This document shows positions 1-64,000 of a DNA stretch of 64,000 bases, piece by piece (within the stretch, counting starts at the first letter, position 1; each line of letters starts with the position of its first letter). This stretch comes from Rhizobium grahamii. Its GTDB lineage: Bacteria; Pseudomonadota; Alphaproteobacteria; Rhizobiales; Rhizobiaceae. The translations under genes and the position numbers were made by a program. The DNA is taken from contig NZ_CP043499.1 of the NCBI RefSeq assembly GCF_009498215.1, positions 1,562,001 through 1,626,000 of the forward strand, read 5' to 3'. The notes beneath the pieces were generated by a model. The model ran no database searches, was not told the origin of the DNA, and was given only the letters and a program-made list of their open reading frames with translations.

Positions 1-640
1 GAAGCTGAGGAACGCGGTTCGGCATCACGTCCTTGTTTTCCTCGACAAACTTGTCGCGATAGGCTTCCTTCTGCTTCAGCTTCGTTTCCAGATCTTCTGT
101 TTCTCGCGTCAGGAATTGAGCCGTCTCCGTTGCGCGCGAGACGCGAATTCGCTTCGTCTCGTTCATCAACATATCGATCAGGTCGTTCGTTACCGCTGCA
201 GCAACCTTCGGATCGCCATACTTGAAGCCAACATGGACGACGGAGCTGGCCGATGTCGGATCGGCGCCTTCCGGCGTCTCGCTCGTGATTGTGACGGCCA
301 AACGAATAAGATCAGCGAACTTGCTTTTGGAAAGCGTCTGCGCCAGCGCAGGGAACAGATTCTGACGTTGGGCGAGATCAAGGAGACTGTCTCGAGCTAG
401 TACGCGTTGCTCGATCAGCTGGAGACGCTCGTTCGTCACCGTAGCCGGCACCAGCGTGGAAGGTATCTGCTGCCCTTCAACGATCAGGACTGCCTGGGAA
501 TAGTAACTGCGCGGCAGTTGCAAGACGACCGCCATACCACACAGGAGAATTATCAAGAAAGGGATCAGGAAATAGGTCTTCTTCGCCAACAACAGGTCGA
601 AGTAGTATTGGGCGTTTCGGATCAGGAAATCTTTGTTCAT
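1..640 (-). CDS. Wzz/GumC-type polysaccharide chain-length or export protein, N-terminal part
   Basis: The gene runs off the left edge, so only about 213 N-terminal residues are visible. The ATG is at 638-640 and the protein opens MNKDFLIRNAQYYFDLLLAK. A single membrane segment follows at about residues 25-45 (FLIPFLIILLCGMAVVLQLP). After it comes a periplasmic Wzz-like region with the usual start of such domains (YYSQAVLIVEGQQIPSTLV) and a helical, charged stretch near the cut end (ETEDLETKLKQKEAYRDKF), as in the coiled-coil of GumC/ExoP proteins. The family sets polymer length and couples polymerisation to export at the inner membrane. It lies 58 bases downstream of the export protein gene on the same strand, probably in one operon. 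A C-terminal tyrosine kinase domain, as in ExoP, cannot be judged. Confidence 0.8.
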   Translation of the reverse strand, partial: MNKDFLIRNAQYYFDLLLAKKTYFLIPFLIILLCGMAVVLQLPRSYYSQAVLIVEGQQIPSTLVPATVTNERLQLIEQRVLARDSLLDLAQRQNLFPALAQTLSKSKFADLIRLAVTITSETPEGADPTSASSVVHVGFKYGDPKVAAAVTNDLIDMLMNETKRIRVSRATETAQFLTRETEDLETKLKQKEAYRDKFVEENKDVMPNRVPQL

Positions 641-698
641 CGCGTCACTCGTCGGCCTGGCGCCTGCTCGGATTCTGGCGGGATGCTGTTGCGAATTG

Positions 699-1961
699 TC
701 ATTGAACTGCAGCCCCCTCGGCGGCGGCAGCCTTGCTTTCGAGCCGCGGCGGCACAGGGGCAGTTGGCAAGATCCCGCTCGTCAGGCTATCGAGGGTGCC
801 ATAAAGAACGCGCACGAGATCGCCTGGCAGAAGCGGTGTCATCTCATCGGCATCGAACTCCTGTGGTGAGCCTCCGACCGCCCGTACAATGCGATAGCGA
901 ACCGTCCGGACGTTACTTCCAGGATTGTCACTTGCACTGCGTTCATAAACATCGAGCACTTTTCGAGCATCGGTGAGACTGTTCTTTGCCTCCTCCTCCT
1001 GACGCTCGACATCAACGATTTCCGACAATGTTCTTTCTCTCTGCTGGCGCAGGGCCGTGTCGATTTGCGTCAGCTCCTGCTGAACCGCGCGCTGAGCGGT
1101 GGTGAAGTCCGCGACGAGCCGGCCTTTGGCAATTTCGAGATCGGCGATTTCGTTCTCACGATCAAATTTCTGGGTGGCTTGCAGAGCACCCCTCTCGACC
1201 AATGCAACGACAGAGTCGCGGCGTTGCTTTGCGACTTCGATCCGGCGATCAAGCGTTTCCGACTGCTCGTTGATGGCCGCGATATTTCGCGCGCCGAGCG
1301 TCTCTGTATCCTTGCGGGCCTTTGCCTGGGCCTCTATCCCCTGGCGATAGGCGTCGAGGAGCGTCTGCTCCTGCTCTACGATCGCCCTGCTTTCGGCATC
1401 CTGACTGTCCACTTCGAGAATGGTCTTGTCTTCCAGCTCCGCCTGCAGACGGCCATGGCGGGCCGTCAATTGCTTCAAGCGCGTTTCAGTCTCGGCAATT
1501 GTCCGCCGCACAACGATGGTGCGGTCTTCATCGCTGGGCAGCAGCGGGCTGCGACGCAGCCCTCCCGCAACGCTGACACCATGCAGAACGGTCATACCCT
1601 TGCGAAAGGGATAGGATCCCGGCGTCGTGACTTCGCCGCCAAGAAATATGCTCGGCTGATGCAAAGGGTCGGGACGCAGCATGATCGTCAGGTTCGGGTT
1701 CTCCTTGAAGAATGGCCGAAGCTTCTCGTTGAAGGCTGCCTCGACCTCCGTGACTGTCATGCCGGCGGCCTTCAGATGTCCGGCCAGAGGGAAAGACACC
1801 CAGCCATCGGGCTCGACAACCACATTGCGACGAAGGTCTTCCTCCTGCGCAACCCAAACCTCGAGAGTATCGCCGGGCTGGAGAAGATATTTTTCCTGCC
1901 CTTGGGCCGTACCCAACAGCGCCAAGTAAAGCAGACCCGCACAGGCATATTTCATACGCAT
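699..1961 (-). CDS. Wza/ExoF-type polysaccharide export protein
   Basis: This is a periplasmic or outer-membrane exopolysaccharide export protein of about 420 residues. I start it at the ATG at 1959-1961 because a GAGG ribosome site lies just upstream and the protein then opens with a signal peptide (MRMKYACAGLLYLALLGTAQ, cut near AQG-QEK). The Poly_export domain follows directly (KYLLQPGDTLEVWVAQEE), then an SLBB-like segment (IFLGGEVTTPGSYPFRKGMT). The remainder holds a long charged coiled-coil, roughly residues 155-330, as in ExoF and GumB-like exporters of rhizobia. No lipobox cysteine is evident at the cleavage site, so it may be a periplasmic ExoF-type protein, not a Wza lipoprotein. 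It is upstream of the Wzz-type gene on the same strand. Confidence 0.85.
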   Translation of the reverse strand: MRMKYACAGLLYLALLGTAQGQEKYLLQPGDTLEVWVAQEEDLRRNVVVEPDGWVSFPLAGHLKAAGMTVTEVEAAFNEKLRPFFKENPNLTIMLRPDPLHQPSIFLGGEVTTPGSYPFRKGMTVLHGVSVAGGLRRSPLLPSDEDRTIVVRRTIAETETRLKQLTARHGRLQAELEDKTILEVDSQDAESRAIVEQEQTLLDAYRQGIEAQAKARKDTETLGARNIAAINEQSETLDRRIEVAKQRRDSVVALVERGALQATQKFDRENEIADLEIAKGRLVADFTTAQRAVQQELTQIDTALRQQRERTLSEIVDVERQEEEAKNSLTDARKVLDVYERSASDNPGSNVRTVRYRIVRAVGGSPQEFDADEMTPLLPGDLVRVLYGTLDSLTSGILPTAPVPPRLESKAAAAEGAAVQ

Positions 1962-2229
1962 ACTTTGCCTCAACAGGAGTATTATTTCCCAAATCTTGGC
2001 CCGACTTGGACCGTCACTGGCTGCATAGTAATGGCTTCGCCTGTGGGTGAGAACAACGCACAATGGAGTACATTCCAGAGCGCCAGGGCCCCATGAAGAC
2101 TACGGCGTTCGAAACGTGATTCCCCATTTTAGGAACGGAGCTGTGAGCAAGGGTCGATGAACATGTTGCGGTGCCGTCCTCCCGAGTGAAACGACATACC
2201 GTAATCGACCGTATATTTTCGGCACAGCT

Positions 2230-2333
2230 GAATTTATACTCAGTAAATGAAGCGTCACACCTAATATATTGATCGATTTATATTATAGCCCAAAGAGGTC
2301 GCGTCCGTTTCTCTCTATACTGCGTATAAATTC
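2230..2333. promoter_or_regulatory. Paired inverted operator-like sites upstream of the export operon
   Basis: Two copies of a 16-base element face each other: GAATTTATACTCAGTA at 2230-2245, and at 2318-2333 a sequence whose reverse complement is GAATTTATACGCAGTA (15 of 16 identical). The centres are 88 bases apart. Each copy is roughly palindromic by itself (TACTCAGTA; TATACTGCGTATA). They lie in an AT-rich stretch upstream of the export gene that starts at 1961. The nine bases CGCAGTATA occur again at 4812-4820, upstream of the LuxR-type regulator. Binding by that regulator is an inference. Confidence 0.45.
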
Positions 2334-2357
2334 AACTTGCTCACTATCGGGAAAGTA

Positions 2358-2555
2358 TTAAATTCGATTAAAATCGAAACTACCGCGAACAAACATCCGA
2401 TCGCCTGTCGGGAGCGACGCGCTATGCAAGCGAAAGTCAATATCCGCCGGAAGAGATAGGCCATCATCCATTTGGATGGTGTAGCTCACAGCCGATGACC
2501 AGATGAAATTGCCCGGCGTTTCGGAGAAAGGCGCATGCTTCGGCAGGGCGCGCAA
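2358..2555 (-). CDS. Possible small hypothetical protein or gene remnant
   Basis: This is a 65-residue frame starting with TTG. An AAGGA lies only two bases before the start, which is too close for a good ribosome site. The middle of the product looks protein-like (NFIWSSAVSYTIQ, LPADIDFRLHS, GDRMFVRGSFDF), but I recognise no family. It stands alone in an otherwise non-coding region and ends in an AT-rich promoter-like zone. It may be a decayed fragment of a larger gene or chance. Confidence 0.25.
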   Translation of the reverse strand: MRALPKHAPFSETPGNFIWSSAVSYTIQMDDGLSLPADIDFRLHSASLPTGDRMFVRGSFDFNRI

Positions 2556-2820
2556 CGTCCTTCAGCCCAGTGCACAACCATAAATTGACTGCGCCCTATC
2601 GCGGATGCGCCAGAAGCAGCAACCACGCCACGGCGTCCTGGATGAGCCGTTTTGGACTCACTTTATATAAAGAGCGACAGTCTTGAGCGCGCGCTTACGA
2701 TCCGCGGGCGAATTGCCTTAGCGCGGCAATGAGGCGCCGCTCTGCGGCGGATGTTCGTCTTGCGTCTCAACACAAGTCGCTGTCTATTACGCGTCACTCA
2801 GACAGCAGCGAGAATGGCGC

Positions 2821-3828
2821 GTGCAAACCAAAGCAAAATCTCAGTTCTATCGTCTGGCCTCATGGCTTCTTTGGCCGGGGCTATTTGCGGCTGGCCTCGT
2901 CGGGGCGGGCTTCGCCTTCCATACGGCAATGCCGCTATTGTGGTTCAATGTTGTCTATCTCTCGATCGTCGCTGCTATTGCCATATGCGAGCGGCTGATG
3001 CCTTACGAACAGCAATGGCTGCAGCGGGACGGGGAAACGTTCAACGATGTCGCTCACACCCTGTTGAGCAAGGGCGGCGTTCAACTGGCAGCCGCGCTCG
3101 GCGCGTCCGCGCCTATTGCAGTTGCGACGATCGCTCAGCCGGCCATTAATGCGCCGGCCTGGCTGTGGCCGGTGGGATGGCCGCTTGCGGCGCAGGTCGT
3201 GATTGGACTGATCATTGCCGAACTTGGGCTCTACATCGCCCATCGCGCCGCTCATGAGAAGCTGGCTCTCTGGCGGTTTCACGCGCTCCATCACAGCGTA
3301 GAACGGCTGTGGGTGGTGAACACGGGCCGCTTCCACCTCGTCGATTCACTTTTCAAGATCGCGCTCAGCCAGATTCCGCTCTATCTGCTCGGGGCGCCGC
3401 TCGAAGTCTTCCTATGGGTCGGCGCGGTAACGGCCTTCATCGGCCTGCTCACCCACTGCAACATCGATGTTCGCACAGGGGCCCTGGATTTCGTTTTCAG
3501 CACCCCGCAGCTTCATCGCTGGCATCATTCGCGGGTTCTGGCTGAAGGCAACACCAACTACGGAGAGAACCTGGTCCTATGGGACCAGGTATTTGGGACA
3601 TACTTCAACCCTGACCGCCGCCCGCCGGTTGACATCGGCATAAGCGGACGCGTTGCCGACAGTTTTGTCGGCCAGTTCCTGCAGCCCTTTTCGAAGCGCG
3701 GGTTCCGGCAGATTCTAGGACGAAAGGCCGGCCATCCCAACCTGGGGATCGCCGGCCTCGAAGGATCTGAATCTAGGTCTGACGATCACACATCAGGATC
3801 AATCGTCGAAATGCAAAACATCCAATAG
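2821..3828 (+). CDS. Fatty acid hydroxylase / sterol desaturase superfamily membrane protein
   Basis: This is a 335-residue integral membrane di-iron enzyme of the FA_hydroxylase superfamily. The three histidine clusters of the family are visible: HRAAH (about 142-146), HALHHS (about 155-160) and HRWHHS (about 233-238). Hydrophobic segments at about 10-35, 38-60, 90-110 and 118-140 precede and flank them. The superfamily hydroxylates or desaturates lipids using O2; the substrate here is unknown. The start is GTG at 2821 because no in-frame ATG lies upstream; the ribosome site is weak. After about residue 270 the sequence is charged and not part of the catalytic core. The gene converges on the regulator at 3830 with almost no space, so its mRNA probably ends within or beyond that gene. 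Confidence 0.8.
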   Translation: MQTKAKSQFYRLASWLLWPGLFAAGLVGAGFAFHTAMPLLWFNVVYLSIVAAIAICERLMPYEQQWLQRDGETFNDVAHTLLSKGGVQLAAALGASAPIAVATIAQPAINAPAWLWPVGWPLAAQVVIGLIIAELGLYIAHRAAHEKLALWRFHALHHSVERLWVVNTGRFHLVDSLFKIALSQIPLYLLGAPLEVFLWVGAVTAFIGLLTHCNIDVRTGALDFVFSTPQLHRWHHSRVLAEGNTNYGENLVLWDQVFGTYFNPDRRPPVDIGISGRVADSFVGQFLQPFSKRGFRQILGRKAGHPNLGIAGLEGSESRSDDHTSGSIVEMQNIQ

Positions 3829-3829
3829 G

Positions 3830-4609
3830 CTATTCTGCAGATGCGCTCCAGCGGGACTCGCCCTGGAACATGTCGTTGAGCTTGTAGGCGACTTCGGTGC
3901 GATTGGTCGCTTTCAGCTTCTTCATGATGTTGCGGATATGAACCTTGACGGTGCTTTCGCGCAGGTTGAGTTCATACGCAATAATCTTGTTTGCCTTGCC
4001 CTTTCGAAGAGCTTGGACCACTTCCGCCTGTCGCAGGGTGAACATGCGGCTGAGTTCTTTCTGCCGGGGCGCGTTGTCGACAACGGTCGACGAGGAGAAC
4101 GTGTTTCCGGCAATGATGAAGGTGCCACCCGCAACGGCGAGCGCAATCGCTTCCACACATACCTCGACCCCAACGGAGGTCGGAATAAAACCACGTGCAC
4201 CGCGCTCCAATACTTTGAGCGTCTGGTTCAGATCGTCGCCGTCGGCAAGAATAACGACAGGCGCCGGCGCAAGCTCGGCAGCGATACTTGCAATTTCATC
4301 GCAAAGATTGCCATCGCTTGCCTTGCGACCAGCAATGTTAAACAAAACTGCTGTCAGATTCTGGAACGAATCCTTCTTGCGGCGCCATTCGGATACCGAT
4401 CCGACGGCGAGCGCCTTCATCCCCAATCCGTTTCTTGTCAGGGTCGTCGCCAGGCATTCGCGCTCAAGCGTCCTGGAATCGATGATCAGAAGGCAGCGAT
4501 CATCATCGACGCCGGCGAGATCGTTAAGTGCTCGCGCCGACGTTGTCATCGTCTGTATTTTGCCGATAGGTGTGCGTCCACTTTCAAATTCCGAAGGTAC
4601 GTAATTCAT
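3830..4609 (-). CDS. LuxR-type regulator with a degenerate receiver domain
   Basis: This is a 259-residue transcription factor of NarL/FixJ shape. The start is the ATG at 4607-4609, which has GAGG five bases upstream; a longer TTG start at 4696 has no ribosome site. Residues about 38-165 form a receiver-like domain (CLLIIDSRTLERECLATTL). The acidic D44 remains, but the phospho-acceptor position is Asn91 (VLFNIAGRK) and the usual Lys of the KP pair is Thr144 (GFIPTSVG). Phosphorylation by a kinase is therefore unlikely. Residues about 190-245 are a LuxR helix-turn-helix (TLRQAEVVQALRKGKANKII, ESTVKVHIRNIMKKL). By position it may control the neighbouring polysaccharide genes; this is an inference. 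Confidence 0.85.
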   Translation of the reverse strand: MNYVPSEFESGRTPIGKIQTMTTSARALNDLAGVDDDRCLLIIDSRTLERECLATTLTRNGLGMKALAVGSVSEWRRKKDSFQNLTAVLFNIAGRKASDGNLCDEIASIAAELAPAPVVILADGDDLNQTLKVLERGARGFIPTSVGVEVCVEAIALAVAGGTFIIAGNTFSSSTVVDNAPRQKELSRMFTLRQAEVVQALRKGKANKIIAYELNLRESTVKVHIRNIMKKLKATNRTEVAYKLNDMFQGESRWSASAE

Positions 4610-5077
4610 ACTTGCCTCATACTCAATAGTTATCGAGGTGACCATTCGTAACGAAATGCAATACTCTGGGACTTCTTCCTGCTTTATTGTATTCAAGTAG
4701 TTTCCGGCGCTGACTTCGGTGAAGAGAGAAGGTTTCTACTTTGTTAAGAACCTACATACAGGACCCCTAATAATCAACCTCAAATATTTATCGGCCAAAG
4801 CATAACTAGAGCGCAGTATATAAAATTCTACCTCCATTGGCCCAAAGTAGGAATTTAATTTTCCCAGTATGATCGAAAGGCGATCTTGCGACACCCTTCC
4901 TTTACTGATTGGAAATAACGTTTCTTAATAATAATAGAAAAATATAGTTCTTGCCGCCATTGCTCGGCCGAACATTGCATATGTCGATAAAGTTTCGTTT
5001 AAGTTGTATTAAAATCTACATCTTCGCAAGTTAAGAAAAGCATTGAGGAATATCGGGAAGTAACTAAATGGCGACTT
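4610..5077. other. AT-rich intergenic region upstream of the LuxR-type regulator
   Basis: These 468 bases hold the promoter region of the regulator (transcribed leftward) and the end of the cobM transcript. The nine bases CGCAGTATA at 4812-4820 match one arm of the paired sites upstream of the export operon. Near 5070-5086 a small GGCGA/TCGCC hairpin, followed on the minus strand by a short T-rich stretch, could end the cobM mRNA. No gene is evident. Confidence 0.4.
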
Positions 5078-5836
5078 TCATCGCCGGTCACGGAACCGCC
5101 TTTGATAGGCTGGATCGTAAAGCGAACTTTCCCGGAAATCGTCCGCCGCAAGCGATGGTCCGACAAATATGATCGCCGTTCGCTCGATCGGGTTCTGTGC
5201 CAGTTTTGCCTCGATGTCGCCAAGTGTGCCACGAATGATCCGCTCATCCGACCAGCTGGCCTTCGCCACGATCGCGACCGGGCAATCCACACCATAAAGC
5301 GGCGTCAGTTCCTCAACGACTTGCGCCAGGGCATGGATCGCGAGATGAATGGCGAGCGTGGAACCGGTCGCCCCGAACTTCGACAGTGTCTCGTCGTTGG
5401 GCATCGGCGAGGCACGCCCCGAGACGCGCGTCAGGACGAGGCTTTGCGCAACCGCCGGGATCGTGAGTTCCCGCCCAAGTGCCGCAGCCGCAGCAGCGAA
5501 TGAAGGCACCCCAGGCGTCAGCGTATAATCTATGCCAAGCCTCTCCAGTCGACGGATCTGTTCCGCGACGGCGCTCCAGACGGAAAGGTCGCCGGAATGA
5601 AGGCGCGCAACATCGTGGCCGGCGTCGGCTGCTTTCACATACTCCGCTTCAATCTCATCGAGCGACAATGGCGCTGTATCGATGATCAGTGCATTCGGCG
5701 GGCAATACTGCAGCAGTTCAGGCGACACGATGGATCCGGCGTAAAGGCATACAGGGCATCTGCCGATCAGATCGCGACCGCGCACGGTAATAAGGTCTGC
5801 GGCGCCTGGTCCGGCTCCAATGAAATGCACGGTCAT
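5078..5836 (-). CDS. cobM: Precorrin-4 C11-methyltransferase CobM
   Basis: This is a 252-residue class III SAM methyltransferase of the aerobic cobalamin pathway. It methylates precorrin-4 at C11 to give precorrin-5. The family signature is visible: [18 protein letters not shown] at the N-terminus, the core [13 protein letters not shown] and [14 protein letters not shown], and [17 protein letters not shown] in the middle. It follows cobL by nine bases; AAGGAG at the cobL stop codon can serve as its ribosome site. Length is normal for CobM. Confidence 0.95.
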
Positions 5837-5845
5837 GTCTCGTCT

Positions 5846-7075
5846 CTACTCCTTGGTCCAGCACCACTGCGTCACGGGCATGGCCGGCCGCCAGCCCGTC
5901 ATTTGACCAATGGCCGTCACGCGGCTGATTTCAATCCGCGTCATCGAGCCACCCACGGCCGCATGCAGCGCCATTATCTTTGCTTCCATCTCAAGCGTCA
6001 CGCCATTGGCGACGATGCGGCCGCCGGGCTTGAGCGCGGCAAGTGCCGCGTCTATGACGCCGTCTTCGCTTCCCCCGCCGCCGACGAAGATGACGTCGGG
6101 GCACGGCAGGCCCTCCAGAGCCTCGGGCGCCCTGCCCTCGACCACTGCAAGAGTTGGCACTCCGAGATTGGTCGCATTGCGCGCAATACGCTGCGCGCGT
6201 TCTACCGATTGCTCGATGGCGATAGCTTTGAGAGAGTGGTGCTGCAGCATCCACTCTATCGCGATGGAGCCGGACCCGGAACCGATGTCCCACAACAGCT
6301 CGCCATAACGCGGCGAAAGCGCCGAAAGCGTGATAGCCCGATGCTCCCGCTTGGTAAGCTGGCCGTCGTGGTCGAAGAAGCGATCGTCGAGGCCACTTGC
6401 GAAGCCGATTACTCTGGCATCGGCGGCGCCCGCGATTTCAAGCGCGCAAACATTCAGCGGGTCGATATCGTCAAGATTGAAGTATTCGGCTTGCTGCTGC
6501 CGGATACGCTCACCCGACCCTCCGAGCGCCTCCAGGACATGAATCTTCGACTCTGCGAAGCCTTGCTTGCAAAGCAGCGCCACGAGTTGTGCGGGCGTCG
6601 CGGCATCGGAGGTCAGAGCGATTATCCGCCGACCCGGATGCAGATGCGGATATAGTAGCTCGATCGGCCGGCCATGAAGCGATATCGATGCCACATCCTG
6701 CAGCGCCCAGCCAAGCCGCGAGGCGGCAAGACTGAAGGATGACGGCGCCGGAATGGTGAGGATTTCATCCGCCGAAACGTGCCGCGAGAGAGTGGCGCCC
6801 ACGCCGTAGAGAAATGGATCGCCGGAGGCCAGCACCACGACGGGCGTTCCCCTTCGCGCAACGATCTCTTCCACCGAGCGCTCGAACGGGCTCGCCCAAT
6901 CCAGCTGTTGACCTTTAACCAGCGGGGCCATTAACGCGTGATGTCGCGCGCCGCCATAGACCACAGGAGCCGCTGAAATCAGGTGTTTCGCCTGCTCTCC
7001 AAGGCCCGCTAGACCGTCTTCACCAATCCCGATAATAGTCAGCCAGCGGCCAGGAGCGATCGAGGTTTCAGACAT
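5846..7075 (-). CDS. cobL: Precorrin-6B C5,15-methyltransferase (decarboxylating) CobL
   Basis: This is a 409-residue two-domain enzyme. The N-terminal half is a CbiE-type class III methyltransferase (WLTIIGIGEDGLAGLGEQA; GDPFLYGVGATLSRH). The C-terminal half is a CbiT-type Rossmann methyltransferase with decarboxylase activity (LLWDIGSGSGSIAIEWML at about residues 255-272). Together they convert precorrin-6B to precorrin-8X. I start at the ATG at 7073-7075, where the domain begins; the longer frame to 7186 opens with unrelated sequence. This ATG shares two bases with the start codon of the divergent cobK, so its upstream signals lie inside cobK. Confidence 0.93.
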   Translation of the reverse strand: MSETSIAPGRWLTIIGIGEDGLAGLGEQAKHLISAAPVVYGGARHHALMAPLVKGQQLDWASPFERSVEEIVARRGTPVVVLASGDPFLYGVGATLSRHVSADEILTIPAPSSFSLAASRLGWALQDVASISLHGRPIELLYPHLHPGRRIIALTSDAATPAQLVALLCKQGFAESKIHVLEALGGSGERIRQQQAEYFNLDDIDPLNVCALEIAGAADARVIGFASGLDDRFFDHDGQLTKREHRAITLSALSPRYGELLWDIGSGSGSIAIEWMLQHHSLKAIAIEQSVERAQRIARNATNLGVPTLAVVEGRAPEALEGLPCPDVIFVGGGGSEDGVIDAALAALKPGGRIVANGVTLEMEAKIMALHAAVGGSMTRIEISRVTAIGQMTGWRPAMPVTQWCWTKE

Positions 7076-7829
7076 GGACAAAATCCGCATCCTGATGCTT
7101 GGAGGGACGAGTGAGGCGAGCGCGCTCGCCGGGGCGCTCGCGGGCAATCCGCGCTTCGACGTGCTTCTTTCGCTCGCCGGGCGCACGATAAAGCCGTCCG
7201 CGCAACCCGTGCCGGTCCGTGTTGGCGGCTTCGGCGGTGCGCAGGGACTGGCGACCTTCCTGCAGGACGGCTGTTTCGACCTGCTGATCGACGCGACGCA
7301 CCCCTACGCGGTCAATATTTCCAACAATGCGGCCGAGGCGGTCCTGCGATCGAATACGCGTGCCTTCGCACTGCGCCGCGAGCCCTGGACGCCGGAAGCG
7401 GCTGACGACTGGCAAACCGTTGCCGATGTGCCGCACGCGATTGCCGCGCTCGGAGCTGCGGCCCGACGCGTCTTTCTGGCCATCGGCCGGCAGGAGGCCC
7501 ACTATGCGGAAGCGGCACCGCAGCATTTCTACCTTGTGCGCAGCGTCGATCCAATCGATCCGCCGCTGGGATTGCCTTTTGTCGAGACTATTCTGGACCG
7601 CGGCCCCTTCGAGGTCGAACGCGAGATCGAGCTTTTGAGTGCGCGGCGCATCGACGCAATCATTGCCAAGAACAGCGGCGGCAGTGCCACCTATGCGAAG
7701 ATCGAAGCGGCTCGCCGTCTGGCTCTGCCTGTCATCATGATTGAACGCGCGTCCGCCTCCGCGCTGCCGACGGTCAGCAATGTCAATGAGGCGTTGGCAG
7801 CGATCGACCACCTTTTTACCCTGCGATGA
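7074..7829 (+). CDS. cobK: Precorrin-6A reductase CobK
   Basis: This is a 251-residue NAD(P)H-dependent reductase that reduces precorrin-6A to precorrin-6B. The family opening is clear (IRILMLGGTSEASALAGAL), followed by FDLLIDATHPYAVNISNNA and the C-terminal IDAIIAKNSGGSATYAKIEA. GAGG lies eight bases before the ATG. It is the only cob gene here on the plus strand. It diverges from cobL with overlapping start codons and its last 14 bases overlap the end of cobJ. An in-frame ATG at 7095 is a less likely alternative start. Confidence 0.94.
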   Translation: MDKIRILMLGGTSEASALAGALAGNPRFDVLLSLAGRTIKPSAQPVPVRVGGFGGAQGLATFLQDGCFDLLIDATHPYAVNISNNAAEAVLRSNTRAFALRREPWTPEAADDWQTVADVPHAIAALGAAARRVFLAIGRQEAHYAEAAPQHFYLVRSVDPIDPPLGLPFVETILDRGPFEVEREIELLSARRIDAIIAKNSGGSATYAKIEAARRLALPVIMIERASASALPTVSNVNEALAAIDHLFTLR

Positions 7830-8571
7830 AGCGCGGCGTATAAACGATATCCTGCATCCCGGGCCGCGCGACGATCTTTGTCGCCGGCGAGCCAATGATG
7901 ACACAGGTCGCCATGTCGGCAAGGCCGGCATCGGCATTCTGCAGCTCCTGCACAACAATGCGCTCGTCTGGCCGACCCGCGGCCCGGCCGAATATAACGG
8001 GTGTTGTCGCAGGCAGGTGTGTCTGCAGGAGTTCGAAGGCCTTGGCGAGCTGCCACGGCCGCGCCTTGCTGGTGGGATTATAAAGAGCGATGACGAAGCC
8101 GCCACGGGCAGCAGCTTCCAGCCGGCGCTCGACGATCTCCCAGGGCTTCAAATTGTCCGACAGCGATATGGTGCAGAAATCATGGCCGAGCGGAGCACCG
8201 ACGCGGGCTGCAACCGCAAGCATCGCCGTGATGCCCGGAAGAATGACCAGCTCGACTTCGCGCCATTGCACCGGTCCTGTGTCGATCGCCTCGCAAACCG
8301 CGGCTGCCATTGCAAACACACCGGGGTCGCCGCCTGATACGACGCAGACCACCGCGCCCGCCGAGGCGGCCTGCAGGGCCGCGGCGGCGCGGCTCAATTC
8401 CTCGCGATTGTCGGAGGCGTGGCAATGTTGATCCGGCCGGAGTTCAAGCCGGTCGACATAGGGACCATACCCGAAGAATTCGGTCGCATCGGAGACTGCC
8501 CGGCACGTTTCCGGCGTCATTTGTTCCGGGTTGCCCGGCCCGGTGCCGATGACGTAAAGCCGACCGCTCAT
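7816..8571 (-). CDS. cobJ: Precorrin-3B C17-methyltransferase CobJ
   Basis: This is a 251-residue class III SAM methyltransferase that methylates C17 and drives ring contraction, giving precorrin-4. The motifs are GRLYVIGTGPGNPEQMTPET, FFGYGPYVDRL, VVCVVSGGDPGVFAMAAAV, and IALYNPTSKARPWQL with PVIFGRAAGRPDE near the C-terminus. Its start overlaps the cobI stop by four bases (ATGA), which suggests coupled translation. Its end overlaps the end of convergent cobK. Confidence 0.95.
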   Translation of the reverse strand: MSGRLYVIGTGPGNPEQMTPETCRAVSDATEFFGYGPYVDRLELRPDQHCHASDNREELSRAAAALQAASAGAVVCVVSGGDPGVFAMAAAVCEAIDTGPVQWREVELVILPGITAMLAVAARVGAPLGHDFCTISLSDNLKPWEIVERRLEAAARGGFVIALYNPTSKARPWQLAKAFELLQTHLPATTPVIFGRAAGRPDERIVVQELQNADAGLADMATCVIIGSPATKIVARPGMQDIVYTPRFIAG

Positions 8572-9299
8572 CGCTTGGCCTCCCAGCCAGGAACGAGCAC
8601 CAGCGAAAAATACGGAGCTTCGTCTTCAGCCCGATCGACAAGCCGCTGCATCGCGCCATTGACCATCGTCCCACGCTCGACGTAGACGGCCTCGTCAAGA
8701 CGGCCCGAGCGCTGAAGCGCCCGCCGGATCTTCGGCAGATTGCGCCCGACCTTCATGATGACCGCCGCCTGGGTATCGATAAGCCTGCGCTCCAGCTCGT
8801 CTTCCGCCATCGTGCCCGGGAGGACGCAGAGGACGTCATCACCCTGCACGATCGGTATGCCGGCCAGCGACCAGCATCCCGACATTGCGCTGATCCCCGG
8901 CACCACCTGCGTTGGGTAGCGGTTCGCCAGTCGCACGTGCAGATGCATGTAGGAGCCGTAAAAAAGCGGATCGCCTTCGCTCAGGATGACGACCGTCTTG
9001 CCGTCGTCGAGATGACCGGCAATCGTTTCTGCCGATTGCTCATAAAATGCGGTGATCTGATCGACATAAGCCGTCTCTGACTTATCGATCTCGGTCGTGA
9101 CCGGATAATAGAGTGGAACAAGCGTCGTGTCGGCTCGCAGCAGATGCTCGACCACGGCCCTCCCGTTGCCCGACCTGCCCTGCTTGGCAAAGTAAGCAAC
9201 GACATCGGCACTCTCAATCGCCTTGACGGCCTTGACCGTCAACAGCTCCGGATCGCCGGGGCCGGTGCCGACGCCGATGAGACAACCCTGACCGGTCAT
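8568..9299 (-). CDS. cobI: Precorrin-2 C20-methyltransferase CobI
   Basis: This 243-residue enzyme adds the C20 methyl group to precorrin-2 to give precorrin-3A, the committing step of the set found here. The signature is GCLIGVGTGPGDPELLTVKA, then VVILSEGDPLFYGSYMHLH and PTQVVPGISAMSGC, as in CobI/CbiL. Both ends overlap neighbours by four bases (ATGA), so cobH, cobI and cobJ form a translationally coupled block. Confidence 0.95.
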   Translation of the reverse strand: MTGQGCLIGVGTGPGDPELLTVKAVKAIESADVVAYFAKQGRSGNGRAVVEHLLRADTTLVPLYYPVTTEIDKSETAYVDQITAFYEQSAETIAGHLDDGKTVVILSEGDPLFYGSYMHLHVRLANRYPTQVVPGISAMSGCWSLAGIPIVQGDDVLCVLPGTMAEDELERRLIDTQAAVIMKVGRNLPKIRRALQRSGRLDEAVYVERGTMVNGAMQRLVDRAEDEAPYFSLVLVPGWEAKR

Positions 9300-9928
9300 A
9301 GTCCGGGCCTCGCCAGAGCGTTAAGCGCTGCGGCCGTCATGGCGCTCCCGCCCAGCCGCCCTCGGACGATGGCAAAGGGCACACCGTAGGAATTCTCGGC
9401 AAGAGCATCTTTCGATTCTGCGGCACCGACGAAGCCGACCGGCATCCCGATGATTGCAGCTGGCTTGGGTGCTCCGTCGCGAAGAAGCTCCAGCAAATGG
9501 AAGAGGGCCGTCGGCGCATTGCCGATCGCAACCACGCTTCCGGCGAGCCTGTCCAGCCAAAGATGAATGGCCGCGGCCGACCGCGTGTTTCCCGTCAGCT
9601 TTGCCAACTCGGCCGTGCGCGGGTCGTGCAGCGTGCACACGACGTCATTGTTAGCGGGCAAGCGAGCGCGCGTCACGCCATGAGCGACCATCTCGGCGTC
9701 GCAAAGGATCGGCGCACCGGCCTTCAAGGCATTGCGCGCATCGCCGACAAAGGTCGGAGAGAACAGGAAACGCTCGCTGGCTTCGACGAGGCCGCAGGCA
9801 TGGATCATGCGGACGGCAACATCTGCTTCCTGCTCCGAAAACCGGGCAAGATCCGCCTCTGCTCTGATGATCGCAAAAGATCGCTCGTATATTGCGTCGC
9901 CGCTATGGATATAATCGTACTCTGGCAT
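9296..9928 (-). CDS. cobH: Precorrin-8X methylmutase CobH
   Basis: This 210-residue enzyme moves the C11 methyl group to C12, turning precorrin-8X into hydrogenobyrinic acid. The sequence MPEYDYIHSGDAIYERSFAI and the catalytic-histidine region EMVAHGVTRARLP (about residues 85-97) identify it. I use the ATG at 9926-9928, two bases after the cobG stop, because the homologous part begins there; an upstream start at 9985 would add 19 unrelated residues inside cobG. Confidence 0.95.
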   Translation of the reverse strand: MPEYDYIHSGDAIYERSFAIIRAEADLARFSEQEADVAVRMIHACGLVEASERFLFSPTFVGDARNALKAGAPILCDAEMVAHGVTRARLPANNDVVCTLHDPRTAELAKLTGNTRSAAAIHLWLDRLAGSVVAIGNAPTALFHLLELLRDGAPKPAAIIGMPVGFVGAAESKDALAENSYGVPFAIVRGRLGGSAMTAAALNALARPGL

Positions 9929-9930
9929 TC

Positions 9931-11280
9931 CTATTCCTGTCGCAGCGCGCCCACGATGCGCTTCTTGCCGAGGCGCGCGAGGCACGAGGCGGTCGTTTCG
10001 CCGCCCTGTTTCTCCGCCTCTATGAGGCGCGCCAGCCTCTCTATAGCGGATTCGACGTCACCGCCAGCGATCAGTGCATCGGGCGGATCGGAAGCGCGAC
10101 CGGAAAGCACGACATGATAGCCGCCGTCAACACCGGCAAACGTCAGCGCGGCACGACGCTCGGCGCAGCCCTTGACGCATCCGGACATGTGAACCGCGAG
10201 CGAGCCATCGAGAATGCCCGGCCAGCGGTCGATCATGGCTTCGCCCAGCACACGCGTGTGATAATAGCCGGATGCACACGCTCCGGCTCCGGCGCAAGCC
10301 GCCATTTTGATCGACGGGTCATTCGCGTCAGTCGACAGACCATGACGCCGTGCTGCGTCTGCGACGGTATCGATATCGGACTTCGCCAGACCAGCAAGGA
10401 ACAGGCACCGACCGGGTCCCGGACGCAGGCTCTGAATGTTGAGGTGGCTGATATCGTCAACGAAGCCAATCAGATCGGCTGCCCGCATCTGGCCAAACCG
10501 GGCTCGCAGACCATAGGCAATTGCGGCGCTATCGATCTGCACGGGGCCGAGCGGAGCGTCCGGTGCAGCCAATATAACGGTCTCACTGCTTTCCTGTAAC
10601 GCCGGGAATGTCGCGTGCAATCGATCAGGCGGAATGTCGCGCCACCGCGCGCCGCCATTCTCGGCGAGGAACCGCAGCAGCTTTTCAAGACAGTCAACCG
10701 CCTCTCCGGCGTTTCCGAGGGCAACAGGGAGGGGCTTAGGTCCATCCGTATTGATCAAAACCAACCAGCGTTCCGGCCCAATCGCTTCCAGGCGAATGTC
10801 GGCGGGCACGGCGGAGAGTCCGAACGGACCACCGCCATCGATGACGATGGAGAGTTTTGCTGCAAGCTTTTTCGAATCCAGCAGGGCAGTCAGTCGCTGT
10901 CTCACCAAGTCTTCGAGCGCGGCGGCGTTGGCGTTTTCATGAAAGAGCCCATGGAGCGGTGGCAGTTCGATCGCCGGTCCTTTCGGAATCTCGATCGCCG
11001 CCTCGTGCAGTGCCGCCGCCAGCGGTCCGATCCTCTCAGGGGTCAGGCCGCGAATTTGAATGCTGCCGCGCGCTGTGATTTCAAGAAGCCCGTTGCCGAA
11101 CCGGAGCGCGGCTTCTCCCAATGCCCGACACTGTTGAAGCGTGAGAACGCCATGCCGAGAGCGCAGACGCACCAGCAGCCCATCACCCGTCTGCATTGGC
11201 TCGGCCAAGCTGGGACACGCCCCCCTTCGCGATGCGGCGACAACACCAGCGTCTGTATGATGGCTCTGCGCGCTCGCCAT
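9931..11280 (-). CDS. cobG: Precorrin-3B synthase CobG
   Basis: This 449-residue enzyme is the O2-dependent iron-sulfur monooxygenase that turns precorrin-3A into precorrin-3B, the hallmark of the aerobic pathway. It has the nitrite/sulfite-reductase-like fold: an N-terminal ferredoxin-like half (LLVRLRSRHGVLTLQQCRAL) and the 4Fe-4S cysteines C329, C335, C368 and C372 (CAGAGACASG and MSGCVKGC). Near the N-terminus is ACPSLAEPMQTGDGLLVR, as in other CobG proteins. It lies between cobF and cobH on the minus strand. Confidence 0.94.
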   Translation of the reverse strand: MASAQSHHTDAGVVAASRRGACPSLAEPMQTGDGLLVRLRSRHGVLTLQQCRALGEAALRFGNGLLEITARGSIQIRGLTPERIGPLAAALHEAAIEIPKGPAIELPPLHGLFHENANAAALEDLVRQRLTALLDSKKLAAKLSIVIDGGGPFGLSAVPADIRLEAIGPERWLVLINTDGPKPLPVALGNAGEAVDCLEKLLRFLAENGGARWRDIPPDRLHATFPALQESSETVILAAPDAPLGPVQIDSAAIAYGLRARFGQMRAADLIGFVDDISHLNIQSLRPGPGRCLFLAGLAKSDIDTVADAARRHGLSTDANDPSIKMAACAGAGACASGYYHTRVLGEAMIDRWPGILDGSLAVHMSGCVKGCAERRAALTFAGVDGGYHVVLSGRASDPPDALIAGGDVESAIERLARLIEAEKQGGETTASCLARLGKKRIVGALRQE

Positions 11281-11312
11281 GTCAGCAAGCTCCGGACGGA
11301 GGGCAGCGCGGG

Positions 11313-12080
11313 TCAGAGTTCTTCAAGATCCCGCCCCTTCCGCAGCAGGTAGATATCCATGATCCAGCCGTGGCGCTGTCTGGCCTCGGCGCGCGCCTTC
11401 AGGATTTCCTCGGCGACATCACCCAACCGTCCGGAGACGATGATTTCGTCCTCCGTTCCGAGGTAGGCGCCCCAGAAGATCTCCGCATCAGGCTCGTCGA
11501 TCTTGCGAAAGGACTGGTCGCCATCGAGCATCACGACCGTCGATTCCGATTGCAGGCCAAGCTCCGAAAGACGCCGTCCCGTCGTGATCTCCACAGGCTT
11601 GCCGACATGGTTGAGGGGTATGCGATGGCTTGCCGTCAGCGCCTGGACGCTCGTTATGCCGGGAACGACGCTATAGTCGAATTCGATCACCATTCGCTCC
11701 CTGGCCCGTTCGATGATGCGGATCGTGCTGTCGTAGAGGCTCGGATCGCCCCAAACCAGAAAGGCGCCGGCACCGTTCGGCGGAAGGCTGAGAATCAGCT
11801 CGACATAGCTATCGGCGAGCGAGGCATGCCATTCGGCTACGCCCTGGACGTAGCTTCGCCCTTCCGTCTGACGTTTTGGAACCTCGTAGTCGATGATCGA
11901 GCATCGAGGGTTGGAAATGTAGCGCTCGCAGATCTCTCTGCGCACGGACACCAGCCCTTCTTTACCCTCGCCCTTCGTCGGGAGAAACACAGCATCGGCC
12001 GCATTCATCGCGTTGATCGCCTGAATGGTAACGTGTTCCGGATTTCCGGTCCCGATGCCGATGATGTGAATATGCCGCAA
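11313..12080 (-). CDS. cobF: Precorrin-6A synthase (deacetylating) CobF
   Basis: This 255-residue class III methyltransferase methylates C1 of precorrin-5 with loss of acetate, giving precorrin-6A. Motifs are HIHIIGIGTGNPEHVTIQAI, GAFLVWGDPSLYDSTIRIIE and VVPGITSVQALTASHRIPLN. It is the first gene of the minus-strand cobF-G-H-I-J run, 32 bases before cobG. Its 5' region (12081-12258) is shared with a divergent catabolic operon. I did not find a convincing cobalamin riboswitch there. Confidence 0.94.
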   Translation of the reverse strand: MRHIHIIGIGTGNPEHVTIQAINAMNAADAVFLPTKGEGKEGLVSVRREICERYISNPRCSIIDYEVPKRQTEGRSYVQGVAEWHASLADSYVELILSLPPNGAGAFLVWGDPSLYDSTIRIIERARERMVIEFDYSVVPGITSVQALTASHRIPLNHVGKPVEITTGRRLSELGLQSESTVVMLDGDQSFRKIDEPDAEIFWGAYLGTEDEIIVSGRLGDVAEEILKARAEARQRHGWIMDIYLLRKGRDLEEL

Positions 12081-12225
12081 ATGTCCGGTCCTTGGTCGAT
12101 CTGTCCCCGTATCTGAAACAGCCGAGCCAACTTCGCAAGAGAGGACCCGTGATTTGGCCGGATATTGGGCCCTTCCCGTCGCCTGAACCCGTCCACATCA
12201 TCGTGGCAGTTTAGATATTTACAAC

Positions 12226-12243
12226 TAACATGTCAGTCTGTTA
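12226..12243. promoter_or_regulatory. Inverted repeat, candidate GntR operator
   Basis: TAACA at 12226-12230 and TGTTA at 12239-12243 form a perfect inverted repeat around eight bases, between divergent cobF and the DHDPS-family gene. Spacing and symmetry suit a GntR/FadR dimer, and such a regulator is encoded at 13164-13841 in the same operon. The link is inferred from position. Confidence 0.45.
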
Positions 12244-12267
12244 CATCTAACCCGTCAATTGGGAGGA

Positions 12268-13158
12268 ATGAAGTTGACTGAGAAATTCGGGCTGTCCGTT
12301 GCGCTTGCCACGCCGTTTGACGCCAATGGTGACATCGACGTCGACGCGATGATCGCACAGGCGAAACGAAGCCTTGCAGCCGGATGTGCAAGCGTCACCC
12401 TGTTCGGCACGACGGGCGAGGGCTGCTCCGTCGGCACCCAGGAACGGGAACGCATTCTTGCAGCCCTCATCGGTTCCGGCATCCAGCCTCGAAACATTGT
12501 CATGGGCGTGCTGGTCGACGCTGCCGAAGACGCTGCCGCACAAACCGGCCATGCGCTGTCGCAAGGCGTACGCAACATCCTGCTCGCCCCGCCATCCTAC
12601 TTCAAGAATGTCAGCGATGACGGACTGTTCAATTGGTTCTCCGCGGTGTTCGCGATCCTCGGCGACAAGGCGCGCGACATCATCGTCTACAACATCCCTT
12701 CCGTAACCATGGTGCCGTTGACAGTCTCGCTGATTGGCCGCCTTCGCAACGCCTTTCCGGCCGTGGTTACCGGCGTCAAGGATTCGTCAGGCGACTGGCC
12801 GTTCACCGAAACGCTTCTCAAGGCGCATGGAGACCTCATCATCCTGATCGGCGATGAGCGGCATCTTGCGAAAGGTGTGAGGCTCGGCGGCCAAGGCGCC
12901 ATATCCGGGATGGCGAACTTCCTTCCCCACGAAGTCAGGGCGATGGCCGAAGAGGGCACGGACGACGCCCGGATCGAGGACTTCGTTCTGGAGCTTCTGA
13001 AATACCCCGTCACGGCAGCGGTCAAGGTCATGGTGGCCCAGCTTACCGGCGATGACGTCTGGCTTACGGTTCGCCCGCCGCTCGTTTCAATATCCGAAGG
13101 GGGACAAGAACAGCTTGCTCTTGCCTTCGATTCACTTTTCCGCTCCAAAGCAGCATAG
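12268..13158 (+). CDS. DHDPS/DapA-family lyase or aldolase
   Basis: This is a cytoplasmic TIM-barrel class I aldolase of the dihydrodipicolinate synthase/N-acetylneuraminate lyase family, about 296 residues. Visible are the pyruvate-binding loop GTTGEG (48-53), Tyr141 (IIVYNIPS) and the Schiff-base Lys171 (GVKDSSGD). The ribosome site GGGAGG ends one base before the ATG at 12268 but sits seven bases before the TTG at 12274, so TTG may be the real start (two residues shorter). It is followed by a GntR regulator, a sugar ABC importer and a sugar kinase. A role as a 2-keto-sugar-acid aldolase in that pathway is more likely than lysine synthesis, but the substrate is not shown by the sequence. 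Confidence 0.85.
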   Translation: MKLTEKFGLSVALATPFDANGDIDVDAMIAQAKRSLAAGCASVTLFGTTGEGCSVGTQERERILAALIGSGIQPRNIVMGVLVDAAEDAAAQTGHALSQGVRNILLAPPSYFKNVSDDGLFNWFSAVFAILGDKARDIIVYNIPSVTMVPLTVSLIGRLRNAFPAVVTGVKDSSGDWPFTETLLKAHGDLIILIGDERHLAKGVRLGGQGAISGMANFLPHEVRAMAEEGTDDARIEDFVLELLKYPVTAAVKVMVAQLTGDDVWLTVRPPLVSISEGGQEQLALAFDSLFRSKAA

Positions 13159-13163
13159 GCGCC

Positions 13164-13841
13164 ATGTACGAGGGTGAGCCGATGGACGGAACGGACGAAC
13201 AGCCGACACTGCGGGAAAAGGCGTATGAGAGCTTCACACGCCACCTGCTCGCGCGCGACGTCCGTCCCGGTCAGTTCGTCTCCCAGCGCCGGCTTGTCGA
13301 GCTGACGGGCCTGACACTTGCGGCGATCCGCGAACTCATTCCCCGTCTCGAGGCGGAAGGGTTGATCAAGACGGTCCCGCAGCGCGGTCTGCAGATTGCC
13401 CACATCGACCTGAACCTCATTCGCGAGGCCTTTCAGTTGCGTCTTTTCCTGGAGAAGGAGGCGGTGGCGCTGTTCACACGCTCCGCGTCCGACGAGGCGA
13501 TCGCGAAGCTCGTGAAGCAGCATCGCGACATCGCTGATGCGATCGCCAATGGCGACGCGTCGCACGAACTGGAAGTCCGCGCCCAGGTCGTCGACTGGGG
13601 CATGCACGACGCCTTCATCGACGCACTGGGAAACACGATCATTTCCAATGCCTATCGGGTCAACTCGATCAAGATGCGCCTGATCAGCCAAGAGCGCTTC
13701 CGCATCGACGGTCGCGTTGGTCCTGTCATGGGAGAGCACTTGAAGGTTCTGGAAGCAATCGAGCGGCGATCGGCAGAGGACGCCGTCAGCAATCTCGCCG
13801 CGCACATCAACCACGCGAGGGATCGCGCACTGAGGATCTAG
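13164..13841 (+). CDS. GntR-family (FCD subfamily) transcription regulator
   Basis: This is a regulator of 225 residues. An N-terminal winged helix-turn-helix (about 15-80: LREKAYESFTRHLLARDVRP, LTLAAIRELIPRLEAEGLIK) is followed by an all-helical FCD ligand-binding domain (about 90-220: FQLRLFLEKEAVALF, HDAFIDALGNTIISNAY, MGEHLKVLEAIE). The FCD domain binds small organic acids or sugar acids in known members. The start at 13164 has a poor ribosome site; the ATG at 13182 has GAGGG seven bases upstream and may be correct. It sits between the lyase and binding-protein genes and probably controls this operon, perhaps through the inverted repeat at 12226-12243. Confidence 0.88.
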   Translation: MYEGEPMDGTDEQPTLREKAYESFTRHLLARDVRPGQFVSQRRLVELTGLTLAAIRELIPRLEAEGLIKTVPQRGLQIAHIDLNLIREAFQLRLFLEKEAVALFTRSASDEAIAKLVKQHRDIADAIANGDASHELEVRAQVVDWGMHDAFIDALGNTIISNAYRVNSIKMRLISQERFRIDGRVGPVMGEHLKVLEAIERRSAEDAVSNLAAHINHARDRALRI

Positions 13842-13893
13842 TTCATAACAAGCCGGAGATGAGGAGATCGACGGCAACAAGAGGAGGAGTTAC

Positions 13894-15225
13894 ATGCCAT
13901 CATCATTTTTGAACCCGACCCGGCGCGGCTTTCTCGCCGGCAGCGCGGCACTCGGCGCCAGCACCCTCGCCGGCCTCCGCCCGGCTGCCGCCGCTGTTGA
14001 CTGGAAGCGCTTTTCCGGCACGACGCTGGAAGTCAACCTGGTCAAGAGCCCGCGCAGCGAAACGCTGATCAAGTATCTCTCCGAATTCGAAGAACTGACC
14101 GGCATCAAGGTCAACGCCGAGGCAACACCCGAGCAGCAGCAGCGCCAGAAGACCACGATTGAATTGAGCTCCGGCAAGCCGAGCTTCGACGTCGTGCATA
14201 TGAGCTACCACGTCCAGAAGCGCCAATTCGAAAAGGGCGGCTGGCTTGCGGATATCAGCGGTTTCCTGAAGGATCCGTCGCTCACCGATCCGTCTCTCGT
14301 CGAAGGCGACTTCGCGGAGGCCGGCATGACCTTCGCAAAGGACAGCGATGGCGTGCTGCGCTCCCTGCCCTTCTCGGTCGACTACTGGATCATCTACTGG
14401 AACAAGGCGCTCTTCGAAAAGAAAGGGCTTTCCTATCCGACCACCTTCGATGAACTGGCAAGCGCCGCCGAGGCACTGACCGATCCATCGGCGGGCACCT
14501 ACGGTTTCGTTGCACGCGGGCTGAAGAACGCCAACACGCCCGTCTGGACGACCCTGCTTCTCGGCCATGGATCGAGCCCGCTCGGGCCGGATGGCAAGCT
14601 GCGCACCAACTCCGAAGAGGCGATCGAAGCCGCCAAGCTCTACCAGCGCTTGATGACCAAGGCAGCACCTCCCGGCGTATCAGGCTTCAACTGGGCTGAA
14701 GCCCAATCCGCCTTCCTGCAGGGCAAGATCGGCATGTGGCTTGATGGCGTCGGCTTCGCACCGCCGATCGAAAACCCAGAGAAGTCCCGTGTCGTCGGCC
14801 AGGTCGGCTACGGCGTCATGCCAAAGGGCCCGAAGGCTCAGGCCGCCGCGACGACAGGAGACGGCCTCGGCGTGGTCGCCGCCAGCCAGAAGAAGGAAGC
14901 AGCCTATCTCTTCTGCCAGTGGGCCATTTCCCACGAGATGGGTGCGCGTCTGTTGCAGGCCGGCGCCGGCGTTCCGTTCCGGCAGTCCGTTCTTGATGAT
15001 GCGAAGGTACGCGAAGGCGTCAAGATGCCGTCGGCCTGGCTCGATGCCGTTGCAGGCTCGGCCAAGGTGTCGCAGCTGGCACTGCCCGTTATCATCCCGG
15101 TCACGGAGTTCCGCGACATCTATGGCGTCGGCCTGACCAACATGATCGGCGGCGCCGACCCTGCGGCGGAGCTGAAGAATGCCACGGCTCAGTTCGAGCC
15201 AGTTCTGGCACGAAGCGAGGGATAA
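13894..15225 (+). CDS. Sugar ABC transporter solute-binding protein, Tat-exported
   Basis: This is a 443-residue periplasmic binding protein of SBP family 1. The N-terminus has a twin-arginine motif (TRRGFLAGSAALGAS) and a likely cut after RPAAA, so it is exported folded by Tat. The mature part shows the family pattern (LVKSPRSETLIKYLSEFEEL, FDVVHMSYHVQKRQFEKGGW, YWIIYWNKALFEKKGL). A GAGGAG ribosome site precedes the ATG. Its stop shares one base with the first permease start. Confidence 0.9.
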   Translation: MPSSFLNPTRRGFLAGSAALGASTLAGLRPAAAAVDWKRFSGTTLEVNLVKSPRSETLIKYLSEFEELTGIKVNAEATPEQQQRQKTTIELSSGKPSFDVVHMSYHVQKRQFEKGGWLADISGFLKDPSLTDPSLVEGDFAEAGMTFAKDSDGVLRSLPFSVDYWIIYWNKALFEKKGLSYPTTFDELASAAEALTDPSAGTYGFVARGLKNANTPVWTTLLLGHGSSPLGPDGKLRTNSEEAIEAAKLYQRLMTKAAPPGVSGFNWAEAQSAFLQGKIGMWLDGVGFAPPIENPEKSRVVGQVGYGVMPKGPKAQAAATTGDGLGVVAASQKKEAAYLFCQWAISHEMGARLLQAGAGVPFRQSVLDDAKVREGVKMPSAWLDAVAGSAKVSQLALPVIIPVTEFRDIYGVGLTNMIGGADPAAELKNATAQFEPVLARSEG

Positions 15226-16166
15226 TGGCTTCGGTGAGCATGGAAACCACAGCCGCGGTCAAGGCCGCGGCGAAACAGCGGAGCAAACCGGGCCGGTTTG
15301 TTCCCAACTATTGGCCTTTTGTCATTCCCGCTCTGGTCGTTGTGGCGGCTGTGATCGTCTTCCCCTGGGTCTTCACGCTCTGGATGAGTGTCAACAGCTG
15401 GACACTGGGCCAGGCTCAGGTCTTCGCCGGGTTGGACAACTATCTCCGCCTGGCGGTTGACCTGCGTTTCTGGGAATCGCTGTGGCATACCGTGCTCTAT
15501 ACGACCCTGTCGGTTGTCGCTCCCCTATTTTTGGGGACACTGGCAGCACTCATCTTCGACGCGCAGTTTCCGTTCCGCGGTCTTCTGCGTGGCGTATTCG
15601 TAATGCCGATGATGGCGACTCCGGTCGCTATCGCCCTCGTCTGGACGATGATGTTTCATCCGCAACTCGGCGTCCTGAATTACCTGCTATCCTTCATAGG
15701 CATCGGGCCGCAGGAGTGGATCTACAACCAGAAGAGCGTCATTCCCTCGCTGGTGCTGGTTGAGACCTGGCAATGGACGCCGCTTGTGATGCTGATCGTG
15801 CTCGGCGGACTCGCTGCCGTGCCGCGCGAGCCCTATGAAAGCGCTGAGATCGACGGCGCAAATGTCTGGCAGAAATTCCGCTACCTGACATTGCCGATGA
15901 TCGCGCCGTTCCTGATGATCGCGGTCATCATCCGCAGCATCGATGCGGTCAAGAGCTTCGACATCATCTATGCGATGACACAAGGCGGCCCGGGCACTGC
16001 CTCGGAGACCATCAATATCTATCTCTACAACACGGCCTTTTCCTACTACGACATCGGATATGGCTCGGCCATGGCCGTCATCTTCTTCGTGCTGATCGTC
16101 ATGCTCTCCTTCATTCTGCTGAAGGTCAAGCAGCGCGCCAACTGGTCCGACGGGGAGACACGCTAA
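15225..16166 (+). CDS. Sugar ABC transporter permease (MalF type)
   Basis: This is an inner-membrane permease of 313 residues with six predicted membrane segments, the first at about 27-50. The EAA loop that docks the ATPase is visible (EPYESAEIDGANVWQKFRYL, about 204-223). It overlaps the binding-protein stop and the next permease start by one or a few bases, showing tight coupling. The substrate is unknown. Confidence 0.9.
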   Translation: MASVSMETTAAVKAAAKQRSKPGRFVPNYWPFVIPALVVVAAVIVFPWVFTLWMSVNSWTLGQAQVFAGLDNYLRLAVDLRFWESLWHTVLYTTLSVVAPLFLGTLAALIFDAQFPFRGLLRGVFVMPMMATPVAIALVWTMMFHPQLGVLNYLLSFIGIGPQEWIYNQKSVIPSLVLVETWQWTPLVMLIVLGGLAAVPREPYESAEIDGANVWQKFRYLTLPMIAPFLMIAVIIRSIDAVKSFDIIYAMTQGGPGTASETINIYLYNTAFSYYDIGYGSAMAVIFFVLIVMLSFILLKVKQRANWSDGETR

Positions 16167-16981
16167 TGAAGCGCAAGGCACTCGATCGGCTTGGACTTTT
16201 GTTCGTGGCACTGGTGATGGTCTCGCCGGTGATCCTGTTCTTCCTCTGGATGATCTCGCTGTCTTTGAAGTACGAGATCGACAACGGCGCCTATCCGCCG
16301 ATCTTCATCCCAGAACGCTTCGCATGGTCGAACTACATCAAGGTGTTCGAGGAGAACAACTTCTTCCTCTATCTCTGGAATTCGGTGCTGGTGACGGGGG
16401 CGGCAACACTGCTCGCACTTCTGATCGGCGTTCCGGCCGGCTACGGCATAGCCCGCCTGAAGGCCGAGAAATCGGCGGTCGTCATCATGATCGCCCGCAT
16501 GACACCCGGCCTCTCTTTCTTGATCCCGCTCTTCCTGCTCTTCCAATGGCTAAACCTGCTTGGCACGCTTTGGCCCCAGATCATTATCCACCTGGTCGTG
16601 ACCGTCCCGATCGTCGTCTGGATCATGATCGGCTACTTCGAAACGACGCCGATGGAGCTCGAAGAGGCCGCGAGCATCGACGGGGCGACGCCCTGGCAGG
16701 TCTTCCGGCTGGTCGCGCTGCCGATCGCGCGGCCGGGCATCGTGGTCGCCTTCATCCTGTCGGTCATTTTTTCCTGGAACAACTTCGTCTTCGGCATCGT
16801 GCTTGCGAGCCGGGAAACGCGCACCTTGCCGGTCGCGGTCTACAACATGCTTTCGTTCGAGCAGGTCAGCTGGGGACCGCTGGCCGCAGCGGCCCTTATC
16901 GTGACGCTGCCTGTGTTGATCCTGACGGTCTTCGCGCAGCGGCAGATCGTTGCCGGTCTTACCGCAGGTGCCGTGAAGTGA
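16166..16981 (+). CDS. Sugar ABC transporter permease (MalG type)
   Basis: This 271-residue permease partners the preceding one. It has six hydrophobic segments (first LGLLFVALVMVSPVILFFLW) and an EAA loop (MELEEAASIDGATPWQVFRL, about 164-183). The start ATG overlaps the previous stop (TAATG). The next gene starts four bases before its end (GTGA). No ATPase gene is present in this operon. Confidence 0.9.
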   Translation: MKRKALDRLGLLFVALVMVSPVILFFLWMISLSLKYEIDNGAYPPIFIPERFAWSNYIKVFEENNFFLYLWNSVLVTGAATLLALLIGVPAGYGIARLKAEKSAVVIMIARMTPGLSFLIPLFLLFQWLNLLGTLWPQIIIHLVVTVPIVVWIMIGYFETTPMELEEAASIDGATPWQVFRLVALPIARPGIVVAFILSVIFSWNNFVFGIVLASRETRTLPVAVYNMLSFEQVSWGPLAAAALIVTLPVLILTVFAQRQIVAGLTAGAVK

Positions 16982-17973
16982 CGAACACTGCCGACGATCA
17001 GCCGGGGCGGGTACGGCATGTCCTGTGCGTCGGCGCGGCCGTCCTAGACACCCTCTTCAGGGTCCGCACCATGCCCACCGGCCAAGGCAAAGTCCTGCCG
17101 TATGAGATGCTGCAGATTGCCGAGGGAATGGCCTCCAGCGCTGCTTTCGCCGTCACAAGGCTTGGCGGCAAGGCCAGCCTTTGGGGTGCGGTCGGAAACG
17201 ATGATACCGGCGCGCGGATCGTCAGCGATCTGCAGGCCAGCGGTGTTAACACCAACCAGATGCGGCGTGTCGATGGCGCCCGCTCGGCTTTGTCCACAAT
17301 CCTGATCGATGACGACGGCGAGCGCCTGATCGTGCCCTTCTATGATCGGCGCCTGCATGACGTCGTCCCTTTCGTCAGCGCCGAGGATCTTGCGGATTTC
17401 GATGCGGTTCTCGTAGACGTTCGTTGGCCCCAGCTGGCGCAACAGACCTTGCGCGCCGCGCAGCAAGCCGGAATTCCCGCCATTCTCGATGGCGATGTCG
17501 CGCCTGACGGCATCATCGAGATGTTGGCGCCCTCGGCAACCCACATCGTCTTTTCCCAGCCCGCCGCCGAGCGAGTTTCGGGATTAAACGATCCGCTGGC
17601 GATCGTCATCGCTCTCAAGGAACGGTTCAGCCAGGCCTTCATCAGCGTCACGATGGGCGAGAAGGGCTGCTACTGGTTTGATGGAAAAAGAGGGCTCGTC
17701 CGCCACCTGCAGGCGCCACGGATCAAGGCTGTCGATACGCTGGCTGCCGGAGACATTTTTCACGGAACCTTCGCGCTGACCTTGGCGGAACAAATGCCGA
17801 TGGAAGAGATCATGCGTCTGTCTTCCATGGCGGCGGCCATCAAATGCCAGAGATTTGGAGGTCGGATAGGAGCGCCGACGCGCCCGGAGCTGCACGCCGC
17901 GCTCGCGGATTGGCAGCCGGCTGTAGTCGACATGTCCTCGCGAAATTCGCCCGACACCGAGATCAGCTCCTGA
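16978..17973 (+). CDS. PfkB-family carbohydrate kinase
   Basis: This 331-residue cytoplasmic kinase belongs to the ribokinase/PfkB family. I start it at the GTG at 16978, which overlaps the permease stop as GTGA; longer frames opening near 16324 run through the permease out of frame and are not real. The family features are VLCVGAAVLDTLFRV at the N-terminus, the GNDDTGARI segment, and the ATP/anion-hole signature VDTLAAGDIFHGTF with catalytic Asp259. With the DHDPS-family lyase it would fit a kinase-plus-aldolase route for a keto-sugar acid such as KDG, but this is an inference. It is the last gene of the operon, before a bidirectional hairpin terminator. Confidence 0.88.
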   Translation: MTNTADDQPGRVRHVLCVGAAVLDTLFRVRTMPTGQGKVLPYEMLQIAEGMASSAAFAVTRLGGKASLWGAVGNDDTGARIVSDLQASGVNTNQMRRVDGARSALSTILIDDDGERLIVPFYDRRLHDVVPFVSAEDLADFDAVLVDVRWPQLAQQTLRAAQQAGIPAILDGDVAPDGIIEMLAPSATHIVFSQPAAERVSGLNDPLAIVIALKERFSQAFISVTMGEKGCYWFDGKRGLVRHLQAPRIKAVDTLAAGDIFHGTFALTLAEQMPMEEIMRLSSMAAAIKCQRFGGRIGAPTRPELHAALADWQPAVVDMSSRNSPDTEISS

Positions 17974-17987
17974 CGCTCAAAAGCGAT

Positions 17988-18017
17988 CAGGCCGGAGCTG
18001 GATGAAACTCCGGCCTG
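17988..18017. terminator. Bidirectional hairpin terminator
   Basis: A perfect 10-base stem (CAGGCCGGAG at 17988-17997, CTCCGGCCTG at 18008-18017) with a ten-base loop lies between the convergent PfkB and Deg-protease genes. It could serve both. No strong T-tract follows on either strand. Confidence 0.6.
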
Positions 18018-18034
18018 CGATGCGGTCCTGCCTC

Positions 18035-19522
18035 TCAGGCGGACTTGAAAGGCACAGCCACGAAGGTCTGGGCCCCGCTGCGTTCGATCAGCAGAAGAAC
18101 CGACTTGCGACCGGCTTTGGCGGCTTCCGCGACCGCATGCTTGACGTCGCTGGCGCCAGCGACCGGCTTGTCGTTGACGGCGACGATAACGTCACCCGCC
18201 TGGACACCTGCCGCCGCGGCAGGCTTGTCGGGATTGACGCTCGCGACGAGGGCTCCGGCCGAACCTTTCGGCAGATTAAGTTCCTGCCGGGCGTCCGGTG
18301 TCAGGTTCGCAAGACCGATACCGATCGTCGGGCCTGCGTTGGCCTCCGGCTTGGTATCGGCTGCGGCCTGCTGTTCGCCGTCATCGTTGCCGGCAATCGT
18401 CACGTTCACATCCGTCGTCTTGCCATCGCGCCAGACGCTCAGTGTTCTTTGGTCACCGGGCGCAAGATCAGCGACCAGACGCGACAGATCCTTCGGCGTC
18501 CTGACTTCGCTACGGCCGACGGCGGTGACGATATCGCCCGGCTTTACGCCGGCCTGCGCGGCCGGGGTGTCATCGCTGACGGCAGACACGAGCGCTCCCT
18601 GCGCCTTCGACAAGCCGACTGCATCGGCAACGTCCTGGGTGACGGGCTGGATCTGGACACCGAGATAGCCGTGCTCGATGGAGCCACTCGTCTGCAGCTT
18701 CGCAACGATCGCCTTGGCCTCGTCGGAAGGAATTGCGAAGCCGACACCGACACTGCCACCGTTCGGCGAATAGATCGCCGTATTGATGCCAACGACATTG
18801 CCGGTGCTATCGACGAGCGGCCCGCCCGAGTTGCCGTGATTGATCGGCGCATCGATCTGGATGAAGTCGTCATAGGGTCCACTGTGAAGATCACGCCCGC
18901 GGGCCGAGACGATACCGGCCGTTACGGTCGTGCCGATGCCGAACGGATTGCCGATTGCGAGGATCTGATCTCCAAGCTTGAGCTTGTTGGAATCGCCCCA
19001 GGCGATCGTGGCAAGCGGCTTCGGTGCATCGATCTTCAGCACGGCCAAGTCAGACTTGGCGTCACTGCCAAGCAGCTTTGCCGGTAACTCCGTGCCATCG
19101 TCGAGGGTAACCTTGATGGTCATGGCATGATCGATGACGTGGTTGTTGGTGACGATCACGCCATCAGGGCTGATGATGAAGCCTGAGCCGAGCGCCATGG
19201 CATGCTGGCCCTCATTGTGAGGCGCCGGCTTTGGCATCGGAATGCCCTGCTGCCCGAAGAACTGTTGGAACTCGTCGTCGGGTGCGGCCTGCTGCTGGTT
19301 ATCGCTGACATCGGCTTTCATTGTGGTGGTCACGGTCACGACCGCGGGCTTGTCGGCATCGACCACCGAAGCGAAGGAGCCGCCATTGGCAACAGGGGCG
19401 GTGACAGCCGCCGGAGCGGCATTCGCGCTGATATCGAAGGCGTACGGCAAGGCGGCAGCACCGGCTACGATGGCGGCACCGACCAGGGCTGCGGTGCGGT
19501 GCTTCAGGAGAATTCTGGGCAT
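18035..19522 (-). CDS. DegP/Do-type periplasmic serine protease
   Basis: This is an HtrA protease of 495 residues that handles misfolded envelope proteins. The signal segment is RTAALVGAAIVAGAAALPYA. The trypsin-like domain has the triad His128 (TNNHVI), Asp158 (SDLAVLK) and Ser232 (GNSGGPL). Two PDZ domains follow, at about 275-365 (YLGVQIQPVTQDVADAVG) and about 400-490 (GIGLANLTPDARQELNLP). I use the ATG at 19520-19522; a TTG 18 bases upstream is the alternative. Whether this is DegP or a paralogue cannot be decided from sequence alone. Confidence 0.93.
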   Translation of the reverse strand: MPRILLKHRTAALVGAAIVAGAAALPYAFDISANAAPAAVTAPVANGGSFASVVDADKPAVVTVTTTMKADVSDNQQQAAPDDEFQQFFGQQGIPMPKPAPHNEGQHAMALGSGFIISPDGVIVTNNHVIDHAMTIKVTLDDGTELPAKLLGSDAKSDLAVLKIDAPKPLATIAWGDSNKLKLGDQILAIGNPFGIGTTVTAGIVSARGRDLHSGPYDDFIQIDAPINHGNSGGPLVDSTGNVVGINTAIYSPNGGSVGVGFAIPSDEAKAIVAKLQTSGSIEHGYLGVQIQPVTQDVADAVGLSKAQGALVSAVSDDTPAAQAGVKPGDIVTAVGRSEVRTPKDLSRLVADLAPGDQRTLSVWRDGKTTDVNVTIAGNDDGEQQAAADTKPEANAGPTIGIGLANLTPDARQELNLPKGSAGALVASVNPDKPAAAAGVQAGDVIVAVNDKPVAGASDVKHAVAEAAKAGRKSVLLLIERSGAQTFVAVPFKSA

Positions 19523-19889
19523 GGCAAAGTATCCCTTCAAACGTTGGGTTACGGCGTCTTCTTCCAGCTTCGGAATGGGCGTCGGGGCTCTTGGACGCTA
19601 ATTTGAACAGAACCGCTTGAGGTAATTCCTGGAATTACTCTTGCCGGCTCAAAGCATCAGCGTTGAAATTTATATGCGCCCGGCAACGTTCGTTTACAAA
19701 TTAAATGTTGATTACCGTTTCATTGCAAAACCGTAAGTATTACAGGAATTTAATCATTCCTACCCGAGGCCATAGGGCCATACGCCGGACAAGCCGTGGT
19801 TACCTCCGCCCGCCCAAATCCGGGCGAAAATGAAACCTTATCCCGCCTGCATCGTTGCCATTTTATCCAAAGCAGAAGGAGGAATATCC
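19523..19889. promoter_or_regulatory. Divergent promoter region between the Deg protease and CsbD, with two palindromes
   Basis: This 367-base AT-rich spacer separates two stress-type genes. It holds a 17-base palindrome at 19622-19638 (GTAATTCCTGGAATTAC, arms of eight around one base). A second lies at 19744-19761 (AGGAAT, six bases, ATTCCT). Both are built on GGAAT/ATTCC and could bind the same factor. I did not find a clear EcfG-type GGAAC promoter. Confidence 0.4.
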
Positions 19890-20096
19890 ATGGATTGGAA
19901 TCGCGTCGAAGGAAACTGGAAGCAGATGAAGGGCAAGGTCAAGGAACAGTGGGGAAAGCTCACCGACGACGACCTTGATCAGATCGCCGGCAAGCGAGAG
20001 CAGCTGGAAGGAAAACTGCAGGAACGCTACGGCCTCGCGAAGGATCGTGCGAAGACCGACATCGACAGCTGGTACGATAACCAGACTTGGCACTAG
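19890..20096 (+). CDS. CsbD-family stress protein
   Basis: This small hydrophilic protein has 68 residues. The opening MDWNRVEGNWKQMKGKVKEQ and the later GKREQLEGKLQERYG are typical of the CsbD family, whose members are often induced by general stress; the molecular role is not established. The start is fixed by AAGGAGG seven bases before the ATG. A strong hairpin terminator follows 25 bases after the stop. Confidence 0.93.
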   Translation: MDWNRVEGNWKQMKGKVKEQWGKLTDDDLDQIAGKREQLEGKLQERYGLAKDRAKTDIDSWYDNQTWH

Positions 20097-20120
20097 GGTC
20101 CCTGGCCGCCAAACGTTTTA

Positions 20121-20150
20121 AAGCCCGTCGGGTAGCCGGCGGGCTTCTTT
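20121..20150. terminator. Hairpin terminator shared by CsbD and the SulP transporter
   Basis: AAGCCCG (20121-20127) pairs with CGGGCTT (20140-20146), with further pairing inside, followed by CTTT on the plus strand. On the minus strand the SulP stop codon lies directly before the stem. Confidence 0.65.
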
Positions 20151-21614
20151 CTATACTTCTCTCAGCGGCGTCGATCCAAGGCTCCCGATCAAGGTCGCAC
20201 TCGCATCATTCAAGCCGACAACAACGACAGAAGCGTGGTGCTTCCGGAAACGCTCGACGACCTTTTCCAGGGCGGCGACAGCCGTGATATCCCAGAAATG
20301 AGCCTCGGATACATCGATTATGACGGCGTCTTCGGCCGCCCCCTGTATGTCGAAGGAATCGACGAACATGTCAGCGGATGCAAAGAACACCTGGCCAGAC
20401 ACGCGATAGGTCAGCTTGCCAGTTGCGGGGTCGGCTTCGGATTTGACCTGAAGCAGCCGCGCAACCTTGAAGGTGAAGAAGACGCCGCTGAGGAGAACGC
20501 CCACCGTCACGCCAAGCGCAAGGTTGGCGCTCAATACGGTCACGATGACAGTCGAGAACATCACGATGCTCGATGTCTTCGGATGAACGATCAGCGTCCT
20601 CAGGGAGGCCCAGTCGAAGGTGTCGATAGACACCGTCACCATGATTGCCACGAGCGCGGCGACCGGCACCTGGGAAACCCACGGCTTCAACAGGACCATC
20701 AGGATCAACAGGAAGGCACCGGCAAAGAGCGTGGATAGCCGCCCGCGACCGCCGTATTTCACATTGCTGACGGTCTGTCCGATCATTCCGCAGCCGGCGA
20801 TCCCGCCGAAGAGGCTGGCCGCAGCATTTGCCATTCCAAGACCCACGCATTCCCGGTTCTTGGAGCTCGGCGTGCCCGTCAGATCATCGACGACACTCGC
20901 CGTCATCAGCGATTCCAGCAGCCCCACCATTGCGATCGCCAGGGCGGGTGGCGCGATGATCGACAACGTTTCCCAGGTCAACGGCACCGTCGGCCATGCG
21001 AAGGACGGAAGCGAGTCGGGCAGCTTGCCGAGGTCGGCAACAGTCGGGATCGGCAACTTCAAAGAGACGGATGCCAGCGTCAAAACGAGAATACAGATCA
21101 GCGGCGAAGGGATTGCCGTCGAAAGTCGCGGAACCAGGTAGATGATCGCGAGCCCGACCGCCAGCATGGCATAAGCAGTCCAGCCGCCGCCAAGAATATG
21201 CGGCAGCTGCGCCGAGAAGATCAGGATCGCCAGCGCGTTTACGAAACCCGTGCGGACCGATTTGGAGACAAACCGCATGAGAGCGCCGAGACGAAGCAGA
21301 CCGAAGGCGATCTGGAACGCGCCCGCGAGCAGTCCGGCCGCTAGCAGATAGGGCAGCCCATGAGCATGGACGAGCGGAGCGGCCACGAGCGCGACCGATC
21401 CTGCGGCAGCCGACACCATGGCCGGCCTGCCGCCGGTGAAGGCGATGACAATGCCGATAACAAAGGAGGCAAAAAGCCCGACCTCCGGATCGACACCGGC
21501 GACGAAGGAAAAGGCGATGACCTCGGGGATCAACGCGAAGGTCGCGACCGCCCCGGCTAGAATTTCGCGCGACGGATTGGCGCCCCAATCTCGACGAATG
21601 GCTGATAATGGCAT
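20151..21614 (-). CDS. SulP-family anion transporter with STAS domain
   Basis: This is an inner-membrane transporter of 487 residues. About 10-12 hydrophobic segments occupy residues 15-390, including the SulP pattern ATFALIPEVIAFSFVAGVDP and GRPAMVSAAAGSVALVAAPL. A C-terminal STAS domain follows (about 400-487: RVSGQVFFASADMFVDSF, IIDVSEAHFWDITAVAAL). Members carry sulfate, bicarbonate or dicarboxylates; nothing nearby fixes the substrate. The ribosome site is weak. A 29-codon reading frame with a strong ribosome site lies upstream at 21743-21832. Confidence 0.9.
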   Translation of the reverse strand: MPLSAIRRDWGANPSREILAGAVATFALIPEVIAFSFVAGVDPEVGLFASFVIGIVIAFTGGRPAMVSAAAGSVALVAAPLVHAHGLPYLLAAGLLAGAFQIAFGLLRLGALMRFVSKSVRTGFVNALAILIFSAQLPHILGGGWTAYAMLAVGLAIIYLVPRLSTAIPSPLICILVLTLASVSLKLPIPTVADLGKLPDSLPSFAWPTVPLTWETLSIIAPPALAIAMVGLLESLMTASVVDDLTGTPSSKNRECVGLGMANAAASLFGGIAGCGMIGQTVSNVKYGGRGRLSTLFAGAFLLILMVLLKPWVSQVPVAALVAIMVTVSIDTFDWASLRTLIVHPKTSSIVMFSTVIVTVLSANLALGVTVGVLLSGVFFTFKVARLLQVKSEADPATGKLTYRVSGQVFFASADMFVDSFDIQGAAEDAVIIDVSEAHFWDITAVAALEKVVERFRKHHASVVVVGLNDASATLIGSLGSTPLREV

Positions 21615-21742
21615 GTGAATTGATCTCGCAAAGCTGGCTGATACCGCTATCCAGCGGTTTTGGAAGGCCTGCAGGCTGTGCGTTGTCTGGCGGATCGGCG
21701 GCCAGAAGAGCCACCCGGAGTTTCACCGGGTCCAGGGTGAGT

Positions 21743-21832
21743 TCAAGCGTTATAGTCGAATGCGATTTCGCATGGCAACATCAAAGCCGCGATCACTTCG
21801 GAAACGGTCACTCGCAGGCGAAATCGTCGCAT
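21743..21832 (-). CDS. Candidate 29-residue leader peptide upstream of the SulP gene
   Basis: An ATG at 21830-21832 has GGAGGTCAAC directly before it, one of the best ribosome sites in the window. It opens a 29-codon frame (starts MRRFRLRVTVSEVIAALM, ends FDYNA, stop TGA). It lies 129 bases before the SulP start on the same strand. It resembles no family I know. It could be a regulatory leader peptide or a small protein. Confidence 0.35.
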   Translation of the reverse strand: MRRFRLRVTVSEVIAALMLPCEIAFDYNA

Positions 21833-21956
21833 GTTGACCTCCTTCGGCGAGATGTCATGCTGCGTTCATGCTTACAAGCTAGATGCCCTTAGGCATCTGG
21901 TGTCGAGGCATCGTTAGCCGACAACCGTATCGTGCGGGCACAGCGAGGGGTAAAGG

Positions 21957-22871
21957 ATGAAACCGTCTGACATGAATCAACAGGACTGGCTTGAAGCCGA
22001 GTTGGCCGACACGATCGACGAAGACTATGAGCTGGAACTATCCGAGCCGGCCCTGTCCGACGCGATCCGCAAGATCTATCGCGAGGCTCACCCGGCATCG
22101 ATCCCTCGGCTTGACTATTTCCGTGCGCTCCTTGCGCTTCAGTCCGAGCTGATCAAGCTTCAGGACTGGGTGGTCTACAACAAGGAAAAAGTGGTCGTCA
22201 TTTTCGAAGGCCGCGACTCTGCAGGAAAAGGCGGTGTCATCAAGCGCATCACCCAGCGCCTCAACCCCCGTGTCGTTCGCGTGGTCGCATTGCCTGCGCC
22301 ATCAGACCGTGAAAAGACCCAGTGGTATTTCCAGCGCTACGTCCCGCACCTGCCGGCCGGCGGCGAGATCGTCCTCTTTGATCGCTCCTGGTACAATCGC
22401 TCCGGCGTCGAACGCGTGATGGGCTTTGCCGACGAGGACCAGGTCGAACAGTTCTTCAATGACGTTCCCGAATTCGAACGCATGCTGGTTCGCTCCGGAA
22501 TCAGGCTCGTCAAATATTGGTTCTCCATTACCGACGAGGAGCAGCAGATGCGCTTTCTCGTGCGCATCCACGATCCACTGAAGCAGTGGAAATTGTCGCC
22601 GATGGATCTGCAGTCCCGCGTTCGCTGGGAATCCTATACCAAGGCGAAGGAAGAGACCTTTGCGCGCACGAATATACCCGAAGCGCCCTGGCATATCGTC
22701 GAAGGCAACGACAAGAAGCGCGCGCGCCTGAACTGCATCGACCACCTGCTGCAGCTTATTCCCTACACGGATGTTCCGCACGAGGAAATCACGCTTCCGG
22801 ACCGCGTCTTCAATCCGGACTACGAACGCAAGGTGCTGCCGCCGGAGCTCTATGTTCCGAGCAAATACTGA
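21957..22871 (+). CDS. ppk2: Polyphosphate kinase 2 (PPK2)
   Basis: This is a 304-residue cytoplasmic polyphosphate:nucleotide phosphotransferase. The P-loop is FEGRDSAGKGGVIKRI (Walker A, Lys91), Walker B is LFDRSWYNRSGVE (Asp142, Arg143), and the PPK2 core continues as MRFLVRIHDPLKQWKLSP. Class I members such as those of Sinorhizobium use polyP with ADP or GDP. The class cannot be fixed here without alignment. The N-terminal extension (about 1-50) is acidic. Between it and the divergent SulP gene lies a small hairpin (AGATGCC/GGCATCT, 21881-21898). Confidence 0.93.
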   Translation: MKPSDMNQQDWLEAELADTIDEDYELELSEPALSDAIRKIYREAHPASIPRLDYFRALLALQSELIKLQDWVVYNKEKVVVIFEGRDSAGKGGVIKRITQRLNPRVVRVVALPAPSDREKTQWYFQRYVPHLPAGGEIVLFDRSWYNRSGVERVMGFADEDQVEQFFNDVPEFERMLVRSGIRLVKYWFSITDEEQQMRFLVRIHDPLKQWKLSPMDLQSRVRWESYTKAKEETFARTNIPEAPWHIVEGNDKKRARLNCIDHLLQLIPYTDVPHEEITLPDRVFNPDYERKVLPPELYVPSKY

Positions 22872-22890
22872 GCGAATTTGGACAAACGGA

Positions 22891-22920
22891 TGATATCTGC
22901 CTGACATCAGGCGGATATCA
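22891..22920. terminator. Long near-perfect inverted repeat between convergent genes
   Basis: TGATATCTGCCTG (22891-22903) and CAGGCGGATATCA (22908-22920) pair over 13 bases with a single G-T wobble and a four-base loop. It sits between the ends of PPK2 and the ABC ATPase gene, so a bidirectional terminator is the simplest reading, although no T-tract follows. Confidence 0.5.
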
Positions 22921-22961
22921 GACCCTCGGTGAAGTCTGCGGGCGTCAGCAAAAGACAGAGG

Positions 22962-24035
22962 TTAGCGCATGCGAATTCCCGCTTCATCGAAGTAACGGCA
23001 TTTGTCTGATGGCGCCGAAAGCGCAATTTCCTGCCCTTCTTCAATGTCAGGACCATCGCGCTGCTCGACAACCAGGCTTTGTCCATCCGCAAGCGTGCAG
23101 TAGACGTAGCGCAGCCCGCCAAGATACTCCGTGAATTCGACCGTCGCGCGGATCGCGCCGCTACCTTCGGTGACCTGAAAGTGCTCAGGTCTGATCCCGA
23201 AAATCAGCTTGTCTCCGATATCAGGTTGCTGGCCGCCGAAACCCTCGGCTGGAAGATTTTGTCCGCCGACGGTCAGCTGGCCGTCCCCGCGCCAGACGGC
23301 ATTGAGCAGGTTCATTCGGGGTGAGCCGATAAAGCCCGCAACAAAGACATTGGCGGGGTTTTCGTAGACCTCCCTCGGCGTGCCGGTCTGCTCGATCCGG
23401 CCATCTCTCAGCACGACGATCTTGTCCGCAAGCGTCATCGCTTCCGTCTGGTCATGGGTGACATAAATCATCGTATTCGCAAGCTTGCGATGCAGCTTGG
23501 CGATCTCGATGCGCATCGAAACACGCAGTTCGGCGTCCAGATTGGACAGAGGTTCATCGAAAAGGAAGACATCAGGCTCGCGCACGATCGCACGGCCGAT
23601 CGCCACGCGTTGCCGTTGGCCGCCGGAAAGCTGTCCCGGGCGGCGGTCGAGCAGGTGGTCGATCTTGAGCACACCCGACGCATGTCCGACGCGGCGGGCG
23701 ATTTCCGCCGCGTCGGTGTTTGCCATCTTCAATCCAAAACCAAGATTATCGCGGACGCTCATATGCGGATAAAGCGCATAGGACTGGAAGACCATGGCGA
23801 TACCGCGCTCGGATGGATCGAGATCCGTGACGTCACGGCCCTTGATCACGATCTCTCCCGACGTCACGTCCTCAAGACCCGCGATCATTCGCAGGAGAGT
23901 CGACTTGCCGCATCCGGAGGGACCGACGAAGACGACAAACTCGCCTTCGTCGATGGCAAGATCGATCCCGTGAACGACTTGCAGGCTGCCGTAGCTCTTG
24001 CGGACGTCACGCAATTCGACACTTGTCTGTTTCAT
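22962..24035 (-). CDS. Sugar ABC transporter ATPase (UgpC/MsmK type)
   Basis: This is a 357-residue ATPase of the carbohydrate uptake group. Walker A is FVGPSGCGKSTLL, signature LSGGQRQRVAIGRA, Walker B VFLFDEPLSNLDA, H-loop YVTHDQTEAMTLAD. The C-terminal TOBE/OB regulatory domain (about 235-357) is present. I start at the ATG at 24033-24035 (MKQTSVELRDVRKSYGSLQV); the longer frame lacks family similarity. It is the last gene of the GH127 operon, 19 bases after the glycosidase. Such ATPases can serve several importers, so it might also power the 13.9-17 kb transporter that lacks one. Confidence 0.93.
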   Translation of the reverse strand: MKQTSVELRDVRKSYGSLQVVHGIDLAIDEGEFVVFVGPSGCGKSTLLRMIAGLEDVTSGEIVIKGRDVTDLDPSERGIAMVFQSYALYPHMSVRDNLGFGLKMANTDAAEIARRVGHASGVLKIDHLLDRRPGQLSGGQRQRVAIGRAIVREPDVFLFDEPLSNLDAELRVSMRIEIAKLHRKLANTMIYVTHDQTEAMTLADKIVVLRDGRIEQTGTPREVYENPANVFVAGFIGSPRMNLLNAVWRGDGQLTVGGQNLPAEGFGGQQPDIGDKLIFGIRPEHFQVTEGSGAIRATVEFTEYLGGLRYVYCTLADGQSLVVEQRDGPDIEEGQEIALSAPSDKCRYFDEAGIRMR

Positions 24036-24054
24036 GTGTCGTGCCCCTGACCGC

Positions 24055-25977
24055 CTACTTGTCCGCCTGAACCCAGACGAGCATCTCGCCCGGCTCGCGA
24101 TTATCCCACAGATGGTAAGGCACGAACCGTGCCTTGGCGGACGCGCGCTTGGCGGGTTCGCTGCGATAAAGCGGCGTCCCCCAATCCGACGCATCCTCGC
24201 GCATGACCTCGACGTCGACGGCAACGGCCCCGTTCAGGTCTCCAAGGACGCTTGTCTGCGCGGCTGGCAGCTGTCGCGGCAGCACGATCGCGTTCAGATC
24301 CTTGCCGTTGTCGACTTCCTCGGCGCAATAAACGAGCGGTCCGCGCATCAGTGCCACGCGTCCGACGTCCTGTCTCACCTTGGGGTTTGCATATTGCGGG
24401 CGAAGCGCCAGCGGCAGATCAAGCGCCAGGCGATCGCCGTCAGTCCACTCCCGTTCGAGGCGGACATATCCGTCGACCAGATGGGAGCCAACGTCGACCT
24501 TTTCACCGTTAATGGTGAGCGTTGCCCCGATAGCCCACTCCGGCACGCGGAGCGACAAGGCGAAATTAGAGCGCGCCTTGAGCCCGACCTTGAACTCAAC
24601 CGAGCCCTCCCACGGGTAGTTGGTGTTCTGCGTCAGCTCAACCTCGCTGCCATTTGCAAGGCTGAAGCTTGCCTTGCTTTCACCGTACAAATGAACCGCG
24701 ATTTCATCGTCGGCTGCAGCATACATGTACGAACCGATTGACGTCACGAGGCGCGCGATGTTCGGAGGGCAGCAGGGGCAATGGTGCCAGACCCAGCGGT
24801 GATGCTTGCCGCTGCTTTCGAGTGGGTTGTCGTAGAAGAACGTCTTGCCGTCGATGGACAGGCCCGGCAGCGCGCCGTTGTAGAGCGCTTGCTCCATGAT
24901 GTCGCCGTAGCGGCGGTCGGGGCCTCGGCCCAGCATGCGGCTCGCCCAGAATACGAGGCCAACCGATGCGCAGGTCTCGGCGTAAGCCGTGTCGTTCGGA
25001 AGGTCGAAGTAGTCTGTGAAGCCTTCGTTGCTGGCCGCAGGACCGATCCCGCCGGTGACGTACATCTGCTTCGTCGTCAGATCGTCCCAGAGCGCTTCCA
25101 GTGCCTCGGTCAGGGTATCGTCATTATATTCGGTGGCGATGTCTGCCATGCCGGAATAGAGATACATCGCGCGGACGGCGTGACCCACCACCTTGCGCTG
25201 ATCGCGCACCGGCTGATGCGCCTGACCGTATTCGTAGGTCTTCTGAATGAAGCTTGCCGGATCGCGGCCATCGCGGATTGCTTCGTCGGTGAAGAAGTGC
25301 GGCTCACGACCGCGCTCGTCGACAAAGAATTTTGCGAGGTCCAGGTACTTCTTTTCACCCGTCACGCGGGCAAGCTTGACCAGCGCAAGTTCTACTTCCT
25401 CGTGGCCGCAATAACCGGGAAGCTGGCCTTCGCCATGTCCGAACACCTTAATCATGTAGTCCGCAAAACGGATCATCACGTCGAGAAGCTTCCGCTTTCC
25501 GGTCGCCTGATAATAGGCAACCGCCGCTTCCATCAGATGGCCGGCACAATAGAGTTCGTGATGATCGCGCAGATTGGTCCAGCGCCGCTCCGGCTGGACA
25601 CGCTGGAACCACGCATTCACATAGCCATCTTCATCCTGCAGCTTCTCATAAAGGTCGATGATGGCGTCCGCACGGGCTTCGAGCTTGGGATTGGGCTGCC
25701 TGTAGAGCGAATAGGCGATCGTCTCGATGGATTTGCCGAGATCGGAGTCCCAGAACATCTGCGTCGTGCCGCCCCACGGCTGGATGGGAATGACGATACC
25801 GGGGCTCGGCTGATCGACATCGATGGCGCGCAGCATGCCTGCCTCGACGCACCGGTCGAGCAAGGTTTCGGCTGTGGAATTGCATACCGCATCCTGCCAC
25901 TTGCCCCAGAAGCCGGACAGTGAAACGTCGGGAACGCCGACGGGGCGAAACTGGCGGTTTGTCTTTGATTTTGTCAT
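24055..25977 (-). CDS. GH127-family beta-L-arabinofuranosidase-like enzyme
   Basis: This is a 640-residue cytoplasmic glycoside hydrolase (no signal peptide). The catalytic and zinc residues described for HypBA1 of Bifidobacterium can be matched: Glu318 (ASNEGF, acid/base), Glu334 and Cys336 (AYAETCAS), Cys402 and Cys403 (CCPPNIARL, one of them the nucleophile). The spacing Glu318 to Glu334 equals that in HypBA1. Length is normal. Being in an operon with an importer, it likely acts on imported beta-L-arabinofuranosides, such as those of plant hydroxyproline-rich glycoproteins. GH127 members with other specificities exist, so the sugar is inferred. Confidence 0.88.
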   Translation of the reverse strand: MTKSKTNRQFRPVGVPDVSLSGFWGKWQDAVCNSTAETLLDRCVEAGMLRAIDVDQPSPGIVIPIQPWGGTTQMFWDSDLGKSIETIAYSLYRQPNPKLEARADAIIDLYEKLQDEDGYVNAWFQRVQPERRWTNLRDHHELYCAGHLMEAAVAYYQATGKRKLLDVMIRFADYMIKVFGHGEGQLPGYCGHEEVELALVKLARVTGEKKYLDLAKFFVDERGREPHFFTDEAIRDGRDPASFIQKTYEYGQAHQPVRDQRKVVGHAVRAMYLYSGMADIATEYNDDTLTEALEALWDDLTTKQMYVTGGIGPAASNEGFTDYFDLPNDTAYAETCASVGLVFWASRMLGRGPDRRYGDIMEQALYNGALPGLSIDGKTFFYDNPLESSGKHHRWVWHHCPCCPPNIARLVTSIGSYMYAAADDEIAVHLYGESKASFSLANGSEVELTQNTNYPWEGSVEFKVGLKARSNFALSLRVPEWAIGATLTINGEKVDVGSHLVDGYVRLEREWTDGDRLALDLPLALRPQYANPKVRQDVGRVALMRGPLVYCAEEVDNGKDLNAIVLPRQLPAAQTSVLGDLNGAVAVDVEVMREDASDWGTPLYRSEPAKRASAKARFVPYHLWDNREPGEMLVWVQADK

Positions 25978-26002
25978 CGGATCATCTTCACTTTCGGTTG
26001 GA

Positions 26003-26866
26003 TCATTTCACCGCGCCGGCCATCAGCCCGCGCATGTAGTAGCGTTGCAGAAGCAGAAATACGAAGAGGCAGGGCACCACCATGACGGCCACACCGGCCT
26101 GGACGGCACCCCAATTGATGGCGCCGAGACGCCCCGCCCGCACAGCCGTCATCAGGACCGGCAGCGTGTAATTGTCGTTGGAAGAGAGAAGGACGAGGGC
26201 CGCGAAGAATTCGTTCCAGGCGTTCAGGAACGCGAAGATCGCGACCGTCGCCACCCCCGGCATGACCAGCGGCAGCAGGACCCGGACAAGAAGCTTCAGG
26301 TCACGCGCCCCATCGATACGCGCCGCCTCCTCAATCTCCTTCGGCACGGCATCAAAGGCGTTTCGCATCATGAAGACGGAGAACGGCAGCTGAAGCGTCA
26401 CGTAGACGAGCGTCAGGCCGAACAACGAATTGTTGAGCCCGAGACGCGCCAGGATGATAAAGAGCGGTGTCAGGATGGATTGGAACGGGATCATCAGCGT
26501 CGCGATGATCAGAACGAACATCACGTTCTTCAGGGGAAAGCGATACCGCGAGAAGCCGTATCCGGCGAGAAGGCTGACGACAACGGTCAGGAAAACCGTG
26601 CCGGTCGAGACGACGAAGGAGTTCAGCATGTGGCGCCAGATACCGGAGCCAAACGTGTCGAGTGCCCGGTAGGCATCAAAGCTTACGCCCGTGGTCGGCC
26701 AGGGCGGCAGCGGCGGCAATCCCGCCTCCGCATTCGGCCGGAACGAGGAGAGAAACGTGATGACGAACGGTGCGAGGAAGAAGAACGCAGCCCCCAAACC
26801 GATGCCGTGATAGCGCACGGCGGCCCATCGCTGGCGTCGAAGACGCATGTCGGCTTTCGTTGTCAT
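26003..26866 (-). CDS. Sugar ABC transporter permease (MalG type)
   Basis: This is a 287-residue inner-membrane permease. I use the ATG at 26864-26866, overlapping the upstream permease stop as ATGA; the longer frame adds ten residues from the previous gene. Membrane segments begin at HGIGLGAAFFFLAPFVITFL, and the EAA loop is KEIEEAARIDGARDLKLLVR. It ends 25 bases before the glycosidase. Confidence 0.92.
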   Translation of the reverse strand: MTTKADMRLRRQRWAAVRYHGIGLGAAFFFLAPFVITFLSSFRPNAEAGLPPLPPWPTTGVSFDAYRALDTFGSGIWRHMLNSFVVSTGTVFLTVVVSLLAGYGFSRYRFPLKNVMFVLIIATLMIPFQSILTPLFIILARLGLNNSLFGLTLVYVTLQLPFSVFMMRNAFDAVPKEIEEAARIDGARDLKLLVRVLLPLVMPGVATVAIFAFLNAWNEFFAALVLLSSNDNYTLPVLMTAVRAGRLGAINWGAVQAGVAVMVVPCLFVFLLLQRYYMRGLMAGAVK

Positions 26867-27777
26867 GGCCGCTCGTCCCCTACCCTCAGCAGCCACAGCT
26901 GAACGACGCTGATGGCGACAAGAATGGCGAGCAATGCAATCGAGAGGGCTGCGCCGTATCCCAGATTGAACGAGACGAACGACTGGTTGAATATGTAGTA
27001 AACCACGGAAATCATGCGATTTTGCGGACCGCCGCTGGTCATGATGTAGAATTGGTCGAATGCCAGGATCGAGCCGGTGACAGACAAGATGAGCGCCAAC
27101 GCGATCGTTCTGCGCATGAGCGGCAGCGTCAGATACCGGAACCGCTGCCAGCGGCCGGCTCCGTCGATCCGTGCCGCTTCCGTCAACTCTGTCGGGATCG
27201 CCTGCAATCCGGTCACCAGAATGATCATCGTGAAGCCGGCGATCTTCCAGACCACCATGGCTATGACAGTCAGGAAGGCGGCATCGAACGTGGCCAGCAG
27301 GTTGACCTTGCCTGATGTCAGTCCGAGGCGTTGCAGAAGAGGACCGAACAGACCGCTATCGACATTGGCGAGCCACACCCAGAGCAGGGAGGCCGACGCA
27401 AGCCCAACGACGACGGGAAGGAAGATGGCGGTACGATAGAACGAAATGAAAGGACGATGCCGCTCGACGAAGAGAGCCAGCGGAAACGCGACGGCGAAGA
27501 TCGCGATCGTCACGAAGAACGTATATTTCGCCGTGAAAGTCAGAGCCTGCAGGAACCGGATGTCGGAGAACATGCGTGTATAGTTCTGCAGGCCGCTCCA
27601 GGTCGGCTGGCCGAGCAGCGGCCACTTGTGCAGGCTCATCCAGACCGTGAACAGGACTGGCAGCACGAAGAAGACCAGAACGAGGGCCATTGCCGGCGCG
27701 ATATAAAGCAATCCGCGATAGCCGCTTTTCCTTCGGACCGGGCGGCGATGGGGTCCTGCCGTCTGAGTTGACGTCAT
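26863..27777 (-). CDS. Sugar ABC transporter permease (MalF type)
   Basis: This 304-residue permease starts at the ATG at 27775-27777 (MTSTQTAGPHRRPVRRKSG), with AGG just upstream. The first membrane segment is LLYIAPAMALVLVFFVLPVL, the EAA loop TELTEAARIDGAGRWQRFRY. A strong terminator hairpin lies between it and the upstream binding-protein gene, which would lower permease expression relative to the binding protein. Confidence 0.92.
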   Translation of the reverse strand: MTSTQTAGPHRRPVRRKSGYRGLLYIAPAMALVLVFFVLPVLFTVWMSLHKWPLLGQPTWSGLQNYTRMFSDIRFLQALTFTAKYTFFVTIAIFAVAFPLALFVERHRPFISFYRTAIFLPVVVGLASASLLWVWLANVDSGLFGPLLQRLGLTSGKVNLLATFDAAFLTVIAMVVWKIAGFTMIILVTGLQAIPTELTEAARIDGAGRWQRFRYLTLPLMRRTIALALILSVTGSILAFDQFYIMTSGGPQNRMISVVYYIFNQSFVSFNLGYGAALSIALLAILVAISVVQLWLLRVGDERP

Positions 27778-27802
27778 CCTGAATTCTTCCGCTATGTGCT
27801 TT

Positions 27803-27830
27803 GAAAAACCGGGAGGGAGATCCCTCCCGG
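27803..27830 (-). terminator. Intercistronic intrinsic terminator between binding protein and permease
   Basis: On the minus strand a perfect ten-base stem (CCGGGAGGGA/TCCCTCCCGG, tight loop, 27809-27830) is followed by TTTTTC (27803-27808). This is a textbook intrinsic terminator inside the operon, 15 bases after the binding-protein stop. Partial readthrough would give much more binding protein than permease. Confidence 0.8.
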
Positions 27831-27845
27831 CGCATGAGGACAGGC

Positions 27846-29081
27846 TCAGTTTGCCGCATCGATGATCGACTGCATCTCCGCTTGCGCGTTGGAGAATGCA
27901 CCGTCGACATCGCTGCCGTAGATCGAGGCGTTGATGAAGGTCGCCCACGGGCCGTTCGACGAGTTGATCAGGTCATTGAACTGAAGCGTGTAGGGCGTCT
28001 TGGCGACTGCGATAGCCTCGATGCCGACCTTGAGGCGCGGATCGAGTCCGTCGAGCACTTCGTTGGCGATATCACCGCGGGTCGGCAGGCTGCCGAACTT
28101 CGCCATGATCTTCTGACCTTCGACGGAATAGGTGTATTCCAGGAACTTCTTGACGGCATCGAGCTTCGGCGTTCCCTTCGTCACCACGAAGTTATCACCA
28201 CCCGCGAAGGATGAAGGCTTGCCATCGACGCCCGGAATCAGCGTCACACCGAAGTTGATCTCCGGGTGCTGCGTGACCAGGGTACCGATCGCAAACGCGC
28301 CCAGACTTTGCTGGCCGATCTTGCCGTTGGTGAAGCTCAGGAAGTTCACGCCATTGTCGCTTGCAGAGCCGGCGGGAACCGTATCCTTGGCTACCAGGTT
28401 GCGATAGATATCGACAGCCTTTCGCATTTGCGGCGTGTCGAGCGTGGCCTTCTTTCCATCGGCTGACAGAATGTCGGCGCCGGCGCCCCACACCAGCGGT
28501 GTGAACGTGAAGATCATGCAGCCGCCGCAGCCACCACCCGAGAAGTAGAAGCCATAGGTGTCGCCGCCGAGAGCACGAATCTTCTCAGCGTTCGCCGTGA
28601 TCTCCTCCCAGGTCTTCGGCGCCTTCTCCGGATCGAGGCCCGCCTTCTTGTAGAGGTCCTTGTTCCAGGCAAAGATCGAGGTCTCGACCGAAAGCGGCAT
28701 GCCGTAGATCTTGCCGTCGTAGGTTCCGAGCTTTACGTGCGAAGGCGACAGCGAATTGAAGTAGGGCAGCGCCTTAGCCCAGTCCGACAGATCCTCAAGC
28801 TGACCTGCCGCTGCGAAAGCCGGCGTATAAATCAGATCGAGCGACAGGGCATCCGGCGCCTGGCCGCCCGCAACCGCGGTTGCGTATTTCTGGACCAGTT
28901 CCGAGAACGGCACTTCGGTCATTTCGACCTTGTCGCCGCCCTTGTCGTTGAAGGCCTTGACGACTTCCTTGAAGGAATCGCCGATCCCTGAGCGTACCCA
29001 CATCGAGATGGTCTCGGCAGACGCCGTCGAGGCCATGTAAAGAGACATCAGAGCTGCGATTGCAAACTGTCTTTTCAGCAT
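27846..29081 (-). CDS. Sugar ABC transporter solute-binding protein
   Basis: This is a 411-residue periplasmic protein of SBP family 1. The start is the ATG at 29079-29081 with GGGAGG seven bases upstream; a Sec signal peptide follows (LKRQFAIAALMSLYMASTASA). The mature part begins ETISMWVRSGIGDSFKEVVK. A CGGC motif (SGGGCGGCMIF, about residue 185) is unusual and could form a disulfide. It is the first structural gene after the LacI regulator and precedes the permeases and glycosidase. Confidence 0.9.
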   Translation of the reverse strand: MLKRQFAIAALMSLYMASTASAETISMWVRSGIGDSFKEVVKAFNDKGGDKVEMTEVPFSELVQKYATAVAGGQAPDALSLDLIYTPAFAAAGQLEDLSDWAKALPYFNSLSPSHVKLGTYDGKIYGMPLSVETSIFAWNKDLYKKAGLDPEKAPKTWEEITANAEKIRALGGDTYGFYFSGGGCGGCMIFTFTPLVWGAGADILSADGKKATLDTPQMRKAVDIYRNLVAKDTVPAGSASDNGVNFLSFTNGKIGQQSLGAFAIGTLVTQHPEINFGVTLIPGVDGKPSSFAGGDNFVVTKGTPKLDAVKKFLEYTYSVEGQKIMAKFGSLPTRGDIANEVLDGLDPRLKVGIEAIAVAKTPYTLQFNDLINSSNGPWATFINASIYGSDVDGAFSNAQAEMQSIIDAAN

Positions 29082-29135
29082 TTCCACTCCTCCCATTGGC
29101 GGATCGCTCCCGACGATCCGATTTCAGATCACTCT

Positions 29136-30122
29136 TTAGTCTTGCGCGCCTCCGCACGATTTCCGGACGACGAGCTTGCAGGGCAGCTTCCTCACCCCAC
29201 CCTCGACCGTCTTTCCTTCCGAAAGCGCAAGCACCATGAGACCGGCCTGACGGCCGAGCTCCCTCAAGTTCATATCGATCGTCGTCAGCGGCGGCCGCGT
29301 TTGGGCCGCGACGATCTCCCAATTGTCAAAGCCGATGACCGAGACCTGTTCGGGCACAGCCACATTGCGTTCGCGCAGCGCATCGACCACGCCGCGGGCG
29401 ATCTGGTCGTTGCCGCAAACGATTCCGTCCGGCCGTTCCCGACCACTTTGCCAAATGTTTGCGATAGCCCGGTGACCCCAAAGCTCGGACCACTCGCCAT
29501 GCATGACCACAGCGTCGGGCCCGGCCGCCTCGCGAAACGCATCGGCACGCTCGCATGCGGACTGAAAGCTGTCCGGACCGGTGATATGAACCAGACGCGA
29601 TCGACCGAGACCGCGCAGCCATTCGGTCGCGAGCTGCGCACCCTGTTCGTCATCGGAGGTCAGCGTCACGCTTCCAGTCGCGCCTTGCGTGAAGGCGTAG
29701 ACGACCGGCACCGGCAACCCCTCCAGATCGACAGGAAGCGAGCGATCAATCCGCTTGCCTGTCGCGATGATCCCATCGACCTGCTTGTCGAGCATTGCAT
29801 CGACGTGCACCTTTGCGAGCGTCGGATCATCCTCGATCGCGCAGAGGAAAACCGAGACGCCGTGATCGACAAGAGCCTCGGAAATGCCGGCCATGACAGG
29901 CAACGTGAAGCGCCCGTAGGTATCGTTCGTCAGAAGTCCGACGGTAAAGCTGCGGCTCGACAGAAGTCCGCGCGCCAACGCATTGGGGCGAAATCCTGTT
30001 TCTCTCGCAAGGCGCTGGATCCGCTCGCGCGTCTCGGCTGCCATCCGGCCATTGCCGTTCAGCGCCTTCGACACCGTCGAGACACTCACACCGGCAGCTT
30101 TTGCCAGGTCGTGAATGGTCAC
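29136..30122 (-). CDS. LacI-family transcription regulator
   Basis: This 328-residue repressor has a LacI helix-turn-helix (TIHDLAKAAGVSVSTVSKAL), the hinge LARGLLSSRSFTVGLLTND and a periplasmic-binding-protein-like sensor domain (about 58-328). The start is unclear. GTG at 30120-30122 has no ribosome site, whereas GGGAGGAGG lies about 30 bases upstream, just before in-frame ATT and CTG codons (30150-30155). The latter would add a short tail (LAAVQSKSAR). Two palindromes lie immediately upstream at 30178-30226, suggesting autoregulation and control of the downstream importer and GH127 genes. Confidence 0.88.
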   Translation of the reverse strand: MTIHDLAKAAGVSVSTVSKALNGNGRMAAETRERIQRLARETGFRPNALARGLLSSRSFTVGLLTNDTYGRFTLPVMAGISEALVDHGVSVFLCAIEDDPTLAKVHVDAMLDKQVDGIIATGKRIDRSLPVDLEGLPVPVVYAFTQGATGSVTLTSDDEQGAQLATEWLRGLGRSRLVHITGPDSFQSACERADAFREAAGPDAVVMHGEWSELWGHRAIANIWQSGRERPDGIVCGNDQIARGVVDALRERNVAVPEQVSVIGFDNWEIVAAQTRPPLTTIDMNLRELGRQAGLMVLALSEGKTVEGGVRKLPCKLVVRKSCGGAQD

Positions 30123-30177
30123 ACGCGCACTTTTGCTTTGAACCGCAGCCAGAATTGCCTCCTCCCAGAAACACGAT

Positions 30178-30226
30178 GAGAAAACCTTTTCTCATTCGAT
30201 CCGTCAATAAGAGAAAACGTTTTCTC
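30178..30226 (-). promoter_or_regulatory. Two tandem LacI-type operators
   Basis: GAGAAAACCTTTTCTC (30178-30193) and GAGAAAACGTTTTCTC (30211-30226) have the same GAGAAAA/TTTTCTC arms and differ only at one central base. Centre spacing is 33 bases, about three helical turns, so two dimers would sit on one face of the DNA. The second has the central CG of classical LacI-family operators. A shorter palindrome AGAAATTTCT follows at 30227-30236. They lie upstream of the lacI gene. Confidence 0.8.
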
Positions 30227-30239
30227 AGAAATTTCTCAT

Positions 30240-31012
30240 GGAATGGTTCGGAATACCAACCAAGGTTCCAGCTCCGGTTGACCCGGATAGCCGCCATCTC
30301 GTTTTGAAGTCGATCTCAATAGAGCGTGGGACGCAGCTCCGCCGGAGCAGGCCTGAGACTTGCACGTCCGGAAGCCCCCTTGCCGAACGGGAAGGTCTAC
30401 GTTTCGCGCCGCCTTCACGACGAATATTGCAACATGCCGGATGGAAAGCTGACAGGTATTGAGCGATGCTATAGCCGCTTAGTGGTCTTCAATGTCCACA
30501 ATCACCAGTGGGAAGGTTCCGGCCGCTTCACCGAGCAGGAACAGGCTCCGGATATCAACATCGGACACCTTCTCCATGGATCGACCGCGTCAGGCCTTCG
30601 TCGTGGAACCAGTGCTCGCACACTCCCGTCCTTCGCAATCGGCGGGAGGTCGTCGGACGTGTGTTAGAACATCGCCTTCAAGGGAAGGGTGAATACACCC
30701 GGTTCACGAGCACGCCGATGCGAACGATATGCCCGGTGGCGGACGCCTGTATGTCGGCTGTCCGTGCCATCCCTATTCGCAGATATCGAAAAGACCGGCG
30801 CGACCGCAGCGTCGCGCGAGTTGGTACGCACGCAAATGCTGCGTCCGGCGGCGGCTACCGTGGCGTCCATTCCAAAAGCAACCGCGGCCACCCAGCGAAA
30901 AAAGAGCAACAAGCCCAGCACGACTGACAGTCAGCTTCGTCCAACTCCCGTGGATGTTGGGGTGCCTGCGCCGATCTGCGGCTAACGCTCTTTTACCGCC
31001 CGGCTTGCACTG
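30240..31012. other. Gene-poor region
   Basis: These 770 bases contain many short overlapping frames on both strands but none with a good start, ribosome site and protein-like sequence. A 32-codon minus-strand frame at 30479-30577 (MEKVSDVDIRSLFLLGEAAG...) looks somewhat protein-like but lacks a ribosome site. I recognise no RNA gene, repeat or mobile element. The region may be decayed coding sequence. Confidence 0.4.
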
Positions 31013-31336
31013 TCACTTGTGCTTGAGGAGCCAAAGTTTGCCGGCCATCGTGATTTTCTGCGGAGCCGTCGCACCGGGCGAGCCGTCGACGCTCTCAAGA
31101 AGGCCAAGCTCTTGCAGCCGCTCGACGGTAGCGGTGGTTGCTGTTTTCACCTTGATCGGGCGCTCCTTGAATCGGTCCGAGCGTGCATACGTGACCGTCG
31201 CATCCAGGTGCGTCCAGGTCTTTGCATTCTGCGGATGGAGATCGCCCAGCTTCGCAAGTTTCAAGGCTGAGGTCTGACCCGGCGTCAAAGCGACTAGGAG
31301 CGCCTCCGAGGTGGCAGAGTTGGGAGCTTGGTTCAT
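31013..31336 (-). CDS. Hypothetical protein with a winged-helix-like C-terminus
   Basis: This 107-residue frame starts at an ATG at 31334-31336 with only a weak AGAAG upstream. No signal peptide or membrane segment is seen. The C-terminal part (TTATVERLQELGLLESVDG... KITMAGKLWLL) resembles the end of winged-helix regulators, with a helix, a wing and a TxAGxxWL-like strand-helix. The resemblance is by eye only. It stands alone between two non-coding stretches. Confidence 0.45.
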   Translation of the reverse strand: MNQAPNSATSEALLVALTPGQTSALKLAKLGDLHPQNAKTWTHLDATVTYARSDRFKERPIKVKTATTATVERLQELGLLESVDGSPGATAPQKITMAGKLWLLKHK

Positions 31337-31695
31337 TTTGTTCTATTCGCTTCTAAGCAGCCCTCACGGGCAGTCAAGGATGTGCATGAAAGTCTCCGCG
31401 CCACAAACGCAGAGCGTCTAATGATTTCGAAAGAGGATGTTCGCAGTTACGGCGAATGCGCAGACCAAAGGTCGGCAACTCAAACTATCGATTGTTCCTA
31501 GTACGGCAGTCTAGATTTCGCGTCAAGTTGACGGCTGGCCCAGGTGTACTGCGAGCGTCCTACTCTTTCCAACTTTTGTTCGCGGGAGCGACACCGATCG
31601 CCTCAAAGGCGGCGCCACCCCTCCCTCTGTGGCTACGCCTCTAGAGCCAAACCATGGAAGCAATTCTTGGCGGATCACTCGCCAAGAGATGCGGA
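31337..31695. other. Intergenic region downstream of the NACHT-FGE gene
   Basis: About 360 bases without a supported gene. It lies downstream of the NACHT-FGE gene and upstream of the small hypothetical gene, both on the minus strand. I see no clear terminator, tRNA or repeat. Confidence 0.4.
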
Positions 31696-33756
31696 TCATG
31701 ACACGACAACGCGAAACCCGTTGCCGCGCCAGAAGCCATCAGGCTCGAGGCTGCCGCGATAGGTGCAACACGCTTTCATCTTGTTGCTTGAAAAGCAACC
31801 GCCGCGCAGGACGCGGCGAACCGCTGGTCCCGCATCATCTGCCTCACGCCCATCGTCGCCATAGGGGTATCGGAAACTTGGCGTCGCCATGTCCTCGCCC
31901 CACAGTGTCGTACACCATTCCCACACCTGTCCGGTCATGTCGTAACAGCCAAAGGCGGAACGCCCCTTGGGAAACAGGCCGACGGTACAGGTGTTGTTCA
32001 GTCCCGCCTCTTCGGAATTAGCCGCATCCGCGATCCACTGGCGCCCCCAGGGATAGACGATCGTTTCCGCGCCTAAGTCGGGCTGGTCGCCACGCGCTGC
32101 CCGCTCCCATTCCGGTTCGGTCGGAAGCCGGACGATGTCGTCGGGGCCGATTTTTCCCTGCGCGCGCCAGCGATCGGTCAGCCAGTCGCAATAGGCTCGC
32201 GCATCGCGCCAGGTCAGATCGGTCGCCGGGGCGTTTCGGCGGTCCTCGGCGAGACCATCAGGGCTGCGCCAGAGCCGACCGGTATCGCGCGAGAAGGCGG
32301 CGTAGGCGGAATTGGTGACGGGATAGAGGCCGATGCGGAACGCCCCGACCTCGACCGCTTGCGGGGGCGCGGAATTCGGATGCGTATCGGAGCCGAGGAC
32401 ACACACACCCGCTGGCACTTGCGCGAGGGCCTCGAGGTCGCGCGGATCACCCCAGGCCGACAGTATTCGGCCGGCGCTTTCGCGCTCGGGGATCGACAGC
32501 GCACCATAGCCGACAATATCCAGAAGATGGACGGCGATACGATCCCTCGATGGTCCCGCCTGTGTTCCGAGGCCCGCCGCGAGCAATGCGCCACGGCGCG
32601 CGTCATCACCATCGCCCGCGATGAGCGCTTCGATGAGCGTATCCGCGGCTTCCGAACCCTTAAGGCGCCTGGCGAGACTTTGCAGGACCGGCATCCAAAG
32701 GGTGGGTCGCGAGCGGAACGCCTGAACGGCAGTCGCAGCAGGCAACGTGGACAAATGGCGCGCCGCCAACAATTGACGCACACGTGTCACCGGAAATAGC
32801 CCCGCTTCATCGAGTGTGCCCGAGAGCGCATCGAAGGCGAGCCCGCAAAGGAAATTGGCGGTTTGCGTGTCCCCGGCAAGCTTGGCCAGCCAACGATCCG
32901 TTATGGCCTCCGCGGTGTCACCCTCGTCGTGGCCATGAAGAGCCATCACGAACTGCGCCGGATTTCCGGCCGCCGCGCCAAGCGCTGCTCTCTCCTGTTC
33001 CAGATCAAGGCCGGCGAGTCTCTTGCCGGCTTCAAGCCGTTGAACCCGGGACAGCGGTAGCAAATCATAGCGCGCAAGAGCAGGCGGCAACGCCCAACTC
33101 TTCACGGCAGCCTGCTCCCCCAGCGCAAGCAGCCGAACGCGTGGGAAACGCGCCTGAAAAGCCAGTGCCTGCTCTAGCAGAACCGGCCCTTGATCACCGG
33201 CGGCCTCGATTCCGTCCAGCATCACAAGAAGGGTTGCATCCGACGCCACCCAAGCTTCACTCGACAGCAGGGTATCAAGGCCGGGTAGCACTTCGTCGAG
33301 CAATTCCCGGACGTCAACTCCGGGCTTGATTGCCACGTACAGCGGAAGAACGTGGTCGAGATCCCAATGCTCCTCATGCACGGCGCCGAATTCGTTGCGC
33401 GCCACTGGCAGCGGCACCAGACGTTCGCCAGCAAGCGCCAACGCCAGGTGCTGCGCGAAGCTGGTTTTGCCACCGCCGGTTTCCGCGGTCAGAACAAGGG
33501 ACGCATGATCACGCACCATCTCCAGCGCGGAGAAATACACCGCAGGTTCCGGCTCCGACTGGTCTTTGAGCTTTCGCAGGCCCTTGGCAGCCTTGTCCTC
33601 GAAGCTGAAGTTGACGAGCAGTGGAATATAGCCGGTCCGCAAGTCCGCAACGGATCCGTCTGGCAAGGTCAGCAGTGCGCGCTGCCCATACGCGCGCGCC
33701 CTGGAGAAGAGCGCATCGCGCAGACTGGCGGGGGTGGTCGTCCCAACTGACGTCAT
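31696..33756 (-). CDS. NACHT-type NTPase fused to an FGE-sulfatase (SUMF1-like) domain
   Basis: This is a 686-residue cytoplasmic fusion. Residues about 40-245 form a NACHT/STAND-like NTPase: a YIPL lead-in, Walker A AETGGGKTS (Lys97), Walker B LLVMLDGIE (Asp181), and the sensor region RLLALGEQAAV with LLPLSRVQRL. Residues about 250-445 are helical and leucine/alanine-rich, like HEAT-type repeats. Residues about 447-686 are a formylglycine-generating-enzyme-like domain: VPAGVCVLGSDTHP, FRIGLYPVTNSAYAAF, RLPTEPEWERAARG, GCYDMTGQVWEWC, and RVLRGGCFSSNKMKACC with terminal GFRVVVS. The two catalytic cysteines of true FGE are not at their usual places, so the domain may bind, not oxidise. Its ATG overlaps the VOC gene stop (TGATG), placing it at the end of the transporter operon. 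The C-terminus is not adenine-rich, so a retroelement target is unlikely. Confidence 0.85.
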   Translation of the reverse strand: MTSVGTTTPASLRDALFSRARAYGQRALLTLPDGSVADLRTGYIPLLVNFSFEDKAAKGLRKLKDQSEPEPAVYFSALEMVRDHASLVLTAETGGGKTSFAQHLALALAGERLVPLPVARNEFGAVHEEHWDLDHVLPLYVAIKPGVDVRELLDEVLPGLDTLLSSEAWVASDATLLVMLDGIEAAGDQGPVLLEQALAFQARFPRVRLLALGEQAAVKSWALPPALARYDLLPLSRVQRLEAGKRLAGLDLEQERAALGAAAGNPAQFVMALHGHDEGDTAEAITDRWLAKLAGDTQTANFLCGLAFDALSGTLDEAGLFPVTRVRQLLAARHLSTLPAATAVQAFRSRPTLWMPVLQSLARRLKGSEAADTLIEALIAGDGDDARRGALLAAGLGTQAGPSRDRIAVHLLDIVGYGALSIPERESAGRILSAWGDPRDLEALAQVPAGVCVLGSDTHPNSAPPQAVEVGAFRIGLYPVTNSAYAAFSRDTGRLWRSPDGLAEDRRNAPATDLTWRDARAYCDWLTDRWRAQGKIGPDDIVRLPTEPEWERAARGDQPDLGAETIVYPWGRQWIADAANSEEAGLNNTCTVGLFPKGRSAFGCYDMTGQVWEWCTTLWGEDMATPSFRYPYGDDGREADDAGPAVRRVLRGGCFSSNKMKACCTYRGSLEPDGFWRGNGFRVVVS

Positions 33757-34136
33757 CAGAACAGCTTTGCTACATCAGGATTATGAAAGCGCTGGATTTC
33801 GATCGCGTAGCCTGCCGGGTCCTCGAAGAAGAAGTGCTCGCAGTAATTGCCCCGCAATATTTCCGACAGGCCGGTCACGCCGGCATCCGACACGCGCTTA
33901 TGCCAACCTTCCACATCCTGCGCGACGATCGTCAGCAGGACCGCACTCTTTTGCTGATGCTTGAGGTGCCCGCGGTTGCCGTCGACGATACCAAAATAGC
34001 ACTTTCCAGCTATGCGATAGATGCGCGCGAGCCCCTGATCCAATACCAGCTCGAGACCCAATACATTCTCGTAGAACGGTGCGACGGCGTGGATATCTTC
34101 GTAATAGAAGAAGGTGATCGAGTAGTCCTTTTCCAT
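33756..34136 (-). CDS. VOC (glyoxalase/bleomycin-resistance) superfamily protein
   Basis: This is a 126-residue single-module VOC protein (ITFFYYEDIHAVAPFYENVL ... HFFFEDPAGYAIEIQRFHNP). The C-terminal Glu metal ligand (IEIQ) is present; the usual N-terminal His is not obvious. I start at the ATG at 34134-34136, which has AGGA seven bases upstream; an ATG at 34151 overlapping the binding-protein stop is the alternative. It lies between the second binding protein and the NACHT-FGE gene and overlaps both or nearly so. The reaction is unknown. Confidence 0.82.
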   Translation of the reverse strand: MEKDYSITFFYYEDIHAVAPFYENVLGLELVLDQGLARIYRIAGKCYFGIVDGNRGHLKHQQKSAVLLTIVAQDVEGWHKRVSDAGVTGLSEILRGNYCEHFFFEDPAGYAIEIQRFHNPDVAKLF

Positions 34137-34150
34137 TTTCGCGTCCTGCA

Positions 34151-35536
34151 TTATTCGATGTTTAGAGTGCCCTTGTGGTCGATCGTAAGACCGGCGATAC
34201 CCTTGCGCATCGCAAAGACGTCGATCGGATGGACCAGATACAGCCACGGCGGGTTCTGGTGGAGACGAGTGAGGCAGCGAGCGTAGGCGAGCTCCCTGGC
34301 ATCGTCGTCGACGGCACGGTTTGCAGCCGAAATCAGCCCCTCGGTCTCCAGATCGTCGAAACCTTGCCACCAGACCGCCTTTGTCGCGCTGGAGATCTTG
34401 TCGTTCAGGATGCGGAATGTGCTATGCGGCGACGAGTCGAAGATCGCCATGTCTCCCATTTCCTTGCGGCCGATCTGCCGGGCGTATTCGGGTCGATCGA
34501 GTTCGGTTTCGACCTCGACCTTGAGGCCGACCGCTTCGAGCGCAGCGCCGACGAAACGGCTGACTTCCGGCGCCCTCTCCGGCATGAACGTCGGGGTGCG
34601 CAAGGTCAAGGTAGCACCGGCATCGACGCCATCAAGCAGCCGCCGAGCCTTTTCTGGATCATAGGCGATCGGCCGCAGGTCGGCGCGCTTCGCACCAAGG
34701 TGGAATGGGCTGACGATTGTGGAGGATGGGACTGCCAGCCCGTGGAAGATCTCGTCGGCGATCAGTGCCGTATCGACCGCATGATTGACCGCCAAGCGCG
34801 CTTCGGGTGAGCGGAACATGCCCTGCTGGCAATTCAGGTAGTACATGACCGACAGCGTGTTGACGGCCTTTCCCCAAGCAAAATTCTCATCGAAATCAAA
34901 GCGCTTCTCGATCCGTTCCAGGTTGAGCGCTGCGTCGATGTCGCCGCATAGCAGGGAGTCGTAGCGCGCTTCAGCGTGTCGGTCGGCCAACGCGACGATC
35001 CGCTGTGGGCCGCTGCCCGAGCCGGCTTTCGCCAGCACCGCGCGCCTGCCCGCCTCGAACTCCTCGACGCGATAGCGGCCGGTGCCGAGGACGGGCAAGC
35101 CAACCTCGTCCAACCGGCAGATGTAAAACTCCGAGAAAATGTCGAGAATGTCGGCGATCGGCTCAGGGTTCTCTACCCGAACCACGCCCCCGCTCTCAGC
35201 GGTAATCCGGGCGTCGGCGAGATAACGCGCATAGGACCACTTCATCCCGAAGGTATCGACTGCCTGCAGAATACCATCGATAAAGCCGATGATATCCTCG
35301 GCCACGCACGGCTTCCCGTCATGGAACGTCGCGCCATCTCGAATGAAGAACCGCCAGATGCGACCGTCATCGGAATGAGACCAACGCGAGAACAGCGCCG
35401 GGCGTACAAACCCGTTATCCCATTTCAGAAGCGGTTCGAAAACGAGGTTCTTCAAGGTCAGAACACTGGTGTCGTCGGTGACACGCGTGGGCGGAAGAAA
35501 GTCGACTTTCTCGAGGCTGATCGTCAGTGTGTCCAA
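34151..35536 (-). CDS. SBP family 5 protein without signal peptide
   Basis: This 461-residue protein has the dipeptide/nickel-binding-protein fold (LVFEPLLKWDNGFVRPALFS, WRFFIRDGATFHDGKPCVAED). Family members are normally exported, but this one starts directly at the domain: MDTLTISLEKVDFLPPTRV. The start is TTG at 35534-35536 with GAGG five bases upstream; no upstream codons encode a signal peptide, since the permease gene ends seven bases before. It may be cytoplasmic, like SgrR C-terminal domains, perhaps sensing or handing over the substrate. A fully exported paralogue is at 37522-39084. Confidence 0.85.
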   Translation of the reverse strand: MDTLTISLEKVDFLPPTRVTDDTSVLTLKNLVFEPLLKWDNGFVRPALFSRWSHSDDGRIWRFFIRDGATFHDGKPCVAEDIIGFIDGILQAVDTFGMKWSYARYLADARITAESGGVVRVENPEPIADILDIFSEFYICRLDEVGLPVLGTGRYRVEEFEAGRRAVLAKAGSGSGPQRIVALADRHAEARYDSLLCGDIDAALNLERIEKRFDFDENFAWGKAVNTLSVMYYLNCQQGMFRSPEARLAVNHAVDTALIADEIFHGLAVPSSTIVSPFHLGAKRADLRPIAYDPEKARRLLDGVDAGATLTLRTPTFMPERAPEVSRFVGAALEAVGLKVEVETELDRPEYARQIGRKEMGDMAIFDSSPHSTFRILNDKISSATKAVWWQGFDDLETEGLISAANRAVDDDARELAYARCLTRLHQNPPWLYLVHPIDVFAMRKGIAGLTIDHKGTLNIE

Positions 35537-35543
35537 GATGACC

Positions 35544-36392
35544 TCAATCGAGTTCGCTGCGGCGACGCGGGTTGAACCAGTCCGCCAGGGAGTCGCCCAC
35601 CAGGTTGAAGGACAGGACGGCGAAAAGGATCGCCATACCGGGCGCCAGCGCTACCCAGGGAGCGCTGCGCACATATTGAAGGTTCGCCGACACATCCGCA
35701 CCCCACTCGGCCATCGGCGGCTGGGCGCCAAGACCCAGGAAGCCCAGGCTGGCGGTCTGCAGGATGGCACTGCCCAAAGCCAATGTCGATTGCACCAGAA
35801 GCGGCCCAAGGCCATTCACAAAGATGTAGCGAAAGAGGATGCGGCTATTCGGCAGCCCAAGCGAGACGGCGGCTTCGACATAGGGCTTGACCGAAACGCT
35901 GAGCGCCTGGCTGCGCGCGACACGCGCAAACTGAGGAGCAAGCGTGATCGCAACGGCAAGCATCGCATTTTGCAGGCTTGGACCGAATGCGGCCGCCAAG
36001 GCGATGGCGAGCACCAGTGCCGGAAAAGCCAGAATCGCGTCGACGATGCGCATGATGATGCTGTCCGTCCAGCCCCCCGCGAAACCGGCGATGGTGCCGA
36101 AGAACACACCGACGAGAAATGCGATGGCGACGACGCCCACGCCGATCGTCAAGGTAGCCCGCCCGCCATACATGATGCGCGTCAACACATCGCGGCCGAA
36201 GGCATCCGTGCCCAGCCAATGACTGACGCTTGGAGCGGCAAGCTTATGGAGGACATCGAGCTTGGTCGGCGAATACACGGTGATCATCGGCCCGATTGTG
36301 ATGAGCACGATCAGCGCGACGAGAATGCCAAGCCCGACAACTGCGAGCGTATTGCGTCTGAGAAACGTTACGAATTCGCGCATGACGTTCAC
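35544..36392 (-). CDS. Dipeptide/nickel-type ABC transporter permease (DppC type)
   Basis: This is a 282-residue permease. It has the DppC N-terminal segment (RRNTLAVVGLGILVALIVL), the GTDAFGRDVLTRIMYGGR motif typical of this subfamily, and later membrane segments. The GTG start overlaps the upstream permease stop (GTGA); an ATG nine bases on (36383) is an alternative. Confidence 0.93.
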   Translation of the reverse strand: MNVMREFVTFLRRNTLAVVGLGILVALIVLITIGPMITVYSPTKLDVLHKLAAPSVSHWLGTDAFGRDVLTRIMYGGRATLTIGVGVVAIAFLVGVFFGTIAGFAGGWTDSIIMRIVDAILAFPALVLAIALAAAFGPSLQNAMLAVAITLAPQFARVARSQALSVSVKPYVEAAVSLGLPNSRILFRYIFVNGLGPLLVQSTLALGSAILQTASLGFLGLGAQPPMAEWGADVSANLQYVRSAPWVALAPGMAILFAVLSFNLVGDSLADWFNPRRRSELD

Positions 36393-37399
36393 TTCATCTT
36401 CTTGCGGACGCGCGGGTCAAGGACGCCATAGAGCACGTCCACGATGATCGAGGTGATGACGAAAAGCAGCGCGAAGACCAGTGTCGTGCCCTGAATGACA
36501 GGATAGTCGCGGTTCTTGATCGCCTCGAACATGTAGCGGCCGATTCCGGGCCACGCGAAGATCGTTTCCGTCAGGATGGCGCCGCCGAGCATCTCGGCGA
36601 ATTTCAGCCCGATGACCGTTATCGCCGGCAGGAGCGAATTACGCAGGCCGTGATTGAGCACGACATCAGCGCGCCGCAGACCTTTTGCCCTGGCGGTACG
36701 AATGAAATCCTCACCCATGACATCGAGCATCGTGTTGCGCACGAAGCGTCCGAGCGTGGCGGCGAGGAAGGCGGCTAACACGGCGGTCGGGAGGATGAGA
36801 TGCTGCACTGCGCTCCAGGTCGCGGCGAGATCACCGGAGAGCAGGCCATCCAGAATGGCGAAGCCCGTTATGTGTTCCGCCGTGATGAAGGAGCTCATCC
36901 GCCCTGAAACCGGCAGCCAGCCGAGATAGGTCCCGAAGACCAGCTGCAGGATAAGTGCAAGCAGGAAGGCAGGCATCGAAACCCCGACCAGGGAAACAAC
37001 GCGCGTGATATGATCGAACAGCGAATTGGGCCTGATGGCGGAAAGAACGCCGATCGGAATGCCGAAAATCACGGCCACCATGACGGCGAACACCGACAAC
37101 TCGATCGTCGCCGGCAATCGCAGGACGATCTCCTGGGCAACGGGCAGGCCAGTCTTCAGCGACAATCCGAAATCGCCCTGCAGGAGCCCGCCGACATAGT
37201 GGAGGAACTGAAATACGACAGGCTGATCGAGATCGAGCTGAGCGCGCAGCGCATCGATCTGTGCTTGCGTCGCGCCGGGACCGAGCAGCGTGACAGCCGG
37301 ATCGCCCGGGATCAGCCGAACCAGGGAAAAAACGATGACAAGAACGATGCACATGACGGGTATCAGCGCGATCAGTCGTCGTATGATGAAACTCGCCAT
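36389..37399 (-). CDS. Dipeptide/nickel-type ABC transporter permease (DppB type)
   Basis: This is a 336-residue permease with the DppB opening FIIRRLIALIPVMCIVLVIV, then IPGDPAVTLLGPGAT, and the C-terminal DPRVRKKMK. The docking loop DFIRTARAKGLRRADVVLNH is clear. It follows the exported binding protein by 122 bases. Confidence 0.93.
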   Translation of the reverse strand: MASFIIRRLIALIPVMCIVLVIVFSLVRLIPGDPAVTLLGPGATQAQIDALRAQLDLDQPVVFQFLHYVGGLLQGDFGLSLKTGLPVAQEIVLRLPATIELSVFAVMVAVIFGIPIGVLSAIRPNSLFDHITRVVSLVGVSMPAFLLALILQLVFGTYLGWLPVSGRMSSFITAEHITGFAILDGLLSGDLAATWSAVQHLILPTAVLAAFLAATLGRFVRNTMLDVMGEDFIRTARAKGLRRADVVLNHGLRNSLLPAITVIGLKFAEMLGGAILTETIFAWPGIGRYMFEAIKNRDYPVIQGTTLVFALLFVITSIIVDVLYGVLDPRVRKKMK

Positions 37400-37521
37400 G
37401 CCTTTCCACTCATCACTGGGAGCCGCCCGCCTCAGCGGGTGGCCACTGTTCGATTGCAGGTGCCGAGGCGCGGTGCCACGAGCGAGACATCAGGGATCGC
37501 TCGTGTTCTAGCGCGGCTTCG

Positions 37522-39084
37522 TCACTTCTTGTAGACGGACCAGTACTCGTTGAGCGGCGGTGCGCTGTTGACGACGAGTCCTTCGACATTGGCGCGCGTG
37601 AAGACGATCAGCTTGGGGCTGAAAAGATAGGCGCCCGGCACACGCTTGGCGATTTCTTCCTGAACCTCGAAATAGAGCTTCTTGCGAGCTTCCATATCCG
37701 ACGTCTGCTGCGCCTTGACGATCAGGTCATCGAGGTCCTTGTCTCCGGGCATGCGGAAGGTCATGGCTGTATCGGCTAGAGACGAGAGGTAGCCGATGGT
37801 GATGTGCGCATCCGGATCGTTGTACCAGGGCTGGCGACCATCGAGCGCGACATCGAATTGGCCCGATGTCTGCAACGCCCGCAACGCGGGGAACTCGGTC
37901 TGCTCGATCGTGGCGTTGATGCCGATGTCGGCGAGGTTCGCCTGGACGAAGGTGGCAACAGCACCCCAGAGCGGCCCCTGGAAGCTATAGAGTTTCAGGT
38001 TGATGCTGGACGGATCGACGCCGGCTTCCACCAGAAGCTTCTTGGCCAGTTCCGGATCATAGGCCGGTGCAAGTTCCTTCATCTTCGGATTGAACGCCCA
38101 GCTGTTGCTGGTCAGAGGACCGTAAACCCGCTCGGCAGTGCCACCGAAGACGCCCTGCAAAAGGCCGTCATAGTCGATCGCATGCGCGATCGCTTCGCGT
38201 GCCTTGACGTTGGCGAAAGGCCCATCCTTCTTGTTGTTGTTGAACTCGAGCTGGCGGATGATCTGGCTCGATGTTTCGAGTACCTTCACATCCTTGTTGC
38301 CCTTCAGCGCTTCGATATCTTCGGCGGCGATCGCCGACAGCTGGCCCTGCTGCTGAACGATGTCCACACCGCCGCTCTCAAGCTCGAGCCGGCGCGTCGA
38401 GGCGTCTGGAATGACGCGGTAGATGATCTTGGAAAGCTTGGGCGCACCTCGGAAATAATCCGGGTTGGCCTCGAGAACGACGTTCGTGTCGGCCTGGGCG
38501 CTCTTGAACACAAAAGGACCAGTACCGACGGGATTGGCGGCAAACTTGTCGCCATACTTTTCGACCGCGGTCGGGCTGACGATTGCCGACTGTGGCTGCG
38601 CCAGGATCGACAGGAATGCCGGATAGGCCGCCGTGAGGGTGATTTTCACCTCGCTCGGCGACACCACGGAGATATCCTTGATGAGGTCGAAGGTCGCCTT
38701 GACGTAGGAATTCGTTGCCTTGGTGCGTTCGAGCGAGAACTTCACGGCAGCCGCATCAAAAGGCGTACCGTCCTGGAATTTCACGCCATCACGGAGCTTG
38801 AAGTCGAACTGCTTGCCATCCGCGGAAACAGTCCAGCCCGTAGCAAGGCGCCCCTCAAGATCCTTGAAGTCAGGCGCCGTCCACGCAACCAGCGTGTCAA
38901 AGACGTTCAGAATGATCTCGCTGCCGACAGGCTCGGCCTTGTTGGTGCCGGGCTCGAGGCTGACGGGATCCGAGGGAACGGCAACGACCAGCGTCTTCAA
39001 CTGTTCCGCACTCTGCGCCATCGCGTTACCCGCAACGAGCGGCAAGGCCACCATCGCTGCCAAAAATCCCTTCCAGACTTTCAT
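37522..39084 (-). CDS. Exported SBP family 5 solute-binding protein
   Basis: This is a 520-residue periplasmic protein. The ATG at 39082-39084 has AGGGG six bases upstream; the signal peptide is MKVWKGFLAAMVALPLVAGN ending AMA-QSA. Family motifs are LVAWTAPDFKDLEGRLATGW and FKLRDGVKFQDGTPFDAAAV. It captures peptides or other small cationic or cyclic compounds for the DppBC-type permeases. An operator-like site lies 77 bases upstream of the start. Confidence 0.92.
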   Translation of the reverse strand: MKVWKGFLAAMVALPLVAGNAMAQSAEQLKTLVVAVPSDPVSLEPGTNKAEPVGSEIILNVFDTLVAWTAPDFKDLEGRLATGWTVSADGKQFDFKLRDGVKFQDGTPFDAAAVKFSLERTKATNSYVKATFDLIKDISVVSPSEVKITLTAAYPAFLSILAQPQSAIVSPTAVEKYGDKFAANPVGTGPFVFKSAQADTNVVLEANPDYFRGAPKLSKIIYRVIPDASTRRLELESGGVDIVQQQGQLSAIAAEDIEALKGNKDVKVLETSSQIIRQLEFNNNKKDGPFANVKAREAIAHAIDYDGLLQGVFGGTAERVYGPLTSNSWAFNPKMKELAPAYDPELAKKLLVEAGVDPSSINLKLYSFQGPLWGAVATFVQANLADIGINATIEQTEFPALRALQTSGQFDVALDGRQPWYNDPDAHITIGYLSSLADTAMTFRMPGDKDLDDLIVKAQQTSDMEARKKLYFEVQEEIAKRVPGAYLFSPKLIVFTRANVEGLVVNSAPPLNEYWSVYKK

Positions 39085-39160
39085 TCTACGCCCCTTTCGT
39101 AGTCGTGGCTCTCGCTCAAAAGCCGGTTTCATCAATACCGGCACTTCTTAGCCAATCCGT

Positions 39161-39180
39161 GATATACTACGAAATATATC
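39161..39180. promoter_or_regulatory. Operator site A of the GntR-linked regulon
   Basis: GATATACTACGAAATATATC: six-base perfect arms GATATA/TATATC around eight bases. It lies upstream of the exported binding-protein gene. It is the first of three near-identical sites (B at 40262-40281, C at 42982-43001). Confidence 0.7.
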
Positions 39181-39334
39181 ATCAGGAATGAGACTGTAAA
39201 GCATGCTTGGCGACTGTTTAGACAATCGCCAAAATCGCACATTCTTTATGCAATATAAGAAAAAATATGCCGATTATTCGCGCATTATGAGAACAGAAAC
39301 AGAGGATCGTGTGCGGAACGGGCCAAGCGCCGAT

Positions 39335-40192
39335 TCAAAGCGGATCCGCGCCTGTTATCACCGGACGTGTCGGATCGCTGATCCAGGCAGACCAGGAACC
39401 GGGGTACATGGCTGCCTCGACGCCGATCGAGGCAAGCGCCAGAACAGTATGTGCGGCCGACATGCCGGCCCCGCAATAAACACCGACCGGGCACGATCCA
39501 TCCGCGCCGAGCGCACGATACATTTCCGCCAGCGTGGCTGCATCTGTGAAATTGCCATAGTCGGTGAGGTTGTCAGGCGCCGGCGCGCTGATTGCATAAG
39601 GAATATGCCCTCGTGCCGGCTGCCCTGGCGCGACCGCGCCGCCGATGTAATTGGGCCTGATGCGTGCATCGAGCAACACCGCTTCCTTGCCGAGGCGCAA
39701 GGCAGTATCCGCATCGAGCTCTGGCATATTGCCGATGGATAGTGTGATTTCGCTTCGCTGCGGCGTCGCAACCTTGTCCGTCACAGGAAGTCCGGCAGCC
39801 CGCCACGCCGGCATGCCACCGTCAAGCACACGAACATCCGGCAGACCTGCCCATCGCAGCACCCACCACGCCCGCGCCGCCGTCATGCTTCGATCACCGT
39901 CATAAACGACGACGGTGCTCTCCTTGCGCAGCCCCCAGCGGCGAGTTTTCTCCTGCAGAACAAGAATATCGGGCAAGGGTCGCTGCCCACCCTCGAAGGA
40001 GGCAGGCGCCTGAAAGTCAGTATAGGCTTCCGTGTCAATTGCCCCATCGATACGCGACCCGTTAAAGGACGGGGCACCCGTATAGGGATTGATCGAATGA
40101 ACAGCGAGCAAGGTGATATCCGCACCGGATCTGCGGAGCTCATCCAATTCGACGGGTGTCAGAAGAACTTTTTTTCGGACGTCGTCGACCAT
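39335..40192 (-). CDS. 3-mercaptopyruvate/thiosulfate sulfurtransferase (SseA-like rhodanese)
   Basis: This 285-residue protein has two rhodanese domains. The N-terminal one is inactive (VVYDGDRSMTAARAWW has no Cys at the active position). The C-terminal one carries the catalytic Cys in VYCGAGMSAAHTVLAL. The active loop CGAGMS differs from both the E. coli SseA and bovine rhodanese types, so substrate preference is uncertain. The start is the ATG at 40190-40192; a TTG 51 bases upstream lies in a GGAGG-containing stretch but seems less likely. It heads the minus-strand operon and shares a short divergent promoter, with operator site B, with the ABC ATPase. Confidence 0.88.
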   Translation of the reverse strand: MVDDVRKKVLLTPVELDELRRSGADITLLAVHSINPYTGAPSFNGSRIDGAIDTEAYTDFQAPASFEGGQRPLPDILVLQEKTRRWGLRKESTVVVYDGDRSMTAARAWWVLRWAGLPDVRVLDGGMPAWRAAGLPVTDKVATPQRSEITLSIGNMPELDADTALRLGKEAVLLDARIRPNYIGGAVAPGQPARGHIPYAISAPAPDNLTDYGNFTDAATLAEMYRALGADGSCPVGVYCGAGMSAAHTVLALASIGVEAAMYPGSWSAWISDPTRPVITGADPL

Positions 40193-40261
40193 GGCGCCAA
40201 CTTCTTTACAAGCTGAGGAATTTGACCATCCTCCTTCATCCAATGCAGCTTGGCAAGCTGA

Positions 40262-40281
40262 AATATCTTACGTAGTATATC
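40262..40281. promoter_or_regulatory. Operator site B of the GntR-linked regulon
   Basis: On the minus strand this reads GATATACTACGTAAGATATT, matching site A at 16 of 20 positions. It lies in the short spacer between divergent sulfurtransferase and ABC ATPase genes, where one dimer could control both promoters. Confidence 0.7.
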
Positions 40282-40339
40282 ACGACCTTTCATATCCTGT
40301 ATGAACGTCGACAGCCCTACCGCCACAGGAGCGTCCCGC

Positions 40340-42133
40340 GTGACCATCTTATCCGTCGAGCATCTGACAACCTCCTTTCGTCGAGGCGGAGAATGGACGC
40401 CCGTCGTCAACGATGTCAGCCTGACGGTGGCAGCCGGCGAGACGGTGGCGATCGTTGGCGAGTCCGGCTCCGGAAAGAGCGTGACGGCAATGTCGATCAT
40501 GCGCCTGCTGCCGGAAAAGACCTCTCGGATCGAAGGTAGCGTCAAGCTCGGCGGCAGGGAGCTTTTGACGGTACCCGAGCGCGAGATGCAGGACATCCGG
40601 GGCAACGAGGTCGCGATGATCTTTCAGGAGCCGATGACCTCCCTCAATCCGGTCCTCACTGTCGGTCGTCAGATCGCGGAGGCAATCCGGCGCCATCGCG
40701 GGGTTAGCGCCGGTGAAGCCCGCGCGCAGACAATCGCCTTGCTGGACCGCGTACGCATTCCGGCGGCTACAAAGCGTTTCGATGAATATCCACACGAGCT
40801 TTCCGGCGGCACGCTGCAACGTGTGATGATCGCCATGGCGCTGGCCTGCAGACCTAAGCTTCTGATCGCCGACGAACCGACCACCGCGCTTGACGTAACC
40901 GTTCAGGCCGAAATCCTTGGGCTCATCAAGAGTCTCCAGGATGAAGAACAGATGGGCGTGCTCTTCATTACCCACGACATGGGCGTTGTCGCCGAGATCG
41001 CCGACCGGACTGTGGTGATGTTCCGCTCGCGCGCGCTGGAAAGCGGTCCCACAGATTCGATCTTTGCCGAGCCCGAGAACGCCTATACGAAGGCCCTGCT
41101 CTCAGCCGTACCGAAACTCGGCACGATGACTGGCCGCACGAATCCCGCGACCTTTCCGCTGGTCGACGTCCAAAGCGGCCTTGCGCTTGGAGAGCGCGAA
41201 GTCGCTCGGGCCGGCGAGCGCAACGTTCTTGAGGTCAGCAACCTCGTCGCACGGTTCGACATCAAGAGCGGCGTACTCGGTCGCGTAACCGGTCGCGTGC
41301 ACGCGGTTGAGGACGTCTCGTTCGACCTGAAGGAGGGCGAAACCCTTTCGCTGGTCGGAGAATCCGGTTGCGGCAAGTCAACGACCGGCCGCGCGGTGCT
41401 CCGGCTCATCGAACCCGTCAGCGGCAGGATCCACATCAATGGCGAGGACATCGGCGCGATGACGCCGGCAATGCTGACGCGCCAGCGCCGCCAGATGCAG
41501 ATGATCTTTCAGGATCCCTATTCCAGCCTCAACCCACGCATGCGCGTCGGCGATGCCATTGCGGAGCCCTTGATCGCTCATGGATTGGCCTCAAAGATGG
41601 AAGCCAGAGCAAAAGCCGTGGACCTCCTCGAGCGGGTTGGCCTAAAGGCAGATATGGCGCGACGCTTTCCGCATGAATTCTCCGGCGGCCAGCGCCAGCG
41701 CATCAGCATCGCGCGCGCCTTGACCCTGAACCCGAACCTGATTGTCGCTGACGAGGCCGTCTCCGCGCTTGACGTATCGATCAAGGCTCAGGTGGTGAAC
41801 CTGATGTTGGAACTCCAGGAAAGCCTGAAGATCGCCTATCTCTTCATCAGCCACGACATGGCTGTCGTCGAGCGCGTGAGCCACCGCGTCGCGGTCATGT
41901 ATCTCGGCGAGATCGTAGAAATCGGGTCGCGCGAGCAGATTTTCGCGAGCCCGCAGCATGCCTACACGAAGCGACTACTGGATGCCGTTCCGATTGCTGA
42001 CCCGAGCCGCCGACACGTCCGCACGCGCCAGCCCGGCATCGAACTCGGAAGCGCCATAAGGCCGGCGAACTACGCCCCGCTGAAGGCGACCTATCGCGAG
42101 GCGGCACCGGGCCACCTCGTTAAGCAAGGCTAG
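40340..42133 (+). CDS. Dipeptide/nickel-type ABC transporter ATPase, fused DppD-DppF type
   Basis: This is a double ATPase of about 597 residues, as in GsiA. Half one has Walker A GESGSGKSVT, signature LSGGTLQRVMIAMA (normally LSGGMRQR or similar) and Walker B LLIADEPTTALD. Half two has GESGCGKSTT, FSGGQRQRISIARA and LIVADEAVSALD, where Ala replaces the usual Pro. Both halves have the oligopeptide-transporter C-terminal extension (YTKALLSAVP, YTKRLLDAVP). I start at the GTG at 40340, which has AGGAG eight bases upstream and gives MTILSVEHLTTSF; the ATG at 40301 lacks a ribosome site and lies only 20 bases from operator site B. It powers the permeases encoded divergently. Confidence 0.92.
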   Translation: MTILSVEHLTTSFRRGGEWTPVVNDVSLTVAAGETVAIVGESGSGKSVTAMSIMRLLPEKTSRIEGSVKLGGRELLTVPEREMQDIRGNEVAMIFQEPMTSLNPVLTVGRQIAEAIRRHRGVSAGEARAQTIALLDRVRIPAATKRFDEYPHELSGGTLQRVMIAMALACRPKLLIADEPTTALDVTVQAEILGLIKSLQDEEQMGVLFITHDMGVVAEIADRTVVMFRSRALESGPTDSIFAEPENAYTKALLSAVPKLGTMTGRTNPATFPLVDVQSGLALGEREVARAGERNVLEVSNLVARFDIKSGVLGRVTGRVHAVEDVSFDLKEGETLSLVGESGCGKSTTGRAVLRLIEPVSGRIHINGEDIGAMTPAMLTRQRRQMQMIFQDPYSSLNPRMRVGDAIAEPLIAHGLASKMEARAKAVDLLERVGLKADMARRFPHEFSGGQRQRISIARALTLNPNLIVADEAVSALDVSIKAQVVNLMLELQESLKIAYLFISHDMAVVERVSHRVAVMYLGEIVEIGSREQIFASPQHAYTKRLLDAVPIADPSRRHVRTRQPGIELGSAIRPANYAPLKATYREAAPGHLVKQG

Positions 42134-42148
42134 CGAACCAGTTTCTCG

Positions 42149-42883
42149 TCAAAGAGTGAAACCGCCCTGCGCGTTTGAAATCAGCGCGTTGAGCAAACCC
42201 TTACGTGTATTTTCATTGTGATCGACCATTGCCGCGCGCGCCTTGTCACTGTCGCGCTGGCGCAGGACGGTGACGATCCGATGATGGTCGTTGGCCGTCT
42301 CGGGATTAATGTCCCGAATTCTCGTCCCCATGTAGAAGAGGCGTGCGCACTCCTCGAGATGGCTCATCACCAGGGAGTGCAGGCGCGGGTTACGCGATCC
42401 GCGCGCGATCGCCGAGTGAAATTCCTCATTGGAATCGACGAAGGTCTTCGTGCTGACATTCTCGCCCACGACATAGCTGGCGTTGGCCAGTTGATCGAGC
42501 GCATCCAGTTCTGCCTCGGTCAGGTTCCTCGCGGCAAGTGCGGCAGCCGTTCCCTCGAGCATGCCGCGAACCGCAAAGAGGTCGTTCATATCGTTGACGG
42601 TAACCGGCTTGACGCGATAGCCGCGCCGCGGGAACGCTTCCATGAACCCTTCGACACACAGACGCGCCAGCGCCTCGCGAACAGGGGTCTTGCTCATTTC
42701 AAGCTTCTCGGCGAGTTCGGGTTCGGAGACCGCCATGCCCGGCGCCAACTGGCCGACGATGATCCGCTCCCGCAAGATTACATAGGCTTGCTCCGTCAGC
42801 GATTTCGCCCGTCTTTCCGACGTCGGCCCCGACCTGTCAGTCCTGTTCAAAACCCGTCTCCCATCCGACCACAACAGGGCCAC
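42149..42883 (-). CDS. GntR-family (FCD) regulator, likely of the racemase/transporter regulon
   Basis: This regulator is up to 244 residues long. The winged helix is at about 28-95 (LTEQAYVILRERIIVGQLAP, MSKTPVREALARLCVEGFME, FPRRGYRVKPV) and the FCD sensor domain at about 100-235. The GTG start at 42883 has a weak ribosome site; TTG at 42850 has GGGAGA six bases upstream and may be the true start. It converges on the ABC ATPase and diverges from the racemase operon. Operator site C lies between it and the racemase, so it is the natural candidate to bind sites A, B and C. Confidence 0.9.
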   Translation of the reverse strand: MALLWSDGRRVLNRTDRSGPTSERRAKSLTEQAYVILRERIIVGQLAPGMAVSEPELAEKLEMSKTPVREALARLCVEGFMEAFPRRGYRVKPVTVNDMNDLFAVRGMLEGTAAALAARNLTEAELDALDQLANASYVVGENVSTKTFVDSNEEFHSAIARGSRNPRLHSLVMSHLEECARLFYMGTRIRDINPETANDHHRIVTVLRQRDSDKARAAMVDHNENTRKGLLNALISNAQGGFTL

Positions 42884-42981
42884 GCTGCTTTCTCGCCATA
42901 CATCGCCGGCAAGTCAAAGGCTTTTGATATTACGAACATTCGCGTCCCTGGCAAACTGGACTTTGACACCATCTTAGCGGT

Positions 42982-43001
42982 AATATATTACGTGGTATAT
43001 C
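42982..43001. promoter_or_regulatory. Operator site C of the GntR-linked regulon
   Basis: On the minus strand this reads GATATACCACGTAATATATT. It matches sites A and B and gives the shared pattern GATATACYACGWAAKATATY. It lies between the divergent gntR and racemase genes, suggesting autoregulation plus control of the catabolic operon. Confidence 0.7.
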
Positions 43002-43047
43002 TTGATTGCGCAATCACTATGGCTGCGCACGAACCCAAGGGTGCGTC

Positions 43048-43710
43048 GTGTCCGACATTCTTGTCATCAACCCCAACAGCTCTACTTCGGTCACCCTTTC
43101 CATGGAGGCATGTCTGAGCCCCATCCGGGCCGTGACAGCGCATAGGATCCAATGTGTCGAGCTTGCGAAATCGCCCCCTGGGATCGAGACGGACGCACAC
43201 GTCAACGAGGTCATCCCAAACATCGTCGAAGCAATTTCGGCGTCATCGGCCGATGCCTTCGTACTTGCCTGTTTCTCTGACCCCGGCATAAAGCATGTGC
43301 GGAAGCTGTCGGACCGTCCGGTTCTCGGTATTGCCGAATCCGCCTACCTAGCCGCCATCGGCCTTGGAGCACGATTTGGGATCATCTCGCTCGGCCCCTC
43401 CTCGATCGCCCGCCACCTGCGTTACCTCAAGGAACTGCAACTCGAGCGCCGCCTCGCCGGCGATCGCTCGATCGACATGACGGTCGTTGAGCTGATGTCG
43501 GGCAACGTCGTCGAGACAGTATCGCGGACCGGCCGCCTTTTGCGCGACGAGGATGGCGCCGATGTTGTCATTCTCGGGTGCGCCGGCCTCGGCGCTTATA
43601 GAACTGCCCTGCAGGACAGCCTGGGCATTCCCGTCGTCGATCCGGTTCAGGCCGGCGTCGCGCTTGCCTGCACCAATCTGGACCTCGCTTACGGAAAGAC
43701 GAAGCAATGA
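43048..43710 (+). CDS. Asp/Glu/hydantoin racemase family protein
   Basis: This is a 220-residue cytoplasmic cofactor-free racemase. Both catalytic cysteines are visible (VLACFSDPGIK and VILGCAGLGAYR), and the opening ILVINPNSSTSVT is typical of hydantoin and allantoin racemases. The start is the GTG at 43048 with AAGGG six bases upstream; an upstream TTG at 43006 would overlap the promoter near site C. The last bases overlap the next gene (ATGA), which encodes a hydantoinase-like enzyme, so racemisation of a 5-substituted cyclic amide is the likely role. Confidence 0.9.
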   Translation: MSDILVINPNSSTSVTLSMEACLSPIRAVTAHRIQCVELAKSPPGIETDAHVNEVIPNIVEAISASSADAFVLACFSDPGIKHVRKLSDRPVLGIAESAYLAAIGLGARFGIISLGPSSIARHLRYLKELQLERRLAGDRSIDMTVVELMSGNVVETVSRTGRLLRDEDGADVVILGCAGLGAYRTALQDSLGIPVVDPVQAGVALACTNLDLAYGKTKQ

Positions 43711-45071
43711 CGTTTGATCTTGTAGTACGCGGCACCGTTGTCCTTCCGGACGGGCCGGCTGAAGATAGCTGGGTCGCCGTCAGCGACGGCAAGATCGCAG
43801 CCATCGGAACCAGAAACGCACCCGCGGCGAGGGAAATCTTCGACGCCGGCGACGATCTGATCATACCCGGCGTCGTCGATGGCCAGACGCATGCCTGCAG
43901 CTATGGCGGCCTTCCCGGCATCCGGTCAACGACGCGCTCGGCGATCGCCGGCGGCGTGACGACGATCGTCGACATGCCCTATGACAACCCGGCTCCACTG
44001 AACACGCTGGAGCGCCTTGTCGACAAGATCGCCGCCATCAACGAGCACGCCCATGCCGACGTCGCGCTCTACGGCACAATAATGCCCGGCCAGACGACTG
44101 ACGACATCGAACCGCTGATCGAAGGCGGTGTGGTTGCGTTCAAGATTTCCACCTTCGAAAGCAGCCCGACGCGCTTTCCCCGCATTGCCTCCGACCAGGT
44201 CCTCGCAACGTTTCTCGCACTTCGCGACACGAGCGTTCCGCTCGGCGTGCATAATGAAGACCAGGAGATCGTCAGGGCTTATATCGCCGCTGCGAAAGCC
44301 TCAAACCGCAATGGCATCGAGGCGCACTCCGGGAGCCGACCGCCGGCGGCCGAACTGGCCGCAACAGCCCAGTTCCTTGAGCTTGGGGCGGCTTCTGGCG
44401 CCCATGCGCATATCGTCCACCTGACGACGCCGCGCGGCTTTCAACTCGTCGACAATTACCTTGCCGACGGTTTCAGGGCCACCGGCGAACTCTGCGTTCA
44501 TTACCTCTGGTTCGACCCGGATCGTGACGGCGCCGAGCTCGGCGCCCGCATGAAGGTCAACCCGCCGATCCGCCCCGGCCAGATCGACGCCCTGTGGGAT
44601 GAGATTCTCTCTGGCCGTGTCGCCTTTGTCAGCTCCGACCATTCGAGTTGGCCCGTCGATAACAAGTTCACGCCGTCGATCTTCGACGCGGGTGCCGGCG
44701 TGCCGGGGCTGGAAACACTGCTTCCCGCTTTCTACACGGCGGCAGACAACCGCGGCCTCGATGCGGCAGCGATCACCGTCGAGCAGCTTTGCGAGCGCCC
44801 CGCGAAATTCTTTGGCCTCTGGCCGAAAAAGGGTGCGATCCGGCTGGGCGCGGATGCCGACCTGGCAGTTCTCTCACGCAGGCCGCAGGTATGGGATTCG
44901 TCCCGGGCCCATGACGAGCTCTGCTGGAGCCCCTTTGATGGCCGCGCATTCTGCGTGACCGTCACCCGCACCTATCTTGGTGGGCAACTCGCCTGGGACG
45001 GCGTCGCCGTCGTCAACAACCCCGGAGCCGGGCGCTTTGTTCGCCGTGGCAGCTCTCACTGGTTTGAATAG
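43707..45071 (+). CDS. Allantoinase/dihydropyrimidinase-like amidohydrolase with altered metal site
   Basis: This is a 454-residue TIM-barrel cyclic amidohydrolase. Most binuclear metal residues align: His62, carbamylated Lys146 (VAFKISTFE), His182 (GVHNEDQE), His238 (HIVHLTTPRG) and Asp311 (VSSDHSSW). The first His of the HxH motif is Gln60 (VDGQTHACSYG). MKVNPPIRP near 282-290 is typical of allantoinase and dihydroorotase relatives. It is translationally coupled to the racemase. It probably opens a cyclic amide ring, but the altered ligand makes the metal content and exact reaction uncertain. Confidence 0.87.
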   Translation: MTFDLVVRGTVVLPDGPAEDSWVAVSDGKIAAIGTRNAPAAREIFDAGDDLIIPGVVDGQTHACSYGGLPGIRSTTRSAIAGGVTTIVDMPYDNPAPLNTLERLVDKIAAINEHAHADVALYGTIMPGQTTDDIEPLIEGGVVAFKISTFESSPTRFPRIASDQVLATFLALRDTSVPLGVHNEDQEIVRAYIAAAKASNRNGIEAHSGSRPPAAELAATAQFLELGAASGAHAHIVHLTTPRGFQLVDNYLADGFRATGELCVHYLWFDPDRDGAELGARMKVNPPIRPGQIDALWDEILSGRVAFVSSDHSSWPVDNKFTPSIFDAGAGVPGLETLLPAFYTAADNRGLDAAAITVEQLCERPAKFFGLWPKKGAIRLGADADLAVLSRRPQVWDSSRAHDELCWSPFDGRAFCVTVTRTYLGGQLAWDGVAVVNNPGAGRFVRRGSSHWFE

Positions 45072-45086
45072 GATCGGATAGCCATC

Positions 45087-46013
45087 ATGCCGCTCATCAC
45101 ATCAGACAGCCAAGGCGTCTTCGTCATTGCCGTCACGCCGTTCAATGAAAACGGATCGCTCGACACCAACAGCATCGATCGCATGGTCGATTTCTACTAC
45201 GAGAAAGGCGCCGATGGCCTGACCATTCTCGGCATGATGGGCGAGGCGCCAAAGCTTACGCAGGCGGAGTCCATCGAGGTCGCGCGCCAGACGCTGAAGC
45301 GCTCGGGCAGCCGTCCCGTTGTCGTCGGCGTTTCCGCGCCGGGACTTGCCGCGATCGGAGAACTAACCAAAGCCGTGATGGATATCGGAGCGGCCGGCGT
45401 CATGGTGGCTCCTCCCTCGTTGCTGCGCACCGACGACCAGATCATCGGCTATTATCGCAATGTTGTCGAAACCGTCGGCAGTGATGTCCCTGTCGTGCTG
45501 CAGGACTTCCCGCTTTCGACCGGAGTCCAGATTAGCTCGAAGACGCTCGGAGCGATCATCGAAGCGCACCCGAGTATCGTCATGGTGAAGCACGAGGACT
45601 GGCCGGGCCTTCAGAAGATAACAGATCTGCGCGAAGCCGAAGCCAAGGGCCGTCGGCGCGTTTCGATCCTGTGCGGCAATGCTGGCATCTTTCTGCCGGA
45701 AGAAATGCAACGCGGTGCCGATGGCGCAATGACGGGCTTCCCCTACCCGGAGATGATGGTGGACGTTTGCCGTCTCAGCCGCGACGGCAGGTATGAAGAG
45801 GCACAGGATGTCTTCGACGCCTACCTGCCGCTAATGCGATACGAACAGCAGCCGGGTCTTGGCCTCGCGGTGCGCAAATATGTGCTTGCCAAGCGAGGCG
45901 CGATCGCGAGCGCAGCGCAGCGGCGTCCGGGAATGGCGCTGAGCGCCCAGGCGGTTGCGGAAGTCGAAAAACTCATCGAACGACAGGAACGCAAGTTGGA
46001 GGCGTTGACATAA
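45087..46013 (+). CDS. DHDPS/DapA-family lyase, divergent
   Basis: This 308-residue protein keeps the Schiff-base Lys168 (IVMVKHEDWPG) but not the other DHDPS residues. The position of the catalytic Tyr is Gln139 (VVLQDFPLS) and the GTTGEG loop reads GMMGEA. It therefore probably forms an imine with a keto acid, but cleaves or condenses something other than the DHDPS substrates. It overlaps the next gene by one base (TAATG). Confidence 0.85.
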   Translation: MPLITSDSQGVFVIAVTPFNENGSLDTNSIDRMVDFYYEKGADGLTILGMMGEAPKLTQAESIEVARQTLKRSGSRPVVVGVSAPGLAAIGELTKAVMDIGAAGVMVAPPSLLRTDDQIIGYYRNVVETVGSDVPVVLQDFPLSTGVQISSKTLGAIIEAHPSIVMVKHEDWPGLQKITDLREAEAKGRRRVSILCGNAGIFLPEEMQRGADGAMTGFPYPEMMVDVCRLSRDGRYEEAQDVFDAYLPLMRYEQQPGLGLAVRKYVLAKRGAIASAAQRRPGMALSAQAVAEVEKLIERQERKLEALT

Positions 46014-46771
46014 TGGATCTGCAGATTTCAGGAAAGAAGGCGCTCGTTCTCGGCGCAAGTCGTGGCCTCGGCGCAGCAATTGCGAAGGGTCTGGCCGATG
46101 AGGGCGTGCAGGTATTCGCGGCCGCCCGCAGCGCCGGCAAGATCCCGCCTCACGCCAACGTCACGCCCGTCGCCGTTGATCTCGCCGACCAGGCTTCCGT
46201 CGCCGCTCTCATCGCAACGCTTTCTGAGCAGGGCGGCGTCGACATTCTCGTCAACAACTCCGGTGGTCCCAAGGCAGGCCCGGCGCTCGGCCAGGCGCGC
46301 GACAGCTGGCGCTCGACGTTCGACGCGATGGCTACATCGATCTTCGATATCTCCAACGCGATGCTTCCAGGCATGATCGAGCGCAAGTGGGGCCGCATCA
46401 TTACGATCGGCAGCTCCGGCATTGAACAGCCGATCCCAAATCTTGCCCTGTCCAACGGCGTACGCGCCGCGATCGCCGGCTGGTCGAAGACCTTGGCGAG
46501 CGAGGTCGCGCAGCATGGCGTCACCGTCAACATGATCTTGCCCGGACGGATCGACACGGACCGCGTGCGCGAGCTCGACGGCATCAAGGCCCAGCACACC
46601 GGCGCAAGCGTCGAAGCCGTGCAGGAAGCATCGCGCAATGACATTCCCGCGCGCCGCTATGGCAAGCCCGAGGAATTTGCTGCCGTTGCCGTCTTTTTGG
46701 CGAGCGCCCAGGCAAGTTATGTGACAGGCTCTGCCATCCGCGTCGACGGCGGTATGATCAAGGGGTTATGA
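46013..46771 (+). CDS. SDR-family oxidoreductase lacking the canonical Tyr-x-x-x-Lys
   Basis: This is a 252-residue Rossmann-fold protein. The nucleotide-binding GASRGLG (14-20), the NNSGG motif (81-85) and the C-terminal VTGSAIRVDGGMIKGL are present. At the catalytic site the usual YxxxK reads SNGVR (Ser147, Arg151), after IGSSG. Some SDR subgroups share this, so it may use a different proton relay or bind without catalysis. It overlaps both neighbours by a few bases within the operon. Confidence 0.87.
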   Translation: MDLQISGKKALVLGASRGLGAAIAKGLADEGVQVFAAARSAGKIPPHANVTPVAVDLADQASVAALIATLSEQGGVDILVNNSGGPKAGPALGQARDSWRSTFDAMATSIFDISNAMLPGMIERKWGRIITIGSSGIEQPIPNLALSNGVRAAIAGWSKTLASEVAQHGVTVNMILPGRIDTDRVRELDGIKAQHTGASVEAVQEASRNDIPARRYGKPEEFAAVAVFLASAQASYVTGSAIRVDGGMIKGL

Positions 46772-47916
46772 CAGGAATGACCGATTTCGATATCGTTCAC
46801 GAGCGCCGCGGCACCGGCAGCTCCAAATGGAGCAAATACCCCGGTGACGTTCTGCCCATGTGGGTTGCCGACATGGATTTCCCGGCGGCTCCGGAGATCG
46901 TGGACGCGATCCGAAATCGCCTTGAGCATCCGCTTCTCGGCTACGGCGTGGCGCGGGATGAGCTGCGCGCGCAAATCGTCGCTGACATGCAAAGCAAATA
47001 CGGCTGGACAGTTTCACCTGATGAGATTGTCTTCTTGCCGGGCGTTGAGCCTGGCTTCAACATGGCGCTGAAGGCGATGCTTCGTCCCGGCGACGGCGTG
47101 CTGGTCCAGCCACCCGTCTACCGCCCGATCCTCAACGCGCCCGCCCATTGGGGCCTGCAGCGCATCGATGCGCCCCTGATCGCGACCGAGGGCGGGTATG
47201 CGATGGACATTGAGGCCTTCGCCGGCAGGATCGCTGAAGCACAGGCGTTCCTGTTCTGCAATCCCCAGAACCCGACCGGCAAGGTGTTCACGCGCGAAGA
47301 GCTCGAGAGCATTGCTGCGCTTTGCCGCAAGAACGATACGCTCATCATATCCGACGAGATCCACTGTGATCTTCTCTTCGATGGCCGCCGCCACATTCCG
47401 ATCGCCAGCCTCTCGGAAGATGCCGCCGAGCGGACAATCACGCTGATGGCGGCCAGCAAGACCTACAACATCGCCGGCCTGAAGACCGCATTCGCAATTA
47501 TCCGCAACAAGGCCACGCGCGACGCTTTCATGCAGTCGCGGCTTGGAATGGTCGACAGCGTCAACATCCTCGGCCTGGAAGCAACGCTTGCGGCGTTCTC
47601 GAAAGCCGATCGCTGGAAGTCGGATATGCTCGCATATCTCGCAGGCAACCGTGATTATCTCAGTGCCGAGGTCGCCAGGCGTTTTCCCGCGATCCGCCTG
47701 ATCCCCGCCGAGGCTACCTTCCTTGCTTGGCTGGACTGCTCGGCAATGAAGCTTCGTCCGGACCCGCAAACGCACTTCCTGCAGCATGGAAAAGTCGGCT
47801 TCAGTGCCGGGTCGGAATTTGGCCAGGACTACGGCCAGTTCATCCGCTTCAACTTCGGATGCCCTCGCGTTCTTTTGGACGACGCGCTCGACCGCATGGA
47901 GCGATCGCTGGCGTGA
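46768..47916 (+). CDS. MalY/PatB-type PLP-dependent C-S beta-lyase or aminotransferase
   Basis: This 382-residue fold-type I PLP enzyme has the subfamily opening VLPMWVADMDFPAAPEIVDA, the FCNPQNPTGKVFTREEL stretch, DEIHCDLLFDG, and the PLP lysine in AASKTYNIAGLKTAF. MalY/PatB proteins cleave cystathionine and other C-S bonds, and some act as aminotransferases. Together with the sulfurtransferase at 39335 this suggests sulfur chemistry in the pathway. It is the last gene of the operon, before a strong terminator. Confidence 0.88.
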   Translation: MTGMTDFDIVHERRGTGSSKWSKYPGDVLPMWVADMDFPAAPEIVDAIRNRLEHPLLGYGVARDELRAQIVADMQSKYGWTVSPDEIVFLPGVEPGFNMALKAMLRPGDGVLVQPPVYRPILNAPAHWGLQRIDAPLIATEGGYAMDIEAFAGRIAEAQAFLFCNPQNPTGKVFTREELESIAALCRKNDTLIISDEIHCDLLFDGRRHIPIASLSEDAAERTITLMAASKTYNIAGLKTAFAIIRNKATRDAFMQSRLGMVDSVNILGLEATLAAFSKADRWKSDMLAYLAGNRDYLSAEVARRFPAIRLIPAEATFLAWLDCSAMKLRPDPQTHFLQHGKVGFSAGSEFGQDYGQFIRFNFGCPRVLLDDALDRMERSLA

Positions 47917-47924
47917 ACTTAAAT

Positions 47925-47947
47925 GGGCCGCCCGAGGCGGCCCGTTT
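47925..47947. terminator. Bidirectional intrinsic terminator
   Basis: A perfect eight-base GC stem (GGGCCGCC/GGCGGCCC, loop CGA, 47925-47943) is followed by GTTT on the plus strand and ATTT on the minus strand. It separates the convergent PLP enzyme and L,D-transpeptidase genes. Confidence 0.8.
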
Positions 47948-47970
47948 CGCGCAAACCGGTCAGAGCCCGC

Positions 47971-48699
47971 TTATTGGACGATAAGCTGCGACTTCCCGCG
48001 GACGCGATCATAGAGATCGATGACATCCTGATTGAACATCCGCACACAGCCGGACGATGCATTCTTTCCGATCGACTGCCATTCGGGCGAGCCGTGGATG
48101 CGGTAAAGCGTATCCACACCATCCTGGTAGATATAGAGCGCGCGGGCACCAAGCGGGTTCGTCAGGCCCGGCGGCATGCCCTGTTTCCAGGTTTCAAGCT
48201 TCGGATTGCGCGCGATCATGGCCGGCGTCGGTGTCCAGGATGGCCATTTCCTCTTCCACTGGATCACAGCTCGCCCTTTCCAGCCGCGCCCCTGAGCCCC
48301 GAGGCTGACGCCGTAGCGCATCGCGCGACCGTCGCCGAGCACGAAGTAGAGGAACTTATGGCTGGTATCGACGATGATCGTACCCGCCGGCTCGTCGGTC
48401 GCGTAGTCCACTTCCTGGCGCAGATAGGTTGGATCAACTCGAGCATGGTCGATTCCGGGCAGGCGATACTCGCCGTCCTCAAGCGCACCATAGGTCTGCG
48501 CATAGTCTGGCCTCTTCGGTTCTCGCTCCGGCGCTTGCGCAAGTTCGGCTCGCACGACCTCAGACGAGGTTGGTGGCTTCGCCGTTGGACGCGGGATGGC
48601 GTTTGCGTCGATGGGTATCGATCCGGATTGGGTACAGGCGGCAAGAAGAGCCGTCACGACCGCTACTGCGAACGCGCGGATCAAGGTGGTGGGATGCAA
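47971..48699 (-). CDS. L,D-transpeptidase (YkuD), lipoprotein
   Basis: This is an approximately 242-residue envelope enzyme that makes or remodels peptidoglycan cross-links. The N-terminus has a lipoprotein signal (FAVAVVTALLAACTQ; lipobox LAAC). The YkuD domain ends with the catalytic motif HGSPEWQSIGKNASSGCVRM. The start is set at the TTG at 48697-48699, just before the signal peptide; a GTG at 48846 would place 49 unrelated residues before it. It is monocistronic, ending at a shared terminator. Confidence 0.9.
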   Translation of the reverse strand: MHPTTLIRAFAVAVVTALLAACTQSGSIPIDANAIPRPTAKPPTSSEVVRAELAQAPEREPKRPDYAQTYGALEDGEYRLPGIDHARVDPTYLRQEVDYATDEPAGTIIVDTSHKFLYFVLGDGRAMRYGVSLGAQGRGWKGRAVIQWKRKWPSWTPTPAMIARNPKLETWKQGMPPGLTNPLGARALYIYQDGVDTLYRIHGSPEWQSIGKNASSGCVRMFNQDVIDLYDRVRGKSQLIVQ

Positions 48700-49038
48700 T
48701 TTCAGATTTTCCGATTCGGTTGGGCGGGATTGATACCTGCCAGCCCCTAGTCCGATCCGTGGCCGAATTGTGATGAATACGCCTGAAGCGCGCCAGACGT
48801 ATGCAGCATCCGTGGCTCGTGTTGGGCAAATGCAACAGGCTGCCACCTATGGCTACACATTTCGAATGGAAACAACGATACGTTATGTGCGCACAGATTT
48901 TTCTTTCATTGCGTTTCTTTATAATTTGACATGCGTAAATTTTAGTGATGTATGAAGCGGCGATCGGGTTTCGGGAGGGCCTACTCGATCGCGCTAAGAC
49001 AGATGAAGGCCCAAGCCGAGTCCTACTCGGGAGGAAAC
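48700..49038. promoter_or_regulatory. Divergent promoter region between the L,D-transpeptidase and sugar importer
   Basis: This AT-rich 340-base spacer must hold the promoter of the importer operon. A ten-base palindrome TGTGCGCACA lies at 48886-48895, a candidate operator for the LacI-type regulator at 54820. TATAAT at 48920-48925 and TTGACA at 48926-48931 lie close together, and I cannot decide which belongs to the promoter. Confidence 0.4.
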
Positions 49039-49929
49039 ATGACAATCAAAACATTCATGGCGTCGCTCGCACTGGGCACTGCACTCACCCTGTCGGCAGT
49101 CGCTGCACATGCGGATGGCATTGGTGCGTCGCTGCTTACGCAGCAGCACCCTTTCTACATCGAGCTCGCTAACGCGATGACGACGGAAGCCAAGGCAAAG
49201 AACGTGCCTTTGGAAATCTCCATCGCAAACCAGGACCTGAACAAGCAGCTCGCCGATGTTGAAGACTTCATCGTCAAGGGCGTAAGCGTCATCGTCATCT
49301 CGCCGGTCGACAGCCAGGGCGTCGTCGCTGCGATCGCCAAGGCAGAGAAGGCCGGAATCAAGGTCATCACGGTTGACGTCCCCGCAGCGGGCGCGAAGGT
49401 CACCTCCCACATCGGAACCGACAACTTCACCGGTGGCGTCAAGGCTGGCGATCTCATGGCAAAGGAAATCGGCGACAAGGGCAACGTTGCCATCATCGAC
49501 TACCCGACGGTCCAGTCGGTTGTGAACCGTATCGACGGTTTCAAGAAGTCGATCTCCGGTCACCCGGATATCAAGATCGTTGCACAGCAGACCGGCATCA
49601 CCCGTGCCGAAGCTCTTGCCGCTGCACAGAACATGCTGCAGGCAAATCCAGACATCACCGGCATCTTCGGCTTCGGCGACGACGCCGCTCTCGCTGCAGC
49701 CGTGGCTGTGAAGGCTGCAGGCCTGGAAAATCAGGTCAAGGTTATCGGCTTTGACGGCATGGAAGAAGCACGCAAGGCAGTCGACACCAACCCTGTCATG
49801 GTCGGCGTGATCCAGCAGTTCCCTGATCAGATGGGCAAGACCGCCGTCGACACGGCCGTGAAGGTCATCGCCGGCGAAGAAGTCCCGGCCGAGCAGCCGA
49901 TCGTGCCCGGCGTCTACGTCAAGAAGTGA
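49039..49929 (+). CDS. Sugar ABC transporter substrate-binding protein (RbsB type)
   Basis: This is a 296-residue periplasmic protein of the ribose/galactose-binding family. The ATG at 49039 has GGGAGG five bases upstream and is followed by a signal peptide (MTIKTFMASLALGTALTLSA, cut at AHA-DGI). The mature part has the typical TQQHPFYIELANAM, IANQDLNKQLADVEDFI and VIVISPVDSQG. By context it binds a hexitol or ketohexose related to tagatose. Confidence 0.92.
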   Translation: MTIKTFMASLALGTALTLSAVAAHADGIGASLLTQQHPFYIELANAMTTEAKAKNVPLEISIANQDLNKQLADVEDFIVKGVSVIVISPVDSQGVVAAIAKAEKAGIKVITVDVPAAGAKVTSHIGTDNFTGGVKAGDLMAKEIGDKGNVAIIDYPTVQSVVNRIDGFKKSISGHPDIKIVAQQTGITRAEALAAAQNMLQANPDITGIFGFGDDAALAAAVAVKAAGLENQVKVIGFDGMEEARKAVDTNPVMVGVIQQFPDQMGKTAVDTAVKVIAGEEVPAEQPIVPGVYVKK

Positions 49930-49975
49930 TCTGCTCCAGGACGGTCCTTCTCCCAGGACGGGGCCGCTCCGTGCC

Positions 49976-50010
49976 AGATGGCTCCGCGCAAACACAGCGC
50001 GGAGCCGTCT
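49976..50010 (+). other. Intercistronic hairpin between binding-protein and ATPase genes
   Basis: AGATGGCTCCGCGC (49976-49989) and GCGCGGAGCCGTCT (49997-50010) form a 14-base stem with one G-T wobble and a seven-base loop. No T-tract follows. It could protect the upstream binding-protein mRNA from 3' decay. Confidence 0.6.
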
Positions 50011-50034
50011 GCAAAGATTGACAAGGAGGCCGCC

Positions 50035-51545
<1,511 letters not shown>

Positions 51546-51549
<4 letters not shown>

Positions 51550-52508
51550 GCCAGACCCAGACCTCCAATGCAGCGCTCTTGAAGATCTTCAAGCAGTACG
51601 GCGGCATTTTCCTCTCTCTCATCATTCTCTGCGCCATCTTTTCGGTCATGAACCCGCGGTTCATGTCGGTGGCCAACTTCATGAACGTGCTTCAGCAGGT
51701 CGCCGTTATCGCCATCGCTGCCTTCGGCATGACGTGGGTCATTCTCCTCGGCGAAATCGACCTGTCGATCGGTTCGATCATCGCCGTGGCCGGCATGGTC
51801 GGCGCGCAGTGTTTTGCCTACGGCATGGGGTTTGCCCCGGCGCTGGTCCTGACATTGCTTGCAGGCGCCTTGATGGGCCTCATCAACGGTGTGCTGACAG
51901 CCAAGCTGCTGCTGCCGTCTTTCATCGTAACCGTCGCGACGATGGGCATCTATCGCGGCCTTGTCAGCCTGCCGACCAATGGCGCGCCGGCTATGATCAT
52001 GAACGAGACGTGGACGGCGATCGGGACGGAAAGCTTCCTCGGCCTGCCGATCATCATCTGGATCGTCCTCGTGCTGTTCGTCTTCAACCAGGTTCTGCTT
52101 GGAAAGACGACCTTTGGCCGCCGCGCCTATCTGACCGGCGGCAACCGTGAAGCGGCACTGTACTCCGGTATCAAGGTCGATCGCCTGAAGATCATCATCT
52201 TCGTCATCTCAGGCGTGATGGCGGCAATCAGCGGCATTCTCCTCTCTTCGCGCCTGTTCTCTGCCCAGACGAATGCCGGCGTGAGCTACGAACTCGATGC
52301 CATTGCGGCGGCTGTCTTGGGAGGCACGAGCCTCGCAGGCGGTGTCGGCACCATGGTCGGTACGTTGATCGGTGCACTGATCATCGGCGTCATGAACAAC
52401 GGCATGAACATGCTGTCGGTCCCGTACTTCTACCAGCTGATCGTGAAGGGCCTCGTCATTCTCATCGCAGTCTGGCTCGACGTTCGCGCGAAACGCGCCA
52501 AGCAATAG
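51546..52508 (+). CDS. Sugar ABC transporter permease (RbsC type)
   Basis: This is a 320-residue permease with about eight to ten hydrophobic segments (YGGIFLSLIILCAIFSVMNP first). The family stretches LLGEIDLSIGSIIAVAGMVG and AVLGGTSLAGGVGTMVGTLI are visible. The start overlaps the ATPase stop (ATGA). Confidence 0.94.
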
Positions 52509-52518
52509 GCAGAACACC

Positions 52519-53451
52519 ATGAAAAAAATTCTGACGATCGGTGAAGTTCTCGTCGAGATCATCGCAACTGACCGGGGCAATGGATTTCGCTCCGCCGTGC
52601 CATTGGTCGGCCCATTCCCCTCAGGCGCGCCCGCGATTTTCATCGATCAGGTGGGAAAGCTCGGCCATCCCTGCGCCATCATCTCCGCGGTCGGCGATGA
52701 TGATTTCGGATGGGTCAACACCGAACGCTTGAAGACCGACGGCGTCGACATTTCCGGCATCAACGTTATTGCCGGCGGAACGACCGGAAGCGCATTCGTT
52801 CGCTATCGTGAAGACGGAAGCAGAGCGTTTGTCTTCAACATTCGCCACAGCGCCTGCGGCACGATCGAGCTCACCGACGCTGCCAAGCAGCTCGTTGCCG
52901 AAGCATCGCATCTTCATGTGATGGGAACATCGCTCTACGCGCCGAGCGTGATCGAGACCGTCCTTTCGTCAATGCACGCAATCAAGGCAAGAGGCGGCAC
53001 GGTGTCGTTCGACCCGAACCTTCGACCCGAGATCCTCAACAGTCCCGGCATGCGCGAAGCCCTGCAGTCGGTCATCGCGGAAACGGACCTCTTTCTTCCG
53101 AGCGGCGACGAGCTCTACCTCTTCGCGTCGGCCCGGACCGAGGAAGCCGCCGTCCAGGAACTGCTCGCAAAGGGCGTCAAGGCAATCGTGCTCAAGCAAG
53201 GTGCCGCCGGCGCGACCTATTACGATGCCAAAGGGAGCCTCACTCGGCCGAGCATGAAGGTCGAGGAAGTTGATCCGACCGGTGCGGGCGACTGCTTCGG
53301 CGCGACCTTCGTAACCTTGTGGCTTGAGGGCGAAACTCCGCAGACCGCGCTTCGATATGCCAACGCAGCAGGTGCCCTCGCCGTCACCAAGACCGGCCCC
53401 ATGGAAGGCGCCTCCAGCCGCACTGAAATCGACACCTTTCTTGCCGCATAG
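52519..53451 (+). CDS. PfkB-family ketohexose kinase, probably tagatose kinase
   Basis: This is a 310-residue cytoplasmic kinase. It opens KKILTIGEVLVEIIA, has the signature VDPTGAGDCFGATFV with catalytic Asp258, and FDPNLRPEIL before it. In Agrobacterium tumefaciens a kinase in the same arrangement next to GatZ is a D-tagatose 6-kinase (work on galactitol and altritol catabolism). By that analogy it makes tagatose 6-phosphate; a fructokinase role is the alternative. Confidence 0.88.
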   Translation: MKKILTIGEVLVEIIATDRGNGFRSAVPLVGPFPSGAPAIFIDQVGKLGHPCAIISAVGDDDFGWVNTERLKTDGVDISGINVIAGGTTGSAFVRYREDGSRAFVFNIRHSACGTIELTDAAKQLVAEASHLHVMGTSLYAPSVIETVLSSMHAIKARGGTVSFDPNLRPEILNSPGMREALQSVIAETDLFLPSGDELYLFASARTEEAAVQELLAKGVKAIVLKQGAAGATYYDAKGSLTRPSMKVEEVDPTGAGDCFGATFVTLWLEGETPQTALRYANAAGALAVTKTGPMEGASSRTEIDTFLAA

Positions 53452-53463
53452 AAAGACAATCGC

Positions 53464-54747
53464 ATGACGCAGAACTACCTTCTCGATATCGCAACCTGGC
53501 ACGAGCGCACGACCGGCTTCACGGGCATTCCATCGGTCTGCTCGGCGCATCCCTTCGTGATCGAAGCCGCGATGTTACATGCGTTGCGGGCGCAGTCACC
53601 GCTTCTTATCGAAGCGACCTGCAACCAGGTCAACCAGGACGGCGGCTACACCGGAATGACGCCCGCGAACTTCCGCGCTTTCGTCGAACAGATCGCCGCC
53701 AAGACCGGCTTCCCGATGGCTGACGTCATCCTCGGCGGCGACCATCTGGGGCCGAATCCTTGGAAGGCAATGAGCGCCGAAGCGGCAATGGATAAGGCCG
53801 AGACCATGATCCGCGCCTATGCAAAGGCCGGTTTCACCAAGCTGCATCTCGATACCAGCATGGGCTGCGCCGGCGAGCCGGTGGCCCTCAGTGACGAAGT
53901 AACGGCAGCGCGGGCAGCGCGGCTTGCCAGAGCGGCCGAAGAGGCAATTGCCGGCACCGCCGGCCCGCTACCGGTCTACATCATCGGAACCGAAGTCCCG
54001 ATCCCGGGCGGCGCGATGGAGGAGATCGAAGGACTGGAGCCGACGAAGCCCGAGGCAGCGGCGGAAACCGTTCGGATCCACGCACGCGCCTTCGAAGAGG
54101 CTGGCGCGAAGGATGCTTTCCGGAGAGCCGTCGGTGTCGTTGTTCAACCGGGTGTCGAATTCGGCAATCACAACGTCATTGCTTACGACCGGCAGAAGGC
54201 GAAAGCGCTGAGCGAAAGCCTGGCGGGCCTTCCGGGGCTTGTTTTCGAAGCACATTCGACCGACTACCAGACGCGCGCCGCGCTGCGCGAGCTGGTCGCT
54301 GACGGCTTTGCGATCCTGAAGGTCGGCCCGGGCCTGACCTTCGCTTTGCGGGAGGCGCTCTACGGTCTTGACCAGATTGCAGCGTTCCTCTTCTCCGGCA
54401 GTCGAACGGCAACGCTTATGCAAGTGGCCGAGGACGTCATGGTTTCTGATCCTGACAACTGGAACAAGTACTATCACGGCTCCGGCGAGGAGCAGCATCT
54501 CCAGCGCCATTTCTCCTACAGCGATCGTATCCGCTATTATTGGCCACAGCCGAAGATCGCGGCAGCCGTGTCGAGCCTGCTGGAGCTTTTCGGCGACACC
54601 ACCATTCCCGAGACGATGATCAGCCAGTACCTGCAGCGGCTCTACCCGCTGGTACGCGACGGCAAGGTCGCGCCGACAGCCACGGGGCTGATCATCGGAG
54701 CGATCGATCTGGTGCTCGAAGACTACTTCGAAGCCTGCAAGGCATAA
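53464..54747 (+). CDS. GatZ/KbaZ-family protein, likely tagatose-6-phosphate 4-epimerase
   Basis: This 427-residue protein belongs to the GatZ/KbaZ family, originally called the non-catalytic subunit of tagatose-bisphosphate aldolase. Typical stretches are GIPSVCSAHPFVIEAAM, VILGGDHLGPNPWK, HLDTSMGCAG and VFEAHSTDYQT. No GatY/KbaY aldolase lies here. In A. tumefaciens a homologue was shown to epimerise tagatose 6-phosphate to fructose 6-phosphate, which fits the kinase upstream. A strong terminator follows. Confidence 0.9.
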   Translation: MTQNYLLDIATWHERTTGFTGIPSVCSAHPFVIEAAMLHALRAQSPLLIEATCNQVNQDGGYTGMTPANFRAFVEQIAAKTGFPMADVILGGDHLGPNPWKAMSAEAAMDKAETMIRAYAKAGFTKLHLDTSMGCAGEPVALSDEVTAARAARLARAAEEAIAGTAGPLPVYIIGTEVPIPGGAMEEIEGLEPTKPEAAAETVRIHARAFEEAGAKDAFRRAVGVVVQPGVEFGNHNVIAYDRQKAKALSESLAGLPGLVFEAHSTDYQTRAALRELVADGFAILKVGPGLTFALREALYGLDQIAAFLFSGSRTATLMQVAEDVMVSDPDNWNKYYHGSGEEQHLQRHFSYSDRIRYYWPQPKIAAAVSSLLELFGDTTIPETMISQYLQRLYPLVRDGKVAPTATGLIIGAIDLVLEDYFEACKA

Positions 54748-54776
54748 CCGTATCGACTTCCTCGCCGTTGGGGATG

Positions 54777-54810
54777 GCGTCGCCTTTTCGGTTGACAGGC
54801 GACGCTCTTT
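54777..54810 (+). terminator. Intrinsic terminator of the tagatose operon
   Basis: GCGTCGCC (54777-54784) pairs perfectly with GGCGACGC (54798-54805), followed by TCTTT. It separates gatZ from the LacI-type regulator on the same strand. Confidence 0.75.
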
Positions 54811-54819
54811 CCAACGGAT

Positions 54820-55884
54820 ATGACGATCGAGCTGCGGGAGAGAAAATTGGATAAACCAATCAAGACGATGGAAGACTTCGCGGAATTCGTTGGCCTGTCC
54901 AGGCCGACGGTCTCGAAGTATTTCAACGATCCCAAGTCGGTTCGCGGCAAGACACGTGATCTGATTGAAATCGCCATCAAACAATCAGGCTTCAGACCGA
55001 ATATCTTCGCCGTGAATCTCAACCGGCGCCGCACGAACATCCTCGGGGTCATCATCCCGAATTCCACCGATCCCTTCTATATGGCTCTGACGCGGCGGAT
55101 CGAACTGATCGCCAACGAGGCTGGATTTCTTGCCTTCGTTCTGTCCTCCGACGGAAACCCCGAAATGGAAGATCGCGCCATCGAGACGTTCAAGTCGATG
55201 AACGTGGCCGGCGCCATCATCGCGCCGCTTGGCGTCGACTCCCATCATGACACGCTCGCAGCCCTTGGCGACAGCATACCACTCGTCTACGTGGATTCTC
55301 CGCTCGACGAGAGCTCGTCCTTCGTTGGCACCGATAACGAGCAGAGCTTCCAGCTGATCGTCGACTATCTGTCGCGCTCAGGCGAGCAGCCCTGCTACTT
55401 TCCGATGCCTTCGGTTAACAACAATGCCCGAACGCGTGAGCATGCCTTCCGTCGCTCCATGGCGCTCCTGAAGCTCGAGCCTATCGTCCTTGAACTCGAA
55501 CCTCAGCGCTCCTGGGACTTCGAACGCTTCGGCTTCGAACAGACGCAGCGGATCCTTCGCGAAGGCGGCTTTCCGACGCGGACGGTGTTGTGCGCAAACG
55601 ACCGAATGGCATTCGGCGTTATTTCCGCCGCCTATCAGGCAGGCCTGAAGGTCGGGCACGCACCCGGCTGCGATCTCAGGGTCGCCGGCCACGACGACCA
55701 TCCGCTTTCCCGTTACGCCTGTCCGCCGATCACGACGGTTGCGCAGAATTATAACGATATCGGTCGATTGGCGATCGAGCTGCTGCTGCACAAGCTCGGA
55801 GAGCCGACAGGACCGCGAAGCGACTTCCCATCGGATGGCCGCATTCTTCTCAAGGCCGAGCTTCAACTGAGAGAATCTGCGTAA
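54820..55884 (+). CDS. LacI-family regulator of the tagatose importer locus
   Basis: This repressor is up to 354 residues long. The helix-turn-helix is TMEDFAEFVGLSRPTVSKYF, followed by the hinge-like VNLNRRRTNILGVIIPNSTD and a sugar-sensing domain. The ATG at 54820 has a poor ribosome site; TTG at 54847 has GGGAG seven bases upstream and gives MDKPIKTMEDFAEFVG, so it may be the true start. It lies after a terminator and so has its own promoter. Its target is probably the importer operon. Confidence 0.88.
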   Translation: MTIELRERKLDKPIKTMEDFAEFVGLSRPTVSKYFNDPKSVRGKTRDLIEIAIKQSGFRPNIFAVNLNRRRTNILGVIIPNSTDPFYMALTRRIELIANEAGFLAFVLSSDGNPEMEDRAIETFKSMNVAGAIIAPLGVDSHHDTLAALGDSIPLVYVDSPLDESSSFVGTDNEQSFQLIVDYLSRSGEQPCYFPMPSVNNNARTREHAFRRSMALLKLEPIVLELEPQRSWDFERFGFEQTQRILREGGFPTRTVLCANDRMAFGVISAAYQAGLKVGHAPGCDLRVAGHDDHPLSRYACPPITTVAQNYNDIGRLAIELLLHKLGEPTGPRSDFPSDGRILLKAELQLRESA

Positions 55885-55889
55885 GCGCA

Positions 55890-55912
55890 GGGACGCGACG
55901 TCGTCGCATCCC
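55890..55912. terminator. Hairpin between convergent lacI and siderophore ATPase genes
   Basis: GGGACGCGAC (55890-55899) and GTCGCATCCC (55903-55912) form a ten-base stem with one mismatch and a three-base loop, six bases after the regulator stop. Confidence 0.55.
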
Positions 55913-55932
55913 CGCTGTATTCCAAGGCAGCT

Positions 55933-56688
55933 CTACGGTGCAATACCGTCGACGAGAAGGAATTTCTGGCCCTGCGAGCAGGTCTCGATCCGTGCCTGAA
56001 CCTTGTAGATCTCTCGCAGCATATCCGAGTTGATGACCTCTTCCGTCTCGCCGCTTACCACCATGTTGCCTCCAGCAATCACAATGGTCTGCTCGCAATA
56101 GCGCAGCGCGTGGTTCAGATCGTGCAGGGCGACGAGGACGATCATGCCGGTCTTGCCGGCCAGGTCACGCACGAAGCCCAGGACCTCGATCTGGCGGTGC
56201 AGGTCGAGCGCCGAGGTCGGCTCGTCCATCAGCAGGACTTCGGGCTTCCGCACTAGCGCCTGCGCAAGCGATACGAGCTGACGCTGCCCGCCGGAGAGTT
56301 CACCGAGTCCGCGGAAAGCCAGATCCTCGATCCGCAATGCCCGCAGAATGGCGTCGATCTCGAAAAGCTCGCCGTCGTGGACCCGCCAGCTCCCCCCCTG
56401 CTTCGCTGCCAGAAGAACCGACTCGTAGACAGTCAGCACCGCGTTCGCCCCGGTATCCTGCGGCATGTAGCAGATGGCGCGGTCGTTGTTCGCCGAGCCC
56501 GACAGTTCGACCAGCCCCGGACCGGAGATGAGGCCGGCGATCCGCTTGAACAACGTTGATTTGCCGGCCGCATTCGGCCCGACAACGGCCGTCAGGCTTC
56601 CCGCTTTCAGCGTCTCGATGCCGACGTTCGAAAGGACCGTCACACGGCCATACGAGGCGCCGACCTGCTTCAGGCCAAGAGCTACCAA
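55933..56688 (-). CDS. Iron-siderophore ABC transporter ATPase (FecE/FhuC type)
   Basis: This is a 251-residue ATPase. Walker A is VVGPNAAGKSTLFKRI, signature LSGGQRQLVSLAQA, Walker B VLLMDEPTSALDL, and the H-loop VALHDLNHALRYCE. The start is TTG at 56686-56688 with GGAGG five bases upstream, overlapping the permease end by seven bases. It is the last gene of the minus-strand importer. Confidence 0.92.
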   Translation of the reverse strand: MVALGLKQVGASYGRVTVLSNVGIETLKAGSLTAVVGPNAAGKSTLFKRIAGLISGPGLVELSGSANNDRAICYMPQDTGANAVLTVYESVLLAAKQGGSWRVHDGELFEIDAILRALRIEDLAFRGLGELSGGQRQLVSLAQALVRKPEVLLMDEPTSALDLHRQIEVLGFVRDLAGKTGMIVLVALHDLNHALRYCEQTIVIAGGNMVVSGETEEVINSDMLREIYKVQARIETCSQGQKFLLVDGIAP

Positions 56689-57746
56689 GCCCGCCTCCTG
56701 TTGCTGAAAATGAGAACGAAGAAGAATGGAACGCCAACCACCGCCGTTATGACGCCGATCGGCAGGATCGCACCGGGAATGAGGATCTTGCTGACAACCG
56801 AGGTCACCGACAGTAGCAATGCGCCTGCAATGACCGCTCCGGGAAGGAAGAACCGCTGATCCTCTCCGACGAGCATGCGCGCGATATGAGGACCAACCAG
56901 GCCGACGAAGCCGATCGTTCCAACGAAGGAAACCGGGATGGCCGCCAGCAGGCTAACTGTCAGCATGGTCCGCAGCCGAAGCCCGCGAACGTTCACGCCC
57001 ATGCTTGCGGCCTTGTCATCGCCCAACCGAAGTGCCGTGAGCGCCCAGGCGTTGCGTATGAAGAGCGGCAGCGTCACCACCAGCACCGCGGCCGTGACAT
57101 AGACCTTGCTCCACGTCGCCTTCGTCAGGCTGCCCATGGTCCAGAAGACGACAGCGGCCAGCGCCTGCTCGGACGCCAGATATTCCAGCAGGGAAAGTGC
57201 CGCATTGAAGGTGAAGACGAGGGCGATGCCGAGAAGGACGATCGTTTCGACGGTCACACCGCGCATCGTGGAAGCGAAATGGATGAAAAGTGCTGCGACC
57301 ATCGCCATCAGGAAGGCATTGATCGGCACCATGTATTCGACCGCGCCGGGGAAGATCGCCACGCCGGCCACCAGTGCAAGTGCCGCGCCGAAACCGGCTG
57401 CTGCCGAGATGCCCAATGTGAACGGGCTCGCCAGCGGATTGGAGAGGATCGTCTGCATCTGAGCACCCGCGACGGACAGCGAGGCCCCGACCGTGACCGC
57501 CATCAAGGCGATGGGCATGCGAATGTCCCAGATGACGACGCGCAGCTGGTCGCCGGCGGTCGCCGGATCGAATAGCGCTGCAAGTACCTCCTTGAGGCTG
57601 TAGTTCGCAGGACCGAGCGCCATGTCCGCGGCGATGCTGAATGCAAGTGCAGCTGTCAGGAGACAGAGGATCACAATACGCCGCAAGGCGAGAGCGCGAT
57701 AGCGCTCCCGCCCCGTTGAGATCGGCTGAAGCGCCGCGTTCGCCAT
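56682..57746 (-). CDS. Iron-siderophore ABC transporter permease (FecCD type)
   Basis: This is a 354-residue permease with about nine or ten membrane segments. The FecCD family stretches ISIAADMALGPANYSLKEVL-like opening, LAGIVGASLSVAGAQMQ-type sequence, NPLASPFTLGISAAAGFGAA and FVGLVGPHIARMLVGEDQRF are seen. It is a single permease and would form a homodimer. It follows the binding-protein gene directly. Confidence 0.93.
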   Translation of the reverse strand: MANAALQPISTGRERYRALALRRIVILCLLTAALAFSIAADMALGPANYSLKEVLAALFDPATAGDQLRVVIWDIRMPIALMAVTVGASLSVAGAQMQTILSNPLASPFTLGISAAAGFGAALALVAGVAIFPGAVEYMVPINAFLMAMVAALFIHFASTMRGVTVETIVLLGIALVFTFNAALSLLEYLASEQALAAVVFWTMGSLTKATWSKVYVTAAVLVVTLPLFIRNAWALTALRLGDDKAASMGVNVRGLRLRTMLTVSLLAAIPVSFVGTIGFVGLVGPHIARMLVGEDQRFFLPGAVIAGALLLSVTSVVSKILIPGAILPIGVITAVVGVPFFFVLIFSNRRRAW

Positions 57747-57748
57747 TG

Positions 57749-58879
57749 TCAGTTATCCTTCAGCGAAACGAAGTAGCCAGGCTTGTAGTCCAGGGGCAGG
57801 AAGCGGGCATGCAGCTCCTTGAACGTCGCTTCCGGGTCGAGATCCTGGAAGAGGTCCGGGTGCAGCCACTTGGCGATCTCCTGGATGGCCACGAACTGAT
57901 AGGGATTGTTGTAGAACTGGTGCCAAATGGCGTGGACGTTGCCATCCTTCACCGCCTTGACACCGGTGAAGGCCGGGCGCTCGGTCAGGCCTTCCAGCTT
58001 GCGCCGTGCCTCTTTCAGATCGGCGCCATAGCCAACGCCGACCCACTTTCCGCCCGGAACATATGCATCCCACATGCCGCCGGTCACGATGATCTGGTCC
58101 GGGTTCGATGCGATGATCTGTTCCGGGTTCACCGTTCCGAACGTGCCGGGGATGATGCCCTTGGCCATGTTATTGCCGCCGGCGATCTCGACCATTTTGC
58201 CGAAATTCTCGTTGCCGAAGGACATGCAGCAATCATCGGAATAGCCGCCGGCCCGTTCCACGAAAACAACAGGCTTCGGCGGATTGTCTTTCGCCAAGAC
58301 GTCGGTGACGCGCTTGATGCTGTCAGCCCGGAAGCTGATGAAGTCCTCGGCTACCTGCTCCTTGGCCATCAACTTGCCCATGACCCGCATGCTGGGCTCG
58401 GTGTTCTCCATCGGCTTCTCGCGGAAGTCGACATACACAAGCGGAATCCCGACCTTGCCGAGCTTTTCGATGTAACCCGCCTCTTCGGTCGCCGTCTTGG
58501 CGTCGACGTTCATGAGGATGACATCCGGCTTCAGCGCGACGGCCTGTTCGATATCGAAGGTCCCGTCCTTCATGCCGCCAAATGTCGGAAGCTTGGCGAT
58601 TTCGGGATACTTTGCGAGATAGGCGCCGTAGGTTTCGGGATCTGCCTTCGGCAGGTCGTCACGCCAGCCGACCACGTGCTCGAAGGGATTTGTCTTGTCG
58701 AGCGCGGCGAGGAAGTAGATCTGCCGGCCCTCTCCGAGAATGATGTGCTTGACAGGAACATCTACCTTGACGTCGCGGCCGGTGACGTCTTTCAACGTGA
58801 TCGTATCGGCAAGCGCCGGCCAAGCGGCGGACATCAGCATGCCGACGGAAACGGCTGCGATTCTGAGGGTCATTCGCAT
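57749..58879 (-). CDS. Iron-siderophore ABC transporter substrate-binding protein
   Basis: This is a 376-residue periplasmic binding protein of the BtuF/FhuD-like family with a signal peptide (LRIAAVSVGMLMSAAWPALA). Two lobes are joined by a helix, e.g. QAVALKPDVILMNVDAKTA and IASNPDQIIVTGGMWDAY. A vicinal cysteine pair (SDDCCMSFGNENFG, about residue 215) is also found in the second binding protein at 60767. It heads the permease and ATPase operon. Confidence 0.9.
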   Translation of the reverse strand: MRMTLRIAAVSVGMLMSAAWPALADTITLKDVTGRDVKVDVPVKHIILGEGRQIYFLAALDKTNPFEHVVGWRDDLPKADPETYGAYLAKYPEIAKLPTFGGMKDGTFDIEQAVALKPDVILMNVDAKTATEEAGYIEKLGKVGIPLVYVDFREKPMENTEPSMRVMGKLMAKEQVAEDFISFRADSIKRVTDVLAKDNPPKPVVFVERAGGYSDDCCMSFGNENFGKMVEIAGGNNMAKGIIPGTFGTVNPEQIIASNPDQIIVTGGMWDAYVPGGKWVGVGYGADLKEARRKLEGLTERPAFTGVKAVKDGNVHAIWHQFYNNPYQFVAIQEIAKWLHPDLFQDLDPEATFKELHARFLPLDYKPGYFVSLKDN

Positions 58880-58990
58880 CGAGAGAACTCCGGTGGAAAT
58901 TGCGCCCTGTATTTATTTTATGATTGGAAGCGTCAAGTTTTATCTTTTAGAAGAGTTCGAAACGGCGCCGGCTTGAAAGGGACGCAGGAA

Positions 58991-59785
58991 ATGCAAGGGC
59001 ACAATCATGGATTGCGTGACGAGATCAAGGACTATTGGTCACGACGTGCCGAGACCTTTGACCAATCTCCCGGCCATGAAATCTTCTCTGAGGATGAGCG
59101 GCAGGCCTGGCATGCGTTGTTACTCAAGCATCTCGGCCATGGTGACGAGCGCAGAGCGCTGGATCTCGCCAGCGGCACCGGCGTTATCTCTCATCTGATG
59201 GACGATCTCGGCTACCGGGTAACGGGGATCGACTGGTCCGAAGCGATGCTCGAGCGGGCGCGCGCCAAGGCGAAGGCTCGCGGGCGCGCCATCAGCTTCT
59301 TTGTCGGCGATGCCGAGCGCACGATGGAAGCATCAGACACATACGACGTCGTCGTCAATCGACACCTTGTCTGGACGCTTGTGGATCCGGAGGCCTGCTT
59401 TCGCGAATGGTTTCGGGTCTTGAAGCCAGGTGGCCGGCTGCTTGTCGTGGATGGTGACTTCGTCAACGTCGGGCGCGCCGAGCGCGCGGCCAGGCAGTTG
59501 GCGACATGGCTGGAACGCGCCGGCATTCTGAAGACCGATCCCATGCATGCGCCGCCAGAACTCGCGCAACAGCACAAAAGCATCCTCGCACGTGTCCATT
59601 TTTCCAAAGGTGCGCGAGCCGACGCGGTCGCGGATCTCCTCAAGAAGGCAGGGTTTGATCCCGTAGCCATCGATAGCAATCTCCGCGGGATTCACAGAAG
59701 CCAGGCGAAAAACTGGAACTACTTCAAGGCGCTGGCGCGCGGACTGCAGCACCGATACGCGATCGTGGCGGTGAAGCCGGAGTAG
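58991..59785 (+). CDS. SAM-dependent class I methyltransferase
   Basis: This is a 264-residue methyltransferase. Motif I is ALDLASGTGVISHLM, followed by VTGIDWSEAMLERARAKA, and the later FRVLKPGGRLLVVDGDF. The start is the ATG at 58991 with AGG just upstream; a much longer in-frame reading through the divergent binding-protein gene is spurious. It lies inside the siderophore uptake locus, divergent from the importer. It may modify or inactivate an imported siderophore or related metabolite, but no substrate can be read from the sequence. Confidence 0.87.
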   Translation: MQGHNHGLRDEIKDYWSRRAETFDQSPGHEIFSEDERQAWHALLLKHLGHGDERRALDLASGTGVISHLMDDLGYRVTGIDWSEAMLERARAKAKARGRAISFFVGDAERTMEASDTYDVVVNRHLVWTLVDPEACFREWFRVLKPGGRLLVVDGDFVNVGRAERAARQLATWLERAGILKTDPMHAPPELAQQHKSILARVHFSKGARADAVADLLKKAGFDPVAIDSNLRGIHRSQAKNWNYFKALARGLQHRYAIVAVKPE

Positions 59786-59812
59786 AGCGGAAGCGTACTG
59801 CTACCCCCAAAC

Positions 59813-60757
59813 TCAGTCCGACCAGCCCGTCGCAACGAACCGTAGCGCGCGGGTCAGCAAGGTCGTCATGATAGTGGCGTGGTCTTCGTCCTCGCCGATC
59901 TCAAAACGGACATTTGCGTTTGCGCCGAACGACGCCTCGACCTTCTGCGCGAAGTCGCGGGCGTTGTCGACCATACGACGCTGCTTGCGCAGAGCATGAT
60001 ATGACGCGCTGAGCGTTGTCTGGCTTTGCCATGGCGCAAGTTCCTGTTCCCAGCGTCCGGACGCGACATAGAGCCGAAGATTATCCGTAGTCTTGCTGTC
60101 GCTGAGGCTGTCCACCAAGCGCTGCTGGTCCCACCAGATGGAGGGGCTGAAGGCGACATAGCCATCGAAGAGCGACGGCTGTTGTGCCAGAACCTCCAAA
60201 ACAAAATGACCGGCGAGCGAGTGGCCAAGCAAAGCACGGCGCGTCTGGTGGACCGGGAATCGCGCGGCAATCATCGGCATCAGCTGCCGGCTTATGAACC
60301 TGACGTAGGCAGCCTGACCACCAAACCCGTCTGCGGGAACATCTGTCGAGGCGTTCGCTGCCGGTCCTCGCGTGAAATCGAAGTAGCGACGGTCGGCTGC
60401 ATAGCTTGTCGTGTTGGGATAACCGATGCCGACCACGATCGCGGGACAGATTCCGGTCGCGGACGATCGTCGCGAAACGCGACGGATAGTTTCGGCGACC
60501 GTGACGAAGTCCGCGTTGGCGTCAAGCACGTAGAAGACCGGAAAGCCGGCGGGTGGCGCCGGCAGGTCAGGTACATAGATGAATATCTCGTACTCAAGGC
60601 CGGTCTCATCGGCACGGATAGCAAAGCGGCGACAATCCGGAAGGAGCAACGGCAGAGCCTCCAGCGACGGCTCGCTTTTGGCATCCGCTCGATCACAAGC
60701 GCCATCGCTATGCCGGCCATTCCAGGTTCCGTCTGCAGCGGATTTATGTCTGCGCAT
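59813..60757 (-). CDS. Alpha/beta-hydrolase esterase, probable siderophore esterase (Fes/IroE-like)
   Basis: This is an approximately 314-residue esterase of the esterase D / IroE group. The nucleophile elbow is GHSLAGHFVLEVLA, preceded by FPVFYVLDANADFVTVAET and IVVGIGYPNT; the likely catalytic His is in EDEDHATIM near the C-terminus. No signal peptide is obvious, so it probably acts in the cytoplasm on imported ferric siderophore to release iron. It directly follows the second binding-protein gene; the ATG at 60757 has AGG upstream, and GTG at 60766 is an alternative start. Confidence 0.85.
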   Translation of the reverse strand: MRRHKSAADGTWNGRHSDGACDRADAKSEPSLEALPLLLPDCRRFAIRADETGLEYEIFIYVPDLPAPPAGFPVFYVLDANADFVTVAETIRRVSRRSSATGICPAIVVGIGYPNTTSYAADRRYFDFTRGPAANASTDVPADGFGGQAAYVRFISRQLMPMIAARFPVHQTRRALLGHSLAGHFVLEVLAQQPSLFDGYVAFSPSIWWDQQRLVDSLSDSKTTDNLRLYVASGRWEQELAPWQSQTTLSASYHALRKQRRMVDNARDFAQKVEASFGANANVRFEIGEDEDHATIMTTLLTRALRFVATGWSD

Positions 60758-60766
60758 CGTCGGCAC

Positions 60767-61894
60767 CTATTCCGTCCAGTAGAGGCCGCTGAGTGGCACA
60801 GCCGACAGAGCATTCAATGATCGTCTGGTCGCCTCGGTATCGAGGTCGGCGAGGCGCTTCGGATGCGACCACTTGGCAATGAGTTCGAGGGCAAGGATAT
60901 CGAGCGGCGAATTGAACAGCTGTTGAGAAAAGCCATGAACGGCATGATGCTGTGCTGCCGGGAGAGCGGAGAAACCGGGACGCTCCAACAGTTGCTGCAA
61001 GGATAGGTTCGTCGTTTGGGCGTCAAAGCGCGGACCGACCAGAAGCCCGCCACGGCTCTTCATATATTCGCCGCCGGTCGCGATGTAGACGTCCGGTTTC
61101 GATGCCAGAATGTATTCCGTGCCGAGCTGACCAGACGGCTTTCCTTTCAGGATGTCGCCGATATTGCGCGCTCCGGCAAAATCGATGAAGGTTCCAATGC
61201 CCGCACCACCTGGAGAATTGCAGCACGCCTCCTGTGTCGACGCGTGTGGTTCCAGGAACACGGAGGGCTTGTCTGAAACCGCGACATCCTGCACACGCTG
61301 CGCGATCAGCGCTCTGTGTTGCTGACGTAGCGCGACGACGCGTTGCGCCTGCTGTTCGCGGCCGGTAATCGCCCCCAAAATCTGAAGACTGATATCCGTG
61401 TTCTTCAGCGGGCTGGTTACGAAATCCACGAAGATAACCGGAATGCCAGCCTTCTCCAGCTGCTTGAGTTGTTCCTCTGCCGGATGCGAGAAGACCGACA
61501 GCACCACGGCATCGGGGTGACCGGCCAGAACCTGCTCGACGGCCATGTCCTGCGCATTGCTAGTCGATTTCGGCAAGGTGTCGATCTGCGGAAACCGCTT
61601 CTGATAGTCGGCGTAAAGCTCGCGCCCGAAGCGATCGATATCATGGGGCCAGGCGGCAATCATCGAAACCGGATCGTCCGTCAGAAACCCCAGTGCGATA
61701 ATCATCCGACCGTCGTCGATGACAAGGCGTTGAGCCGGCTTTGGCAGGGAAACCTGCCGGCCCTTCATATCCGTGACGGTGATCGCCGCCGAAGCACCGG
61801 AGGCGAAGGTCAACAGAAGCAGCGCAGACGCAACGAGAGCGAAAAGCCTTCCGGACTGATGATACTTGCGGACGAAAATCGATCTCATGCTCAT
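60767..61894 (-). CDS. Second iron-siderophore substrate-binding protein
   Basis: This is an approximately 375-residue periplasmic binding protein, related to the one at 57749. The signal region is LFALVASALLLLTFASGASA, followed by ITVTDMKGRQVSLPKPAQRL. The vicinal cysteine pair appears again (TQEACCNSPGGAG). The start ATG at 61892-61894 overlaps the receptor stop as TAATG; two other in-frame ATGs lie within six bases. It has no permease of its own and may share the FecCD-type permease at 56682. Confidence 0.88.
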   Translation of the reverse strand: MSMRSIFVRKYHQSGRLFALVASALLLLTFASGASAAITVTDMKGRQVSLPKPAQRLVIDDGRMIIALGFLTDDPVSMIAAWPHDIDRFGRELYADYQKRFPQIDTLPKSTSNAQDMAVEQVLAGHPDAVVLSVFSHPAEEQLKQLEKAGIPVIFVDFVTSPLKNTDISLQILGAITGREQQAQRVVALRQQHRALIAQRVQDVAVSDKPSVFLEPHASTQEACCNSPGGAGIGTFIDFAGARNIGDILKGKPSGQLGTEYILASKPDVYIATGGEYMKSRGGLLVGPRFDAQTTNLSLQQLLERPGFSALPAAQHHAVHGFSQQLFNSPLDILALELIAKWSHPKRLADLDTEATRRSLNALSAVPLSGLYWTE

Positions 61895-64000
61895 TACCAT
61901 TTGTAGGTGGCGGTGGCCATGACGACCCGGCCGGTACCATAGAAGCACTGATACATCGATGCACAGGATGCGACATACTCTTTGTTGAAGAGGTTGGTCG
62001 CGTTGACCGCCAGCTGGAAGCCCTTCATCTTCGGGTCGTAGTTGCCGAAGTCATAGCTGACCGCCGCATCGAACAGGGTGTAGGCGGGAACCTTCATGGC
62101 AGCGGTATTCGCAGCGTCGCCGTTTGTCGACCCCATGTAGCGAACGCCCGCGCCGAAGTTCAGGCCTTCCAGTGCGCCTTGGCCGATGGTGTAGTCCGCC
62201 CAAAGGCTTGCCATATGTGCCGGAGCACCAACCGGGGTCTTGCCCAGCGTCGATGCGACGTTGCTCTTGGTGACTTCAACATCGGCGTAAGTGTAGGCGG
62301 CACTGAGGTTCAGCCCGTCCATGATCGCAAACTTCGCGCCCAGTTCGACCCCGCGCGAGCGCACCTCACCCGTCTGCGTCTGGCAGGTCGTGGAACTGCA
62401 GCCGGTAATCGTCGTGTTGGTACTCGTATGCACCGTGTCCGTCGTCAGGACGTTCTGTTGTGTGAGGTCATAAAGTGCGACGGTGAAGAGGCCGTCGAAA
62501 TTGGTTGGCTGGTACTTTACCCCGACTTCATATTGCTGCCCGGTCGTCGGCTTGAAAGGCGTGCCGCCGTAGCCGGTGCCCATCGTCGGATCGAACGAAG
62601 TGGCATAGCTCGCGTAAGGCGCGATTCCATTGTCGAACTCGTATAGGAGGCCAGCTTTCCAGGTAAACGCGCTGTCGGTCGTATCGACCTCTTTCACCGC
62701 ACCGCTTGAGAGCGTCGTGGTCGCGCTGTTGATGGACGACCAGTCGTTGCGGCCGGCGAGCACGAACGCCCAGTTGTCGACTTTTACCTGATCCTGGATG
62801 TAGATGCCGGTCTGGCGACGGGTCTGGTCCTGCTGACCCGTGAAAGCCACGTTCGGCGCGGCCTCGTAAACAGGATTGAGGTAATTGATGTAAGTCGTGG
62901 CGCCGTTTCCATAGGTCGAGCGGGCGTCGACGAGCTGATAATCGAGGCCAAAGAGAACCTTGTGCTCGAGCGCTCCGGTGTCGAAATCGGCCTCAAGCTG
63001 ATTGTCGATCGCAAGCGCATTGAACTGTTCGACGTAGTGCGTCGATTGCCGCCCGATGCAAAGATAGGCGACGCCGCCGCAACTGGCGGCCGCGGCCCAG
63101 GCATTCGCGTTCGGAACGACGGAATAGGCCTTGAACTCGCTTTCGCTGTGCATCATTCGCAAGTTCTGCCTGGCCGTCCAGACGTCGTTGAAATGATGCT
63201 CCAGTTCGTAGCCGATGGTCGCCTGGGTCCGCTCGAACGAATTGTAGTTGGGGTTGCCGCTGAAGAAGTCGTACGGAATCTGGCCGTTCGGATTGGTCTG
63301 CAGGGTTCCGAGAGCCGGCATCCAGTTTGTCAGGGCCGCATTCGGGTCACGGGTATAGCTCGCCTTGATCGTCAAGGTCGTGTCTGCGTCCGGCGACCAT
63401 GTCACCGATGGCGCGATGGCGATCCGCTTGCTGTCGGAATAATCGAAGCCGAGATCATAAAGGCGCCCGACACCGGTTAGCCGATACAGCAGGTCGCCGC
63501 TTTCATCGACCGGCCCGGTAAAGTCGAAGCCAGCCTCAGCACGACCATCGTTGCCGAAGCGCGTGAACACCTCGTTGGCACTTGCCGATTGAGGCTCCTT
63601 GCTGACGAGATTGACGATGCCGCCGGGATTTCCCGAGCCGTAGAGCACGGATGCCGGCCCGCGCGTGATTTCGATGCCATCGAGCAGATAGGGGTCGATC
63701 GACGGCACATCGTAGTTGATGCCCGTCGGCAGTCGCAATCCATCCCAATAATGAACGTAGTTGGCGTTGCCGCCGAAGCCACCGAAGCCGCGAATAAAGA
63801 CGCTGTCGAAACGATCGCCGGGACGTGAACCCGTGGTCACGCCGGGTTCGTATCGAAGCGCCGACGATACACTGGTCGCGCCCTGCTTCTTGAACTGCTC
63901 GCTTGTAACGACCGATATCGACTGCGGAGTCTCGATGATGGCGGTGTCCGTCTTCGTGCCGGCGCGCGAACGCTTGGCGACAGGGTCCTTACCTTTCTCT
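61894..64000 (-). CDS. TonB-dependent siderophore receptor, N-terminus cut by the window edge
   Basis: This outer-membrane receptor runs off the right edge; about 702 residues are visible. The plug domain is present (KTDTAIIETPQSISVVTSEQ, SVFIRGFGGFGGNANYVHYW, YGSGNPGGIVNLVSKEP). The beta-barrel follows and ends in ...VVMATATYKW with the terminal aromatic residue of such proteins. The frame continues open to position 64000, upstream of the GTG at 63840, so that GTG is internal. Form and length match ferrichrome/ferrioxamine-type receptors. It is the first gene of a receptor, binding-protein and esterase operon. Confidence 0.93.
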   Translation of the reverse strand, partial: EKGKDPVAKRSRAGTKTDTAIIETPQSISVVTSEQFKKQGATSVSSALRYEPGVTTGSRPGDRFDSVFIRGFGGFGGNANYVHYWDGLRLPTGINYDVPSIDPYLLDGIEITRGPASVLYGSGNPGGIVNLVSKEPQSASANEVFTRFGNDGRAEAGFDFTGPVDESGDLLYRLTGVGRLYDLGFDYSDSKRIAIAPSVTWSPDADTTLTIKASYTRDPNAALTNWMPALGTLQTNPNGQIPYDFFSGNPNYNSFERTQATIGYELEHHFNDVWTARQNLRMMHSESEFKAYSVVPNANAWAAAASCGGVAYLCIGRQSTHYVEQFNALAIDNQLEADFDTGALEHKVLFGLDYQLVDARSTYGNGATTYINYLNPVYEAAPNVAFTGQQDQTRRQTGIYIQDQVKVDNWAFVLAGRNDWSSINSATTTLSSGAVKEVDTTDSAFTWKAGLLYEFDNGIAPYASYATSFDPTMGTGYGGTPFKPTTGQQYEVGVKYQPTNFDGLFTVALYDLTQQNVLTTDTVHTSTNTTITGCSSTTCQTQTGEVRSRGVELGAKFAIMDGLNLSAAYTYADVEVTKSNVASTLGKTPVGAPAHMASLWADYTIGQGALEGLNFGAGVRYMGSTNGDAANTAAMKVPAYTLFDAAVSYDFGNYDPKMKGFQLAVNATNLFNKEYVASCASMYQCFYGTGRVVMATATYKW

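Follow-up and report, generated by a model that had tools for sequence, protein, structure and literature searches.

The locus raises the question of why an importer operon should end in a gene that joins a NACHT-type ATPase to a domain resembling the formylglycine-generating enzyme (FGE). The gene lies in a 64,000-nucleotide stretch of Rhizobium grahamii DNA, analysed here as a whole and called the window. In the available excerpts of two papers, STAND NTPase-FGS proteins are described as conflict loci or invader sensors, often with N-terminal effectors or EADs, and often associated with a DGR proposed to diversify the FGE domain (PMC8195603; PMC10907252). The window protein (NACHT-FGE) resembles these proteins in combining a STAND/NACHT NTPase and a C-terminal FGE domain of C-type lectin fold in one chain. 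Unlike the proteins in those excerpts, it was found with no effector, EAD or reverse transcriptase, its FGE domain is conserved, and its setting is a catabolic import operon. The earlier note knew of no described system with this arrangement; a literature search likewise found none with this operon context among the matches listed, whereas the STAND-FGE fusion itself is published (PMC8195603, available excerpt). The answer favoured here, although given somewhat less than an even chance, is that NACHT-FGE is a metabolite-responsive NLR-type (NACHT/STAND) switch for nutrient uptake and catabolism.

The operon comprises seven genes, listed from first to last:

39335..40243, minus strand: rhodanese / 3-mercaptopyruvate-sulfurtransferase-like protein, the operon's first gene (PF00581, 1.8e-21; true start probably slightly inside)
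37522..39144, minus strand: SBP5a, a periplasmic SBP_bac_5 protein with a signal-like N-terminus (PF00496, 1.1e-92; true start perhaps the ATG at 39084)
36389..37399, minus strand: ABC permease of the OppB/DppB/NikB type (profile matches)
35544..36392, minus strand: ABC permease of the OppC/DppC/NikC type (profile matches)
34151..35536, minus strand: SBP5b, an SBP_bac_5 protein in which no signal peptide is visible, predicted to be cytosolic (PF00496, 2.5e-38; TTG start)
33756..34157, minus strand: VOC (glyoxalase/dioxygenase superfamily) protein (PF00903, 6.4e-8; start codon inferred)
31696..33756, minus strand: NACHT-FGE protein, 686 amino acids, the operon's last gene (open reading frame without internal stop)

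The signal status of SBP5a and SBP5b was judged from their N-termini by eye, and no signal sequence was noticed in NACHT-FGE. A signal-less SBP encoded with NACHT-FGE is a second oddity of the operon and may belong to the same machine. The rhodanese matches the NCBIfam MST model below its cut-off (4.7e-28). As the earlier note had described, the VOC stop codon is overlapped by the NACHT-FGE ATG at a TGATG junction, read directly in the sequence. An overlap of at most four bases (TGATG, TAATG or ATGA) is present at this junction in 9 of the 13 relatives in which it was read, counted by eye. A promoter and terminator scan gave results at the level of shuffled sequence (3 vs 3.0 and 11 vs 9.5, respectively) and was left unused.

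A check that could have refuted the operon membership claimed earlier found the opposite, with the seven-gene order and strand retained in all 20 relatives examined. These relatives are at most 91% identical to the window protein and at most 89% to each other, and they come from several families, Rhizobiaceae, Roseobacteraceae and Terrirubraceae among them. Full-length NACHT-FGE was matched in 4 of 199 family genomes, and the same four are those with a close match to SBP5b (E<1e-150) and those with a close match to SBP5a (E<1e-120); these scans score the first few candidates per genome, and absences are not strict. Evolutionary distances of NACHT correlate with those of the remaining operon proteins (Spearman 0.85-0.94, 20 taxa); a correlation of this kind is a mark of joint inheritance and not of interaction. 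The NACHT part is the fastest-evolving and most divergent member of the block, with a mean identity of 45.9%.

The relatives were delimited as follows. FGE matches in 66 of 199 and 103 of 289 genomes are mostly FGE-only (e.g., L017, L019, L117 and L118) and were excluded, as were the FGE-only plasmid matches H8-H11. The 100% identical protein of a Rhizobium sp. BG6 plasmid (L104) was omitted because this locus is nearly the same as the window. L107, in which several genes are partly matched or have broken frames, was counted for synteny and kept out of residue and distance counts. L103, matched by tblastn in its FGE half only, was counted, with the annotated gene and the P-loop present. G009 was dropped from the 20; all that it retains is a 45-residue piece of the FGE end (89% identical), and its contig gave no match to the VOC, SBP5b, rhodanese or SBP5a proteins of the block. 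A scan across the taxonomic class with SBP5b as query found three distant relatives (31-33% identical), and around them (L082-L084) no VOC, NACHT-FGE, permease or rhodanese of the NACHT-FGE cluster was matched.

The N-terminal two-thirds of the protein contains these features:

33037..33621, minus strand: NACHT nucleotide-binding domain (NBD), about residues 46-240 (nSTAND3/NACHT Pfam and NLR fold; boundary approximate)
33463..33486, minus strand: Walker A, A91-T98, AETGGGKT (alignment of relatives)
33214..33216, minus strand: Walker B aspartate, D181 (alignment)
32437..33036, minus strand: helical HD1 / winged-helix / HD2 region, about residues 241-440 (NLR structural alignments, most reaching 380-445)

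In the window protein, the Pfam matches to NACHT (E=0.23) and nSTAND3 (3.9e-4) both fall below cut-offs. At E<=1, 13 of 14 family members match NACHT (best 5.8e-6) and 12 match nSTAND3 (best 1.7e-7). The predicted fold is more telling. Of the best 21 Foldseek rows against the PDB, 20 are NLRC4, NOD2 or NLRP3 and the remaining one is a mouse oocyte lattice entry; these rows have E-values of 4.9e-8 or weaker and low whole-length TM-scores (0.21-0.37 by query length). VIA-align of the predicted fold gives Z-scores of 23.3 (NLRC4), 20.8 (NOD2) and 20.8 (NLRP3), with 328-384 residues aligned, and pLDDT block means of the full-length model are 70-94 over residues 71-430. Residues ~4-445 are thus, by predicted structure, an NLR-type NACHT module, weak by sequence and strong by fold. 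The GK[ST] motif is kept in the window protein and in 19 of 19 readable relatives (Walker A of L107 is unreadable in its broken frame), and D181 is invariant in the 14 members, with Asp in 21 of 21 aligned rows. The Walker A/B NTPase of NACHT type proposed from the sequence stands, and the helical middle described with it falls inside the NLR structural alignment. The likeness to the animal NLRs NLRC4, NOD2 and NLRP3 is confined to this NOD-module fold, whereas the FGE-like domain replaces the LRR, no CARD or PYD match was found in NACHT-FGE, and the setting is bacterial and metabolic.

A sensor-1 arginine and a winged-helix histidine were not evident by eye in NACHT-FGE at their usual motif positions, which counts against the switch reading. 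An LLAARH-like stretch of the helical region is missing in L073, L074 and L103, and this gap, together with the fast evolution of the NACHT part, could mean weak constraint on switching. About 45 residues precede the NBD, and neither Pfam (E<=1) nor PADLOC gave any match there, so that no N-terminal effector domain or EAD was found. The scans showed neither a DNA-binding domain nor any other output domain, and no HTH family appears in the Pfam scan of the window protein; a weak match named wHTH (best 0.006) occurs in 3 of the 14 members.

The C-terminal part was assigned as follows:

31705..32427, minus strand: FGE-like domain of C-type lectin fold, residues 444-684 (PF03781, 1.5e-39, 136.6 bits against a cut-off of 23.3)
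31753..31806, minus strand: RGGCFSSNKMKACCTYRG, segment corresponding to the FGE active site but lacking the catalytic cysteine pair (RGG-anchored alignment)

The FGE-like domain claimed for the C-terminus is confirmed by this profile, which matches 14 of 14 family members. Its structure was judged on a separate model (pLDDT 87.8), the full-length model being poor there (block means 30-73). The formylglycine-generating enzymes (SUMF1 and bacterial FGE) share the fold, with Z about 24-26 (human FGE 26.0), but their Cys336/Cys341 pair is not retained. In the RGG-anchored alignment, the Cys336 position corresponds to residue 657, where 19 of 20 readable sequences have Ser and the other has Gly, and Cys341 lies opposite a gap. 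An alternative HMMER alignment (PDB 2afy) with a three-residue gap places Cys654 on Cys336 and Lys659 on Cys341. Under either alignment, the catalytic, copper-binding cysteine pair is absent as judged from the aligned residues, in agreement with the remark of the earlier note that the cysteines are off their standard places, and a true formylglycine-generating enzyme was rejected. Conserved cysteines are Cys654 (20/20), Cys604 (20/20) and Cys590 (19/20 readable sequences). An EgtB/SenA-like sulfoxide synthase was also rejected, with NCBIfam scores of 60.8 bits against 420 for SenA and 57.9 against 360 for EgtB. The EgtB/OvoA/SenA sulfoxide or selenoxide synthases carry a DinB-type iron-binding domain ahead of the FGE domain, and in EgtB the iron ligands come from it. 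No DinB match was found in the window protein or among the 25 of 39 Pfam families listed for the 14 members.

The FGE-like domain is also the slowest-evolving part of NACHT-FGE. Mean pairwise identity is 74.7% for FGE, 53.3% for the NBD and 49.7% for the helical region, and omega is 0.05-0.11 for FGE (six usable pairs) vs 0.09-0.30 for the NBD and helical parts (seven pairs). The seven pairs were chosen from 91; the window vs L007 pair had no usable FGE dS, and other distant pairs had dS >1. This conservation is as expected for a domain that binds one fixed ligand.

What that ligand may be is suggested by the genes next to the operon:

40301..42133, plus strand: GsiA-like protein with two fused ABC ATPases, transcribed divergently from the NACHT-FGE operon (profile matches)
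42149..42883, minus strand: GntR/FCD regulator (Pfam)
43006..43710, plus strand: Asp/Glu/hydantoin racemase family protein (PF01177, 2.6e-50)
43707..45071, plus strand: amidohydrolase, nearest to the ErtD hydantoin-5-propionate amidohydrolase (NF058538, 6.2e-149, 496.6 bits, below the cut-off of 600)
45087..46013, plus strand: DHDPS-family lyase/aldolase (PF00701, 1.9e-33)
46013..46771, plus strand: short-chain dehydrogenase (profile match)
46768..47916, plus strand: PatB/MalY-family C-S lyase (TIGR04350, 417.7 bits against a cut-off of 340)

Racemase, cyclic-amide hydrolase and C-S lyase genes adjoin, and the linked genes suggest the breakdown of a sulfur-containing, hydantoin-like compound. 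The C-S lyase is nearer to PatB (9.6e-81) than to MalY (6.3e-54) in the PDB, and its gene directly follows NACHT-FGE in L120. In 2 of the 9 relatives with enough flank, no nearby C-S lyase match was found, which counts against the switch reading. Ergothioneine catabolism was considered and set aside: the amidohydrolase is nearest to ErtD, yet below that model's cut-off. A literature search on ergothioneine with hydantoin-5-propionate returned nothing relevant, and one on ergothionase or thiourocanate showed no such cluster in titles or abstract starts among the matches listed.

The switch reading is preferred because the operon order is kept in the 20 relatives, the proteins fall in the same four genomes and their distances are correlated, and because the P-loop is kept, the fold is that of NLRs, the FGE domain is conserved and the catalytic cysteine pair is absent. 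By analogy, a known STAND protein also lends it support: in the E. coli maltose system, the transporter ATPase MalK and the C-S lyase MalY act as inhibitors of MalT, according to the available excerpt (PMC10427625). The cluster here likewise would tie a STAND protein to a nutrient system, with genes for an ABC importer ATPase and a PatB/MalY-family C-S lyase nearby. However, the sensor of MalT is C-terminal and is accompanied by a DNA-binding domain, whereas NACHT-FGE has a different sensor fold and no DNA-binding domain was found in it; the greater likeness of the cluster's lyase to PatB also limits the parallel. MalT belongs to a different NOD clade as well.

In the proposed mechanism, the FGE-like domain would bind one fixed ligand, either the imported compound or a breakdown product, perhaps presented by the signal-less SBP5b. 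That the protein may sense a transported compound was already raised in the earlier note; the idea fits the data and is retained by inference. Ligand binding would open an ADP-bound NACHT module, which would then exchange nucleotide and oligomerise. With no fused effector, the active form may act on operon partners (the ABC ATPase, the cytosolic SBP, the C-S lyase or the GntR regulator) and so tune uptake or catabolism, similar to MalT with MalK and MalY. This output step is a guess, because the scans detected neither a DNA-binding domain nor an output domain of another kind. A fuller version, a "nutritional NLR," is unlikely in all its details. It holds that an effector-less NACHT switch with a lectin-fold metabolite sensor would gate the ABC importer and a sulfur-compound pathway by nucleotide-dependent partner contact, the partners being the transporter ATPase, a cytosolic SBP that passes the ligand on and a MalY-type C-S lyase that keeps the switch inactive; a conflict-sensor architecture would have been turned to, or derived from, metabolic control.

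In the available excerpts, STAND-FGE proteins are interpreted as immune sensors, chiefly because of the domains they contain. The present locus suggests that switches of this kind, related to the immune switch proteins of animals and plants, are used for nutrition and not for defence alone, and NLR-type switches could serve nutrition by a route distinct from that of the transcription factor MalT. The NACHT-FGE ligand should be tractable, since it is probably a small molecule with a defined importer and defined breakdown genes, and the function of FGE domains in STAND proteins would become directly testable.

The main rival to the switch reading, and a real possibility, is that the FGE-like domain acts in the sulfur-compound pathway as a tailoring enzyme, catalytic or metal-binding, as do other proteins of FGE fold encoded in metabolite gene clusters, with NACHT as only a regulatory or assembly appendage. 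The strong purifying selection on FGE would suit an enzyme equally well, and the adjoining genes suggest sulfur chemistry. Among solved structures, the nearest to residues 405-686, a span that takes in the helical segment ahead of FGE, is ToxD of Burkholderia glumae (PDB 7spq; Z 29.4 over 246 residues, 33% identity), titled in the PDB as a toxoflavin biosynthesis protein, and PvdO, CalU17, EgtB, OvoA and SenA are structurally near as well. ToxD differs in lacking a NACHT module and in serving another pathway, and a literature search found nothing naming both ToxD and formylglycine. The retained Cys654, Cys604 and Cys590 also favour an enzyme, and the gapped alignment might allow a single-cysteine metal site at Cys654. 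However, the copper cysteine pair is lost under either alignment, no DinB domain appears in the listed Pfam rows, no catalytic residue set was recognised, and retention of the P-loop in every readable copy suggests that the NACHT part matters.

A rather improbable alternative is a carrier or scaffold role, in which the signal-less SBP, VOC and NACHT-FGE proteins would be joined in a cytosolic complex for handover or protection that deals with a reactive import, with ATP used for assembly. Their genes are adjacent and often overlap, their distances correlate, and it is not easy to account otherwise for an SBP that lacks a signal within an importer operon. However, signal-less SBP relatives also adjoin ABC ATPases in L098-L101, where the flanks read, of ~1.5 kb, gave no match to NACHT-FGE or VOC.

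Defence is very unlikely. An anti-phage or conflict STAND sensor merely located in this operon would match the domain pair of the STAND-FGS proteins in the available excerpts (PMC8195603; PMC10907252), and the NACHT half does evolve fastest in the block. However, no PADLOC match was found at E<=1 and no effector or EAD, the genome has no reverse transcriptase (RVT_1) match (3 of 14 control genomes were positive), and metabolic genes are linked in all 20 relatives. The putative sensor is conserved, not diversified, and is the most conserved part of the protein. On these results, the earlier proposal that the protein may protect the locus finds no support. Finally, an unrelated gene that hitch-hiked into the operon has a negligible chance of being the explanation: the divergence of the NACHT part and the FGE-end remnant in G009 would fit, but conservation in 20 of 20 relatives across several families, the overlapping start codon, the correlated distances and the shared four genomes contradict it.

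NACHT-FGE, a protein that joins an NLR-type NACHT module to an FGE-like domain, is encoded in an operon with the same-strand gene order rhodanese, SBP5a (a periplasmic solute-binding protein), two permeases, SBP5b (a second SBP_bac_5 protein), VOC, and NACHT-FGE. Coordinates in the window are:

33756-31696, minus strand: NACHT-FGE open reading frame, 686 aa, free of internal stops
34151-35536: SBP5b, starting directly behind a permease
43707-45071: amidohydrolase, nearest to ErtD at 496.6 bits, below the cut-off of 600

The ATG start of NACHT-FGE and the VOC stop share bases (TGATG). By-eye inspection of this junction in 13 relatives gave an overlap of at most 4 bases in nine, and a short gap or ambiguous start at loci L006, L008, L012, and L013. 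Operon order and strand are kept in all 20 relatives, comprising ten from a search of genome contigs (61-91% identical), three from a family scan, six plasmids, and one from an order scan; the highest identity among the window and its relatives is 91%. Their hosts include Rhizobiaceae, three unplaced 'Rhizobiales bacterium' isolates, Terrirubraceae (Terrarubrum flagellatum), and Roseobacteraceae (Alloyangia pacifica). Genome G693, also among the 20, belongs to the same taxonomic order as the window and to another family, which may itself be Terrirubraceae. The Alloyangia tblastn match covers the FGE half only (62% identical); the annotated CDS has 589 aa and a visible P-loop.

Full-length NACHT-FGE occurs in 4 of 199 family genomes (G000, G020, G070, and G161), the same four that hold close SBP5b (E<1e-150) and close SBP5a (E<1e-120). 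The order scan recovered 2 of 297 genomes, the window's own and G693. The only full-length copy among 289 genomes of the class is that of the window itself; in 398 genomes of the phylum, searched at E<=1e-35, the matches were the window's own, G020, and two that cover FGE only. The system is therefore sparse across genomes. The NACHT part diverges in step with the other operon proteins: over 20 taxa, its pairwise distances and theirs have Spearman correlations of 0.85-0.94 (permutation p 0.002). Because the hosts' common ancestry adds to this correlation, it shows joint inheritance rather than interaction.

The NACHT assignment is based on the predicted fold. Pfam matches in the window protein are weak and below cut-off (nSTAND3 3.9e-4, NACHT 0.23), and among 14 family members NACHT is matched in 13 (best 5.8e-6) and nSTAND3 in 12 (best 1.7e-7) at E<=1. 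In an AlphaFold2 model of the full protein, built on 14 sequences, blocks across residues 71-430 average pLDDT 70-94. Of the best 21 Foldseek rows against the PDB, 20 are named NLRC4, NOD2, or NLRP3 entries (top NLRC4, 4.9e-8) and one comes from a mouse oocyte lattice; further down the list are clamp loaders and other AAA+ chains. TM-scores over the whole length are low, at 0.21-0.37 when scaled to the query. VIA-align gave Z 23.3 with NLRC4 (384 residues, rmsd 5.2), 20.8 with NOD2 (328 residues, rmsd 4.4), and 20.8 with NLRP3 (351 residues, rmsd 5.3), and lower scores with Avs4 (11.8) and a MalT-MalY entry (11.7). These NLR matches fall mostly within residues 4-445; the stretch that the earlier note called a helical middle thus belongs to the NLR-type module. 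The roughly 45 residues ahead of this module have no family match. The P-loop is intact in every readable copy.

FGE-sulfatase (PF03781) matches residues 444-684 (Pfam, 1.5e-39). Modelled separately from 45 sequences (pLDDT 87.8, pTM 0.90), this domain is structurally closest to ToxD (Z 29.4), PorK (26.5), the Treponema DGR protein TvpA (26.4), and human FGE (26.0). In the proposed mechanism, the FGE-like domain would sense a ligand, nucleotide would drive opening and oligomerisation of the NACHT module, and the active protein would act on its operon partners. In the main alternative reading, the FGE-like domain would be an enzyme; its structural relatives ToxD, PvdO, and CalU17 come from metabolite clusters. 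Alignments to FGE indicate that the FGE cysteine pair is absent. With the RGG motif as anchor, Cys336 corresponds to Ser657 of the window protein; the residue there is serine in 19 and glycine in one of the 20 readable sequences (the window and 19 others), and the Cys341 position is a gap. A HMMER alignment to 2afy (C341S mutant) counts against a clean statement of this loss, as a three-residue gap sets Cys654 on Cys336, with lysine at the second site. Because of this alternative alignment and the conserved cysteines (Cys654 and Cys604 in 20/20, Cys590 in 19/20, Cys664 in 16/20, and Cys663 in 15/20), the domain may hold a single-cysteine or other metal site.

The neighbouring genes suggest a pathway, whose putative substrate contains sulfur and is either hydantoin-like or a cyclic amide. 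Upstream of the operon are a divergent GsiA-like double ATPase, a GntR regulator, an Asp/Glu/hydantoin racemase-family protein, the amidohydrolase, a DHDPS-family protein, an SDR, and a PatB/MalY-family C-S lyase. ErtD is the hydantoin-5-propionate amidohydrolase of ergothioneine use, and the protein here may define a sister pathway. The amidohydrolase lies about 8.2-10.0 kb from NACHT-FGE in 8 of the 10 relatives from the genome-contig search, a calculated distance that places both genes on one contig, as the agreement of coordinates and gene order suggests. In the L006 and L008 genomes, the best copy is 63-64% identical, and its linkage to NACHT-FGE could not be established. With the other ten loci added, it is nearby in 18 of 20 relatives (the Alloyangia genes are partial). 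The C-S lyase is close by in seven of nine relatives with enough flank (L073, L090 for L009, L106, L107, L109, L110, and L120) and unmatched near the operon in T. flagellatum and L108. At L120 it follows NACHT-FGE on the same strand, with 23 bases between the aligned ends.

In function, the closest precedent is the MalT system. As described in PMC10427625, MalT is a STAND regulator of maltose use, held at the membrane by the transporter ATPase MalK and kept inactive by the C-S lyase MalY. The genes here likewise include a transporter ATPase and a lyase of the MalY family, which makes a MalT-like control circuit plausible by analogy. No DNA-binding domain was found in NACHT-FGE.

STAND NTPase fusions with FGE domains are already known, and the STAND-FGE fusion as such is therefore not new. 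Published accounts describe them as widespread in bacterial and archaeal lineages, often accompanied by EADs, effectors, or DGRs, and interpret them as sensors of invaders (PMC8195603, PMC7159879, PMC10907252). Mean pairwise identity among 14 NACHT-FGE sequences is 74.7% in the FGE domain, 53.3% in the nucleotide-binding domain, and 49.7% in the helical region. Omega is 0.05-0.11 (six usable pairs), 0.09-0.27, and 0.19-0.30, respectively, from seven hand-picked pairs with dS >1 in several distant ones. By identity and omega, the FGE domain is under purifying selection, and the pattern is the opposite of that of a diversified antigen sensor. No RVT_1 reverse transcriptase was matched in the genome, which thus gives no sign of a DGR; in a control search, 3 of 14 known genomes had a match. 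No report of a STAND-FGE protein with a fixed place in a solute-import and catabolic operon was found in the open-licence literature, among the matches listed.

SBP5a has a signal-like N-terminus in the window and two plasmid loci. In SBP5b, no signal sequence was seen by eye in the N-termini of 11 aligned, three further, and two plasmid sequences. Distant SBP5b relatives (30-34% identical) adjoin ABC ATPases in four other family genomes (L098-L101), outside the NACHT-FGE cluster, and the class scan of 289 genomes added three more. SBP5b, L098-L101, and L079-L081 form an SBP_bac_5 subfamily without visible signal peptide, predicted to be cytosolic.

At L107, a Neorhizobium sp. EC2-8 plasmid locus, several cluster genes including NACHT-FGE are matched in broken pieces or frames, reflecting either assembly errors or decay. 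Genome G009 carries a 45-residue C-terminal NACHT-FGE remnant (L076:15368-15502, 89% identical), with the rest of the cluster absent from the contig, a possible trace of loss. Downstream of NACHT-FGE, a 107-aa ORF (31013-31336) has no Pfam or NCBIfam match; it is 95% identical in L004 and absent from the other relatives' tblastn rows. Additionally, 23 window proteins compared across 22962-49929 are 99-100% identical to those of Rhizobium sp. BG6 plasmid pRPC (L104; 1.95 Mb). Given the window's own contig of 1.96 Mb, the window therefore probably lies on a large secondary replicon.
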